DNA of 44,559 nucleotides from Deltaproteobacteria bacterium. Lineage in GTDB: Bacteria > Desulfobacterota_D > UBA1144 > Nemesobacterales > UBA2774. Location: NCBI GenBank assembly GCA_029262275.1, contig JAJCZS010000015.1, positions 1-44,559 of the forward strand, given 5' to 3'. Both the position numbers and the translations under genes were made by a program. The notes below the pieces were generated by a model that searched no databases, was not told the origin of the DNA, and saw nothing but the letters and a program-made list of their open reading frames with translations. Of the stretch, positions 1-44,559 are shown in pieces. How positions within the stretch are numbered: position 1 is the stretch's first letter; each line of letters starts with the position of its first letter.

Positions 1-1
1 G

Positions 2-178
2 ATAGTAGAGGCTAATTGTGAGCTATTTCAAACGGTTGAGCCAATTGTATCTGGAAGGAATTATCGTGTAATTGTAGATACAACGCAGAACTCACATGAT
101 TCAAGAATAAAGCATCATCCAAGAGATGTGCCTCCAGGAGATCAGGTTATTATACAGTTTACTAATGCTCCTGAGTAA
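2..178 (+). CDS. 3' end of an unidentified protein
   Basis: An open frame enters from the left edge and stops with TAA at 176-178, giving the last 58 residues of a protein that ends in ...FTNAPE. No start is visible, so the gene is truncated by the window. The fragment is polar, has one cysteine, and matches no family I recognise. A rho-independent terminator follows 30 bases after the stop, which supports this being a real gene end. Confidence 0.6.
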   Translation: MVEANCELFQTVEPIVSGRNYRVIVDTTQNSHDSRIKHHPRDVPPGDQVIIQFTNAPE

Positions 179-207
179 ATAAGGTTATATATTTCTAATC
201 TAAATAT

Positions 208-244
208 AGGGAGCCTGCTATTTATATATTTAGGCTCCTTTTTT
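208..244 (+). terminator. Rho-independent terminator
   Basis: GGAGCCT (210-216) pairs with AGGCTCC (232-238) around an AT-rich loop and is followed by a T run. It closes the partial gene at the left edge and is the first of several GGAG-stem terminators in the window. Confidence 0.85.
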
Positions 245-326
245 AATAATTGAGAGCCAATTATCTATTAATATATTGATTTATATGTTAAGTTGATATC
301 CAAGTTTAATATCCAAGGAGGATTCG

Positions 327-1202
327 ATGGAAATTTTCAAACGGTTATTTGTTAAGATTAGTCTAGCTTCAGTATTAACCCTTCTGTTAACAGTAGGTGC
401 CGCATTTGCACAGACTTTCCCACAAGGTCTGATCGGTTTATCGAGCGAAGGCCCTGCAACTCTATACTCTATGGATACTCAGACTGGAGAAGCTTCCCCG
501 ATTGTAACACTCAATGGGGATGCCAGCTTTACTGGTCTATCCTACATTGAAGGTACGCTCTATGGGACGGATCTTTCGAGTTTTCCTGGATCTCAGTCTA
601 GTGAGGATATTGGATCGATCTCTCCAGATGGAACTATTACATTTCTAGGGGACCAGGACGGCTCAAGCAACTGGTGGGGACTGGCGTCAAATGACTGCGG
701 AGCAAATGTTTTATATAGTCACAGTCAGGACACCGGCGCTCTTGTGGTTCAGTTTCCAGACGGTACAACTCAAACTATTGGCGATGATGTAGGTGTCGTA
801 ATGGCGGGTATGGCTTATGATGACCTAGCGGGCATATTGTATGGTCACGGGGAAGATGGTTTCCTCTACACAATTTCAACAACAACAGGTGCCTTAACCT
901 TAATTGGTGATTCAGGTTTAGGGTCAGATATCAGTGTCGGCCTTGCCTTTGACGAGATTGACCGAGTTCTATATTTCAATATGTCAGAGACTTTATATAC
1001 TCTTAATGTTAACACAGGCGAACCAACATTAGTTGGTCCAAATTTGGTGTTCGATGAGCCATCTATAGATGGGCTTGCGTGGTTAGATCCGTGTATAACT
1101 CAAGAAGTTCCAACACTCTCTGAGTGGGGACTAATAGCAATGGCCGGTCTTCTTGGAATAGTCGGATTTATGGTTGTTAGAAGAAGACAAGTTGTAGCCT
1201 AA
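327..1202 (+). CDS. IPTL-CTERM secreted beta-propeller-like protein
   Basis: A 291-residue exported protein. Residues 1-28 form a signal peptide (hydrophobic run, AFA-Q cleavage). The body repeats a pattern of LY, then a short polar stretch, then TG with T and IG (for example near residues 45-60, 175-195 and 220-235), as in propeller-type repeat proteins of the DUF4394 kind. The C-terminus is a textbook sorting tail: VPTLSEWG, about 18 hydrophobic residues, then RRRQ. In known systems this tail is recognised by exosortase H and removed as the protein is passed to the cell surface. AAGGAGG at 315-321 fixes the ATG. The gene stands alone with its own terminator. The role of the body is unknown. 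Confidence 0.85.
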   Translation: MEIFKRLFVKISLASVLTLLLTVGAAFAQTFPQGLIGLSSEGPATLYSMDTQTGEASPIVTLNGDASFTGLSYIEGTLYGTDLSSFPGSQSSEDIGSISPDGTITFLGDQDGSSNWWGLASNDCGANVLYSHSQDTGALVVQFPDGTTQTIGDDVGVVMAGMAYDDLAGILYGHGEDGFLYTISTTTGALTLIGDSGLGSDISVGLAFDEIDRVLYFNMSETLYTLNVNTGEPTLVGPNLVFDEPSIDGLAWLDPCITQEVPTLSEWGLIAMAGLLGIVGFMVVRRRQVVA

Positions 1203-1235
1203 ATATTAAACAAAAAAACTAAAAGCTATTTATGC

Positions 1236-1279
1236 AAAGGGAGCTTCGGGACTTATATCTCGTTAGGCTCCCTTTTTTT
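1236..1279 (+). terminator. Rho-independent terminator
   Basis: AAAGGGAGC (1236-1244) pairs with GCTCCCTTT (1267-1275), followed by further T residues. It ends the IPTL-CTERM gene before it. Confidence 0.9.
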
Positions 1280-1386
1280 GTGATCAACATATATCAAATT
1301 TGAACTTCTTATAAAAACCCCCTTGTGGCTTTTCTAACTATCCTTTATCCTGGCTAATAAGATCAATAATTAAGGAGATAATTGTA

Positions 1387-2100
1387 TTGAGTAACGCTGA
1401 AATAAATAAACCACACCACGACGAATCAGCAGCCATGTCTTATAAACTGTTGAGGACTATAGTTGGTTTTTTGGGTATGACGCTTCCCATAATAGTTGTG
1501 GTTGGGGCATATCTTATAGATGGACAGGGCTTTCTGAATTCGATTAGCAGTTACTACCACACAAGTATGCGCGATGTGTTGGTTGGTATCCTTTTTATCA
1601 CAGCAGCATTTATGTTTACTTATAATCCTGAGGATTATCCAGATGGGTACATTGATAATATAGCGGCCTATTTAGCGGGCATATTTGCAATTGGGACAGC
1701 GGTGTTCCCTGCAGCTCCCGGAAAAGCTATATGCACTGTTGAATCTGTGGGGCCGAGTATTCAAATACTTGGTTTCTCAATAGAGATAAACACACTCCAT
1801 ACTATTTTTGCTGCAGGGTTTTTCATAGTTCTTACTATTTTTTCTCTGTTCTTATTTACAAAGTCTAAACATGAAAAGGATGCCGGATGGACACCTAAGA
1901 GAAAGAGAAATCTGGTATATATAGTATGTGGCATAATAATGGCTGCAACCCTTATTCTAATTCCAATATATTATTTTCTAAGGTGCAATTATCCTGGTTT
2001 ACAAGCTCTAAACCTAGTGTTCTGGTTAGAGTTTATAGCATTACTCGCTTTTGGCGTTTCCTGGTTCACAAAAGGAGAGAAATTCATATTTAAGGATTGA
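1387..2100 (+). CDS. Six-helix integral membrane protein, DUF998-like
   Basis: A 237-residue membrane protein with about six hydrophobic helices (near residues 20-44, 63-80, 90-110, 135-157, 176-196, 207-227). The segment SSYYHTSMRDVLVG after helix 1, the small-residue AGIFAIGTAVFP helix and the closing sequence FGVSWFTKG are typical of a widespread uncharacterised family that I relate to DUF998 from memory. The start is TTG, set by AAGGAG at 1372-1377 nine bases upstream; an ATG at codon 17 is the alternative. No partner gene is evident and the function is unknown. Confidence 0.7.
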   Translation: MSNAEINKPHHDESAAMSYKLLRTIVGFLGMTLPIIVVVGAYLIDGQGFLNSISSYYHTSMRDVLVGILFITAAFMFTYNPEDYPDGYIDNIAAYLAGIFAIGTAVFPAAPGKAICTVESVGPSIQILGFSIEINTLHTIFAAGFFIVLTIFSLFLFTKSKHEKDAGWTPKRKRNLVYIVCGIIMAATLILIPIYYFLRCNYPGLQALNLVFWLEFIALLAFGVSWFTKGEKFIFKD

Positions 2101-2235
2101 AATTATCTTGAATGGTTATAAAAATATTACATATTGTTTCTCAACTAATAATTTGATATGATAATAAATAAGTTTTATTACAATCTTGAGAACATCTTTA
2201 TCTACAAACGTGTTTATATACAAAGGAGGAGTAAG

Positions 2236-3609
2236 ATGGCGAATAAGTTTATTCTTTTTCTACTCATGTTTAGTATATTTCTGCTTTTTCCTGGCATAAG
2301 TAATTCACAGCCAAACCAAGCCTGTCAGCTGATTCAGCTAACTGATACTGAAAGAGATTCAAGAGATGCTGATGTATGTGGAGATGGAACCGGTGTGATA
2401 TTTACTTCACGTGGAGATATCTTAAATAATGGCCACCCAGAACAGGAAGATATATTTTTTGCAGATATTACAGACCCGTTTAATCCCGTTTTTTATCAAC
2501 TAACCAACACTCCTGAGAATGATGATCGACCCTCAATAAGTGATGACTGTACTTTTGTATCCTTTGATTCTGATGCAGATTATACAGGTATGAATGCTGC
2601 TGGTGAAGATGAAATGTTCTTAATAAACATAAGCGATCCGAACAACCCTCTGTTTCTCCAGCTTACACCTAACATAGCCAATAGCAGCATTGGGGGAAAT
2701 ATAAGTGGTGATGGAACAAAAATTGTTTTCCAAAGTAATCGTGATTACACCGGTATGAATGGCGATGGTAGTCGTGAGTTTTTTGTTTTTGATTCATTAA
2801 ATATTCCAATTCCTATTGGACAAATGACTAATGATCCTAATGCTGATGGAAGCATTATCCAAAATCCTACGGCCGATTTTGACGGAACCAGGGTGGCATT
2901 TGTTTCAACTGAGATGTATATACCGCCAAACAATATTCCAAATGGAGCGCGACAGCTATTTCTAGTAGATGTTTTGTATAATCCTCCAAACCCCATTGTG
3001 ACGGATGTCTTTCAGATAACAAATTTGCCAAATAACGATTTTAGTTCTACATCACCAACATTTACTCCCAATGGTAACTACATACTATACGGTTCGAATG
3101 ATAATACAGGAGGAATGAACCCTGATGAAGAAAGAGAGCTTTTCTTGGCTAATGTTACAAATCCTAACGCACCTGTAATTACACAAATAACGAAATCTCC
3201 GACGTTCACTACTTCAAGTGGTGCAATTAACACCGATGCAACATCGGTTGCCTTTATAACTAGGAGTGTAACTTTTTCGAATGGTGAAGATGAGGAAATA
3301 ATATTAGGTGATACGAATGATCCTAATAATCCATCGTTTATTTCATTAACACGGTTCTTAGCAGGAAATGATATAGATAGTTTATCAGCATCAAATGATT
3401 TGTTCTATATGGCTTTTGAGAGTGACTCTCCAATAATCGGCAATAACCCGGATGAGAGTGATGAAGTCTTTCTACTTATCAATGATGATTGTGGTTTTGC
3501 TATCGGAAGAGCTATTCCAACTATGTCCGAATGGGGCTTAATTGCAATGGCTGGGCTTCTCGGAATAGTTGGTTTTATGGTTATCCGCAGAAAACAGCTT
3601 GCTGCTTAA
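2236..3609 (+). CDS. IPTL-CTERM secreted WD40-like (PD40/TolB-type) propeller protein
   Basis: A 457-residue exported protein. The frame is open further upstream (to 2158), but AAAGGAGG at 2222-2229 places the start at ATG 2236, which begins directly with a signal peptide (hydrophobic run, then SNSQ). The body has repeated blades of about 60 residues with SxDGTxxxFxSxxD-like cores (DDCTFVSFDSDADYTG, SGDGTKIVFQSNRDYTG, TPNGNYILYGSNDNTGG), the pattern of TolB/PD40 propellers. It ends with IPTMSEWG, a hydrophobic helix and RRKQ, an exosortase-H-type sorting tail. It is a single gene with its own terminator. A binding or structural surface role is inferred only. Confidence 0.85.
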   Translation: MANKFILFLLMFSIFLLFPGISNSQPNQACQLIQLTDTERDSRDADVCGDGTGVIFTSRGDILNNGHPEQEDIFFADITDPFNPVFYQLTNTPENDDRPSISDDCTFVSFDSDADYTGMNAAGEDEMFLINISDPNNPLFLQLTPNIANSSIGGNISGDGTKIVFQSNRDYTGMNGDGSREFFVFDSLNIPIPIGQMTNDPNADGSIIQNPTADFDGTRVAFVSTEMYIPPNNIPNGARQLFLVDVLYNPPNPIVTDVFQITNLPNNDFSSTSPTFTPNGNYILYGSNDNTGGMNPDEERELFLANVTNPNAPVITQITKSPTFTTSSGAINTDATSVAFITRSVTFSNGEDEEIILGDTNDPNNPSFISLTRFLAGNDIDSLSASNDLFYMAFESDSPIIGNNPDESDEVFLLINDDCGFAIGRAIPTMSEWGLIAMAGLLGIVGFMVIRRKQLAA

Positions 3610-3637
3610 AAATTTAACAATTCATATTAAAAATTAG

Positions 3638-3677
3638 AAAGGGAGCTTGGTACATACAGTGCCGGCTCCCTTTATTT
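3638..3677 (+). terminator. Rho-independent terminator between convergent genes
   Basis: AAAGGGAGC (3638-3646) pairs with GCTCCCTTT (3665-3673), followed by ATTTAT. It lies between the IPTL gene ending at 3609 and the minus-strand GH17-like gene ending at 3683, so it may serve both. The left flank AAAATTAGAAAGGGAG recurs almost unchanged at 8316-8331. Confidence 0.85.
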
Positions 3678-3682
3678 ATGTT

Positions 3683-4930
3683 TTAAGGACAAGTAAATAG
3701 ATCACTCACAGTGCCAGTGTATTTTGCTGTTGGATAATTTTGCATAGCAGCAGTAGTCGTCCACTCATATATTCCAAAGAATTTATTGGGAGCGTTTATA
3801 TTACTCTCATCCTCATCAAACCACTCAAAGTAGAAGGACTGGATCTGATTCGTACACGCCCAACTCTTATAAGTGTTCAACATTGTAGTCAGATCAGTAT
3901 ATAAGGAAGAGTCGTTTGCTCCAGGATTAGCACCATTTCCGGTCGTATATCCAGTCTCGGCTATAAATGATTTGCCAAGACATGCCATGGGCGTATTTGT
4001 CTCATACCAGCCGGTGATGCTCACATCAACACATTGTGGTGCAGTGTTACACCCGGCAGGTGTATTGGCGCCAGTACATACTATTGTCGGCCCAGGTGGG
4101 CTTTGACCCTTGGCGGGGCAATAGAGATCAAACCCGACTAAGTCTATATCTGAGGCATTGCAGTATTCCTCAGCTGTTGGGCTTGTAGGAGCGGTTGGAA
4201 TGCCGACCAATGTTGTAGCAATCTTCACATCGCTTCCTCCAGTGATACTATTTAAAGCTGTACGCAGGTTGGTAGCAGCCATTCCCAAAAGTGATGGGCT
4301 ACATGGTGTGCAGCCGAAACTACCGTTTACCTCGTTGCCTAGAATGATTCCAACAATTGTGCCGTCCTTAATGTGCGGTTCAAGAGGAGTTATGTATGGG
4401 CTATACTGTCCTGTAAGATAGGTCGTTGCAAAGCTCGCATCACTTGCAAGCATAGAAATTGTAGCGTTCTCTGTTCCGACTACAACTTTTACACCTTGTT
4501 TGCTTGCAGCCTCAGTTACGCTGTAGTTTGGAGAGTAGAGCCTTAAGATGTCAGCTCCTACAGAGCTCATCTGCGTGGTATCCACTTCATAACACGCAAC
4601 GCATTCATCTAGTGTGCAAAATGGATTGGGGCTCCCAGTACATGCAGGCATAGGAGCGCTTGGGATATTTTTAAACGCTGCATTAACATCGCATCCATCC
4701 ATTGAAATATCACGGTTGTTTCTGCACCTAGACACACTTGTCCACGAGTAATCTACTCCGAACTGTCCCCCACTAAAGATCGTTGCTGATCCTGCACCCA
4801 GACCACCTCCGTTATCATCACCGCCAGTGTTATTATTAGAGTTGTTGCATCCGCCAACACTGCCCAGGGTAATAAATCCCAGTAATAGGGCTATAGATAA
4901 AATTTTGGAAATATTGATAGACTTTTTCAT
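3683..4930 (-). CDS. GH17-like beta-1,3-glucanase lipoprotein
   Basis: A 415-residue lipoprotein with a signal peptide, lipobox VGGC (Cys28), then a low-complexity Asn/Gly linker (29-48). The catalytic part starts near residue 55 (FGVDYSW) and looks like a glycoside hydrolase 17 TIM barrel: DGTIVGIILGNEV carries the likely acid/base Glu200, IDLVGFDLYC follows a strand, and GKSFIAETGYTTGNG carries the likely nucleophile Glu325. QSFYFEWFDE near 365-373 is also typical. Family members cut or remodel beta-1,3-glucans. The many cysteines (C80, C97, C105, C110, C113, C207, C210 and others) suggest disulfides and an extracytoplasmic site. AGGAGGG precedes the ATG. Divergent from the gene at 5120. 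Enzyme class is fairly secure, substrate is inferred. Confidence 0.8.
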   Translation of the reverse strand: MKKSINISKILSIALLLGFITLGSVGGCNNSNNNTGGDDNGGGLGAGSATIFSGGQFGVDYSWTSVSRCRNNRDISMDGCDVNAAFKNIPSAPMPACTGSPNPFCTLDECVACYEVDTTQMSSVGADILRLYSPNYSVTEAASKQGVKVVVGTENATISMLASDASFATTYLTGQYSPYITPLEPHIKDGTIVGIILGNEVNGSFGCTPCSPSLLGMAATNLRTALNSITGGSDVKIATTLVGIPTAPTSPTAEEYCNASDIDLVGFDLYCPAKGQSPPGPTIVCTGANTPAGCNTAPQCVDVSITGWYETNTPMACLGKSFIAETGYTTGNGANPGANDSSLYTDLTTMLNTYKSWACTNQIQSFYFEWFDEDESNINAPNKFFGIYEWTTTAAMQNYPTAKYTGTVSDLFTCP

Positions 4931-5015
4931 TGAAATCCCTCCTATGAGAATATTATACCCTTGATATGGGTAACAGAACCACTCACCTATATTCCTAGTT
5001 TGATATAAAATTATC

Positions 5016-5045
5016 TTGCATACGATCGTTCGATTATGGTATAAA
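5016..5045 (+). promoter_or_regulatory. Putative sigma70 promoter
   Basis: TTGCAT (5016-5021), an 18-bp spacer, and TATAAA (5040-5045) point at the gene starting at 5120. The spacer contains ACGATCGTTCG, a small inverted repeat that could bind a regulator. Confidence 0.4.
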
Positions 5046-5119
5046 ACTTTTAGGACGGTAGGTCGTTCAATCTAAGAATACTCCTTAGGGGAGTTGTGCC
5101 ATTATAGGAGGGCTTTGAT

Positions 5120-6088
5120 ATGAGAATATCAATTCTTATTCCCATCTTGTTTCTTTCTATATTATTTGTCGTAGCTTTTAGTGATGAGTCTTCCGCTCAG
5201 ACGACGTCACCTTGGCTCCAACAAAACAGAAGTAAGATAAGTGAGCTTGAGAATAAGCTAACTACTCCAAGTGAGATTAATGTAACTGTCAGACAGGGCC
5301 AAGTAGTGAGGGTCACTGGAGGGGCTAGGAGATTTTCAAGGCCGGTTGATAATATTGATCAGGTACTTATAACCAAATTTGCGGGCAATTTTGAGTGTCT
5401 TGATAAAACCGGAACTAATAGAGCTGCTAACTACGTCGATACTCATGAACTTAAAGGGTTTTGGTTCTTAGATAAAAACAATTCGAAAAGCGCCAAGGGT
5501 TATAGAGGATATGCTGCAATAGAGGGCGCTTTTGATGATACTGACAGAGTTATGTATAACTCGCAAGAACTTGTTCAGTTCTGCGAGGGGCCTTTGTTCC
5601 CAGAGGGGGAGATTACAACTATTCCTCTGGAACGGAGTATTGAGTTAGGAGCATTATGTGTAGGAGAAAAAAAAGGTTCTATATGGGTCGATTTTGATTT
5701 TGTGTTGTATGAGGTAGTGAACTCAGATAGTTATACCTTGAACCTCACCTGTGATAACAGGCTGACAAAGGCTAAAAGGGCTGCAAGGAAAACTGCCGAC
5801 GGCAGGTTTATACAAAGATGTCCAGAAGGAATGCACATAAACGGCACCCATAATGAGGTTGCTTATACAAGAACCACCAAACCCAAATATTGCAGAGGCT
5901 CAGAGCGTGCGCAAAAAGTCATGCGTGAACATGAAGCGCCTGCATCTAATGTTTATGAAATGTGGTGTCCGGACAACTACTTTATAAAAAACAGCGATAT
6001 GCAATTCTCGATTTCTACCCAGCGCTATCCGTCGGGTGAATATCTGTGTTATCCATACCGATACACATGGACTCAAAAGAAAGGCTAA
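5120..6088 (+). CDS. Secreted cysteine-containing protein of unknown function
   Basis: A 322-residue protein with a signal peptide (residues 1-27, SSA-Q cleavage) and no other membrane segment. Eight cysteines are spread through the mature part (FECLDK, QFCEG, LCVGEKK, LTCDN, RCPEG, YCRGS, WCPDN, YLCYP), suggesting four disulfides. I recognise no domain. AGGAGGG at 5107-5113 supports the ATG. It is followed within about 30 bases by two lipoprotein genes (6120 and 6518), so the three may form one transcription unit ending at the terminator at 7096. Confidence 0.7.
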   Translation: MRISILIPILFLSILFVVAFSDESSAQTTSPWLQQNRSKISELENKLTTPSEINVTVRQGQVVRVTGGARRFSRPVDNIDQVLITKFAGNFECLDKTGTNRAANYVDTHELKGFWFLDKNNSKSAKGYRGYAAIEGAFDDTDRVMYNSQELVQFCEGPLFPEGEITTIPLERSIELGALCVGEKKGSIWVDFDFVLYEVVNSDSYTLNLTCDNRLTKAKRAARKTADGRFIQRCPEGMHINGTHNEVAYTRTTKPKYCRGSERAQKVMREHEAPASNVYEMWCPDNYFIKNSDMQFSISTQRYPSGEYLCYPYRYTWTQKKG

Positions 6089-6119
6089 AAATCTAATATA
6101 AATCCTATGGAGGTGAAGT

Positions 6120-6452
6120 ATGCGTAGTAGAATCTTGAAGTTGTCAGTGGTTTTCATTTTGATGTTGAGTTTTGTAGCTGTCGGATGTGATGCAGACACA
6201 TGCAAAAGCCTGAAAGCTCAACTTAATAACCTTGTAGGTGATATTGACAGAATCGCTGAAGAGAGGAGGAAAGTTGATGCGGAAGGTAAAGATATGGGAA
6301 GAGCTATGGAACTGTTCCAGGAGGAACAAAACTTGAGAAACAGGTTTGCATCGACTGCAGCAGATTATATTGCAAAAGGATGTGAGGAGAGGACAGGTGA
6401 TGTTCCAACACTTCCTCCAATGATGCCGGTTACAGAAACTGCATTTGAGTAA
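6120..6452 (+). CDS. Small helical lipoprotein of unknown function
   Basis: A 110-residue lipoprotein: hydrophobic signal and lipobox AVGC (Cys23). The mature part is rich in charged residues with heptad-like spacing (about 28-85, including IDRIAEERRKVDAEGKD), so a coiled coil is likely. It ends in a Pro-rich tail. GGAGGTG precedes the ATG. Lies 31 bases after the secreted protein gene upstream; probably the same operon. No family recognised. Confidence 0.7.
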   Translation: MRSRILKLSVVFILMLSFVAVGCDADTCKSLKAQLNNLVGDIDRIAEERRKVDAEGKDMGRAMELFQEEQNLRNRFASTAADYIAKGCEERTGDVPTLPPMMPVTETAFE

Positions 6453-6517
6453 GACTGAGTTTTGAACAAAGTTGGAAGTGAGAACATAGAGTTTCAGTAT
6501 TCAAAAGGAGGGAATAT

Positions 6518-7084
6518 ATGAAAGTAGCTAAAAGTAGTCTTTATTTATTTCTTATGATGTTTTTAATTATAGGTTTTGTAGCATGCGAGGACGAAGGTCC
6601 GGATCCTGCACCTACACCTGTACCAGTAACACCACCACCGCCAACACCTACACCAGTGCCTGCACCGTGTCCTTGTGATCAAGGGTGTTGTGACAGCTCA
6701 GGCCAGTGTGAGTCGGGATGGCATTGTATGGATTTCCCTGTAGTGAAACAAAATCCTGTTGATGGTGGTATGGAATGTACTTTTGAGATAAAAGGCATTG
6801 ACTGCATGGACTGCTGCAACGTGTTTGCAGCAAAGCTTCAGGGTCAAGGAACCAGTCCGATTAGAGAGAATTCCACACTGGATCGCTCAAACTCGAGTAA
6901 GGATGTCCCAGCAAGACAGATAGGAACTATTAGCTCTTCAGGAGCCGGCTGGGAGACTTCTCAGGATACCGGGTTTGGATGTCAGGGTAATCCTATTGGC
7001 TGTGGCAATGGTAATTACACTGCTGTTTTAATCTTCCCGGAGGCTTGTCCTGAAGTAGTTGAGCTTTGTTTTAGATTACCGTAA
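6518..7084 (+). CDS. Lipoprotein with Pro/Thr linker and Cys-rich domain
   Basis: A 188-residue putative lipoprotein (signal ending FVAC, Cys23). Residues 27-54 are a Pro/Thr/Val linker that would hold the C-terminal domain away from the membrane. That domain begins with a dense cysteine cluster (PCPCDQGCCDSSGQCESGWHC) and has a second one, GIDCMDCC, then ends with CPEVVELC. Such clusters suggest disulfide knots or metal binding; neither can be decided here. AAAGGAGGG sits just upstream of the ATG. Last gene before the terminator at 7096. Confidence 0.7.
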   Translation: MKVAKSSLYLFLMMFLIIGFVACEDEGPDPAPTPVPVTPPPPTPTPVPAPCPCDQGCCDSSGQCESGWHCMDFPVVKQNPVDGGMECTFEIKGIDCMDCCNVFAAKLQGQGTSPIRENSTLDRSNSSKDVPARQIGTISSSGAGWETSQDTGFGCQGNPIGCGNGNYTAVLIFPEACPEVVELCFRLP

Positions 7085-7095
7085 ATAGAATATAT

Positions 7096-7136
7096 AAAGG
7101 GGGCCAAAGCAGATGTTCTTTCGGCTCCCTTTTCTT
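7096..7136 (+). terminator. Rho-independent terminator
   Basis: AAAGGGGGCC (7096-7105) pairs with GGCTCCCTTT (7123-7132) with one G-T pair, followed by TCTTTT. Closes the probable 5120-7084 operon. Confidence 0.85.
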
Positions 7137-7276
7137 TTACTGTCATTTCATTTTTGCAATTATGATCCACATATCAAATCATGAGCAAGTTTATTAGCGT
7201 TCCTGTTCAAATCTTGACACTAAATGCTGCATTTACTACTATTGCTATATACAAATATGTCTATGGAGGAGCAAGG

Positions 7277-8296
7277 ATGGCTGATATGATACGAAGGAGT
7301 TTAACTTATTCTTTTATTGTTTTTTTCTGCTTTGCATTCATCGCTGAGGCTCAAACGCCTACTATCATTACAAATGAACAGACACTTTCCAGAGATCAAA
7401 ACCTAGTTATTAACGGAAGTTTTGAAGAGCCTCATCTTGAAGAAGGAGATGATTTTGGCGGTTTTTTACCAGGAGTTGACGGCGATGGGTACTACTTTCT
7501 TTCACCAATTAATACAGTAGACACTCCGATAGCCCAGCCCGATGGATGGACAATCTCTGGTGGAGGCACTTTATCGTACGGCAGATGGGGGAACAATATA
7601 AATTCAGTTTCAAATATGGGTGTCACCCTCCCTATAGCTGGACAGGCATGGTCTTCAACGGAAATACACGGGGAAAGGTCTATATACCTTGGTAACCAAA
7701 CCCCGCTTGCCATTTCAGAAGAACCTACATTCATGCCTAATGGAGAAGTAGTCTTTACTACTCCGCCCATAATTACTCTTAAACCCGAATATGGACCTGA
7801 TCCGCTCCAGATCAGTCAGAATGTAGAAGGGTTCGTACCCGGCGGCGTGTACAGAATGAGCTTCTGGGTTTCAGGAGAATGGAGTAATAATGGATTTGCT
7901 ACTTCGGAGTTCGGAACAACTGCGGGTGACGGAATTGTGGGTGTACTTATTGAGGGGTATGAGATCTTGTATCTGGCGATTCCTGCTGGAAATTCCAAAG
8001 AACCTGCCGGTGCACCACATGTTTTCGGCACAGATGAGTTTCATACATACACTCTGGAATTTGTAGCAAGCGATACAGAAATGGAAATTTCCTTTATGAA
8101 TTGGGGACACTTTGACTCTCTTTCCGATACAATTGGCTGGGAACGAGGACAGTCTACAGAACTGATTATGGATGACATAATTATTAACGGAATAAGAAAC
8201 GTGCCTACTCTTTCTCAATGGAGCATGGTCGCCCTGGCTGCTATTTTGGGAATAGCTGCATTTATAGCCTATAGAAGAAAACAATTGACTACGTAA
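7277..8296 (+). CDS. IPTL-CTERM-like secreted protein, DUF642/carbohydrate-binding-like
   Basis: A 339-residue exported protein. The frame is open from 7181, but GGAGGAG at 7265-7271 and the signal peptide point to ATG 7277. The mature part opens with NLVINGSFEEP, the entry motif of DUF642 and related galactose-binding-fold modules, and later has GVYRMSFWVSG and a closing MDDIIINGI, all typical of that fold. The C-terminal tail is a variant sorting signal: VPTLSQWS, where the usual Gly is Ser, then a helix and YRRKQ. Such proteins bind cell-surface sugars in plants and bacteria; here that is inference. Own terminator follows. Confidence 0.75.
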   Translation: MADMIRRSLTYSFIVFFCFAFIAEAQTPTIITNEQTLSRDQNLVINGSFEEPHLEEGDDFGGFLPGVDGDGYYFLSPINTVDTPIAQPDGWTISGGGTLSYGRWGNNINSVSNMGVTLPIAGQAWSSTEIHGERSIYLGNQTPLAISEEPTFMPNGEVVFTTPPIITLKPEYGPDPLQISQNVEGFVPGGVYRMSFWVSGEWSNNGFATSEFGTTAGDGIVGVLIEGYEILYLAIPAGNSKEPAGAPHVFGTDEFHTYTLEFVASDTEMEISFMNWGHFDSLSDTIGWERGQSTELIMDDIIINGIRNVPTLSQWSMVALAAILGIAAFIAYRRKQLTT

Positions 8297-8323
8297 AATT
8301 TAATAATACAAATTTAAAATTAG

Positions 8324-8364
8324 AAAGGGAGTTTGGTTCTGGTAGAACAAGCTCCCTTTTATTT
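8324..8364 (+). terminator. Rho-independent terminator
   Basis: AAAGGGAG (8324-8331) pairs with CTCCCTTT (8352-8359); an inner TTCT/AGAA stem extends it. A T-rich tail follows. The preceding AAAATTAG matches the flank of the terminator at 3638. Confidence 0.85.
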
Positions 8365-8410
8365 ATCTTGGTGCTATACTCATCTCAATCTTGTGTAGGA
8401 GGCGACAACA

Positions 8411-8581
8411 ATGGAAATAGATCAAAAAACATATGATGAGATTGCAGAGATTATTCACAGTGACCAAAGCCCGGTTGGGATTGATGCCAAAAAGACGCAC
8501 ATTCTAATTCTTCACAAATTAACTCAGATCGAAAAAAGATTAGAGGCTCTAGAGAGCCACCAGAAGTCTGATAATAGCTGA
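8411..8581 (+). CDS. 56-residue small soluble protein, unknown
   Basis: A short gene with a clear ribosome site (TAGGAGG at 8395-8401) before ATG 8411. The 56-residue product has no signal peptide or membrane segment. The N-terminal half is acidic, then comes SPVGIDAKKTH, then a heptad-like amphipathic helix (residues 30-50, ILHKLTQIEKRLEALE) suited to dimer or coiled-coil formation. I recognise no named family. It has its own spacing from neighbours and lies between a terminator and the next signal-peptide gene. Confidence 0.7.
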   Translation: MEIDQKTYDEIAEIIHSDQSPVGIDAKKTHILILHKLTQIEKRLEALESHQKSDNS

Positions 8582-8689
8582 TAAATTCTTGTTGATTCCG
8601 GATATTTATATGTTATTGTGGGTGTAGGCGGTGGGGTGATTTATAACTTTTTCGTATCATACCACTCAAAACTATATCGGAGGTCTTCC

Positions 8690-9328
8690 ATGACTAGACT
8701 GTTACTATTGGCATTGCTGCTAGTTCCGGCAGTTTCATTTGCAAATGATGTGTATTCTCCTGGGCCGGGTGCAGTGTGTGATAAAGTGGGACAAGCGTGC
8801 TTTGATAAAGAGGGGGCTTCAATTGGAATAACAAAGGACGAATTTGGTCAGACGGCGGCTGACAAACTGGCAAGTGCCATAGAGGAAGTAGGCGATGATT
8901 GGGACCCGACTGAATTTACCCTTAGCGACGGAGTTTCATGTAATACGACAAAGAAGGTTTGTGAAGATTCTTCAGGAGAGATGGCCACTAAGATGACTAT
9001 TGCTCTTTTTGGAAACACTGCGGTTAATAACTCTGAGGGCTCCACAAAAAAAACTGTGGCAGAGGGTCAATGCAAGCTGTACAATAAAAAAAGTGACAAC
9101 AACAAGTTTAAAGGCAGCTGCACGATAGGACAGAAAGTCTCTGATGACTCTACTGAATATGTTATAAAACTTGGAGACGGCGAGACTTATCGTTTTGAGA
9201 AGATGGCTGAAGGATATCAAGTAGAAACACCAGAGGGTATGTCTAATAATCTGGCCACTATGACCGATCACGGAGATAAAGCAGTATTTAAGTGGGGTAA
9301 ATGGCAGCTTACGGCTAAAGTAAATTAA
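8690..9328 (+). CDS. YcgJ/Fels-1-like secreted protein with extra C-terminal domain
   Basis: The start is ATG 8690, set by CGGAGG ten bases upstream; the frame is open further 5' but without a ribosome site. The 212-residue product has a signal peptide (SFA-N). Residues about 20-110 resemble the YcgJ (Fels-1 prophage-like) family: YSPGPGAVCDK, then a Cys-x-D/x-G step, a GQTAADKL helix, and DGVSCNTTKKVCED with a pair of cysteines. The second half (QCKLYN, KGSCTIGQ, YVIKLGDGETYRFE, FKWGKWQLT) looks like a separate small beta domain. Function is unknown in the family. Family call is from memory of motifs. Confidence 0.6.
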   Translation: MTRLLLLALLLVPAVSFANDVYSPGPGAVCDKVGQACFDKEGASIGITKDEFGQTAADKLASAIEEVGDDWDPTEFTLSDGVSCNTTKKVCEDSSGEMATKMTIALFGNTAVNNSEGSTKKTVAEGQCKLYNKKSDNNKFKGSCTIGQKVSDDSTEYVIKLGDGETYRFEKMAEGYQVETPEGMSNNLATMTDHGDKAVFKWGKWQLTAKVN

Positions 9329-9337
9329 TAAAACAGC

Positions 9338-9360
9338 GGGGGACTTAGGTCCCCTTTTTT
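9338..9360 (+). terminator. Rho-independent terminator
   Basis: GGGGAC (9339-9344) pairs with GTCCCC (9349-9354) over a tight TTAG loop, followed by six T. Its T run touches the likely -10 box of the next gene. Confidence 0.9.
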
Positions 9361-9373
9361 ATAATCAATTTCT

Positions 9374-9787
9374 ATGAAAAAAATACTAATACTTATTCTC
9401 TTCCTTAGTTCTGTAACTCAAATTTCTGCCCAAGAAATAGAATTTGAGACAATCGATTATAAGGCCTTTAATGCATCCTTGATGACTGGTAAATATAAGG
9501 ACTCAGATTGGAGAGATGATCCTGTGATAGTCTCATTGAAATTCGTAGGACCCTTTGAAGGTCTCAAGCAGACTATTGTTAGAAACAACGATAGCCCAGA
9601 GTCTTCTGATATAACTGAGATTATAATAACCAACAAAGGGCTTTTAGATGATTCAGTGATGGGCGTTAAATATGAGCTTTCATTAAAGAGAACAAACAAT
9701 GTCTGGCTGATCGAAAGCGCAGCTAGGGCAGTGAAATGCTGGCAGGGCAGGGGACACAGTGATTACTCCCCGGAGCCTTGTAAGTAA
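9374..9787 (+). CDS. Small secreted protein of unknown function, possibly leaderless
   Basis: A 137-residue exported protein with signal peptide (ISA-Q, about residue 19). The C-terminal sequence W-x-I-E-S-A, KCWQGRGHSDYSPEPC is a pattern seen at the end of a widespread small uncharacterised secreted family. There is no ribosome site; TATAAT at 9360-9365 lies eight bases before the ATG, so the message may start at or near the initiation codon. Convergent with the methyltransferase gene at 9793. Confidence 0.65.
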   Translation: MKKILILILFLSSVTQISAQEIEFETIDYKAFNASLMTGKYKDSDWRDDPVIVSLKFVGPFEGLKQTIVRNNDSPESSDITEIIITNKGLLDDSVMGVKYELSLKRTNNVWLIESAARAVKCWQGRGHSDYSPEPCK

Positions 9788-9792
9788 CCCTA

Positions 9793-10518
9793 CTATTTCC
9801 TTCCACCAAAAAGTGCTATCTCAAACTGTTTGAAGAAGCAATCCACATCCCTAAAACCTATCTCTCTTAGCCACTGGCACTGCTCATCAACCATAACAAG
9901 CTGGTCTTCGTCTTTATCGGGCCTGTTTTTAAAGCCCTCAAGTATTTCTTCTCTTTTAGAGTCCGGATTGGATTTTAGTTGGTAGGCGTACAGGTGGTCC
10001 GCAAAGTATTCATCAAAAAGTTTGCTAACTTCAAGGGTGCTGGACTCTACGTGCTCTAGATTTAGGAATATCCCGTCTGGGCTTAATAGATCACATATTT
10101 CAGAATAGAGCTCTTTTTTGCGCTGGTCGGGTTGGTGATGAATGGCGAATCCTGAAATGACTATATCCAAGGGCTTCTCTAACGTCACAGTCTCAAGCCA
10201 TGCTGAAGTTGAGAAATCAGCTTTCAAGATACTGGAATTAGGAGTATCTCCAAGGTTCTTTCGCGCAGCATCAAGCATAGGGTCTGAGAAATCTATGAAA
10301 ATACCCTCGGCTTTTGGAAAGCTCGCTAATAGAAATCGTCCCAGAATCCCATCCCCGCAACCTAGATCTAAAATCTTAGATGGATTTGGGTGCCAGTTCT
10401 CAATAATGCTTGCAATAATTCCAAGCTGAAGCTCTGTCCCAGGAACAGCTCCTCTCTCTGATTCGAGAAAATACTTAGCGTTTTCCTCTATTTCCCATGA
10501 GCTTTTTGTTTTAGTCAT
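9793..10518 (-). CDS. Class I SAM-dependent methyltransferase
   Basis: A 241-residue soluble enzyme. The SAM-binding motif I is ILDLGCGDG (residues 49-57), followed by an acidic strand end (GIFIDFSD) that would hold the ribose, and motif IV region DIVISGFAIHHQ. The FAIHHQ motif and a following lid helix are usual for small-molecule or tRNA-modifying class I methyltransferases. Substrate cannot be read from sequence. No operon partner; convergent with 9374 and divergent from 10626. Confidence 0.8.
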   Translation of the reverse strand: MTKTKSSWEIEENAKYFLESERGAVPGTELQLGIIASIIENWHPNPSKILDLGCGDGILGRFLLASFPKAEGIFIDFSDPMLDAARKNLGDTPNSSILKADFSTSAWLETVTLEKPLDIVISGFAIHHQPDQRKKELYSEICDLLSPDGIFLNLEHVESSTLEVSKLFDEYFADHLYAYQLKSNPDSKREEILEGFKNRPDKDEDQLVMVDEQCQWLREIGFRDVDCFFKQFEIALFGGRK

Positions 10519-10625
10519 TTTATCCTATATAAATCTTATCATTTGAACTCTTGATTACAATTCGGGTCTTATGATAAGATGAAACCATGATACGGCTGCA
10601 ACATAACAAAAGGGGGAGACCAAAT

Positions 10626-11114
10626 TTGAAATACAGATTACCGATTTATATAGCTGCACTACTTTTAAGTGGACTATTCTTTCTAACAACCACGCAAGAC
10701 GGGTTTTCACAAGAGAGTGTAAGCCTTGGGTGCTGTAAAACTGTCAAAGGCACCCCTGCCTGTGTAGGCTGTGGGGAGGAAGGGGCCAATTGCGCGGTGG
10801 ACGGCTCCCTTTGTGTAGAAACGGACTCTTTCACACTAGATGAAATTTGCATCGAAAGCTCAGTAGCCGGCGAGGCTGAATGTCGCCCGCCCGAGGGCAG
10901 TGGTTGCTGTGTTGATTCTCAAGACAAGTGTACTGATGAAAGTTTTGATACGTGTACCGGTCAGCACTGGTTTGAAGGATCGGCTTGTTCTACTGTTGCT
11001 ATGTGCTCACCTACACTACCGTCATACTATACAGATAAGATCATAATAGTTCTTGCTATTCTTATTGTATTAGTGCTACTAGTTCTATTTAGAAGAAAAA
11101 GGCCTGGGGCTTAA
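10626..11114 (+). CDS. Cys-rich exported protein with C-terminal membrane anchor
   Basis: A TTG start at 10626 is favoured because GGGGGAG lies at 10612-10618; an ATG at 10587 has no ribosome site. The 162-residue product has a signal peptide, then Cys-rich repeats (GCCKTVKGTPAC, SGCCVDSQDKC, then CTGQHWFEGSAC) of a type I have seen in surface proteins carrying sorting tails. The end is a single hydrophobic helix followed by FRRKR, preceded by SPTLPSYY. This has the layout of a sorting tail without a proper IPTLxxWG motif. Its last four bases overlap the convergent VOC gene. Confidence 0.6.
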   Translation: MKYRLPIYIAALLLSGLFFLTTTQDGFSQESVSLGCCKTVKGTPACVGCGEEGANCAVDGSLCVETDSFTLDEICIESSVAGEAECRPPEGSGCCVDSQDKCTDESFDTCTGQHWFEGSACSTVAMCSPTLPSYYTDKIIIVLAILIVLVLLVLFRRKRPGA

Positions 11115-11500
11115 TCTAGCTTCTCTGCGTTTAATTCTATTATATTGCCATCAGGGTCGCTGATATGCAGCTGGGGCCATGGGGCAGGGCTGTCGGGTGT
11201 AGCTACGTGAGGCACTCCCGCTTCTTTTACAGTCTCAAGCGCATTCTTGTAACTCCTTACACGAAGAGCAAAGTGGCCATGATTGGGAACTACCTTTGTT
11301 GTGCCTCTAAGGGTTGAGGAATCAGGAACAAGCATTAAATGGAGCTGCCTTCCTTCACCCAGATCATACCAGGCTACTTTGAAGGAAAAATTAGGGCTCT
11401 CAATCTCTTTTAGTCCAAGTATCTTTGTATAAAACTCCTTAGAGCGATCAAGGTCCGTAACATTTATAGCTATATGATGTAACTGAATTACCTCCACCAT
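11111..11500 (-). CDS. VOC (glyoxalase/dioxygenase) family protein
   Basis: A 129-residue protein of the vicinal oxygen chelate fold. The first betaalphabetabetabeta unit has LHHIAINVTDLDRSKEFYTKI, the second HGHFALRV and the closing DPDGNIIELN. The His in HHIAI, the His in HGHFAL and Glu in IIEL are the expected metal ligands. The frame allows an ATG at 11515, but GGGAGG (plus-strand CCTCCC 11509-11514) sits at the right distance for ATG 11500. Members catalyse metal-dependent isomerisation, C-C cleavage or thiol transfer; the substrate is unknown. Confidence 0.8.
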   Translation of the reverse strand: MVEVIQLHHIAINVTDLDRSKEFYTKILGLKEIESPNFSFKVAWYDLGEGRQLHLMLVPDSSTLRGTTKVVPNHGHFALRVRSYKNALETVKEAGVPHVATPDSPAPWPQLHISDPDGNIIELNAEKLD

Positions 11501-11602
11501 AATTTGGCCTCCCATTGTTTTTGAAACCCTTATTAAAATATTAACTTGAATATTGTATAGTTGCTATATATTAAATAGCGAGAAGAAGTAGGAGGAATAT
11601 AT

Positions 11603-12010
11603 ATGTCGACATTGAATATAGCGATTGCAAATTTCTACATAGCTCATAACGAAATATTTGCTGGCAATTTAGCCCCTATGAAAGAAATCTGGTCTCATGC
11701 AGATGACGTAACCTACATGAGCCCAATTGGCGGAATACTTGTTGGATATGAGGCTGCGATTAACTCATGGCGCAAGCAGGCTGAACTTAAGCTGGGCGGC
11801 CACGTTGATCCCATAGACATGCAGATAGTACAAAGTGAGGACATTGGCGTTTGCTATAACTATGTCCGGGGCACAAACTATGTTGTTGACGGCAAAGAAG
11901 TACATCCCAACATAAGGGCCACAACTGTGTACAGAAAAGAGGGTGACTCATGGAAAGTAATCAGCCATCATACAGATTTGATGCACTGGCTAGAGGAAGA
12001 AGTTGTATAA
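11603..12010 (+). CDS. SnoaL/NTF2-like fold protein
   Basis: A 135-residue cytosolic protein of the NTF2-like superfamily. Typical features are the N-terminal helices (FYIAHNEIFAGNLAPMKEIW), the step DVTYMSPIGGILVGYEAI where a cone-shaped pocket starts, and the closing strand sequence ATTVYRKEGDSWKVISHHTD. Such proteins are DUF4440/SnoaL-like, often with unknown ligand. TAGGAGGA precedes the ATG. The next gene begins about 20 bases after the stop. Confidence 0.75.
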   Translation: MSTLNIAIANFYIAHNEIFAGNLAPMKEIWSHADDVTYMSPIGGILVGYEAAINSWRKQAELKLGGHVDPIDMQIVQSEDIGVCYNYVRGTNYVVDGKEVHPNIRATTVYRKEGDSWKVISHHTDLMHWLEEEVV

Positions 12011-12029
12011 GATGTTATATTTCTCTGCT

Positions 12030-12443
12030 ATGAAAAAAATAATCTTATTCTCAATTATTATTTTGCTACCAATAATCTCTTGTTCCAACAATAATAATAA
12101 AAACGAAGAGTATCTTGAGCTGGGATATGAAAGTATTGTGAGTGGAGATTATAACGCTGCGCTAAATTATTTTAATCAAGCTTTAGAAATAGATCCCCAA
12201 AGTGTAGAGGCATATAACAATAGAGGTGTTGTGCTTGGCATTATGGGTGACTACAGCTCTGCGCTTGCAGATTTTAATAGATCAATACAAATCGATCCGG
12301 ATAATGCCGAGGCCTACAAATCAAGAGGGATTACCAAACTCTATCTTGAACAAAAAGGTGCTGGCTGCAAAGATCTAAATCAAGCAGCAAGAATGGGATA
12401 TCCTAATGGATTTGATCTAGTAAATGAATTTTGTGCTAAGTAA
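12030..12443 (+). CDS. TPR-repeat lipoprotein
   Basis: A 137-residue lipoprotein starting at ATG 12030 (the frame is open nine codons further, without a ribosome site). Lipobox IISC near residue 18. Then come tetratricopeptide repeats: YNAALNYFNQALEIDPQS, YSSALADFNRSIQIDPDN, with the usual A-x-DP spacing, and a Sel1-like end (GAGCKDLNQAARMG). TPRs mediate protein contacts, here on the periplasmic side of a membrane. TTATAT at 12015-12020 may be a -10 box, giving an almost leaderless message. The next gene is a near relative and begins one base after the stop. Confidence 0.75.
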   Translation: MKKIILFSIIILLPIISCSNNNNKNEEYLELGYESIVSGDYNAALNYFNQALEIDPQSVEAYNNRGVVLGIMGDYSSALADFNRSIQIDPDNAEAYKSRGITKLYLEQKGAGCKDLNQAARMGYPNGFDLVNEFCAK

Positions 12444-12444
12444 T

Positions 12445-12933
12445 ATGAGAAACACAATTCTGCTCCTCTCTATTCTTCTATTCCCCATTCTATCTTGCTC
12501 TGATACATCTGAGGACTACGTAGCTAAGGGGTATAACAAAATAGAGGCCGAGGACTATGAAGGAGCATTGCTGGATTTTAGCAAAGCTATTGAACTTAGT
12601 CCTGATAAGCCAAATGTATACATCAATAGAGCAATAGTTAAGCGCAAATTGGGCAATAATAAGGGTGCAATAAAAGACTACAATAAAGCTGTTGAGCTAG
12701 ATCCAAATGAATCCACTGCATATCTGAATCGAGGCCATCTACAGTTCTCTATGGGAGATTATGATGCTGCAATTGAAGATTACAGTATGGCAATAGAAGT
12801 GTCCCAAGGTGACTCAAATTATAAATATGCCCACTATTACCAAAACCGGGCAAGGGCACGAATTAAGGTCCATGACTATAAAGGGGCAAATGCTGATTAC
12901 AAAACGTATATGGAGATAATTACAGCCCAATAA
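12445..12933 (+). CDS. TPR-repeat lipoprotein (paralogue of its upstream neighbour)
   Basis: A 162-residue lipoprotein; ATG 12445 directly precedes a signal peptide with lipobox ILSC, matching the upstream paralogue (PIISCS versus PILSCS). An in-frame ATG at 12424 inside the previous gene is less likely. Three TPR units follow (YEGALLDFSKAIELSPDK, NKGAIKDYNKAVELDPNE, YDAAIEDYSMAIEVS). The two genes look like a tandem duplication that then diverged, and are probably translated from one message by coupling. Scaffold role inferred. Confidence 0.75.
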   Translation: MRNTILLLSILLFPILSCSDTSEDYVAKGYNKIEAEDYEGALLDFSKAIELSPDKPNVYINRAIVKRKLGNNKGAIKDYNKAVELDPNESTAYLNRGHLQFSMGDYDAAIEDYSMAIEVSQGDSNYKYAHYYQNRARARIKVHDYKGANADYKTYMEIITAQ

Positions 12934-13046
12934 AATTCAATCATGTCCCGGTCCACATACTGTTTTGATTAGCCGGCCTATACTGTAGTTTTATCTTTAT
13001 CTATATATAGTATAATTGTCTAAGTTTTAAAGGAGGATGTGAGAAA

Positions 13047-13928
13047 ATGAAAAGCTTAAAAACTATTTATATAACACTTTTAATGGTGTTCATGGTCTTG
13101 TTTGGTATTGAGACCACATGGGCACAGCCAGAAGAAGCAACATTTAATTTCACTGGAGGACAACAGTCTTTTGTCGTACCCCCCGGTGTTAATACAATCA
13201 ATATTCAAGCATGGGGAGCACAAGGAGCGGATGCTAGTGTTGTAGGCCTAGGAGGCTTAGGAGGCTTTGCGCAAGGAAACTTGACTGTTACACCTGGACA
13301 AACACTTGAGATATTTGTGGGGGGTCAAGGAACTCCGGTAGATGATCAGAATTTCGGCGGCGGTGGTTTTAATGGGGGAGGAGATGCAAGAGGTGGAAAC
13401 AATATTGGTAACGAACGTGGGGGTGGGGGTGGAGCCTCGGATGTTAGAGCGGGAGGAACTGAATTTAGTCAGCGAGTAATAGTCGCAGCAGGTGGTGGTG
13501 GAGCTAGTGGAACCGAAACTCGCTTTGGCGGCGCAGGTGGAGGATTGACAGGAGGAGATGGAGGCGTTGAGACAGGATTTGGAGGAACACAAACCACAGG
13601 GGGTCTCGGGGCTTTCCCTTCTTGTCTAGATGGGGAATTTGGTCTCGGAGGTGATAGTTCATTAAGTGCTAGCTGTGCTGGTGGCGGCGGTGGTTGGTAT
13701 GGCGGCGGCGGCGGAGCCGGTGCCGGTGGTGGTTCTTCATACATAGATGGTGTAGAAAATGGTAGCACTACACCTGGATTAAGGGAAGGAGACGGCTTGA
13801 TAATTCTCTCATATACACCTGTTGCTACTAGTGTCCCAACCCTATCTGAATGGGGTCTTATTTCCATGGCAGGGCTTCTTGGAATCGTAGGATTTATGGT
13901 TATCAGAAGAAGGCAAGTTACTGCTTAA
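13047..13928 (+). CDS. IPTL-CTERM glycine-rich secreted protein
   Basis: A 293-residue exported protein with signal peptide (about residue 27, TWA-Q). The start FNFTGGQQSFVVPPGVNTINIQAWGAQG is characteristic of bacterial Gly-rich surface proteins related to the PF12810 family; a long region (about 70-240) of Gly-rich loops with GGGGGASDVR and GGGGSSYID-like motifs follows. It ends VPTLSEWG, helix, RRRQ, the exosortase-H tail. AAAGGAGG at 13030-13037 sets the ATG. Long antisense frames here are caused by the Gly-codon bias and are not genes. Monocistronic with its own terminator. Confidence 0.85.
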   Translation: MKSLKTIYITLLMVFMVLFGIETTWAQPEEATFNFTGGQQSFVVPPGVNTINIQAWGAQGADASVVGLGGLGGFAQGNLTVTPGQTLEIFVGGQGTPVDDQNFGGGGFNGGGDARGGNNIGNERGGGGGASDVRAGGTEFSQRVIVAAGGGGASGTETRFGGAGGGLTGGDGGVETGFGGTQTTGGLGAFPSCLDGEFGLGGDSSLSASCAGGGGGWYGGGGGAGAGGGSSYIDGVENGSTTPGLREGDGLIILSYTPVATSVPTLSEWGLISMAGLLGIVGFMVIRRRQVTA

Positions 13929-13961
13929 AATCTAAAAACAAAGTTATAATTCAAAATTCTT

Positions 13962-14003
13962 AAAAGGGGGTTTGACACAAGTAGTGCGAGACCCCCTTTT
14001 TTT
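13962..14003 (+). terminator. Rho-independent terminator
   Basis: AAAAGGGGGTTT (13963-13973 region) pairs with AGACCCCCTTTT around a CACAAGTAGTG loop and is followed by a run of T. It closes the Gly-rich IPTL gene. Confidence 0.9.
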
Positions 14004-14123
14004 ATTTGCTTATAATTCAAACTTAAACCAACAATAGTCTCCTCGTAAACACCAAATTATCTCAATTAAGTTTTATCTTCAACTCATAATCAAGTATGTT
14101 AGTTTCAGAACACGGAGGGCCTA

Positions 14124-14630
14124 ATGTTTAGATCAATTACATATTCACTGGTTATTTTGTTTATTAGCGGGCTATTTCTCACTTCAGCATACTCTGAAGG
14201 GAACCATATTTTTACTGAAGAGGAAGCTAAGCAGCTTAGGTACTCAGACAAGGAGTGGGGCAAGGAAACCGTCTCTAAACACGAGCCTGATACTCTGGAT
14301 CGTCCGAGCATTACATTTGAAGAGCCTGATGTGGTGGATACTAATAAAGGGCCAACAATTATAGCAGTGGATCCGACAAATGTGTTCATAGTTATAAAGC
14401 AAAACGATTCACCTCTAGATCCTGGGACACTAAAAGTCTGGGGCGAGAAGTTCTTTGTTCATATAGATGTAACTGACCGGGTCTTAAAATACTTCAAAAC
14501 TAACAAAGATGGTGCCATACTTCACGCCAAGGGAATCCATATTCCAAAAGGGCATTATAAAGTAGGCGTTAGCATTGCTGATGTGAACGGCAACAAGATG
14601 GAGAAGAAATACCGTCTTAAAGTTGAGTAA
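14124..14630 (+). CDS. Secreted protein of unknown function
   Basis: A 168-residue protein with signal peptide (residues 1-24). The mature start EEEAKQLRYSDKEWGKE and the middle GPTIIAVDPTNVF, followed by DPGTLKVWGEKFFVHIDVTDRVLKYF and IPKGHYKVGVSIADVNGNKM, resemble an uncharacterised proteobacterial family in which a short Glu-rich helix precedes an immunoglobulin-like beta domain. ACGGAGGG lies just upstream of the ATG. No neighbour gives a function. Confidence 0.6.
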   Translation: MFRSITYSLVILFISGLFLTSAYSEGNHIFTEEEAKQLRYSDKEWGKETVSKHEPDTLDRPSITFEEPDVVDTNKGPTIIAVDPTNVFIVIKQNDSPLDPGTLKVWGEKFFVHIDVTDRVLKYFKTNKDGAILHAKGIHIPKGHYKVGVSIADVNGNKMEKKYRLKVE

Positions 14631-14729
14631 TTGTTTAATCCCAAATGTAGTACCATGCCCAGAGCTAACAATTTAATCCGTCATATAGTATTATTGTTTT
14701 AATATTGATCTCTTTAGGCGGAGGATAAT

Positions 14730-15755
14730 ATGAGAAACTTATTACTATTGTCAATTGTAGCTATAACTACTAGTTTTGTAGTTAGTGTGACCGCCTTTTC
14801 TCGCTGTGAACCAACAGGTTCTGACCAGTTTGAGTGTAATTCCTTTGAGCCTAACCCCGATCCAGACGGCATACAGCAAAACGCTAATAACAATGGTGTT
14901 CAAGTGCACGTACTTGATGATGGCAATATAGATACAAATAATTTCTCAGCAATTACTGTAGGCAACGGCCCTAACCATATAGAAGTTATGAATGCCACTG
15001 TAATAGGGCTTAGCCGGGCGATTAATGTTGGCACTAATTCTGATGTGATTATCATACAAAATGCTCACCTGGAAGGAGAGGGCGCAGTTTTCTTCTTAGA
15101 TGCTGGTGACGATAATTTGACCATTACGGATTCTACTATCATTACCACTGTAGGCGGTGTGACTATTCCTGTGGGCGACGGGAATGATACAGCAGTGATT
15201 ACTGGGAGCAATATTATATCAGGCCCTGGTATAAGTCGTTCATTCACAGGCGGCCCTGGAATGGAAGATCTCACTATTATGCACTCCACAATTACGAATA
15301 CTTCCGCAGATGCTACCGTTTCTCTGGGGGTAGATGATGATAAGGTCTTTGTCTCCCATTCAACAATCACTAATATTACAGATGATTTCCCACTTATAGG
15401 TGCAGCAGGAAACGACCTGCTAACTATTGGGACTGCAGCCGTAATACCAGGGGGAATTGATTGTGACGGAGATATGTCAGTGGGTTTTGATACATTAATC
15501 TTTGCAATGGAAGTTCCTGCAAGCCAAATAGAGGCCCTGACTGAGCAGATTGAAAATCTTCCTACGCCTGAAGGTTCTATAACAATTAACAATATTTTCT
15601 ATGAATACAGGAATTGCGATGTTATCGAAGCCGATCTAGGTATAGCAGAGCCAATCCCCGCATTGTCAACATGGGGACTTTTTGCGATGGCAGTATTGCT
15701 TGGTATAGCAGGATTATTAATTGCAACAACAAGGAGAAGAAATGCCGTCTCTTAG
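14730..15755 (+). CDS. IPTL-CTERM-type secreted beta-helix-like protein
   Basis: A 341-residue exported protein with an N-terminal signal peptide. The body repeats short rungs such as DNLTITDSTIITTVGG, NDTAVITGSNIISG, EDLTIMHSTITNT and DKVFVSHSTITNI, about 24-30 residues apart, the pattern of a right-handed parallel beta-helix. The tail is IPALSTWGLFAM, a membrane helix and TRRRN, a variant of the exosortase-H signal (Ala for Thr, Thr for Glu). GGAGGATA precedes the ATG. The same STWG variant occurs in the protein at 31488. Confidence 0.8.
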   Translation: MRNLLLLSIVAITTSFVVSVTAFSRCEPTGSDQFECNSFEPNPDPDGIQQNANNNGVQVHVLDDGNIDTNNFSAITVGNGPNHIEVMNATVIGLSRAINVGTNSDVIIIQNAHLEGEGAVFFLDAGDDNLTITDSTIITTVGGVTIPVGDGNDTAVITGSNIISGPGISRSFTGGPGMEDLTIMHSTITNTSADATVSLGVDDDKVFVSHSTITNITDDFPLIGAAGNDLLTIGTAAVIPGGIDCDGDMSVGFDTLIFAMEVPASQIEALTEQIENLPTPEGSITINNIFYEYRNCDVIEADLGIAEPIPALSTWGLFAMAVLLGIAGLLIATTRRRNAVS

Positions 15756-15768
15756 TTGGGTAACAATA

Positions 15769-16182
15769 TTATTTAGCTCTCATGCGGTTGTTCCGAGGAT
15801 TGTGCTCAACTTCAGCCAAGCCCAGGGCTTCTAAGAGTGGAGGCATATACATTCCGAAGCGGCCCCGAAGTCCTTTCTTTAGTCCATACCAGCCGCCAAC
15901 AGGATTATCTTTGGATCGCGCCCATGCTTCTACTGTGTCATCTTTGGCTTGTTTTTGCTCATCAGCGCTGCCTAGCAGCATCCAGTCGCCGTGTTTTTTG
16001 AGCATCTTGTGTAGATCATCCACGGCTCTACGGTCATAGAGCAGGGTTGTTTTCCCTACTACACATACAATTACTTCCTTGCCATCTTTCTCGCCGTAGT
16101 GCATCTGATACTCAGATGTAAGTGGCGGTGTTTTAAGTTGCCATGGGTCCTCTGGTGTACCCGTACCTTTAACTTTTGTCAT
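15769..16182 (-). CDS. Conserved soluble protein, unknown function
   Basis: A 137-residue protein. A TTG two codons upstream is possible, but AGAGG on the minus strand is better spaced for ATG 16182. The sequence is highly patterned: GTGTPEDPWQLKTPP at the N-terminus, LYDRRAVDDLHKMLKKHGDW in the middle, then DNPVGGWYGLKKGLRGRFGMYMPPLLEALGLAEVEHNPRNNRMRA at the end, shown here only in parts. I have seen this layout in a widespread uncharacterised family (possibly DUF6855). It has no signal peptide and is convergent with the IPTL gene at 14730. Function unknown. Confidence 0.65.
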   Translation of the reverse strand: MTKVKGTGTPEDPWQLKTPPLTSEYQMHYGEKDGKEVIVCVVGKTTLLYDRRAVDDLHKMLKKHGDWMLLGSADEQKQAKDDTVEAWARSKDNPVGGWYGLKKGLRGRFGMYMPPLLEALGLAEVEHNPRNNRMRAK

Positions 16183-16324
16183 CTTCAAGCGACCTCTCTA
16201 TTTCATTATTTGAACATATAATTCAGTAGCTAAATTATACTATGTTTCTAGTGCCAAAACTATAGTGTTATAATACGGCTGCATATGTTATCTTATTCGC
16301 AACCTCTATGGATGGAGCTTGCAT

Positions 16325-17551
16325 TTGACCAACACAACCCGCTTCTGGCTCACAACTTTAATCCCCTTTGGCCTAGGCTATTTCATCAATATGGTATTTC
16401 GCTCTGTAAATGCTGTACTTGCACATCCTATTATGCATGATCTATCTCTAAATCATGTGCAGATAGGTTTTATTACCTCAACTTTTGTACTGGCCTTTGC
16501 TATATTTCAAATACCTCTTGGGTTGATTACTGACTCCTGGGGCGCCAGGAAAACCCAAGTCACGCTTTTTATAGTTGGTGCTGTTGCAATAGTACTCTTT
16601 GGTCTTTCTTCGAGTGTTACCTCACTCTCTATAACAAGAGCTCTCCTTGGTATCGGAATGGCCGGAAGTTTTATATGTGCTGTGAAGGCTATAACCGATA
16701 GGGTAGAGCCAGATAAAATCCCATACTACACTGGTATAATCCTGGCCTTTGGCGGTGTAGGAGCACTGGTTGCAACTACACCAGCAAAGCTGTTTCAGTT
16801 GGACTTTGGCTGGAGAACACTGTGTATTGCTCTAGGGGTGCTAACTTTTCTTATAGCTGCGCTTATTTTCATAGTAAATAAGGACAATAAAACTGGGTCA
16901 GAAAAAGAGAATATAGGGGAGAGTCTAAAGGGTTTAATCTCTGTATATAAAAACGGCTTTTTCTGGAGAATCTCGCCTCTTTTAATTTTCTCCTTGGGCG
17001 GATTTATCGCTATGCAGGGACTTTGGCTAGGGCCTTGGCTTACTCGAGTGGATGGGTTTTCTCACCTACAGAGTGCAAATTACTTGCTCGTTATAGCAGT
17101 GTCTATGATATTTGGCTTCTTAAGCGGTGGGCTGTTTTCAAATATTTCAAAAAAAATGGGTATAACACTTGCAACTGTTGTTGCTGTGGGAATAGGTATT
17201 CACATACTCACTATGATGACTATTGCCGTGAGTATATTAACAACACACTACATCATATGGTTCATTTACGGCTATTTTGCACAGGTAACTCTTGTTAACT
17301 ACTCAATTCTGGCTCAGCATTTCGGGCCTAAAATAAGTGGACGTGCACTAACAGCTGCAAATATCCTTGTTTTCTTTTTTGCATTCGTTGTTCAATACTT
17401 ATTTGGTGTCGTGGTTCATTACTGGCACAAAGCATATGGAATGAATGATAACGGCGGCTTTATTCTTGGCCTCTGGGTACTGATCATTCTTAATAGTCTT
17501 GGGCTTATTTGGTATGTGATCTACCGGCCTACTTCAAAACCTAGGACTTAG
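16325..17551 (+). CDS. Major facilitator superfamily transporter
   Basis: A 12-helix transporter of about 408 residues. The TTG at 16325 is preferred over the TTG at 16319 because GGAG lies seven bases upstream. The MFS signature loop between helices 2 and 3 is GLITDSWGARKTQV (G-x-x-x-D-x-x-G-x-R-K/R). Helix 4 has RALLGIGMAGSF and a central hydrophilic loop (NKDNKTGSEKENIGES) splits the two six-helix halves. Substrate is not readable; the closest feel is the sugar-phosphate/nitrate type. Single gene between a convergent-divergent pair. Confidence 0.85.
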   Translation: MTNTTRFWLTTLIPFGLGYFINMVFRSVNAVLAHPIMHDLSLNHVQIGFITSTFVLAFAIFQIPLGLITDSWGARKTQVTLFIVGAVAIVLFGLSSSVTSLSITRALLGIGMAGSFICAVKAITDRVEPDKIPYYTGIILAFGGVGALVATTPAKLFQLDFGWRTLCIALGVLTFLIAALIFIVNKDNKTGSEKENIGESLKGLISVYKNGFFWRISPLLIFSLGGFIAMQGLWLGPWLTRVDGFSHLQSANYLLVIAVSMIFGFLSGGLFSNISKKMGITLATVVAVGIGIHILTMMTIAVSILTTHYIIWFIYGYFAQVTLVNYSILAQHFGPKISGRALTAANILVFFFAFVVQYLFGVVVHYWHKAYGMNDNGGFILGLWVLIILNSLGLIWYVIYRPTSKPRT

Positions 17552-17619
17552 TTTCTCTATAAAAGTCTATGTAATTCCAAAACGTTCTAAGTATAATATA
17601 TAGCTATATAGGGCAAATA

Positions 17620-18342
17620 ATGACTCGATTAATCGTAGTACTTGGATCACTAATATTTCTAGGGCTTATAGCTGTAATCTTTTTTGAATTCGGCTATATC
17701 CGCCTTAACTATCCCGATAAGGCTATATACCCAGTGCACGGGCTTGATATATCCCACCATCAGGATGTGATAGACTGGGATATACTTGCGCGCGAGGACA
17801 TAAGCTTTGTATTTATCAAGGCCACTGAGGGCGGGGACCATAAGGACAGACAGTTTAAGCGCAATTGGGAAAGTGCAGGGGATATAGGCATAGTGCGAGG
17901 GGCATATCACTTTTTTACTTTCTGTAAAACTGGAGTGGAGCAGGCCCGAAACTATATTGAAACTGTTCCAGTAGAAACTAATACACTTCCGCCTGTAATA
18001 GATCTTGAGTTTGGTGGAAACTGCAGCGCAAGACCATCACGAGAAGAAGTGCTATCTGAAATAGCTGATTTTTCACGAATTGTTAAACAAAAATACGGTA
18101 AGACTCCTATTATTTATGCCACAAACCAGTCCTACAAATCCTTTTTAGAAGATGAGACTGTTGAGTATCCAATATGGATTCGCAATATCTACCATAAGCC
18201 CTCACTTCCAGATGGAAAAGAGTGGACTTTCTGGCAGTATGCAAATAGAGGAAGGCTGTACGGAATTAAAGGATTTGTGGACTTCAACGTTTTTAACGGA
18301 AGCCCACAAGAGTTTGAGACATTCGTCTCTTCTTTTAAATAG
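17620..18342 (+). CDS. GH25 muramidase (lysozyme), membrane-anchored
   Basis: A 240-residue protein. An N-terminal helix (residues 4-23) anchors or exports it; the rest is one GH25 catalytic barrel that cuts the MurNAc-GlcNAc bond of peptidoglycan. Motifs: VHGLDISHHQ (Asp43), FVFIKATEGG, RGAYHFF, PPVIDLEF (Asp128 and catalytic Glu130) and WTFWQYA near the end. Length is normal for a stand-alone domain. TATAAT at 17592-17597 is a likely -10 box. Ends five bases before the convergent gene at 18348. Confidence 0.88.
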   Translation: MTRLIVVLGSLIFLGLIAVIFFEFGYIRLNYPDKAIYPVHGLDISHHQDVIDWDILAREDISFVFIKATEGGDHKDRQFKRNWESAGDIGIVRGAYHFFTFCKTGVEQARNYIETVPVETNTLPPVIDLEFGGNCSARPSREEVLSEIADFSRIVKQKYGKTPIIYATNQSYKSFLEDETVEYPIWIRNIYHKPSLPDGKEWTFWQYANRGRLYGIKGFVDFNVFNGSPQEFETFVSSFK

Positions 18343-18347
18343 TGGTT

Positions 18348-18947
18348 TTAAGCAGCGTTTTTATCTTCTACCTTAAAGTTGTCCATTTGAAGAACATTGT
18401 CTTCAAGCTTCGTTACTCTTTTGTATAGTCCTGTTTTGGTAAAGACTTTACAAATGTAGTATTCCGTTTCCAAGGAGCCTCGTTTGTTCTTCTTCTCAAA
18501 GGCCATAGTGCACACAAGCTGCTCGCCGTGCTGTCTTGCGCGCCTAAGCTCTGTGATCCAGACTTTTGAATAAGGCTTCTCGCTGTCTAGCTGTCCGGCT
18601 TTTAGCACTTCTGATACCTCACCAGTATTGCTATCTATCATTTGAAGTGAGTGCCAGTCATAGCCAAGATATTTATCATGCTTTTTCTTGATTTTAAATA
18701 CGTTTACGAATATTTTCTTGCTCTCTGGACACAGTATCACATCCTCATAAGTGAGCTGTTTGCTCTCAGGGGTGATCTTGTGATACTCGTTTTCAGTGAA
18801 ATGCCTTGCATATAAGCTCTTTACGCCAAACCCGTCACCAAGCTGCTCATAGAAGTGTGCTAGAAACTGTTCGCTCTCAGGCTCAAAATAGAGCTCCAAA
18901 AAGCGTTCTTCAGGAGAAATCCCGATTGATTGCCATTGATTTGTCAT
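18348..18947 (-). CDS. Unknown protein, paralogue of the 26179 product
   Basis: A 199-residue soluble protein without signal peptide. It shares a clear pattern with the 185-residue product at 26179-26736: FxEPxSExxxAHF, then GxGxGVKSLxxR, YxxITP, YEDVI or YEDAV, VFVNV or IFVNV, GYDWHS or GYEWNS, IDSNTGE or IDLTSGE, WITEL or WISTL, TEYY, and a final TKLE. The IDxxTGE step resembles a propeller blade. I know no family name. It is convergent with the GH25 gene. Confidence 0.6.
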   Translation of the reverse strand: MTNQWQSIGISPEERFLELYFEPESEQFLAHFYEQLGDGFGVKSLYARHFTENEYHKITPESKQLTYEDVILCPESKKIFVNVFKIKKKHDKYLGYDWHSLQMIDSNTGEVSEVLKAGQLDSEKPYSKVWITELRRARQHGEQLVCTMAFEKKNKRGSLETEYYICKVFTKTGLYKRVTKLEDNVLQMDNFKVEDKNAA

Positions 18948-19229
18948 TTTCTTCCGACCTTTTAAGTATCAAGAGATACAAATTAAGCATCAATCAATAC
19001 TTTGTGTATTTTTTCTCAGAAGGCGACCCAGCCTGTCCGAAAAAATGTTTACTAATAAATCTAAAATAGAAACGCATACGGTTTTGGAGCCGACACATTT
19101 CAAACCCATAACTATTATAATACAAAAGTTGGTGCTTTGTGAAGGGGAGAATTAAAAAAGATTAAAATTTTATAGAGGCATTTTATATGCTACACTGATA
19201 TATAAGACATAGGAGGCGGTGAGAGAGTC

Positions 19230-19604
19230 TTGAAAAAAATTTCCTTTACTATATTTCTTGCCCTTATTCTTACGTTTCCTCTCATTTCCATAGCCCAGAC
19301 GTGGGATTCTATTAAAAAACAGTTCATTCCTGAGGATATTGCAGAAAGACCTCCAGAGGTTTCTGCTCCAGACGATTATGAAAGGGACACTTTCACGCGT
19401 GAGAACTTCTATAATAGAAGTGCCGGCACTAGACAGTATAGAAGAACTATGATGGCACCTACCAAGAGTATGGAATTTGAAGTTATAAACCCTCTAGATC
19501 AAAAAACCAGCGATGATGGACCTACCACTCAAGCTCATATTATTGAGAAAGACGGCAAAGCAGTAACTGTAATTTCCATCGACAAAGATTCCGAATCCGA
19601 GTAA
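19230..19604 (+). CDS. Small secreted protein, unknown
   Basis: A 124-residue exported protein starting at TTG 19230. A signal peptide (residues 1-22, SIA-Q) is followed by a polar, low-complexity mature part with ERPPEVSAPDDYERD and YNRSAGTRQYRRT. AGGAGG at 19211-19216 is 13 bases upstream, somewhat far, with a second purine run GAGAGAG closer. No domain recognised. A 460-base gene-free stretch follows. Confidence 0.55.
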   Translation: MKKISFTIFLALILTFPLISIAQTWDSIKKQFIPEDIAERPPEVSAPDDYERDTFTRENFYNRSAGTRQYRRTMMAPTKSMEFEVINPLDQKTSDDGPTTQAHIIEKDGKAVTVISIDKDSESE

Positions 19605-19793
19605 CAAAGAGAACTCTAGCTAGATTCAAAATGGGGGGGATGGACATTATAATACCACTTAACTTAAAATACACCTATCCGCAGCCTCTTATCAAAGAGG
19701 GCAAAATTATCCATTTGTATGTATCTGAAATTTAAAACTAAAACCGGCAGCACTTATACTACATATAATATAATTATTAAGTATTATTCCTAA

Positions 19794-19853
19794 CGAGCCC
19801 CACCTTTACCTAATTACTGCCAAAAAAATTAGTATCCGGTTACATGGGGCTCG
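19794..19853. other. Long nested inverted repeat
   Basis: CGAGCCCCA (19794-19802) pairs with TGGGGCTCG (19845-19853). Inside it, CTAATT (19810-19815) pairs with AATTAG (19827-19832). ATCCGGTTA occurs at 19834-19842 and again about 28 bases on. No T run follows the outer arm, so it is not a standard terminator. Confidence 0.6.
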
Positions 19854-19932
19854 GGTTGTAACATCCGGTTAATAGTTATTATAACCAAAATTATTTTTTT
19901 TGTAACCCCTAATTTATATAAATTAGATAAAA

Positions 19933-19964
19933 AGTGGAAATTCCTGTGGATAGCCTGTGGAAAA
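19933..19964 (-). other. DnaA-box-like cluster
   Basis: On the plus strand TGTGGATAG (19945-19953) and TGTGGAAAA (19956-19964) each differ by one base from TGTGGATAA, the complement of the DnaA box. A weaker AGTGGAAAT is at 19933-19941. GTGGA cores start 12 and 11 bases apart, so they fall on one helix face. AT-rich DNA (19870-19930) lies alongside. Could be an origin element or a DnaA-regulated site. The rest of the 19605-20066 gap shows only the inverted repeat described separately. Confidence 0.4.
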
Positions 19965-20066
19965 TCTGTTGACGGGAGAACAATCTTGAACTGTGGAGCC
20001 AGTATAATTACAATGATCACAGTGTGTTATGGATACAAAAGGATTTGCCAAGATTATTTCGGACTA

Positions 20067-20483
20067 TTAGTTCAAAACGGGTGTTGCGCCTAGTACCTGG
20101 AGGTCAACAGCGTTCATAAACATAGAGCCCGCCCCAAGAGTGTGTCCCTTAGATAGATAGGTTGCAGTACTCCTTGGTGGAAGAGTAACTGGAAGAACTC
20201 CTACTTCTTGGCTAACAACCGTTCCTGCTCCTCCGGTGGACATTGAGCTGTAGCAAACTCTAACTTTTACGTCCTTGTACTCAATATCACTGTTGTTTTC
20301 TATGGTGACATGGTGAATTATAGCAACTGCGCTCCACGTGGCATAGACATTCCAGTCGGTGACCTTTATATACCACTGTGGATTTGCGGCCATAGTATTT
20401 GAGTTGTAGTTTTGGGAGTAGCCAGGGGCAGCAAGAGTGAAAAATATCGCTAATAAGCAAATTAGAGATAATGTTTTCTTCAT
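20067..20483 (-). CDS. Secreted small beta-domain protein, unknown
   Basis: A 138-residue exported protein with signal peptide (GYSQ, about residue 23). The mature domain (WYIKVTDWNVYATW, HHVTIENNSDIEYKDVKVRVCYSS, GVLPVTLPPRSTATYL) looks like an FxLYD-type immunoglobulin-like beta sandwich common in small bacterial secreted proteins. It has no good ribosome site. The end faces the DnaA-box-like gap. Confidence 0.6.
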   Translation of the reverse strand: MKKTLSLICLLAIFFTLAAPGYSQNYNSNTMAANPQWYIKVTDWNVYATWSAVAIIHHVTIENNSDIEYKDVKVRVCYSSMSTGGAGTVVSQEVGVLPVTLPPRSTATYLSKGHTLGAGSMFMNAVDLQVLGATPVLN

Positions 20484-20604
20484 GTCTATAGTATATGGGG
20501 CCTGCGGCTAATTAGCAATCTGGAATGTTTACTTCTGGGCTTAATTTAGCCCCGTATATCAGGTAACATAAACCATTGTTATTAATACTCAAGGAGATAC
20601 TTAA

Positions 20605-20895
20605 ATGTCAGAGAAAGAGAAAACAGAGAATATAGAGAGTACAGAGAATGCGGAGAAAACAGAAAGGGAGAAAGAGTGGGAGCTATTTGGGATCGCACTT
20701 GAAGACTTAGAATCTATGGTAAAACAAAAGGCTAAGCAGAGAGATGTCCCTATGACAGATGTAATGATTGATTGGCTTGAGTTTGCACAGAGTCAGCTTG
20801 AAGATAAATATGTAAGCGTACATCACAACATTAATAGAATCATATACCTGCTTCATACTGGTTTTGTAATCGACAATCCAGATAAGAAGGATTAA
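20605..20895 (+). CDS. Small acidic soluble protein, unknown
   Basis: A 96-residue protein with AAGGAGA upstream of the ATG. The first 24 residues are almost only Glu, Lys, Thr, Asn and Ser (a repetitive ENxExTE tract), then comes a helical part with WELFGIALEDLESMV, MTDVMIDWLEFAQSQLEDKYV. It has no signal peptide or membrane segment. No family recognised. Confidence 0.6.
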   Translation: MSEKEKTENIESTENAEKTEREKEWELFGIALEDLESMVKQKAKQRDVPMTDVMIDWLEFAQSQLEDKYVSVHHNINRIIYLLHTGFVIDNPDKKD

Positions 20896-21043
20896 TTTCT
20901 ATTGTTCTGTCTACTAAGCTCAGAATATTAGTGCCGAATAAGCAAGATGTATTTCCATGGTGTTCTAATTATTTTCTAAAACTATCTGTTACATATTCTT
21001 AATTGAATCAATCTTTGGTATAATGGGATTTAAGGTGTTAAGG

Positions 21044-21700
21044 ATGTTAAGAGGATATCAAAAACTACTTCGAATCCACTCAGGGGTTTTACTAGCTCTC
21101 ATATTTCTCGCTATTACTATATCTTGTGGGTCTAATAAAGCAGAGTTTAACCCCCAAAAACCTTCCAAGGCTGATGATCAAGAAGAGGTCTATCGCAAGT
21201 ACAACGTTGAGCGCGGAAAGAGGCTTGTAGAACTTGGTGGATGCTCTCAGTGCCATACTCCTAAAATTAATACCACTTTGGGCTATAAGCCCGATAAAGA
21301 CAGATTTTTGTCCGGCTATCCTGCAGATAAGCCGCTGCCTAATCTCCCATACGCCGAGATTATAGCAGGGGAGACAGAGAAAACTTTCTATACCACTGAT
21401 GCAACTGTGTGGGTGGGCAGATGGGGCGTTAGCTTTGCTGCCAATCTTACCCCTGATCCAGAGACAGGTATAGGAGCCATGAGTGAGGATGATTTTATTA
21501 ACATATTTAGCAATAAGGAGCATTTTAGCCAAGAAAACCCGACTATAACCCCGATGCCGGTTAATGTGTACTCACAGCTTAGTTTTTTCGAGCTAAGGTC
21601 AATATTTATATACCTACAAACCCTAGAACCTATATCAAATGAAGTCCCAACCCGTATTCCTCCAGAGAGCGACCTTTTTGATGATGGGCAAGATGCTTAG
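21044..21700 (+). CDS. Cytochrome c family lipoprotein
   Basis: A 218-residue exported monoheme cytochrome. An upstream ATG at 21023 overlaps a likely -10 box (TATAAT 21019-21024), so ATG 21044 with AAGGTG just upstream is better. Lipobox ISC (Cys28) anchors it to a membrane. Heme attachment is CSQCH (Cys67-His71) in a GxxLxxxGGCSQCHTP helix. The later NLTPDPETGIGAMSEDDF segment is typical of cytochrome c subunits of periplasmic dehydrogenases, and MPVNVYSQLS may supply the axial Met. Electron partner not in the window. Confidence 0.8.
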   Translation: MLRGYQKLLRIHSGVLLALIFLAITISCGSNKAEFNPQKPSKADDQEEVYRKYNVERGKRLVELGGCSQCHTPKINTTLGYKPDKDRFLSGYPADKPLPNLPYAEIIAGETEKTFYTTDATVWVGRWGVSFAANLTPDPETGIGAMSEDDFINIFSNKEHFSQENPTITPMPVNVYSQLSFFELRSIFIYLQTLEPISNEVPTRIPPESDLFDDGQDA

Positions 21701-21769
21701 TCCGCATTTGCAAAAATTTTATCTCTGAGCATACTAAATAGGTACTATTCTAGTATCTAAGGATCTTAA

Positions 21770-22174
21770 ATGATAAACACTGTAGATGAATTTGTAGAGG
21801 AGTTTGCAAAGCACAAGGACAAAGTCACCTGGTATTTGCACGCCCCAACACCTTTTGCTGACCATACCCAACTTCGCGGAAGAGATGTGCTATGCAGCCC
21901 ACTTACTGTAATTTGCACCCCTCCAGTGCATGCTTATCTTGATTTTATTGATCTTGAAGCCGAAATACACCACACTTTTGTAAGAGTGGTCTCAGCAGCA
22001 GCCGATCATAGCCTCTATGGGCTAAGAGAAGCGGTCGACAAGTTCCCGGTGGATAAATTCCCTATGAGCCGTGCCCCAGAGGCCCTTGAGCTTAGAGAGC
22101 GCCTCCTGGAAATGCTAGGAATAGAAGACAACATCACCTCTCAAGGCGGAAGCTCAGAAGAAGGTGCCTTCTAG
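21770..22174 (+). CDS. Soluble protein of unknown function
   Basis: A 134-residue protein with AAGGA before the ATG. No signal peptide. It is rich in His and acidic residues in the first half (YLHAPTPFADHTQLRGRDVL, then CTPPVHAYLDFIDLEAEIHHTF). It has a PxxKFPVDKFP repeat near residue 92. I recognise no family. The next gene is far, across the 22175-22502 hairpin region. Confidence 0.5.
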   Translation: MINTVDEFVEEFAKHKDKVTWYLHAPTPFADHTQLRGRDVLCSPLTVICTPPVHAYLDFIDLEAEIHHTFVRVVSAAADHSLYGLREAVDKFPVDKFPMSRAPEALELRERLLEMLGIEDNITSQGGSSEEGAF

Positions 22175-22256
22175 ACGATAGCAGCGGCTGGCAAGCTGGT
22201 TCTAAGCATTGTATTACCTAGTAACATCCTATCCTTTCAATCTAAATCCATTGTTA

Positions 22257-22361
22257 CAAAGAAATAGTTTGTCTGCGGATACTATCCGCCCAAAGAAATA
22301 GTTTGGCAGCACACGCTGTGTGCTAAAGTGCCGCCATCACTCATTTAAGAGTAACGGCGGC
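22257..22361. repeat. 15-bp direct repeat plus three hairpins
   Basis: CAAAGAAATAGTTTG is repeated exactly at 22257-22271 and 22291-22305. Three stems follow or lie between: GCGGAT/ATCCGC (22275-22289), AGCACAC/GTGTGCT (22308-22324), and a two-part stem GCCGCC with ACTC against GAGT with GGCGGC (22330-22361). None is followed by a T run. The remainder of the gap 22175-22502 shows nothing I can name. Confidence 0.65.
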
Positions 22362-22502
22362 TGTTCCCTCCACACATCAGCCTGGATTACCTTGTTTTCG
22401 TGAATATCGAGTTGTTAGTGAGGCTTAGTATCTTTTTTTGTATCACTTTAATGCAATAAGTACTTCAACCACTTTCCGAAGTTGCTTTTTCCCATGATTT
22501 GC

Positions 22503-22622
22503 TTAAAAATTTGCATTTACAAATGAGACTGCGCCTCCTAAAATTACGAATAATGCCGCAAATACTATAGGTTTTAGTAATTCCCACTGATTATTTAATG
22601 TTTCCTTAGATTGATTATTCAT
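22503..22622 (-). CDS. 39-residue single-helix membrane miniprotein
   Basis: A very short gene with a near-perfect ribosome site (GCAGGAGGT seven bases before the ATG at 22622). The product has a polar N-terminus (residues 1-17), one membrane helix (about 18-36, IVFAALFVILGGAV) and a short tail. Such miniproteins often bind or regulate larger membrane complexes. It lies downstream of the beta-lactamase-like gene on the same strand, across a 200-base gap with a hairpin. Confidence 0.65.
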   Translation of the reverse strand: MNNQSKETLNNQWELLKPIVFAALFVILGGAVSFVNANF

Positions 22623-22739
22623 GATATTACCTCCTGCATTTATAACGTTAGTAACAGGGGCCAATAAAAAGGTTCAATCTTTTCTTAGGTTCTGATAAAT
22701 AGTTTTTATAGATGATACTGCTAATTGGAACGGCATAGT

Positions 22740-22775
22740 TTTGGGGTGGGCAGCCAGGTTGGCTCAGATCCCAAA
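22740..22775 (-). other. Two-part hairpin downstream of serine hydrolase gene
   Basis: TTTGGG (22740-22745) pairs with CCCAAA (22770-22775), and AGCCA (22752-22756) pairs with TGGCT (22760-22764). It lies 45 bases after the minus-strand gene ending at 22820. No T run follows on that strand, so termination is uncertain. Confidence 0.4.
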
Positions 22776-22819
22776 GTATGGCGAGCGATTATTAATGGTA
22801 TTAGTACGTAACTCGGATA

Positions 22820-24208
22820 TTATATGCCGTTTTCTCTTAGTGTAACTGCAATCTCAGATGCTAGATCTAGTGGGGCAAATTTAAGCTCACCCTCTGTAGC
22901 AGCTTTTATATTATCAAATACCACAACTGTAATTCCGTCATCTAGATAGCGCACAATTATTGATGAGTAGCCAGCAAGAGCGCCGTCCTTGTATACAACT
23001 AAACCATCCTCATCTGTTGGAAGCTCAAAAATCTTGTCTAAGCTATCCCCACCAGCCAGAGGGTCTAGAGGTACAGGACAGTTTTGATCAAACAACTCCG
23101 AGCATACTCCCCATCCAAGACCAAATCTCTCAAACATACCATCGTTTAGCACAGTATTTGTCCACATATCCACATATGACTCAGGACTCATCAGAACAGG
23201 GCTTAAACTATTTAGTGCGTTTTCTAATTTGGCCATATCTGGTTGTGTGGAAATTAACCACCCAGCACTAAATGACTGTGCTGGTAGTCTAAGCTCATCT
23301 GTGGGAATTGCTTCACACTTAACACCTTGGGGAGGCGCAGTGCTACAATTATCTGGCGCATCATTAAATGTTATACACTCAACTGCCTGTGGCCCCGTAT
23401 TTTCTTTTACATGTTTGTATCCGATTGCAAGATCAGCAATCACAGGCGGAGGAACGTTATTGGGCCTAGTATTTGTCATACCCAGTGGCAGGAGCACATT
23501 TTCTCTCAAATATGTTTCATAACTTTTACCACTAAGGGTTTCAATGAGTTCACCTAGAACAAGAAAGTTTGTGTTTGAATAGAAATACTTTGCTCCACCG
23601 TCAAACTGAACGGGAATAAGGCCAGCATCATTTATAAATTTCATATATGGAACCCTGTTTGCGTCTACACATTCAAATCCCGTACCCATACAAGGAACGT
23701 TGAACTTAACTTCCTTTCCATCTACCGATACGTCTTCACAAACACTTTCATTAGTCTCCCCATCTGTACAATAGGCAAGCTCTGGCATGCCGCTGCTCAT
23801 CGACAGCAGGTTTCTAATAGTAAGGGTATTCCAATCATCATTGGGCAGATTGGGAAGGTACATCCCAATTGGATCATCTAGGTCCACTAGCCCATCATCA
23901 ATGAGCTGCATTACACTAAATGTTGTGAAAATTTTAGTCATGGATGCTATTGCAAACTGCGTATCCACTTTTGCATCTATGTCTGCCTCAATATCAGCCT
24001 TGCCAAATGCCTCTTGATAAATAACTCTCCCGTTCTTAAGCGCAGTTACAGATAAGCCTGGTAGCTGCTTCTCAAGCATTGTGCATTTAACAATATCATC
24101 CAAGAGGAGTTTTAATTCATTAGATATGCCATTATTTTCATTATCATTGCATCCAGAGACAATAAAGAATGATAGGGCGATTAGGAATAATGATAATAAA
24201 CCTCTCAT
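22820..24208 (-). CDS. Serine beta-lactamase/D-Ala-D-Ala peptidase-like lipoprotein (PF00144)
   Basis: A 462-residue lipoprotein. GGTGGAGG on the minus strand fixes ATG 24208; a GTG five codons upstream is less likely. Lipobox VSGC (Cys20). The class C-type motifs are SMTK (Ser89-Lys92, nucleophile and base) and YSN (Tyr210-Asn212); the third, KTG-like motif is degenerate (ALAGYSS near the end). Two insertions rich in Cys (about 145-185 and 280-310) are unusual. Family members include esterases, peptidases and beta-lactamases on periplasmic substrates; substrate unknown here. Confidence 0.8.
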   Translation of the reverse strand: MRGLLSLFLIALSFFIVSGCNDNENNGISNELKLLLDDIVKCTMLEKQLPGLSVTALKNGRVIYQEAFGKADIEADIDAKVDTQFAIASMTKIFTTFSVMQLIDDGLVDLDDPIGMYLPNLPNDDWNTLTIRNLLSMSSGMPELAYCTDGETNESVCEDVSVDGKEVKFNVPCMGTGFECVDANRVPYMKFINDAGLIPVQFDGGAKYFYSNTNFLVLGELIETLSGKSYETYLRENVLLPLGMTNTRPNNVPPPVIADLAIGYKHVKENTGPQAVECITFNDAPDNCSTAPPQGVKCEAIPTDELRLPAQSFSAGWLISTQPDMAKLENALNSLSPVLMSPESYVDMWTNTVLNDGMFERFGLGWGVCSELFDQNCPVPLDPLAGGDSLDKIFELPTDEDGLVVYKDGALAGYSSIIVRYLDDGITVVVFDNIKAATEGELKFAPLDLASEIAVTLRENGI

Positions 24209-24282
24209 AGTGATATCCTCCACCTATATTTAATATTGTTATATTATAACAGTAATTGTGTTATGAGTAAGAAAATAGCTTA

Positions 24283-25071
24283 TTACTTCCCGTGCCAGCG
24301 GGTGGATATATATTCAACTGCTTCTTGGACATTTAATTCTCTGGTGCTGACACCTGTGCGGAGATAAAACTTAGGACTTTTACTGTCTTCTATGTAGATG
24401 GGGCGGTGGGATTTTGCTGTTATGATCCTGCACACATCCTTACCCTCAATACTATGAAATATAAGCTGTAAGTACTGACAAGCATCAGTTCCTAGTTTGC
24501 TTGATACGCTTGCCATAATTCCCTGCTCAAAGCCGTCTCTATCTTTCTTTTTCTGAATTTTATAGTCACTTTCAAGCCCAAGAATCTCACCATTGTCATC
24601 AACACCTATTATCAGTGTCCCACCTTCACCATTCATAAACCCAGCCAGTGTTTTTAGCACCACGTCTTCAAGAGATTTATTAGGCCTGGACTCTTTTAAA
24701 TCCCATTTGAAAGTGGACTTGAACTCGGCTGTTGCACTTTCACCGTGAGATATAAGAGCAAGCAGGTCTTTCTGCAGCTCATCACTTAGCTGTTTTATTT
24801 GAGCTGTGCTTTTGTAGAGAGAATTGAAGAACAGCGCTGCTAAAAAACCAAGAAACGCTCCAACTCCTGCATAAAATGGAACTTTTATGGGATAATGCCC
24901 TGTTATTCCTAGCCAAAGCTGCTCCCAGGTGTATGTCCACCCGGTGCCGGGGGTGGGGTCATGCTCATGAAAATAGACAAATTCATTAACAGGATAGAGA
25001 AAAAATACGCCCACTAGAGCGCCTGCCAGTATTGGAAGAAAAAATAAAAGAAGATAGCGTTTAATATTCAT
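24283..25071 (-). CDS. Membrane-tethered AlbA_2 (Schlafen-like) putative nucleic-acid-binding protein
   Basis: A 262-residue protein with two N-terminal membrane helices (about 5-28 and 65-86). The cytoplasmic part is an AlbA_2 domain: ESATAEFKSTF (111-121), a helix with TLAGFMNGEGGTLIIGVDDNGEILGL (141-166), and YLRTGVSTREL near the end. AlbA_2 domains are usually found in transcription regulators or helicase-linked proteins; membrane-bound forms exist but are poorly studied. It lies upstream of the serine hydrolase on the same strand, 74 bases apart. Confidence 0.75.
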   Translation of the reverse strand: MNIKRYLLLFFLPILAGALVGVFFLYPVNEFVYFHEHDPTPGTGWTYTWEQLWLGITGHYPIKVPFYAGVGAFLGFLAALFFNSLYKSTAQIKQLSDELQKDLLALISHGESATAEFKSTFKWDLKESRPNKSLEDVVLKTLAGFMNGEGGTLIIGVDDNGEILGLESDYKIQKKKDRDGFEQGIMASVSSKLGTDACQYLQLIFHSIEGKDVCRIITAKSHRPIYIEDSKSPKFYLRTGVSTRELNVQEAVEYISTRWHGK

Positions 25072-25204
25072 GTCCTAGGTGAATTATTATATAGCAGAAT
25101 CTAAAAGAGACTAGTCTCAGAATAAATTTCTGGATGAAACCTCTTCTATCAAAGACCCTCTAATATGTGGTAATATAAAATTTTATTACAAAGGAGTTTC
25201 AATC

Positions 25205-25624
25205 ATGGATATGAATTCACTTGAGTTGTTGATACCGCTTACCTACATCCCAGGGGTGGCATTGCTCATTATGTCCACTTCGCAAAGGTTTACTGCTATA
25301 AATAATACAATTCATGAATTCTCTGAGGAAGAGTGCAGGATAAAGACAGAGAGAGTAAAGCAAGAGCTTAGAAGGGCTCATCTTTTTAGAAACAGTTTGC
25401 TTGGTTTATATCTAAGTGTTGCATTCTTCTCGCTTGGCTCACTGGTAGCATTTCTTGCAAATAGCTGGGGTCTGGAGACTTCAAAGACAGTGCTTGAAAT
25501 CGCAACAGTAGTTGGTGTTGCATGCATCGTCTTCTCGGTCTCAAAGCTTGCCGTAGAGTCCATTCTTTCTCTAGACATAATAAAACGCCATGCTAAACGG
25601 CATGAGGAAAATACAAAGAAATAA
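25205..25624 (+). CDS. DUF2721-like membrane protein
   Basis: A 139-residue protein with three hydrophobic segments (about 8-26, 62-84, 93-115). The N-terminal helix is followed by a charged amphipathic stretch (SQRFTAINNTIHEFSEEECRIKTERVKQELRRAHLFRNSLL), which is the typical arrangement in DUF2721 proteins. The tail is Lys/Arg/Glu-rich. AAGGAG precedes the ATG. The next gene starts three bases after the stop, so both are likely co-transcribed. Confidence 0.7.
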   Translation: MDMNSLELLIPLTYIPGVALLIMSTSQRFTAINNTIHEFSEEECRIKTERVKQELRRAHLFRNSLLGLYLSVAFFSLGSLVAFLANSWGLETSKTVLEIATVVGVACIVFSVSKLAVESILSLDIIKRHAKRHEENTKK

Positions 25625-25627
25625 TAT

Positions 25628-25987
25628 ATGACAGATTTAGAACTCTTATTTCAAAAGCTAGCAAAATCTACATTTAGATCCAGTTTTAAATTAAAAGGAA
25701 AAGAGCTTGAGTACTTAAATTCCAAAGGGCTTGGGGTAATTCTTAAGCATGGGCGAGATTTTATAGACCAGAGACTGGCCCCGGCCAATCCTCCTAATGA
25801 CGGCAAGCAGACCCCAATGCGTAACCACCCCGTTTTTATAGCCCAGCATGCTACAGCCACATGCTGTAGGGGATGTCTTCAGAAATGGCATAGCATTCCA
25901 GCCAAGGATCACGAGCTTTCAGAAAAAGAAACTGACTATGTGCTTGAGGTTCTCGAGAAATGGCTTAAGAATTTTGTAAATTCTTGA
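25628..25987 (+). CDS. DUF4186 family protein
   Basis: A 119-residue soluble protein. It has the full family pattern: LFQKLAKSTFRSSFKLKGKE, RDFIDQRLAPANPPNDGKQTPMRNHPVF, then IAQHATATCCRGCLQKWH. The CCxxC set with His residues suggests metal binding. Function unknown in the family. It follows a DUF2721-like membrane protein by three bases. Confidence 0.85.
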   Translation: MTDLELLFQKLAKSTFRSSFKLKGKELEYLNSKGLGVILKHGRDFIDQRLAPANPPNDGKQTPMRNHPVFIAQHATATCCRGCLQKWHSIPAKDHELSEKETDYVLEVLEKWLKNFVNS

Positions 25988-26040
25988 GTACCTCTGCTAT
26001 ATCTACAGTTTATAGTCTTATAAAGGTCCTATGATTATTC

Positions 26041-26090
26041 TAAAGTCGTAGGACTATAATTAGACTTTACAAACGTTCGTAAGTTCGTAA
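26041..26090. promoter_or_regulatory. Inverted and tandem repeats before the 26179 gene
   Basis: TAAAGTC (26041-26047) and GACTTTA (26063-26069) flank a TATAAT box (26055-26060). Immediately after, GTTCGTAA occurs twice in tandem (26075-26082, 26083-26090). This could be an operator overlapping a promoter. Confidence 0.4.
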
Positions 26091-26178
26091 CGATACTTAA
26101 CGTTATTTTAGCAAAACGCCATTTATCGGCCATCAACTTGGATTTGCGACTTATTTAGTTATAGCGAGGACATATGCA

Positions 26179-26736
26179 TTGAACAATTGGGAAGAACACG
26201 GTATCACAGATGTAAGTAATTTTGTAGGTTTCTTATATGAACCAAATTCCGAAAGACTGATTGCACATTTCAACAAAAACATAGGCCAAGGATATGGGGT
26301 TAAAAGCCTATGGGTGAGACAGGTATCTGAGGACAAATACAGCAGAATCACCCCTCAGGGAAGCTATTTTAGCTACGAAGATGCGGTTATCTCCCATAGC
26401 TCGCAGGTTTTTGTAAATGTTCTTGAAATCAAAATTAAAGATGGAGCATATGATGGTTATGAATGGAATTCAATTAGAAAAATTGATCTTACCTCTGGAG
26501 AAATGGTAGAACTTGTAAATAAAAATGACATAATCATACAGCCGCCTTTTACTAAGATATGGATAAGCACACTTTATAGCATCTCAGCTAATTCAAAAGA
26601 GATTTATTGCTCGATAGCCCACCAGGGAAAGACGGATTTAGAGGAAACTATCACGACCGAGTATTATCTGTCCAGATTTACTCTAGAAGACGGTAGATAT
26701 GAGTGTCTTACAAAGCTTGAAGCTACAATTCTATAG
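26179..26736 (+). CDS. Unknown protein, paralogue of the 18348 product
   Basis: A 185-residue soluble protein. The start is TTG, with GCGAGGA eight bases upstream. Shared pattern with the product at 18348-18947: EPNSERLIAHF, GQGYGVKSLWVRQ, YSRITP, SYEDAVIS, VFVNVLEIK, GYEWNSIRKIDLTSGE, TKIWISTL, TEYYLSRF, LTKLEA. No named family known to me. The two copies lie about 7 kb apart on opposite strands. Confidence 0.65.
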   Translation: MNNWEEHGITDVSNFVGFLYEPNSERLIAHFNKNIGQGYGVKSLWVRQVSEDKYSRITPQGSYFSYEDAVISHSSQVFVNVLEIKIKDGAYDGYEWNSIRKIDLTSGEMVELVNKNDIIIQPPFTKIWISTLYSISANSKEIYCSIAHQGKTDLEETITTEYYLSRFTLEDGRYECLTKLEATIL

Positions 26737-26877
26737 TTAAAAACCAAGTAAATACTTAATTCCAGAAATCTCTTTTACTATATTACAATGAGCTATTTTT
26801 AAGAAAGTTAAAAAATAGAGCAAAAACTCCTAAAGTTCGGTTAAAATATAGTCTCATTAAACCCAGGAGGGTTATTT

Positions 26878-27432
26878 ATGAAATCAGTTTTTTTATCCTT
26901 AATTATATTCATGCTAGCTGCGGGCATTGTTATTGCTGAGAACAAAGAAAAATTGTCTAAGCCTGTAGAAGGTATTAAGAAAGGAAGAGTTTCTAAACTA
27001 AGTGGTGGTAAATTCAGCAGGATATATATGTACTTAATTCATAAAACTAAAACTCTTGATCTTACTGAGGCTCAGAATACACAGATAAGAAATATTGCTA
27101 GACCATTAGTCAGACCTATTCTTCTTGAAGAGAAAAAATCCAGTAAATTTCAAAAACAGTTTATGGTACAACTTGATAGTAAACAGTTCGATCCACAGAA
27201 GTTAAATACAATTGCCATTGATATACAAGAGGCAAATATAGAGGCTGCAGATAATTTTATTATTGCGGTAACTAGCTTAATAGAAATTATAGGACCTCAA
27301 AATTATGCTAAACTCAGGCCTATTTCGAGAATAGATAGAAATGCCCTTGTTCAATTAAGAGAAGGTAATGCTGAGAAATTGATGGAAGTTAGTGATAAAG
27401 ACCCTGAACCAAAAGCTGAGTATAATAAATAG
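26878..27432 (+). CDS. Secreted helical protein, Spy/CpxP-like layout
   Basis: A 184-residue exported protein with signal peptide (VIAE, about residue 20). The mature part is almost all helix: LTEAQNTQIRNIARPLVRPILLEE, FDPQKLNTIAIDIQEANIEAADNF, IIGPQNYAKLRPI. A hinge with LTxxQ, a long helix and a closing Q-x-x-K-L step recall Spy/CpxP periplasmic proteins, but LTxxQ motifs are only partly conserved. AGGAGGG precedes the ATG; a strong terminator follows. Confidence 0.6.
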   Translation: MKSVFLSLIIFMLAAGIVIAENKEKLSKPVEGIKKGRVSKLSGGKFSRIYMYLIHKTKTLDLTEAQNTQIRNIARPLVRPILLEEKKSSKFQKQFMVQLDSKQFDPQKLNTIAIDIQEANIEAADNFIIAVTSLIEIIGPQNYAKLRPISRIDRNALVQLREGNAEKLMEVSDKDPEPKAEYNK

Positions 27433-27457
27433 AAGATTGATGGCCTAATGAATACGT

Positions 27458-27516
27458 GATAGGAATGTATGCATAAGTACTGTGGTGGGAAAATGCAGAC
27501 ATTCCTATCTTTTTTT
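27458..27516 (+). terminator. Strong rho-independent terminator
   Basis: GATAGGAATGT (27458-27468) pairs with ACATTCCTATC (27499-27509) over a 30-base loop, followed by seven T. It ends the 26878 gene. Confidence 0.85.
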
Positions 27517-27570
27517 ATATATAGAACTAGATGTTTTTTCTGTCAGTAGTTTTTATTTGAAATCTTAAAT

Positions 27571-28191
27571 ATGAAATCTTATAAACACTTAAAATTCGCA
27601 GCCTTATTATTCATCATCTCAGTATTGTTTTCTTGTGCAACTAAAGAAGCTGCCGAACCCGATGTGGTTCAAGACATTCCTCAAACAGAAGTCCCCGAAG
27701 ATACCACACCTGTGATAGAGCAAATTACAAAGAAAAACTCTGTGGAGCAAATTATAAGGAAAGATCCAAAGAATGAGGAAACCGCGGTCACTTACCCTAG
27801 AGTTGATAAGATAAAAAAGTATGAGTCTCTTAATAAAGAAGACACATGGTTCTTGGTAGGCGGTGTTACGGGTGAGAGGGCTTATTCTGTTTTTGTAGAC
27901 CCTGATACAATTCTCAATAATAGCGGATTGATTAATTCCTGGAGTAAACTTGAATTTGAGAAACAACAGCGTGATGAGGATGGACTCTCTTACATAGAAG
28001 TGCAAATCAACTCTGATGTAAACTGTGAAGAAAGAACATATTCTTATGGTGATTCAAAATTTTATGATGGTCTGGGAAGACTAGTGGAAAGCCAGCCTGC
28101 TTTTTATGACCCACAGCCAATTGTTGACGGTACGGTGAGTGCGCAAATAGCTGATTTTGTCTGCGGATATGACCTAAACAAGCCTAAGTAG
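27571..28191 (+). CDS. Lipoprotein with surface-adhesin E-like domain
   Basis: A 206-residue lipoprotein; lipobox LFSC (Cys22). An acidic, repetitive linker (residues 28-75) leads to a domain WFLVGGVTGERAYSVFVDPDTI, INSWSKLEF, NSDVNCEERTYSYGD and a final VCGYDL. This matches the small Adhesin_E fold (PF16747) by pattern: one strand-rich domain with two cysteines. No good ribosome site is present, so it may be leaderless or weakly translated. A stem at 28231-28260 (ATGTAT...AAGAC/GTCTT...ATACAT) follows. Confidence 0.6.
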   Translation: MKSYKHLKFAALLFIISVLFSCATKEAAEPDVVQDIPQTEVPEDTTPVIEQITKKNSVEQIIRKDPKNEETAVTYPRVDKIKKYESLNKEDTWFLVGGVTGERAYSVFVDPDTILNNSGLINSWSKLEFEKQQRDEDGLSYIEVQINSDVNCEERTYSYGDSKFYDGLGRLVESQPAFYDPQPIVDGTVSAQIADFVCGYDLNKPK

Positions 28192-28338
28192 TTATAAAAT
28201 CGGGAGCAATATCCCAATTTCTGCTATTCCATGTATATTAAAGACATTCGTCTTATACATCCATGTGTTTTTCTAAAAAATTGCATTATGTTCTAAAAAT
28301 GTTGTATCTCAAAAAGATTTAGGAGGATTTATTAGATT

Positions 28339-29343
28339 ATGTCTGATGCTAAACCAATACTTGTAACTGGGGATAGACCTACGGGAAGGCTTCATTTGGG
28401 TCATCTTGTAGGATCACTCTATAACCGCATTGCATTTCAAAACGACTATAACTGCTATTTTTTGGTGGCAGATCTTCACATGCTCACAACTCACTACGAT
28501 AAAGTAGCCGAGGTTGAGCAAAACACACTTGAGATGGTTATGGATTGGCTTAGTGTCGGTATGGATCCCAAGAAATCAACCTTTTACGTTCAGTCGCAGA
28601 TTCCCTACATCACAGAGCTCTATGCCATGCTGGCAATGATCTGCGGTGTGCCTAGGGCAGAGCGCATTCCAACCTTGAAAGAGAAAATTTCAGATATGGG
28701 GGTAGGGGATAACTACTCAGTTGGTCTTCTCGGATACCCTGTGCTTATGGCGGCAGATATTTTAATGTTTAAAGCCACAAAAGTACCTGTGGGTGAGGAT
28801 CAGCTAAGCCATATAGAGCTTACAAGAGAGCTTGCTCGTAGGTTTAACTTCCTATACGGCGAGTTTTTCGAAGAACCAGATCCCGTTATAAGTAAGACCT
28901 CTCGTCTTGTTGGAGTAGATGGTGACAGAAAGATGAGTAAGAGTCTTGATAACTGTATATACCTCTCAGATGATGAAAAGCAGGTTAACAAGCGAGTGAT
29001 GAGCATGTTCACAGATCCCAATAGAATACGTGCCGACATACCTGGCAAAGTAGAGGGGAATCCTGTGTTTATTTACCACGATGCGTTTAACAAAAACATT
29101 TCTGAAATAGATGATCTTAAAGAGCGATATCTAACCGGTAATGTTGGGGATGTTGAGGTTAAAAAGAAACTAGCAGCCGCAATTAATGAGCTTCTTCAGC
29201 CTATAAGAGACAAGCGTGCCGAATACGAGAAGCGCCCTGATGACGTACGGGATATTCTTAGAGAAGGTACAAATCGTGCAAGAGAGGCAGCGCATGAAAA
29301 CATGGATCAGATCATAAGCGCTATGGGTCTCTATAAACCTTAG
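28339..29343 (+). CDS. trpS: Tryptophanyl-tRNA synthetase
   Basis: A 334-residue class I aminoacyl-tRNA synthetase, the normal length for a bacterial TrpRS. It charges tRNA-Trp in the cytosol. The HIGH motif is HLGH (19-22) after the GDRPTGRLHLG loop, and the KMSKS motif is intact (198-202). GEDQLSHIELTRELARRFN and MADILMF-like segments are typical of TrpRS. AGGAGG precedes the ATG. It stands alone; the last four bases overlap the convergent gene at 29340. Confidence 0.95.
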   Translation: MSDAKPILVTGDRPTGRLHLGHLVGSLYNRIAFQNDYNCYFLVADLHMLTTHYDKVAEVEQNTLEMVMDWLSVGMDPKKSTFYVQSQIPYITELYAMLAMICGVPRAERIPTLKEKISDMGVGDNYSVGLLGYPVLMAADILMFKATKVPVGEDQLSHIELTRELARRFNFLYGEFFEEPDPVISKTSRLVGVDGDRKMSKSLDNCIYLSDDEKQVNKRVMSMFTDPNRIRADIPGKVEGNPVFIYHDAFNKNISEIDDLKERYLTGNVGDVEVKKKLAAAINELLQPIRDKRAEYEKRPDDVRDILREGTNRAREAAHENMDQIISAMGLYKP

Positions 29344-29858
29344 TTTAATTCTTCAGGAGCTTTTATATCTTCTTCTTTTATGGTGAGGATATATTCTTCA
29401 GGTGCTGTGTTTTCCAGAATTAACATTCCAGGTTCCGTAGCCCATTTTACAGATCCCTCAAACCCTGAATCATTTTGATCTGGCTGACCATACTGTTTGC
29501 ACACAGTGCTAAAAAGAAGATCAATATCCTTTTTGTTTATTCGAGAGAGTTTTATTAGAACCTTGTTCACCTTAGGCTCCCTGTCATTTGGAAAACTAAA
29601 AGTCGTGTAGATCTCCTGGCCCTCAAAATTTTCCTTACGGTTTAAAGTAGTTTTCTTGTTTAGTCTAGTGGGAGTGCTTTTATCAAATCCAGAGAAAGTG
29701 CTTTTGATATCCTCTTCACTCATTTCCCAGCTCAAATTTCTTAATACATCAAAAAGGTGCACAATCGCAGGTGTGGGCTCTGGGCCTTGTTTTTTGTCTA
29801 GCCAGAACATTATGGCAAAAGCTATTATGATTCCTGCTGAAAGAAGAAGTGTGGTCAC
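29340..29858 (-). CDS. Single-helix membrane-anchored protein, unknown
   Basis: A 172-residue protein with one N-terminal helix (about 3-20) followed by a soluble domain with many charged residues. NLSWEMSEEDIKSTF and DLLFSTVCKQYGQPDQ look like a small alpha/beta domain. No family recognised. The gene lies nine bases downstream of the lipoprotein at 29868-30506 on the same strand; probably one unit. Its stop overlaps the end of trpS. Confidence 0.55.
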   Translation of the reverse strand: MTTLLLSAGIIIAFAIMFWLDKKQGPEPTPAIVHLFDVLRNLSWEMSEEDIKSTFSGFDKSTPTRLNKKTTLNRKENFEGQEIYTTFSFPNDREPKVNKVLIKLSRINKKDIDLLFSTVCKQYGQPDQNDSGFEGSVKWATEPGMLILENTAPEEYILTIKEEDIKAPEELN

Positions 29859-29867
29859 TAAGAAGTA

Positions 29868-30506
29868 TTATCTCTTGGCAAGGGGTCTTCCGTCAAGCGA
29901 CTCGCTTATACGCTCGAGCAAAAGTGACTCAATAAAACCGTTTGATTCTATTTCATATCCAATCTTACCAGAGAATGTGTATGGTCTGATGGTGTAGTCA
30001 ATATCAACTTTGGTAACGTTGTCAGAGACCTTGATTATTGTCATTTTAAGATTTTCTTGCGTGAATACTGTGTTTGAGTGCCCCGGGTCATAACGTCCTA
30101 CTTTTTGTAGATAATCGTTTATGCTCGAGGTTTGTATGCTTTCTTTGCTGGGCCAGCTGTAGGTTCTAAGAAGCTTACCTCCTTTTCTATAAGCGTAGGC
30201 TTCTTTTAATCTAATTACTCCCTCACGTTCATCTATAAATGCTATGTTCCATTTCATCCAGTTAACACTTTCTATAGCTGCTACCCAAACATCAATGAAT
30301 GGGGCGTCAAATACATTTTTCGCTGATGTATCTACCTTAGCGGGCTTTTTAGCTTCAACTTTCTCAGCTTCTACCTTCTCTGATTTAGGAGGAGGCACGT
30401 TTACAGTTTTTTTCTTCCCTGGATAGTATATTCCTCCGCCTCCGCAGCTTGCGGCAAAAAATATGAGTGTTAAAAAAGTAAGAGCCCTAATCCTAGATAA
30501 GTTCAT
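29868..30506 (-). CDS. Lipoprotein, BamC-like or helix-grip domain
   Basis: A 212-residue lipoprotein. AAGGTGG on the minus strand fixes ATG 30506; an upstream ATG at 30515 is less likely. Lipobox AASC (Cys21). A Lys/Pro/Glu/Val linker follows. The domain VFDAPFIDVWVAAIESVNWMKWNIAFIDEREGVIRLKE has the look of a helix-grip fold, as in BamC/NlpB-like or related proteins (repeat of F-x-x-x-W-x-A and a D-x-x-x-G-x-I strand). Function not established. Divergent from the hydrolase at 30631. Confidence 0.6.
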   Translation of the reverse strand: MNLSRIRALTFLTLIFFAASCGGGGIYYPGKKKTVNVPPPKSEKVEAEKVEAKKPAKVDTSAKNVFDAPFIDVWVAAIESVNWMKWNIAFIDEREGVIRLKEAYAYRKGGKLLRTYSWPSKESIQTSSINDYLQKVGRYDPGHSNTVFTQENLKMTIIKVSDNVTKVDIDYTIRPYTFSGKIGYEIESNGFIESLLLERISESLDGRPLAKR

Positions 30507-30630
30507 GTAATCCACCTTTAATTCCTTAAACTTAACATATATTTGTCAAAGTTCTTATAAAAATTTATTTTGAGCTAAAATTGATAATTTTCTTGGATCA
30601 TCAGGATTTAAACAGCTACAATATAAGCAT

Positions 30631-31383
30631 ATGCAGACATTCCAAAGTTTTGACGGTGTAGAGATCGCTTACTGGGACCAAGGAGAAGGAGACCCTATAT
30701 TGCTTCTTCATGGTTTCACTGCAAATAGTGAAATCAACTGGGAGCACTCTGGAATAGCCCAGGAGCTTCTGAAAAGTGGTAGAAGGGTAGTAATGATGGA
30801 CGCCCGTGGTCACGGAGAGTCAGATAAGCCACATGCTTCATATAGCTACTGGAACCGTGCTATGGCAAAAGATGTGGGAGCTCTTGCAGAGTATCTCATG
30901 CTCTATGACTATGACATTTTGGGCTATTCAATGGGTGCAAAGGTAGCCATTGAGGCTGAGCTCATGTTTGAAAGAATAAGGAGCCTCATACTCGCAGGGC
31001 TTCACATATATGATAAGGATTGGACTCTTAGTGATAAGGAGAGAAAAGCCAAAGTAAAAAATATGCTGGACGACAACCCAAAGGAAAAAGATGAGTACCG
31101 AGTGTTTGCAGAGAAAACTGGGGGAGACCGTAAAGCCTTTGCTGCAAGGCTAGAAGGGAATATCTATCCAGAATTCAGCCACTGGGATCTAAAGAAAATA
31201 CATTTGCCTGTTCTTATCATAAACGGTAAAAGAGAGTATGATGCCAATGAGGCAGCAAGCTTTTTTCCAAATGCGAGGGGTGTCTCTCTTAGAGCAAATC
31301 ACGTCACACTTCTTAGAAACAAAAGCTTTGCAGGTGAAGTCCTGTCATTTCTAAATGAATTAGACAAAGAAACAAAATCCTAA
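30631..31383 (+). CDS. Alpha/beta hydrolase fold protein
   Basis: A 250-residue cytosolic hydrolase. Oxyanion turn HGFTAN (27-32), nucleophile elbow GYSMG (Ser100), likely acid Asp204 in KREYDA, and His224 in RANHVTLL. Length and pattern fit a general alpha/beta hydrolase. TACAAT at 30617-30622 lies eight bases before the ATG and TTGGAT at 30593-30598, so the message may be leaderless. Substrate unknown. Confidence 0.8.
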   Translation: MQTFQSFDGVEIAYWDQGEGDPILLLHGFTANSEINWEHSGIAQELLKSGRRVVMMDARGHGESDKPHASYSYWNRAMAKDVGALAEYLMLYDYDILGYSMGAKVAIEAELMFERIRSLILAGLHIYDKDWTLSDKERKAKVKNMLDDNPKEKDEYRVFAEKTGGDRKAFAARLEGNIYPEFSHWDLKKIHLPVLIINGKREYDANEAASFFPNARGVSLRANHVTLLRNKSFAGEVLSFLNELDKETKS

Positions 31384-31487
31384 CTACCCCATCTAATATT
31401 GTATTAAATAGCTAAATATAGTACTCTAAAATTAATTGAGGGCATATGATTTCTCTGCCAATATAGTTTTGTGTCCCCGGAGGTCAA

Positions 31488-32855
31488 ATGATTCCAACGA
31501 ATAAATTCAATATTAGATTTATACCCTTATTTGTTTTCATTTTCTTTGTTACATCACCATTATTCGCTGCACCCATTGAAACAGTAACCAATACAAATGA
31601 TGCAGGCGCAGGATCACTCAGACAAGCATTAGCCGATGTTGATCCGGGTGGTGAGATTATTTTCAATCTTCCTGGCGCGGCCCCTCATACGATATTTATT
31701 TCTGACACACTATTAATTACTAAGGGTTTAACTATTACAGGTCCAGGAAGGAGTTTCTTAACTATTAACGGGGCAGGGGGCGGATTTCGTGGATTTCTTA
31801 TTGGCGATGGGCTTGATGCAAATTCCCAAATATTAATCTCAGGTCTTACTCTAAATGGAGGAATAACAGTTTTTAATGGAATAGTAAATTCAGAGGAACT
31901 CACTTTAAACGATGTTGTTGTTACAGGCTACAGAAATGGGATATTTAACTCAGGACCGGGAACAGATGATGATGTGGCTTCAGTCTTATCTCTAAATGAA
32001 TCATTAATAACTGCTAATAGTCAAAGCGGTATATTTAGTTTTCCAGCTGAAACGCAACAATCTGAGAGCTCTCGAGTGAGTGTTACCCGTTCCACTATAT
32101 CAGGCAACAGTTCAGCGGGGATGGCAATTGTTGGACCGATTGAAGATTCAGCATTAGGTACTGTTGTCAGTATAAATAAATCAACTATTTCAAACAACTT
32201 GCAAGGGATAGTAATTGAAGGTGCCTCAGCTCCAGGGGCAACAGGTGGGACTTTAACTGTCTATAATTCCACAATATCCAATAACAATGGGGATGGTATA
32301 CAAACGAACGGCGGCACAAATGGTGGTACAGGAGCTACAACAAGAGTTAGCAGCTCTACCGTTACTGGAAATGCTTTTATAGGCCTTATAAATTTTGGTG
32401 CTGATCCACTAACTGAGGTAAAGAATTCAATCATATCCGAGAATGGTATAAACAACTGTGGGGCACTAGACGGAGTCTTTACTCCAATGGGTGTAAACTT
32501 TAGCACCGACAATACATGTCCTGGTTTTAATGAAGTTGCCCCAGCTGATCTAAATCTTGGACCGCTTCAAAACAATGGAGGCCCTACAGAGACTCACGCT
32601 TTAATTCCTCCTAGTGTTGCAATTGATGCAGTTACTGATTGTACTTTTATAGATGGAAGTCCTGTGCTTCAAGACCAAAGATGCTTCTTTAGACCTTCGA
32701 CTAACTGTGACGCAGGAGCTTTTGAGTTTGGAGCACCTCAAATGTTGACAAGGGATGTTCCTGCACTCTCAACCTGGGGAGCAATCATAACTGTAATTTT
32801 TATGGGTATTGCGGCTATGTTTTATTACAGAAGAACAAAACTAGTTGCTAAATAG
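31488..32855 (+). CDS. IPTL-CTERM-type right-handed beta-helix protein (choice-of-anchor Q)
   Basis: A 455-residue exported protein with signal peptide (LFAAP). VTNTNDAGAGSLRQALADVDPGGEIIFNLPG is the standard opening of choice-of-anchor Q/beta-helix surface proteins. Then come repeated rungs with STISGNS, STISNN, STVTGN, and a Cys-containing region. The end NGGPTETHALIPPSVAIDAVTDC, QRCFFRPSTNCDAGAFEFG is the normal anchor Q domain. The tail is VPALSTWG, helix, YRRTK. GGAGGTC precedes the ATG. It ends five bases before the convergent DUF523/DUF1722 gene. Confidence 0.85.
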   Translation: MIPTNKFNIRFIPLFVFIFFVTSPLFAAPIETVTNTNDAGAGSLRQALADVDPGGEIIFNLPGAAPHTIFISDTLLITKGLTITGPGRSFLTINGAGGGFRGFLIGDGLDANSQILISGLTLNGGITVFNGIVNSEELTLNDVVVTGYRNGIFNSGPGTDDDVASVLSLNESLITANSQSGIFSFPAETQQSESSRVSVTRSTISGNSSAGMAIVGPIEDSALGTVVSINKSTISNNLQGIVIEGASAPGATGGTLTVYNSTISNNNGDGIQTNGGTNGGTGATTRVSSSTVTGNAFIGLINFGADPLTEVKNSIISENGINNCGALDGVFTPMGVNFSTDNTCPGFNEVAPADLNLGPLQNNGGPTETHALIPPSVAIDAVTDCTFIDGSPVLQDQRCFFRPSTNCDAGAFEFGAPQMLTRDVPALSTWGAIITVIFMGIAAMFYYRRTKLVAK

Positions 32856-32859
32856 AATG

Positions 32860-33828
32860 TTAAGTTGTCCGGCCTTTTCCGGAGTCGGATATCTCTACAA
32901 GCTCACTAGGGTAGGGCTCAAAGAATGTCTGGCGGGCTAGATACTCTTCATCGTATTTTATTATCCAAGATTGAAGCACAGCTAGGACTGCGCTTAGTGG
33001 TATTTTGTGATTACGGTAATTCTCTAGTAAGTCTAAAAAATATGCCTTCTCTTTTGATGTTAGTTTCTTTGAGAAATATCCAAGTGCGTGCATAAGTGTA
33101 TTTATATGTGTCCCTTTTCTAGGGTTATTTGAAAGAGCTGTTTGCAAGTGCGTCTCATATTCAGAGATCACATCTTCAATAGGAGCTTTATCCTTGTTGC
33201 CGACTATTCTACCTAGGACTCTCATCTCGGTCTGGTTATATGACATAAATATAAGCTTATTATCTGATTGAAAGTCCACAAGAGACTTTGCTGTCTTTCT
33301 CTTCTTTACCTCTCTAAAACGGGCAAATGTGAAAAGTTTTGTAAGAAAGCTCTCTCTTATAGTAAAGTTCAAAAGTCGGCCCTCATCCTCTATTGCAACG
33401 CCTGGATACTTTTCGAGCACCTTCTCTGCAAATAAGCCAGGACCTCTGCCTATTGGGCTTGAGTTTTCACTGTCGCTATATATCTTTGCATCCTTAATTC
33501 CGCAAGAAGGGGAACGACTCTTTAATATAAAACCATCTACAGTTTCAAGAGACTGTAAAAAGCTATCTGCGAAACTGTACATTTTTTTTGAAAGCTCTTT
33601 ACCGCTTGTTGGCTGAACAAGTTGTCTTTTTCCTTTTTTCTCGACAACGCGGATTATGTCTCTTGGAACCCCTAGCCCTATTTCGACCTCTGGGCATATG
33701 GGAACAAATTTCACAAAAGGCTCAAGCTTCTGAACAAAATTGTTGGGAATCATAACCCCGTTATAACGGCAGGCATCAAACTCAAAACACTTACTTGTTA
33801 CAACTACGGGTTTTGGGAATTTTTTCAT
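32860..33828 (-). CDS. DUF523-DUF1722 protein, RudS-type tRNA 4-thiouridine desulfidase candidate
   Basis: A 322-residue protein with a TudS-like (DUF523) N-terminal half and a DUF1722 C-terminal half. The first half has cysteines in SKCFEFDACRYNG (Cys14, Cys20), PICPEVEIGLGVPRD (Cys45) and SRSPSCGIKDAKIY (Cys109); this pattern binds a 4Fe-4S cluster in TudS enzymes. The DUF1722 half has MRVLGRIVGN, KGTHINTLMHALGYF and KIPLSAVLAVLQSWI. RudS enzymes remove sulfur from s4U in tRNA and lessen UVA damage. E. coli ybgA, of the same DUF1722 group, is next to phrB. Here it is seven bases after the upstream gene and last in the light cluster. Confidence 0.85.
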   Translation of the reverse strand: MKKFPKPVVVTSKCFEFDACRYNGVMIPNNFVQKLEPFVKFVPICPEVEIGLGVPRDIIRVVEKKGKRQLVQPTSGKELSKKMYSFADSFLQSLETVDGFILKSRSPSCGIKDAKIYSDSENSSPIGRGPGLFAEKVLEKYPGVAIEDEGRLLNFTIRESFLTKLFTFARFREVKKRKTAKSLVDFQSDNKLIFMSYNQTEMRVLGRIVGNKDKAPIEDVISEYETHLQTALSNNPRKGTHINTLMHALGYFSKKLTSKEKAYFLDLLENYRNHKIPLSAVLAVLQSWIIKYDEEYLARQTFFEPYPSELVEISDSGKGRTT

Positions 33829-33835
33829 TATAGGT

Positions 33836-34621
33836 TTATTGAACTGTTGAGCTTGTCTCTGGTTTGCTACCAGTGATTGCGCCTCTTATTTCATTCCATT
33901 TACTAGTGAGATATCTGTATGCAGACTCGGCTTCGCTTATTTTACCTTCACCAGCAAGTTCCAGGACACTGTGAATTTCAGAGACCGAATCTTCATTCTT
34001 CATAGACTCAGGCTCTATATGAGTGCATATCTCACCATAATTTAATATTATAATGCTTCTTGGATCAAAGCCAGAGAGCCAGTTTTCCAAATTGATAATG
34101 TTGTCACTCAATTCTTTAAGTGTTTCAGCTAAAGCTTGTGAGGTTCCCGCCTCTATTTTTCTTAATGCAGACTCAATATTCTCTTTTGACTGTTTGAGTC
34201 TACGGGTAGCCATTTCTACTTTGCCATTGTAATAGATCGCGTCTTGCTGAATTGCGCCAAACCCTGTGTGCGTATAAAAGTAATGCTTTTCTTCTTTTGA
34301 AAACATTAGAAACCACTCGAAAGGAATAAAATTCTCTGCACTGAAGATATTAATATTTACCTCTGATCCTACTGGGACGATGAAATAATTCTTATCTTCA
34401 TCTTGAAGAAAAAAACAATCTTGTATCTCTTCTTTATTGAGACCCAACTCGTTTGAGAGCGATTTTCTGAACTGGTCATATTCTGTTCCGAACCAAGCGG
34501 ACTGAGGTGTGGCGGGCCCGTCCCAGTATTTTTCATAGTAGGATACGTAGCTTTTCCAGTAGCTTTCCTTCTCTCTCGTTGACTCAATTGGTTGGTATAC
34601 CATAAGTACGCTAATTGCCAT
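33836..34621 (-). CDS. Soluble protein of unknown function in the light cluster
   Basis: A 261-residue protein without signal peptide or membrane segment. Its N-terminal half (VLMVYQPIESTREKESYW, GPATPQSAWFGTEY, FFLQDEDKNYFIVPVGSEVNINIF) has no motif I know, the middle is a coiled-coil-like Glu/Arg/Lys/Ala helix, and the C-terminal part is acidic. It lies between photolyase and RudS candidate. A 132-base gap before it has a possible promoter (TTGGCT at minus 34684-34689, 16-bp spacer, GATAAT at 34662-34667). Confidence 0.55.
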   Translation of the reverse strand: MAISVLMVYQPIESTREKESYWKSYVSYYEKYWDGPATPQSAWFGTEYDQFRKSLSNELGLNKEEIQDCFFLQDEDKNYFIVPVGSEVNINIFSAENFIPFEWFLMFSKEEKHYFYTHTGFGAIQQDAIYYNGKVEMATRRLKQSKENIESALRKIEAGTSQALAETLKELSDNIINLENWLSGFDPRSIIILNYGEICTHIEPESMKNEDSVSEIHSVLELAGEGKISEAESAYRYLTSKWNEIRGAITGSKPETSSTVQ

Positions 34622-34753
34622 GTTTAACCTCGGAAATTGAATGTAAGTATTTCAATATAGTATTATCTTTAGTTTAGCTAAAAAGCCAAAAACTCCCTAA
34701 TTTACTAAGTCAAATAAGTTTATTTCTCAATAAGTTAATCAGATTGGTCAAAG

Positions 34754-36136
34754 CTAGTCGATCTTAGTAAAAACTTCTTCCTTTTTAATCTTTGATATAT
34801 AATCATCATCAATTCTGCCCCCAGAGTATGCTTCATGGGCGAGATTTCTCATCTCATAATGATTAACTATGGGTTCATGGTAGGGAAGTTTGTAAGTAAG
34901 TGGGTTATGAATCTTCTCAGGCTCGAGATCTCTTAATTCTGGTATATATGTCTTAATATATTTACATTCTGGATCGAACTTTTGAGACTGGAGTATCGGA
35001 TTGAAGATCCTAAGGGGTTTAGGGTCTGCTCCGCAAGATGCTGACCACTGCCAGTTTCCTATGTCTACCGTCTCATCATAATCTATCAAATGGTCTCTAA
35101 AATGTTTATCTCCCCAACGCCAGTCGGTGAGGAGGTCTTTAGTAAGGAAAGATGCAACAATCATGCGTGCTCTACCGTGCATCCAGCCTTCTTCCTTGAG
35201 CTGTATCATGGCCGCATCCACAATTGGGTATCCGGTGCGCCCCTCTTTCCAGGCGTTATACCAGCTCTCATTGTTTATCCACTTTATGTTTCTTCTCTTT
35301 GCCTGAAATTCAATGTCTTTGGTCTCAGGGAAATAGTGCATAATGTGGTACCAAAACTCTCTCCACGCAAGCTCAGACACATATTGGTTTGCCTCAGGGG
35401 TTGCGCTGAGCGCAGCGTTGTATACCTTCCTGACGGATACCGTGCCAAACCTCAAATAAGGAGATAGTCTAGATGTGCCGTCAATATATGGGAAATTTCT
35501 TCTCTCATCATATTCTTTAAAGTTAAAACTCCACAATCTTTGGTCAGGATAATCCATTGGCCAGTGCGTATTCTCTGTGTGGCTTATTCCCTCTATAGTG
35601 TTTTCAAGTGACGTATTTAGAATCTCAGGAGAATTAATTCTCTTAGGTTGGGGAATTTCCTGACATTTAGGTTTCCCCTTCCAAAGTTTGTAAAAAGGGG
35701 TGAATACCTTGCGTTGTTCAATCTTTTCTGGAGGCACAAGAAATGTGTCTTCAAATTTTTTAAATTTGATCTCGTTTGATTTGCAAAAATGTTCTATTTT
35801 AAGATCTCTGCTTATCCCTGAGAACCCGTATGCACGGTTACAGTAAACAGAATCTGCACCATAAGTTCTTATGGTTCTAGGTATTGCTTCTTCTGCTTTT
35901 CCTTTTATCACAAATAAGTATGAACCAAGCTCTCTTAGGTCCTTGTCCAGTTTTCTAAGAGCATCAAAGAAGAATCCAAGTCGTTTGCTATCTCTTGGAT
36001 AACTCTCCAGTATGTCGTCGTCCAATACATATACTGGCAAAACTTCGCGGCTGTCCTCTATTACGTGAAAGAGTCCGGTGTTGTCTGCAACTCGAAGGTC
36101 TCTCTTAAACCAAAAAATGGCTCGCTCGTTCTTCAT
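34754..36136 (-). CDS. phrB: Class I DNA photolyase (cryptochrome/photolyase family)
   Basis: A 460-residue flavoprotein that splits UV-made pyrimidine dimers using blue light. The N-terminal alpha/beta domain starts IFWFKRDLRVADN (antenna site). The FAD domain has TSRLSPYLRFG (221-231), ELAWREFW (255-262), WMHGRARMIVASFLTKDLL (318-336), and GNWQW (360-364); GADPKPLRIFNP (369-380) is also typical. The start overlaps the stop of the upstream OMP gene (ATGA), so the two are translated together. Class I CPD type is likely; a 6-4 type is less so. Confidence 0.9.
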   Translation of the reverse strand: MKNERAIFWFKRDLRVADNTGLFHVIEDSREVLPVYVLDDDILESYPRDSKRLGFFFDALRKLDKDLRELGSYLFVIKGKAEEAIPRTIRTYGADSVYCNRAYGFSGISRDLKIEHFCKSNEIKFKKFEDTFLVPPEKIEQRKVFTPFYKLWKGKPKCQEIPQPKRINSPEILNTSLENTIEGISHTENTHWPMDYPDQRLWSFNFKEYDERRNFPYIDGTSRLSPYLRFGTVSVRKVYNAALSATPEANQYVSELAWREFWYHIMHYFPETKDIEFQAKRRNIKWINNESWYNAWKEGRTGYPIVDAAMIQLKEEGWMHGRARMIVASFLTKDLLTDWRWGDKHFRDHLIDYDETVDIGNWQWSASCGADPKPLRIFNPILQSQKFDPECKYIKTYIPELRDLEPEKIHNPLTYKLPYHEPIVNHYEMRNLAHEAYSGGRIDDDYISKIKKEEVFTKID

Positions 36137-37110
36137 AATCTTATAGTTATGCTGCCTCCAACAAATGGTGCTGTATCGAAATCTTCTTTTCTAATTCTTT
36201 TTCCGTTTTTATTCTCTAATTCAAGTTGTCCAAAAAAGAGCAATCCTCCATAACCATTAACTGTAAGGTATTTGTTTATGTCGTATGATACTCTTCCTAC
36301 CCACGGCATTGCCTTGAAATCTCCTATACCTTTTGGGAAATTGCCGTCTTTCTCAAGTCTAAATCTATTAAATTCATAGCCTATATTTGTTGCTACCTTA
36401 AATCCGTTTTTAAAGTCATAGGATATTTCAGCTTTAGGTCCAAAATCATTTCTTGCACCAACTGCTAGTGTAGTTAAACGGATACGATCAGTAATACCCC
36501 AATCAAGAAATCCGATAGGATAACCAATTACGCTATCCTCCAGTCGGCTTCCCACAAATCCTCCAAAACCTATTCTAAAGTTAGGACCGGTGGTGTAGCT
36601 TACTCCAGCCAATCCACCTAGTGTGAATGAGTCCCAGAAAGGAGCGTTAAATTCAGCTCCATATGAGATAACGGGCATGACAAAGACGCCCCAATTCTTA
36701 TTAACGGCATAAGTTACCCTCATGCTGTTATTTGAGATATTTACATTTCTCCACGGCCTAAGCCCGGCAAATCCTTTGGAGCCTGAGAAATCAAAATTAT
36801 AATAGTTATAAGTAGAGCCAAATGTTACTCGTAAGCGCTCAGTTGCTGTAAAGGTGGCATCATGACTGAACCCAAGTCTTGTTATGTTGAACTTCCCACC
36901 ACCGTCAATGTCGGTGTTGAACATATGCTCTGCATTTCCGTTTATCCTTACTGCCCATCTCTCAAAAAAAGTAAGCTCTTTTTTCTCTAATCTTTCCATT
37001 CTTTCTGGTTGGGCTTGAGAAAAGGTAGGGCTTAAAAAAAGGATTAAAGTAAAAACAACAAGAAATCTATACAACATGGAACTCATAATAACTGATCTAT
37101 TTTTTGTCAT
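36133..37110 (-). CDS. Outer-membrane beta-barrel protein
   Basis: A 325-residue exported protein. Residues 1-34 include a signal peptide (QAQ). The mature part has alternating hydrophobic strands separated by short turns (RLRVTFGSTYNYYNFDF, SMRVTYAVNKNWGVFVMP, FRIGFGGFVGSRLE, VATNIGYEFNRFRLE) and ends with the aromatic-type signature GGSITIRL that outer-membrane barrels need. It resembles the DUF6268 group. GGAGGAG precedes ATG. It lies in the light cluster with its own likely promoter and overlaps the photolyase gene by four bases. Confidence 0.75.
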   Translation of the reverse strand: MTKNRSVIMSSMLYRFLVVFTLILFLSPTFSQAQPERMERLEKKELTFFERWAVRINGNAEHMFNTDIDGGGKFNITRLGFSHDATFTATERLRVTFGSTYNYYNFDFSGSKGFAGLRPWRNVNISNNSMRVTYAVNKNWGVFVMPVISYGAEFNAPFWDSFTLGGLAGVSYTTGPNFRIGFGGFVGSRLEDSVIGYPIGFLDWGITDRIRLTTLAVGARNDFGPKAEISYDFKNGFKVATNIGYEFNRFRLEKDGNFPKGIGDFKAMPWVGRVSYDINKYLTVNGYGGLLFFGQLELENKNGKRIRKEDFDTAPFVGGSITIRL

Positions 37111-37141
37111 ATCTCCTCCAATGAAAACTCTCTCTCCAGCT

Positions 37142-37170
37142 ATTATAAGCGTTAGATCGAATGAATCAAA
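37142..37170 (-). promoter_or_regulatory. Internal sigma70-like promoter
   Basis: On the minus strand TTTGAT (37165-37170), a 17-bp spacer and TATAAT (37142-37147) lie about 30 bases before the OMP gene. The OMP-photolyase pair may be transcribed apart from the rest of the cluster. Confidence 0.5.
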
Positions 37171-37187
37171 GGGGAATTTAGTTAAAA

Positions 37188-38645
37188 TTAAATTTTTTGA
37201 TCAATAACAGCTTTGGAATTAGTTTTGATTGCTATATGTTTTTGGGCATCTTGAGCTATAGCTCTTATCATATCATCAAAAATAAAGCGGTGGATTGGGT
37301 ATAGGGATCGCCAGTAAAGAACTCCCCAAAGCCCTGAGGGTTCAAAAAGTGCTGTCTGTACAAGTCTTGTTCCATCTCCCTCCGGCATTGCCTGCCACTC
37401 AAGCCATGCTCTTCCTGGAACCTTCATCTCTGCCCTGAGCCTTAGTGTCTCAGGTCTTTCTATTTCTTCAACTCTCCAGAAATCAACCGCCTCTCCAGGT
37501 AGTAGTTCGAGAGGGTGTCTTCTGCCTCTGCGAAGCCCCGGTCCTCCCATTAATCTGTCAATTAGTCCTCTTATCTTCCATGCCCATTTCCAAACAAGCC
37601 AGCCTTTCTCGCCGCCCAGGCTAGTAAATGAGTTAAATACATCTTCAGGATCAACCGAGTCTATGTGTATTGACCTTCTCTCTGTTACAAGACCTCTCCA
37701 CTCAGATACGCTATATGTGGACTCTGTCCCTAATGCGCCGCTCCATCTTGTCTCCACTTCACCTTTGTTTACGTGATTTAGAGCGCGCTCAACTGATTCA
37801 ATATAGGGTAGGGGGTGTATTTCAGGAAACACCTCTTGAGCTTTTGTAGTGTCGCCAACAATAGGATGTATAACTCCCTCGATTAAAGGTACAGCAAGAG
37901 AGTTTGATATTGGTGTCACGAGTCCAACCCATATTGCAGCCAGCTTTGGTGCAAGCACTGGGACTGTAATTATTGTTCGTGTGAGACCTCTTACCTTTGC
38001 ATACCCGTCCATCATTTCCTTAAAAGTGAGTATGTTAGACCCTATATCAATTACACCTTTGTACTTAGTGTCCAAAGCCTTCACCAGATACCTCATTACA
38101 TCTTTTACGGCAATAGGTTGTACTTGATGGTGTATCCATTTTGGAGCTATCATGATAGGGAGCCTTTCCGTTAGGTATCTCACCATCTCAAAGGATGCAG
38201 AGCCTGATCCAATAATTGGGCCTGCTCTAAACTCAGTTGTAGGCAGACCTGCTCTAAGAATTTCTCCCACCTCGCATCTGCTTTTTAGGTGGTTAGAAAT
38301 CTCTTTTGCTTTAGGTAAAAGACCGCCAAGATATATTACGTGCTTAAGTTCTTGCCCCGCTTGAACAAAATTATTTGCAGCGTCTCTGTCTCTCTCTGCA
38401 TAGTTTTTTCCGCCGTACATTGAGTGTACAAGATAATATGCAGTATCTATATCTTTAAGTGCGGATTTGAGACTCTCTGGGTTTAACAAATCTCCGACGC
38501 ATATTTCAACTTTGTCCTGCCAAGGTCTTCCCTCAATTCTTGATGCATCTCTTACAAGCACTCTTACTTTAATCCCCTTTTCAAGTAGGTCAGAGATAAG
38601 ACGCCCGCCAATATATCCAGTTGCTCCAGTTACTAATACTTTCAT
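37188..38645 (-). CDS. SDR-family NAD(P)-binding protein with DUF2867 domain
   Basis: A 485-residue protein. The N-terminal half has the extended/atypical SDR nucleotide-binding motif VTGATGYIGG (5-14) and VGDLLNPESL, YLVHSM. The C-terminal half (about 300-470) is DUF2867, with SVSEWRGLVTERRSI, RGRRHPLELLPGEAVDFWRVEEI, LEWQA and FEPSGLWGVLYWRSLYPIHRFIF. The same fusion occurs near litR/photolyase in other bacteria. It is possibly involved in modifying a membrane lipid or quinone; substrate unknown. Fourteen bases after the sigma-factor gene. Confidence 0.85.
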   Translation of the reverse strand: MKVLVTGATGYIGGRLISDLLEKGIKVRVLVRDASRIEGRPWQDKVEICVGDLLNPESLKSALKDIDTAYYLVHSMYGGKNYAERDRDAANNFVQAGQELKHVIYLGGLLPKAKEISNHLKSRCEVGEILRAGLPTTEFRAGPIIGSGSASFEMVRYLTERLPIMIAPKWIHHQVQPIAVKDVMRYLVKALDTKYKGVIDIGSNILTFKEMMDGYAKVRGLTRTIITVPVLAPKLAAIWVGLVTPISNSLAVPLIEGVIHPIVGDTTKAQEVFPEIHPLPYIESVERALNHVNKGEVETRWSGALGTESTYSVSEWRGLVTERRSIHIDSVDPEDVFNSFTSLGGEKGWLVWKWAWKIRGLIDRLMGGPGLRRGRRHPLELLPGEAVDFWRVEEIERPETLRLRAEMKVPGRAWLEWQAMPEGDGTRLVQTALFEPSGLWGVLYWRSLYPIHRFIFDDMIRAIAQDAQKHIAIKTNSKAVIDQKI

Positions 38646-38659
38646 TGTTCCCTCAGTTT

Positions 38660-39835
38660 TTATAAATACCCTTTTAGCTTTTCGCCTTTTTTAGACGAAG
38701 CAATTTTTTTAAGTGCAGATTTTTCAATTTGTCTTATACGTTCTCTAGTCACTCCAAATTTAGTTCCTATTTCATCAAGAGTGTGCACTGTGGTGTTTCC
38801 AAAACCATATCGCATCCGAACAATCTCCTCTTCCTTCTCAGACAAGTTTGTTAGAAGCTCGCTAAGCAGCCCCTTCATGTTGCTATTATCAACAACATAT
38901 TCCTGCCCGCTTGAATTGCTGTCAGGCACAAAGTCCATATAGGTTCTCGATCGATCCTCTTTAATCGGATTGTCGAGTGAGAGAACCTTATCTGTACCAT
39001 CAAGCACTGCCTCTACTATATCCACGCTGAGTTTTGCTCTCTCTGCTATTTCTAAGGGCAGAGGCTTTCTCTCAAGCTCTTCCTGAAGCATGTATTTGGC
39101 TTTAAATACTTTACTCGATTGCTCAAGAACATATACGGGTACTTTAATTGTTCTTGTTTTCTCAGCAATAGCTCTAGTTACTGCCTGGTGAATCCACCAC
39201 GCTCCGTAAGTAGAGAATTTAAAACCCTTCGTGTGATCAAATTTTTCAACCGCTCTAATCAAACCTAAGTTTCCTTCCTGAACAAGATCAGTTAATCCAA
39301 GGCCTTTCCCAAGGTGTCTTTTTGCTATATTAATAACAAGTCGTAGATTGGCTCTTATAAATTTCGATTTTAGCTCACTAGCTTTTCTGTCGTAACTTTT
39401 CCTAGAAGCTAGGAGCTTATTTGTTTCTTGCTTGTTGGTTTCTCCAATTCTCTTGAGTTTTTTGTCTATCTTGATAATTCTATTGTTACATTCTTTTATC
39501 TGAGCACCAATCTCTTTTTCTTGATCGCCAGTTAAAAGCTTCTCATCCATTAAGTCCTTAAAATATACATAGAGCACTCTTTCTTCTTCAAATTTAGTCC
39601 ACTTATAATTAGTATTTTCTGAAGGGCTATTTGCCACTTTTTCAGATTTTTCTTCTATCGCGCTATGTTCAGGGCTCTCGTCATAATCATTATTTGAAAA
39701 TTCAATTTCGATATCGTTATCTAACCCTATATTCTCAGCAAAACCTTCAATACGTAAATCATCACTGGAATTATCGGAAAATATTTGAGAGTCTTCATAG
39801 TCTGTATGATCAAAACTGCTGTTTGTATAATCCAT
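38660..39835 (-). CDS. RpoD-family alternative (group 2-like) sigma factor
   Basis: A 391-residue sigma70-family protein. An acidic N-terminal extension (residues 1-80) is followed by region 1.2 (88-115), region 2 (156-236, including LVINIAKRHLGKGLGLTDL and FKFSTYGAWWIHQAVTRAI), region 3, and region 4 with HTLDEIGTKFGVTRERIRQIE (about 352-372). It lacks the long region 1.1 and non-conserved block of a housekeeping RpoD. It sits between fasciclin and SDR genes in the cluster; likely relays the light signal. Promoter class is not readable. Confidence 0.85.
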   Translation of the reverse strand: MDYTNSSFDHTDYEDSQIFSDNSSDDLRIEGFAENIGLDNDIEIEFSNNDYDESPEHSAIEEKSEKVANSPSENTNYKWTKFEEERVLYVYFKDLMDEKLLTGDQEKEIGAQIKECNNRIIKIDKKLKRIGETNKQETNKLLASRKSYDRKASELKSKFIRANLRLVINIAKRHLGKGLGLTDLVQEGNLGLIRAVEKFDHTKGFKFSTYGAWWIHQAVTRAIAEKTRTIKVPVYVLEQSSKVFKAKYMLQEELERKPLPLEIAERAKLSVDIVEAVLDGTDKVLSLDNPIKEDRSRTYMDFVPDSNSSGQEYVVDNSNMKGLLSELLTNLSEKEEEIVRMRYGFGNTTVHTLDEIGTKFGVTRERIRQIEKSALKKIASSKKGEKLKGYL

Positions 39836-39864
39836 TTAAATTCCCCCTATACTTTTTTATAATT

Positions 39865-39894
39865 GCCCGGGCCCTAAAGATGATCGACCCGGGC
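39865..39894 (-). other. GC-rich hairpin between fasciclin and sigma genes
   Basis: GCCCGGG (39865-39871) pairs with CCCGGGC (39888-39894) around AAAGATGATC-type loop. It lies just after the fasciclin stop. No T run follows on the minus strand, so it may lower rather than stop read-through to the sigma factor. Confidence 0.5.
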
Positions 39895-39909
39895 ACGTGT
39901 ATATTAGAT

Positions 39910-40404
39910 TTAATCAGGAATAATGACTGCATCTATTACATGTATAACACCGTTACTAGCCATTATATCGGCTGTTACAACTGTGGCGTTATCAACTTTT
40001 ACCACTCCGTCATTCACTGCAATCGGTATTCCTTTTCCATTTACAGATTTGGCCTCTTTTACTTTCACTACATCTGCAGAGGTTACTTTTCCAGGAACTA
40101 CGTGGTATGTAAGAATCGCCACGAGCTGTTCTTTGTTCTCTGGTTTTAGGAGATTCTCTACAGTTCCCTCTGCAAGAGCTGCAAATGCTTCATCCGTTGG
40201 TGCAAAAACAGTAAAAGGACCATCGCCCCTTAGGGTCTCTTCAAGCCCAGCTGCTTGTACTGCAGCTACTAGTGTTGTAAATGATCCTGCTTCAACTGCA
40301 GTGTCGACAATATCTTTACTGTCTTTACTGCCTGAGAATGCCTGTACTGACCCAAACACTAACACTGCTACCACCATCAACATCAAAGTCTTAAATTTGG
40401 TCAT
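39910..40404 (-). CDS. Secreted fasciclin-domain protein
   Basis: A 164-residue exported protein. CGGAGG on the minus strand fixes ATG 40404; a frame from 40437 has no ribosome site. A signal peptide (VQAF) precedes one fasciclin (FAS1) domain with [16 protein letters not shown] (H1), [10 protein letters not shown], and [13 protein letters not shown] (H2). Such domains mediate adhesion between cells or with polymers. First gene after the putative light-controlled promoter at 40524-40552; often light- or stress-induced in other bacteria, but that is inference here. Confidence 0.9.
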
Positions 40405-40504
40405 GTAATACCTCCGAAAGTGTTTTTTTTGTTCCACCGACCGACTTATTTGCTTGACCTGCCACTGTCACCCATCAAAAGATACCAGTTGGGAATCAAG
40501 CAAA

Positions 40505-40521
40505 TGTCTATCAGATGTCTA
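40505..40521 (-). promoter_or_regulatory. Putative CarH/LitR operator, minus-strand promoter
   Basis: TAGACA occurs twice on the minus strand (complements of TGTCTA at 40505-40510 and 40516-40521), 11 bases apart. Both fit the nnTnnaCAnn core described for Thermus CarH, whose repeats are 11 bp apart. They overlap the expected transcription start of the fasciclin-sigma block. Confidence 0.5.
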
Positions 40522-40523
40522 AC

Positions 40524-40552
40524 AGTATAAACATGTGTATAATACATGTCAA
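40524..40552 (-). promoter_or_regulatory. Sigma70 promoter for the fasciclin-sigma block
   Basis: Minus strand: TTGACA (40547-40552), 17-bp spacer, TATACT (40524-40529). The spacer contains ACATGT twice, separated by seven bases (40532-40549), giving an imperfect palindrome as MerR-family regulators like to bind. Confidence 0.65.
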
Positions 40553-40675
40553 GCATTATTTTAAAGTTTCTATTAAACTGTTTAAGTTAAGTAATTCTAG
40601 GGAATCTGTATGTTTTTGTAGGAAGATCGAGGTTGATTAAGTTGATAATAAGATGTATTTGTGACAATTAGCATG

Positions 40676-40704
40676 TTGACAAATGTTAGACAATCCTTTA
40701 ACAT
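40676..40704 (+). promoter_or_regulatory. Promoter and operator of the B12-MerR gene
   Basis: TTGACA (40676-40681), 17-bp spacer, TAACAT (40699-40704). TAGACA at 40687-40692 is 11 bases from TTGACA in the same direction, again matching the CarH core and spacing, so autoregulation is likely. The start would fall at or near ATG 40711. Confidence 0.55.
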
Positions 40705-40710
40705 AAGTTT

Positions 40711-41682
40711 ATGAGCAAACCTGAACAAATAGAAGATAAAAAATATTCAATCAAAGTTGTATCAATGAGAACAGGCCTTAGTGCACATGCTATAAGGGCT
40801 TGGGAGAGAAGGTATAATGCGGTCTCTCCTAAAAGAGATTCCAATAACAGAAGATATTATACAGAAGATGATATAGAGAGACTTTCTCTATTAAAAAGGG
40901 CAACTGATGCTGGATTTGGGATTAGCCAGCTTGTTGCCTCTAGTGATGAAGAGCTTAAGGATCTAATTTCCTCTATGAATGTTATTGATCTGCCAGTCAA
41001 AACCAATCGATCCCAAAATGAAGTAATAGTAAACGTGCCAAACTCTACATATGAAAACTATGTGGAGAGTTTTATGAATGCACTTGAGCAGATGGACTCT
41101 AAAACACTTGAGAATGTTTTGATTCAGTCTGAGACTGATTATGGTCTAAATGGAATGATTGAAAATGTCCTGGTTCCCCTTATGGAAGAAATAGGTGAGG
41201 GCTGGAGAAAGGGAAACCTCAGAATTTCTCATGAGCATTTGGCCTCACATGTTATTAGAACTTTTTTGGGCGGAGTATTGGCAACACATAAATCTTCTCC
41301 TTCTGCTCCAAATGTTCTTGTTACCACTCCTACAGATCAATGGCACGATATTGGGGCATTGATAATTGCAGTTACAGCAGCAAGTGAAGGGTGGAACGTT
41401 ACATATCTTGGAGCAAATCTGCCTTCAGAAGAGATTGCAGGCTCGGTTAAGCAGAATAATTGCAGAGCTGTAATATTGAGCATCATTTATCCTGAAGATG
41501 ATCCTGTATTAGTACAGGAAATTAGAAAACTTAAGCGCTCACTTCCTGATAACGTGGCAATTGTAACAGGAGGCAGGGCCAGCGCCAGCTACAGAAAAGT
41601 GCTAGATGAAATAGGAGCTTTGCAGGTAGATAGCCTCTACAACATCAGAACCACTTTAGAATCTCTTAGATCAAAGAAATGA
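40711..41682 (+). CDS. Cobalamin-binding MerR-family photoreceptor regulator (CarH/LitR-type)
   Basis: A 323-residue DNA-binding light sensor. Residues 13-75 are a MerR winged helix (IKVVSMRTGLSAHAIRAWERRY, NNRRYYTEDDIERL). Residues 110-190 are the four-helix cap with Wx9EH (Trp165, Glu175, His176), the motif that sits on the adenosyl face of B12 in CarH. A Rossmann-like cobalamin domain follows, with TPTDQWHDIGAL placing His212 as lower axial ligand. In CarH, dark tetramers repress and light splits them. Arg166 replaces the next-to-Trp His of Thermus CarH. No ribosome site: probably leaderless. Divergent from the fasciclin-photolyase block. Confidence 0.88.
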   Translation: MSKPEQIEDKKYSIKVVSMRTGLSAHAIRAWERRYNAVSPKRDSNNRRYYTEDDIERLSLLKRATDAGFGISQLVASSDEELKDLISSMNVIDLPVKTNRSQNEVIVNVPNSTYENYVESFMNALEQMDSKTLENVLIQSETDYGLNGMIENVLVPLMEEIGEGWRKGNLRISHEHLASHVIRTFLGGVLATHKSSPSAPNVLVTTPTDQWHDIGALIIAVTAASEGWNVTYLGANLPSEEIAGSVKQNNCRAVILSIIYPEDDPVLVQEIRKLKRSLPDNVAIVTGGRASASYRKVLDEIGALQVDSLYNIRTTLESLRSKK

Positions 41683-41690
41683 TTCTCTGA

Positions 41691-42593
41691 TTAAACTTTT
41701 ATTTTATGCCGTCTTAAGAACCAAACACCGATCAGCACCAAAAATAAGGCCACACTCAGATGTCCCCACTGACTTAGTGTTGGAACATCGGTGATTATTG
41801 GTGGAACTAGTGTGGGCGGAGGCGGAGTAATAGTTGGAGGAGGCATTGTTGGGGGATCCGGAACCATTCTAAGGGCTATTGTGCATGCTCTCCAGTCTCT
41901 TGCTGCTCCCGTATACATTTGGGTTCCTGTTCCTGTGGGACCGTCAGAGTTAACTAGCGCACTTGTTCCAATTGAGGAAATTTGTGAGCTGTCTACTGTT
42001 GCCTCTGAGGTGAAAGAGGCGGACTGAGGGGTTACCATAATATCGTCTATTTCATCTTCAGTGTTTGGAGCAAAAGAGTTGAAAATTCTTACAACCTGAG
42101 AGCCTGCTTCTGTCATAATAGATGGAGCTGTTGCCGTGTTGCTCATTCCTTCGCTGCAGGATATTCCAATCACTGGATTCATCTCATCAACGTTTGAATA
42201 CCGAAGCGTACCGCCGGCAAACAATACGGTTGTCTGCATGCTATTACAGGTCAACATTTCAGATGCAGCGTTGTTTGTGAATCCTCCCCATATACCAGTT
42301 ATACAGTTTAAGTTGTCCGCACAATTATCTAAATCTTGCTGTGTAAATATTGCAGGAGATGGCGCGTTAAAAGTGTTAATAGAGCTATTATTAAAAGCAA
42401 CACAGGTAAGTAGTAAGTAGTTGCCTGACTGGCCAGGTCCGGTATCGATATCCAGAACATTGGTCATTCCTGGAGCAGTTACTGATGAGAAAGAATTAAT
42501 ACCACCGCTCTCAATTAACACGTCTGCATATGAGTTGGCTGTATAAAATGCTAAAGATAGAACTATAAAAAGTATCGTAGTAAAAACTTTCAT
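41691..42593 (-). CDS. IPTL-CTERM secreted protein (tandem family, copy 1)
   Basis: A 300-residue exported protein with signal peptide (SYAD, about residue 23). The body shares its layout with the next two genes: an LLTCVAF or equivalent line, FNAPSPAIF, DNCADNLNC, GIWGGFTNNAAS, EMLTCN, LFAGGTLRYSNVDEMNPVIGISC. A Pro/Thr-rich stretch (about 243-268) leads to VPTLSQWG, a helix and RRHK. The Pro stretch is unique to this copy. A GGTGGAG site precedes the ATG. Eight bases after the MerR gene stop, convergent. Confidence 0.8.
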   Translation of the reverse strand: MKVFTTILFIVLSLAFYTANSYADVLIESGGINSFSSVTAPGMTNVLDIDTGPGQSGNYLLLTCVAFNNSSINTFNAPSPAIFTQQDLDNCADNLNCITGIWGGFTNNAASEMLTCNSMQTTVLFAGGTLRYSNVDEMNPVIGISCSEGMSNTATAPSIMTEAGSQVVRIFNSFAPNTEDEIDDIMVTPQSASFTSEATVDSSQISSIGTSALVNSDGPTGTGTQMYTGAARDWRACTIALRMVPDPPTMPPPTITPPPPTLVPPIITDVPTLSQWGHLSVALFLVLIGVWFLRRHKIKV

Positions 42594-42693
42594 TCTCCAC
42601 CTCCGCCAAAAGATATATTGCTCATTATATCATTAGCTAAATATTAATACAAAGATGGTTGAGGAAATGTTTTAAGAAGGGAGTGTAGGGAAT

Positions 42694-42721
42694 CCGGTGC
42701 CTCTAATTTAAGAAGCACCGG
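42694..42721 (-). terminator. Hairpin after IPTL paralogue (weak terminator)
   Basis: CCGGTGC (42694-42700) pairs with GCACCGG (42715-42721), 18 bases after the minus-strand stop at 42740. No clear T run follows. The equivalent hairpin after the next copy is at 43724. Confidence 0.5.
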
Positions 42722-42739
42722 TTTATAGTTAGAATTAAT

Positions 42740-43624
42740 TTAGGCAGTAACTTGACGTCTTCTTAGGAACCAAAATCCTGCAATACCAGCAAATGCTGCG
42801 AAACTTATAAGTCCCCACTCACTCATTGTAGGAACTGCCCTAGCAAATGAAGGCGGAGGCCCCATTCTAAGAGCTATTGTACAAGCTCTCCAGTTAGTGG
42901 GCGTTGTTATATCATTTGGTGCGAAAGTAAGTTCATCTGTTCCCGTGGGTCCTGCGTTGGCAAAAAACTCAGCAACGCCGTCACTTGCGATGATCTGAAA
43001 AGTGTTTAAAGAAATTGAATCGTACTGGATCAACTGACCCATGCTAGTATCTAAGTTTGCAAATGTGCTTGGCATGATATTTGGAATAGTTAGAGATTGA
43101 AATGTAAATATTCTTACTACCATTGATCCAGCTTCTGTCTGAATTGAAGGTGCTGTTGCTTGATCTGTGCCAGCTCCTGTGGAACATGCCAAATCAATTA
43201 TAGGGTCATTACCATCTACACCTGAGAATCTCATTGATCCGCCAGCATAAACAAAGTTGCTCTCTGACCAGTTGCAGTTAACTCCTTCAGAATTAGGACT
43301 GTCTGTAAAACGTCCCCAGACACTACCTATGCAGGTAAAATCTCCGCCGCATTGACCATTATCCAACTCTGTCCATGCGCCTGGTGTAGGGGCTGAAAAA
43401 CTGTTTACATCGTTAGGGTCTACTACGGCACATCCAATTAGCTCGTAGTCGCCAACACTGCCGGAACCTGTAGCAATAGGGCCATCATTAAATGGAGCCT
43501 GACTTGAAAAGCGTATGTCTGATTCAATGTCTACAACCGAAACATCGGCTTGGGAAACTGTTGCTACAAAGAGTAGTGATAATACAAAAATAGGTAAAAA
43601 TAGGAACTTTCTATTCATATTCAT
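42740..43624 (-). CDS. IPTL-CTERM secreted protein (tandem family, copy 2)
   Basis: A 294-residue exported protein with signal peptide (SQAD, about 27). Shared blocks: VGDYELIGCAVV, FSAPTPGAWTELDNGQCGGDFTC, GSVWGRFTDSPNSEGVNC, FVYAGGSMRFSGVDGNDPIIDLAC, GTDQATAPSIQTEAGSMVVRIF, WRACTIALRM. Tail: VPTMSEWG, helix with FAGIAGFWFLRRRQ, nearly identical to copy 3. The Cys pattern (GQC, FTC, VNC, LAC, RAC) is conserved across copies. Body unlike any family I know. Confidence 0.8.
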   Translation of the reverse strand: MNMNRKFLFLPIFVLSLLFVATVSQADVSVVDIESDIRFSSQAPFNDGPIATGSGSVGDYELIGCAVVDPNDVNSFSAPTPGAWTELDNGQCGGDFTCIGSVWGRFTDSPNSEGVNCNWSESNFVYAGGSMRFSGVDGNDPIIDLACSTGAGTDQATAPSIQTEAGSMVVRIFTFQSLTIPNIMPSTFANLDTSMGQLIQYDSISLNTFQIIASDGVAEFFANAGPTGTDELTFAPNDITTPTNWRACTIALRMGPPPSFARAVPTMSEWGLISFAAFAGIAGFWFLRRRQVTA

Positions 43625-43723
43625 CCTCCAATGTTAATTTCAATACTATATTAACATTATTGCATATAAAAGAACAGTAAGTTAGGTATGTAATTAAGGG
43701 TGGAAACAAGAATGAAGGATTTG

Positions 43724-43751
43724 CCGGCGCATCTTGTTACAGAAACGCCGG
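43724..43751 (-). terminator. Hairpin after third IPTL paralogue (weak terminator)
   Basis: CCGGCG (43724-43729) pairs with CGCCGG (43746-43751), about 22 bases after the minus-strand stop at 43774. It matches the hairpin after the neighbouring copy in position and shape. Confidence 0.5.
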
Positions 43752-43773
43752 TTTTATTTATAGTCAAAATTAA

Positions 43774-44559
43774 TTAGGCTGTTGCCTGACGTCTTCTAAG
43801 GAACCAAAATCCTGCAATACCTGCAAAAGCTGCAAAGCTGATAAGTCCCCACTCACTCATGGTTGGGACTGATCTTGTCGCCATTCTCAGAGATAGAACA
43901 CATAGCCTTGCCGCATTATCGCTCACAGGTGTTACAAGTCCTGGAAATCCCACCCCATCTACATCGAGTGTGCTATTTGAAAGTATAGCTAGTACCTCTT
44001 CTCCACCCACTACCTCAGATGCTGCAAATCCAGCAAAAGTTGGACCACTCAGAACAGTTTCCGTTCCCATATTGCCCGGAACTTCTATTATCTGCACCGT
44101 TACAAGCTGAGCGCCTGGCTCTGAGCTAACAGATCGTAGTACAAGATCACTACCTTCCAGTTCTGTACATGCCATGTCAATTATTGGGTTAATTCCATCT
44201 ACATTAGAATAACGATAACTACCTGCTAGGAACACAGAAGAACTATTAGCCCAACTGCATGTAATCTCCTCTGAGTCGGGATTATCAGTAAAGCGTCCCC
44301 ATATACCTAGCTGACAATCAGCAAGATCTCCACATGTACCATTGTCTAACTCATCCCATGTACCAGGACTAGGCGCATTAAAAGGGTTAGGAGCGCCATC
44401 AGACTCAACACCACAAACAACTAGTTCGTAATTGTTAAAATTGTCAAAGTCACTAGCGCCAGATTCTATAACTCCCGATGTCAGTCCGCCATTGGAATCA
44501 CGGTTTACTCTTGCATCGTTAATTAAAACATCTGCAATTGAATTGTTTACAAATGCAAA
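43774..44559 (-). CDS. IPTL-CTERM secreted protein (tandem family, copy 3, 5' truncated)
   Basis: The frame is open without a stop from the right edge to 43774, giving 261 residues; an inner ATG at 44235 is not the start. The visible N-terminus (FAFVNNSIADVLIN) is the end of a signal peptide, as in copy 1 (SYADVLIE). Shared blocks: NNYELVVCGV, FNAPSPGTWDELDNGTC, GIWGRFTDNPDSEEITC, FLAGSYRYSNVDGINPIIDMAC, LCVLSLRM. Tail VPTMSEWGLISF, a helix and FLRRRQ, almost identical to copy 2. The start lies outside the window. Confidence 0.85.
   Translation of the reverse strand, partial: FAFVNNSIADVLINDARVNRDSNGGLTSGVIESGASDFDNFNNYELVVCGVESDGAPNPFNAPSPGTWDELDNGTCGDLADCQLGIWGRFTDNPDSEEITCSWANSSSVFLAGSYRYSNVDGINPIIDMACTELEGSDLVLRSVSSEPGAQLVTVQIIEVPGNMGTETVLSGPTFAGFAASEVVGGEEVLAILSNSTLDVDGVGFPGLVTPVSDNAARLCVLSLRMATRSVPTMSEWGLISFAAFAGIAGFWFLRRRQATA

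Follow-up and report, generated by a model that had tools for sequence, protein, structure and literature searches.

Tandem TnnACA repeats as predicted operators of a CarH-type B12 photoreceptor beside a sigma factor and photolyase operon in an uncultured bacterial lineage

The operators of the photoreceptor CarH consist of tandem 11-bp repeats of the form nnnnTnnACAn, which AdoCbl-CarH occupies in the dark and leaves on illumination, three such repeats being counted for Thermus and four for Bacillus (PMC9304148). RudS and photolyases, in turn, have been reported in LitR-type light operons (PMC11417400). Here, I describe how one intergenic region compares with these systems. The window, i.e. 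the whole stretch of 44,559 nucleotides that was analysed, is the entire contig C15 of a 2.48-Mb genome bin (97.5% complete), and the region lies between a fasciclin gene on the minus strand (ATG at 40404) and a gene for a MerR-B12 regulator on the plus strand (ATG at 40711). From the repeats and their statistics, their conservation, the synteny of the locus, the overlap with promoters, the domains and motifs of the regulator and the presence of an adenosyltransferase gene, it appears very probable that the repeats are the operators of this neighbouring AdoCbl-dependent photoreceptor CarH, through which it would repress a light-stress operon in the dark and also repress its own gene.

The preliminary description of this DNA had noticed one TnnACA pair at each of the two divergent promoters, and both are where it placed them, with a step of exactly 11 bp in each case and, as it claimed, with the step and core of the published Thermus CarH operator unit (PMC9304148; PMC8156234). 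What it overlooked was a third plus-strand repeat, an in-register TATACA on the minus strand and hence the 2+2 layout there. The carH promoter on the plus strand carries three repeats in an 11-11 layout, namely TTGACA (40676-40681), which is also the -35 hexamer, TAGACA (40687-40692) and TTAACA (40698-40703), the last in register and overlapping the -10 hexamer TAACAT (40699-40704). The fas/sigma promoter on the minus strand carries four repeats as two pairs in an 11-20-11 layout: TTGACA (40552-40547), which is the -35 hexamer, and TATACA (40541-40536), which lies exactly 11 bp on in the promoter spacer, are followed after a 20-bp step by TAGACA (40521-40516) and, 11 bp further, by a second TAGACA (40510-40505). 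Of the two extra minus-strand matches that had been proposed, TTGACA thus belongs to the array, while TACACA was rejected as a further repeat, being 2 bp out of register, overlapping TATACA and not conserved in relatives. At both promoters, at least two adjacent 11-bp nnnnTnnACAn tandem repeats overlap the -35 or -10 hexamer, as is the criterion for a CarH operator; contiguity of all repeats, as in Thermus and Bacillus, is seen at the carH operator but not at the fas/sigma operator, and no pair of the class II LitR type, T(G/A)TACA-N12-TGTA(C/T)A, was found among the array sites.

The regulator (40711-41682, plus strand) is a protein of 323 amino acids with the Pfam domains MerR_1, B12-binding_2 and B12-binding, for which Thermus CarH/LitR provide the nearest solved structures. 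Its MerR winged-helix DNA-binding domain (MerR_1, 3.5e-17) has kept the recognition helix RxWERRY, as IRAWERRY. NCBIfam model NF052513 for CarH gives 131.3 bits, which is far below the equivalog cut-off of 400 bits, a threshold for naming rather than a biological feature, and it is still the best family by far. The regulator occurs in 10 of the 16 family genomes, the window included, with 56-82% identity in the others, and in one genome of another family within the same order (G024; 43% identity). The first CarH signature, Wx9EH, is present as W-RKGNLRISH-EH; in the second, D/ExHx2G-x41-SxV/T-x22-27-GG, the His, the S, the GG and spacings of 41 and 27 are found, with QWHDIG bringing Q for D/E and SxI standing for SxV/T. 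All family orthologues and G024 carry Arg directly behind the Trp, which rules out the bis-His light state known from Thermus CarH. Many CarH proteins have His at this position, not all of them (PMC9304148), and it is no defining feature of CarH; also, one study found that H132A in Thermus CarH hinders light-driven disassembly of the tetramer (PMC10442372), such that the light exit of an Arg-bearing regulator may differ. Taken together with conservation, the CarH operator unit and the two signatures of the regulator, the second with substitutions, support the tie between the repeats and the adjoining sensor that had been proposed from the letters of this region.

It is here that the alternative to be taken most seriously arises, i.e. 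that this regulator does bind the repeats as its operators, yet has ceased to be an AdoCbl photoswitch and responds instead to redox, to oxygen or to a partner protein, as the B12-independent CarA and class II LitR proteins do. The Arg at the H132 position and the Gln at the E175 position would fit this, as would a sister family in this class, where the pairing of sigma gene and regulator persists although both B12 motifs are gone; however, Wx9EH and the axial (lower-ligand) His, whose loss marks B12 independence, are unchanged in the window protein, in its nine family orthologues and in G024, and 16/16 family genomes have a gene for a PduO-type (PF01923) AdoCbl-forming adenosyltransferase, making AdoCbl plausible, and I therefore consider this alternative unlikely. 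In that sister family (f8), all 12 CarH-like regulators (~30% identity) have Wx9ER together with QKAELG or QRAELG, and thus have lost both B12 signatures, the recognition helix reads WEERY versus WERRY in two aligned regulators, and the divergent gene is a sigma factor at both loci checked. Furthermore, TnnACA sites stand 21 bp apart in 11/11 of its upstream regions (L082-L093, G045-G056), which lie ~130 bp ahead of the CarH-like gene and among which a single 11-bp step was found, although the genomes are related and do not represent 11 independent events. This suggests that the spacing of the operator changed along with the loss of B12 sensing.

Returning to the AdoCbl-dependent CarH, the promoters indicate how it may act. 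On the minus strand, TTGACA-17-TATACT agrees with the sigma-70 consensus hexamers at 11/12 positions, the 20-bp gap that parts the two pairs is exactly where its -10 hexamer TATACT (40529-40524, after the 17-bp spacer) sits, and the predicted transcription start falls under repeats 3 and 4. On the plus strand, TTGACA-17-TAACAT agrees at 10/12 positions, bearing out the claim that the first plus-strand repeat doubles as the -35 box. The predicted start point of carH (40705-40713 of the window) is on or beside the ATG. Since the carH ATG is 35 bp from the first -35 base, a distance similar in the relatives listed, and no clear Shine-Dalgarno sequence was found ahead of carH, its mRNA is probably leaderless. 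In the dark, oligomers of AdoCbl-bound CarH would contact every TnnACA repeat through a separate MerR DNA-binding domain; on the carH promoter, the protein would lie over the three tandem repeats from -35 to -10, leading to autorepression, and at the promoter of the divergent fas-sigma-DUF2867-DUF6268-photolyase-261aa-RudS operon it would occupy the two pairs, one over the -35 and spacer and one over the transcription start. The site offsets of 0, 11, 31 and 42 bp correspond to 0, 1.05, 2.95 and 4.0 helical turns, i.e. to the same face of the DNA, and thus both pairs would flank the -10 hexamer on one face and shut out RNA polymerase. TnnACA and TATAAT cannot coincide, and the 20-bp gap therefore allows a near-consensus -10; at a second locus, described below, the gap is 21 bp, likewise two turns. 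Either a tetramer would reach across the gap, or two dimers would sit side by side as Cystobacter CarH does on adjacent repeats. Blue or green light would then break the Co-C bond, release the oligomer and induce the operon, and the sigma factor of the operon may pass the signal further. Binding, oligomer state, repression and light release are predictions throughout this scheme.

The position of repeat 2 within the -35/-10 spacer also invites the opposite reading, in which the regulator activates the fas operon from the promoter spacer as classical MerR proteins do. This is very unlikely, as the spacer has the optimal length of 17 bp between two near-consensus hexamers, so that no untwisting of the DNA is needed, one pair lies over the expected start site, which is where a repressor would be placed, and known CarH proteins repress (PMC9304148). 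Less credible again is the idea that the repeats serve another factor and not CarH, e.g. as additional -35 elements read by the sigma factor that the operon encodes. TTGACA is indeed the ordinary -35 box of sigma-70 promoters, and because carH and the sigma gene are found together at the locus, presence and absence alone cannot separate their sites; however, no -10 was found at the proper distance for repeats 2-4, one repeat pair is downstream of the -10, and the 11-bp step is that of CarH, the identical unit also covering the carH promoter itself.

Finally, that the repeats are coincidental -35-like boxes in AT-rich DNA, TnnACA being a weak motif whose single 11-bp pairs are at background genome-wide, has next to no probability given four 11-bp steps in 304 bp, a count not reached in any shuffle, and has already been refuted by sites that are near-invariant in two families while the spacers diverged. 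TnnACA occurs 11 times in the 304-bp intergenic region and the 11-bp step four times, compared to means of 5.8 and 0.057 in dinucleotide shuffles of the same region (n=20,000), of which 0/20,000 had four 11-bp steps or a 4-site array and 0.04% had a run of three, and when step lengths from 6 to 30 bp were scanned in this region, none besides 11 bp was seen more than once. A chance origin of the repeats within the intergenic region is excluded.

Conservation among relatives tells the same story. The preliminary description had staked its reading in advance on the repeats being kept in orthologous promoters, and kept they are: the 11-20-11 array is present in all 10 orthologous promoters for which the sequence suffices, from five genera and two families (the contig of G002 ends too early to be counted). 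The rows were extracted with a loose regular expression for the core, and all promoters of sufficient length were taken in. Repeat 1 is invariant, repeat 2 is TATACA or TAGACA in 10/10, repeat 3 is TAGACA in 9/10 and TAAACA in one, repeat 4 is TnnACA in 9/10, and a TA-rich hexamer occupies the -10 position in 10/10, the single departure from the core across the 10 arrays being TAGACG at repeat 4 in G004. Similarly, the pair on the carH side is found in 11/11 orthologous promoters, with the first repeat as TTGACA in 11/11 and the second as TA[G/T]ACA in 10/11 and TAGACG in G013; the third has its counterpart in genera g1 and g4, and elsewhere the sequence is ATAACA/ATAATT or similar. Between genera, identity at the T and ACA core positions is 98.8%, or 98.4% when the -35 repeat is set aside, compared to 85% for the nn positions, 63% for the -10, and 38% for spacers and flanks, where 28% is expected by chance. 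In addition, where fas is absent from the locus (G001, G003 and G014), the array precedes the sigma gene instead, and thus stays with the sigma-photolyase-261aa-RudS core.

How far the sites reach beyond this locus was addressed with the genome-wide motif search that the preliminary description had proposed. The simple pair TnnACA-5-TnnACA stood at background, with 98 matches versus 98 for a reversed control pattern, i.e. no enrichment. A lone pair elsewhere therefore carries little weight and is unusable for finding targets; the stricter 4-site signature did add one locus. Across the 16 family genomes, the exact 4-site pattern matches the divergent promoter in 8 (window genome included), and otherwise one further locus in the window genome and one stray, compared to 2 matches for the control pattern. 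The carH genomes outside these 8 are G002, owing to its contig end, and G004, owing to one mismatch, and family genomes without carH are also without the array, the one stray excepted. As a regulon finder, TTGACA-5-TAnACA with one mismatch allowed was discarded, as it fell below its control (46 versus 62). TAKACA-5-TAKACA gave 28 matches over the 16 genomes versus 16 for its control, and 15 of the 28 are at two conserved loci, 8 at the divergent fas/sigma promoter and 7 at the second locus.

This second locus (L023) carries its arrays at G000:C22:28081-28129 (minus) and 28244-28260 (plus), between a gene for an 88-aa protein with no Pfam match (L023:7804-8070, minus) and a divergent sulfotransferase gene (L023:8423-9121, plus). 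The 88-aa gene promoter reads TTGACA-11-TATACA-21-TATACA-11-TAGACA and the sulfotransferase promoter TAGACA-11-TAGACA. In G007, G010 and G013, TTGACA-32-TATACA-11-TAGACA is kept at the 88-aa promoter with the second repeat degenerate, the divergent pair is kept in G007 and G010, and the repeats of the locus are partly kept in G013; the neighbouring sulfotransferase orthologues share 73-91% identity, and all four genomes with this locus carry carH. The locus is a further predicted target, and the sequence-detectable regulon is two loci. Two other candidates were set aside: TTGACA-5-TATACA at C29:205236, before an IPTL-CTERM-type secreted protein, is left unproven since it has no second pair in register, and the triple TCAACA/TCCACA/TCCACA at C15:19945 is unlike the array cores. 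Outside the phylum, a Chthoniobacterales CarH homologue (L021) has TTGACA-21-TAGACA-11-TATACA ~112-144 bp upstream of the match, a similar split spacing.

What, then, would be controlled? The divergent operon, all on the minus strand, begins with the fasciclin-domain secreted protein (39910-40404) and continues with a sigma-70 family factor with regions 2, 3 and 4 (38660-39835), an NAD(P)-binding/DUF2867 protein (37188-38645), a DUF6268 protein (36133-37110), a DNA photolyase/cryptochrome (34754-36136), a 261-aa protein of unassigned family that is retained in the operon among relatives (33836-34621), and a TudS + DUF1722 fusion, i.e. a RudS-type tRNA 4-thiouridine desulfidase (32860-33828; PMC11417400). 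Short gaps separate the genes and their order is maintained in relatives, in which sigma, photolyase, the 261-aa protein and RudS form the core and fas, DUF2867 and DUF6268 are variable. As the last gene of the operon is of RudS type, removal of tRNA 4-thiouridine is predicted to be light-induced. Phytoene/squalene synthase (PF00494) was not found in the window genome and within the family was found only in G007, making carotenoids an unlikely target in the window genome. Secreted proteins with a VPTxSxWG-hydrophobic-RRR tail, an IPTL-CTERM-like sorting signal, are frequent in the window (41691-44559, 327-1202, 2158-3609, 7181-8296, 13047-13928 and 31488-32855), three of them in tandem adjoining carH.

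In an uncultured lineage, the sequence alone connects a B12 light sensor with the genes that it would control, and it predicts that light induces repair and tRNA editing where phytoene synthase was not found. The conserved split operator is a naturally occurring case on which to test how repeat spacing is chosen by CarH dimers and tetramers, and the B12-less sister family with its 21-bp spacing allows the states before and after the loss of B12 sensing to be compared in evolution. More tentatively, and at somewhat less than even chances, this could be a lineage-specific CarH system that uses two dimer-sized pairs straddling the -10 instead of a contiguous tetramer site to run a programme for light damage and not for pigment (sigma factor, photolyase, tRNA s4U desulfidase), with the sister family, in which B12 motifs are lost, WERRY has become WEERY and sites are 21 bp apart, representing a second independent CarH-to-CarA-like transition with a matching operator change.

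Set against the described systems, the locus is closest to Thermus thermophilus CarH/LitR (PDB 5C8D-F, 3WHP; PMC9304148), with which it shares the MerR DNA-binding domain with RxWERRY, Wx9EH and the axial His, and an operator of tandem 11-bp TnnACA repeats that includes the -35 (PMC9304148), the carH promoter here having three repeats in two genera; unlike Thermus, it has Arg rather than His after the Trp and Gln rather than Glu two residues before the axial His, a second operator that is split 2+2, and repair and stress targets in a genome in which phytoene synthase was not found. Bacillus megaterium CarH likewise has four TnnACA repeats overlapping the -35 or -10, but these are described as lying in tandem (or as three plus a pseudorepeat; PMC9304148, citing Fernandez-Zapata 2018), whereas the pairs here stand 20 bp apart with the -10 between them. 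Cystobacter CarH dimers (PMC9304148) also use dimer-sized pairs of adjacent 11-bp repeats, several over a promoter, with cooperative occupancy there that is predicted here, although its repeats are contiguous. The Pseudomonas class II LitR proteins PplR1/PmlR2 (PMC9758184) similarly have two sites around the promoter core, at the -35 and after +1, footprinted there and predicted here, and a photolyase and RudS operon is reported to be under LitR control (PMC11417400); however, their site is T(G/A)TACA-N12-TGTA(C/T)A with an 18-bp step, and PmlR2 is switched by a LOV protein. No description of a 2+2 split operator was found in the CarH papers compared. The type of switch is already known, and what is new beside these systems is the conserved split operator, the predicted non-carotenoid light-damage regulon, and a sister family without B12 motifs whose sites are spaced by 21 bp.
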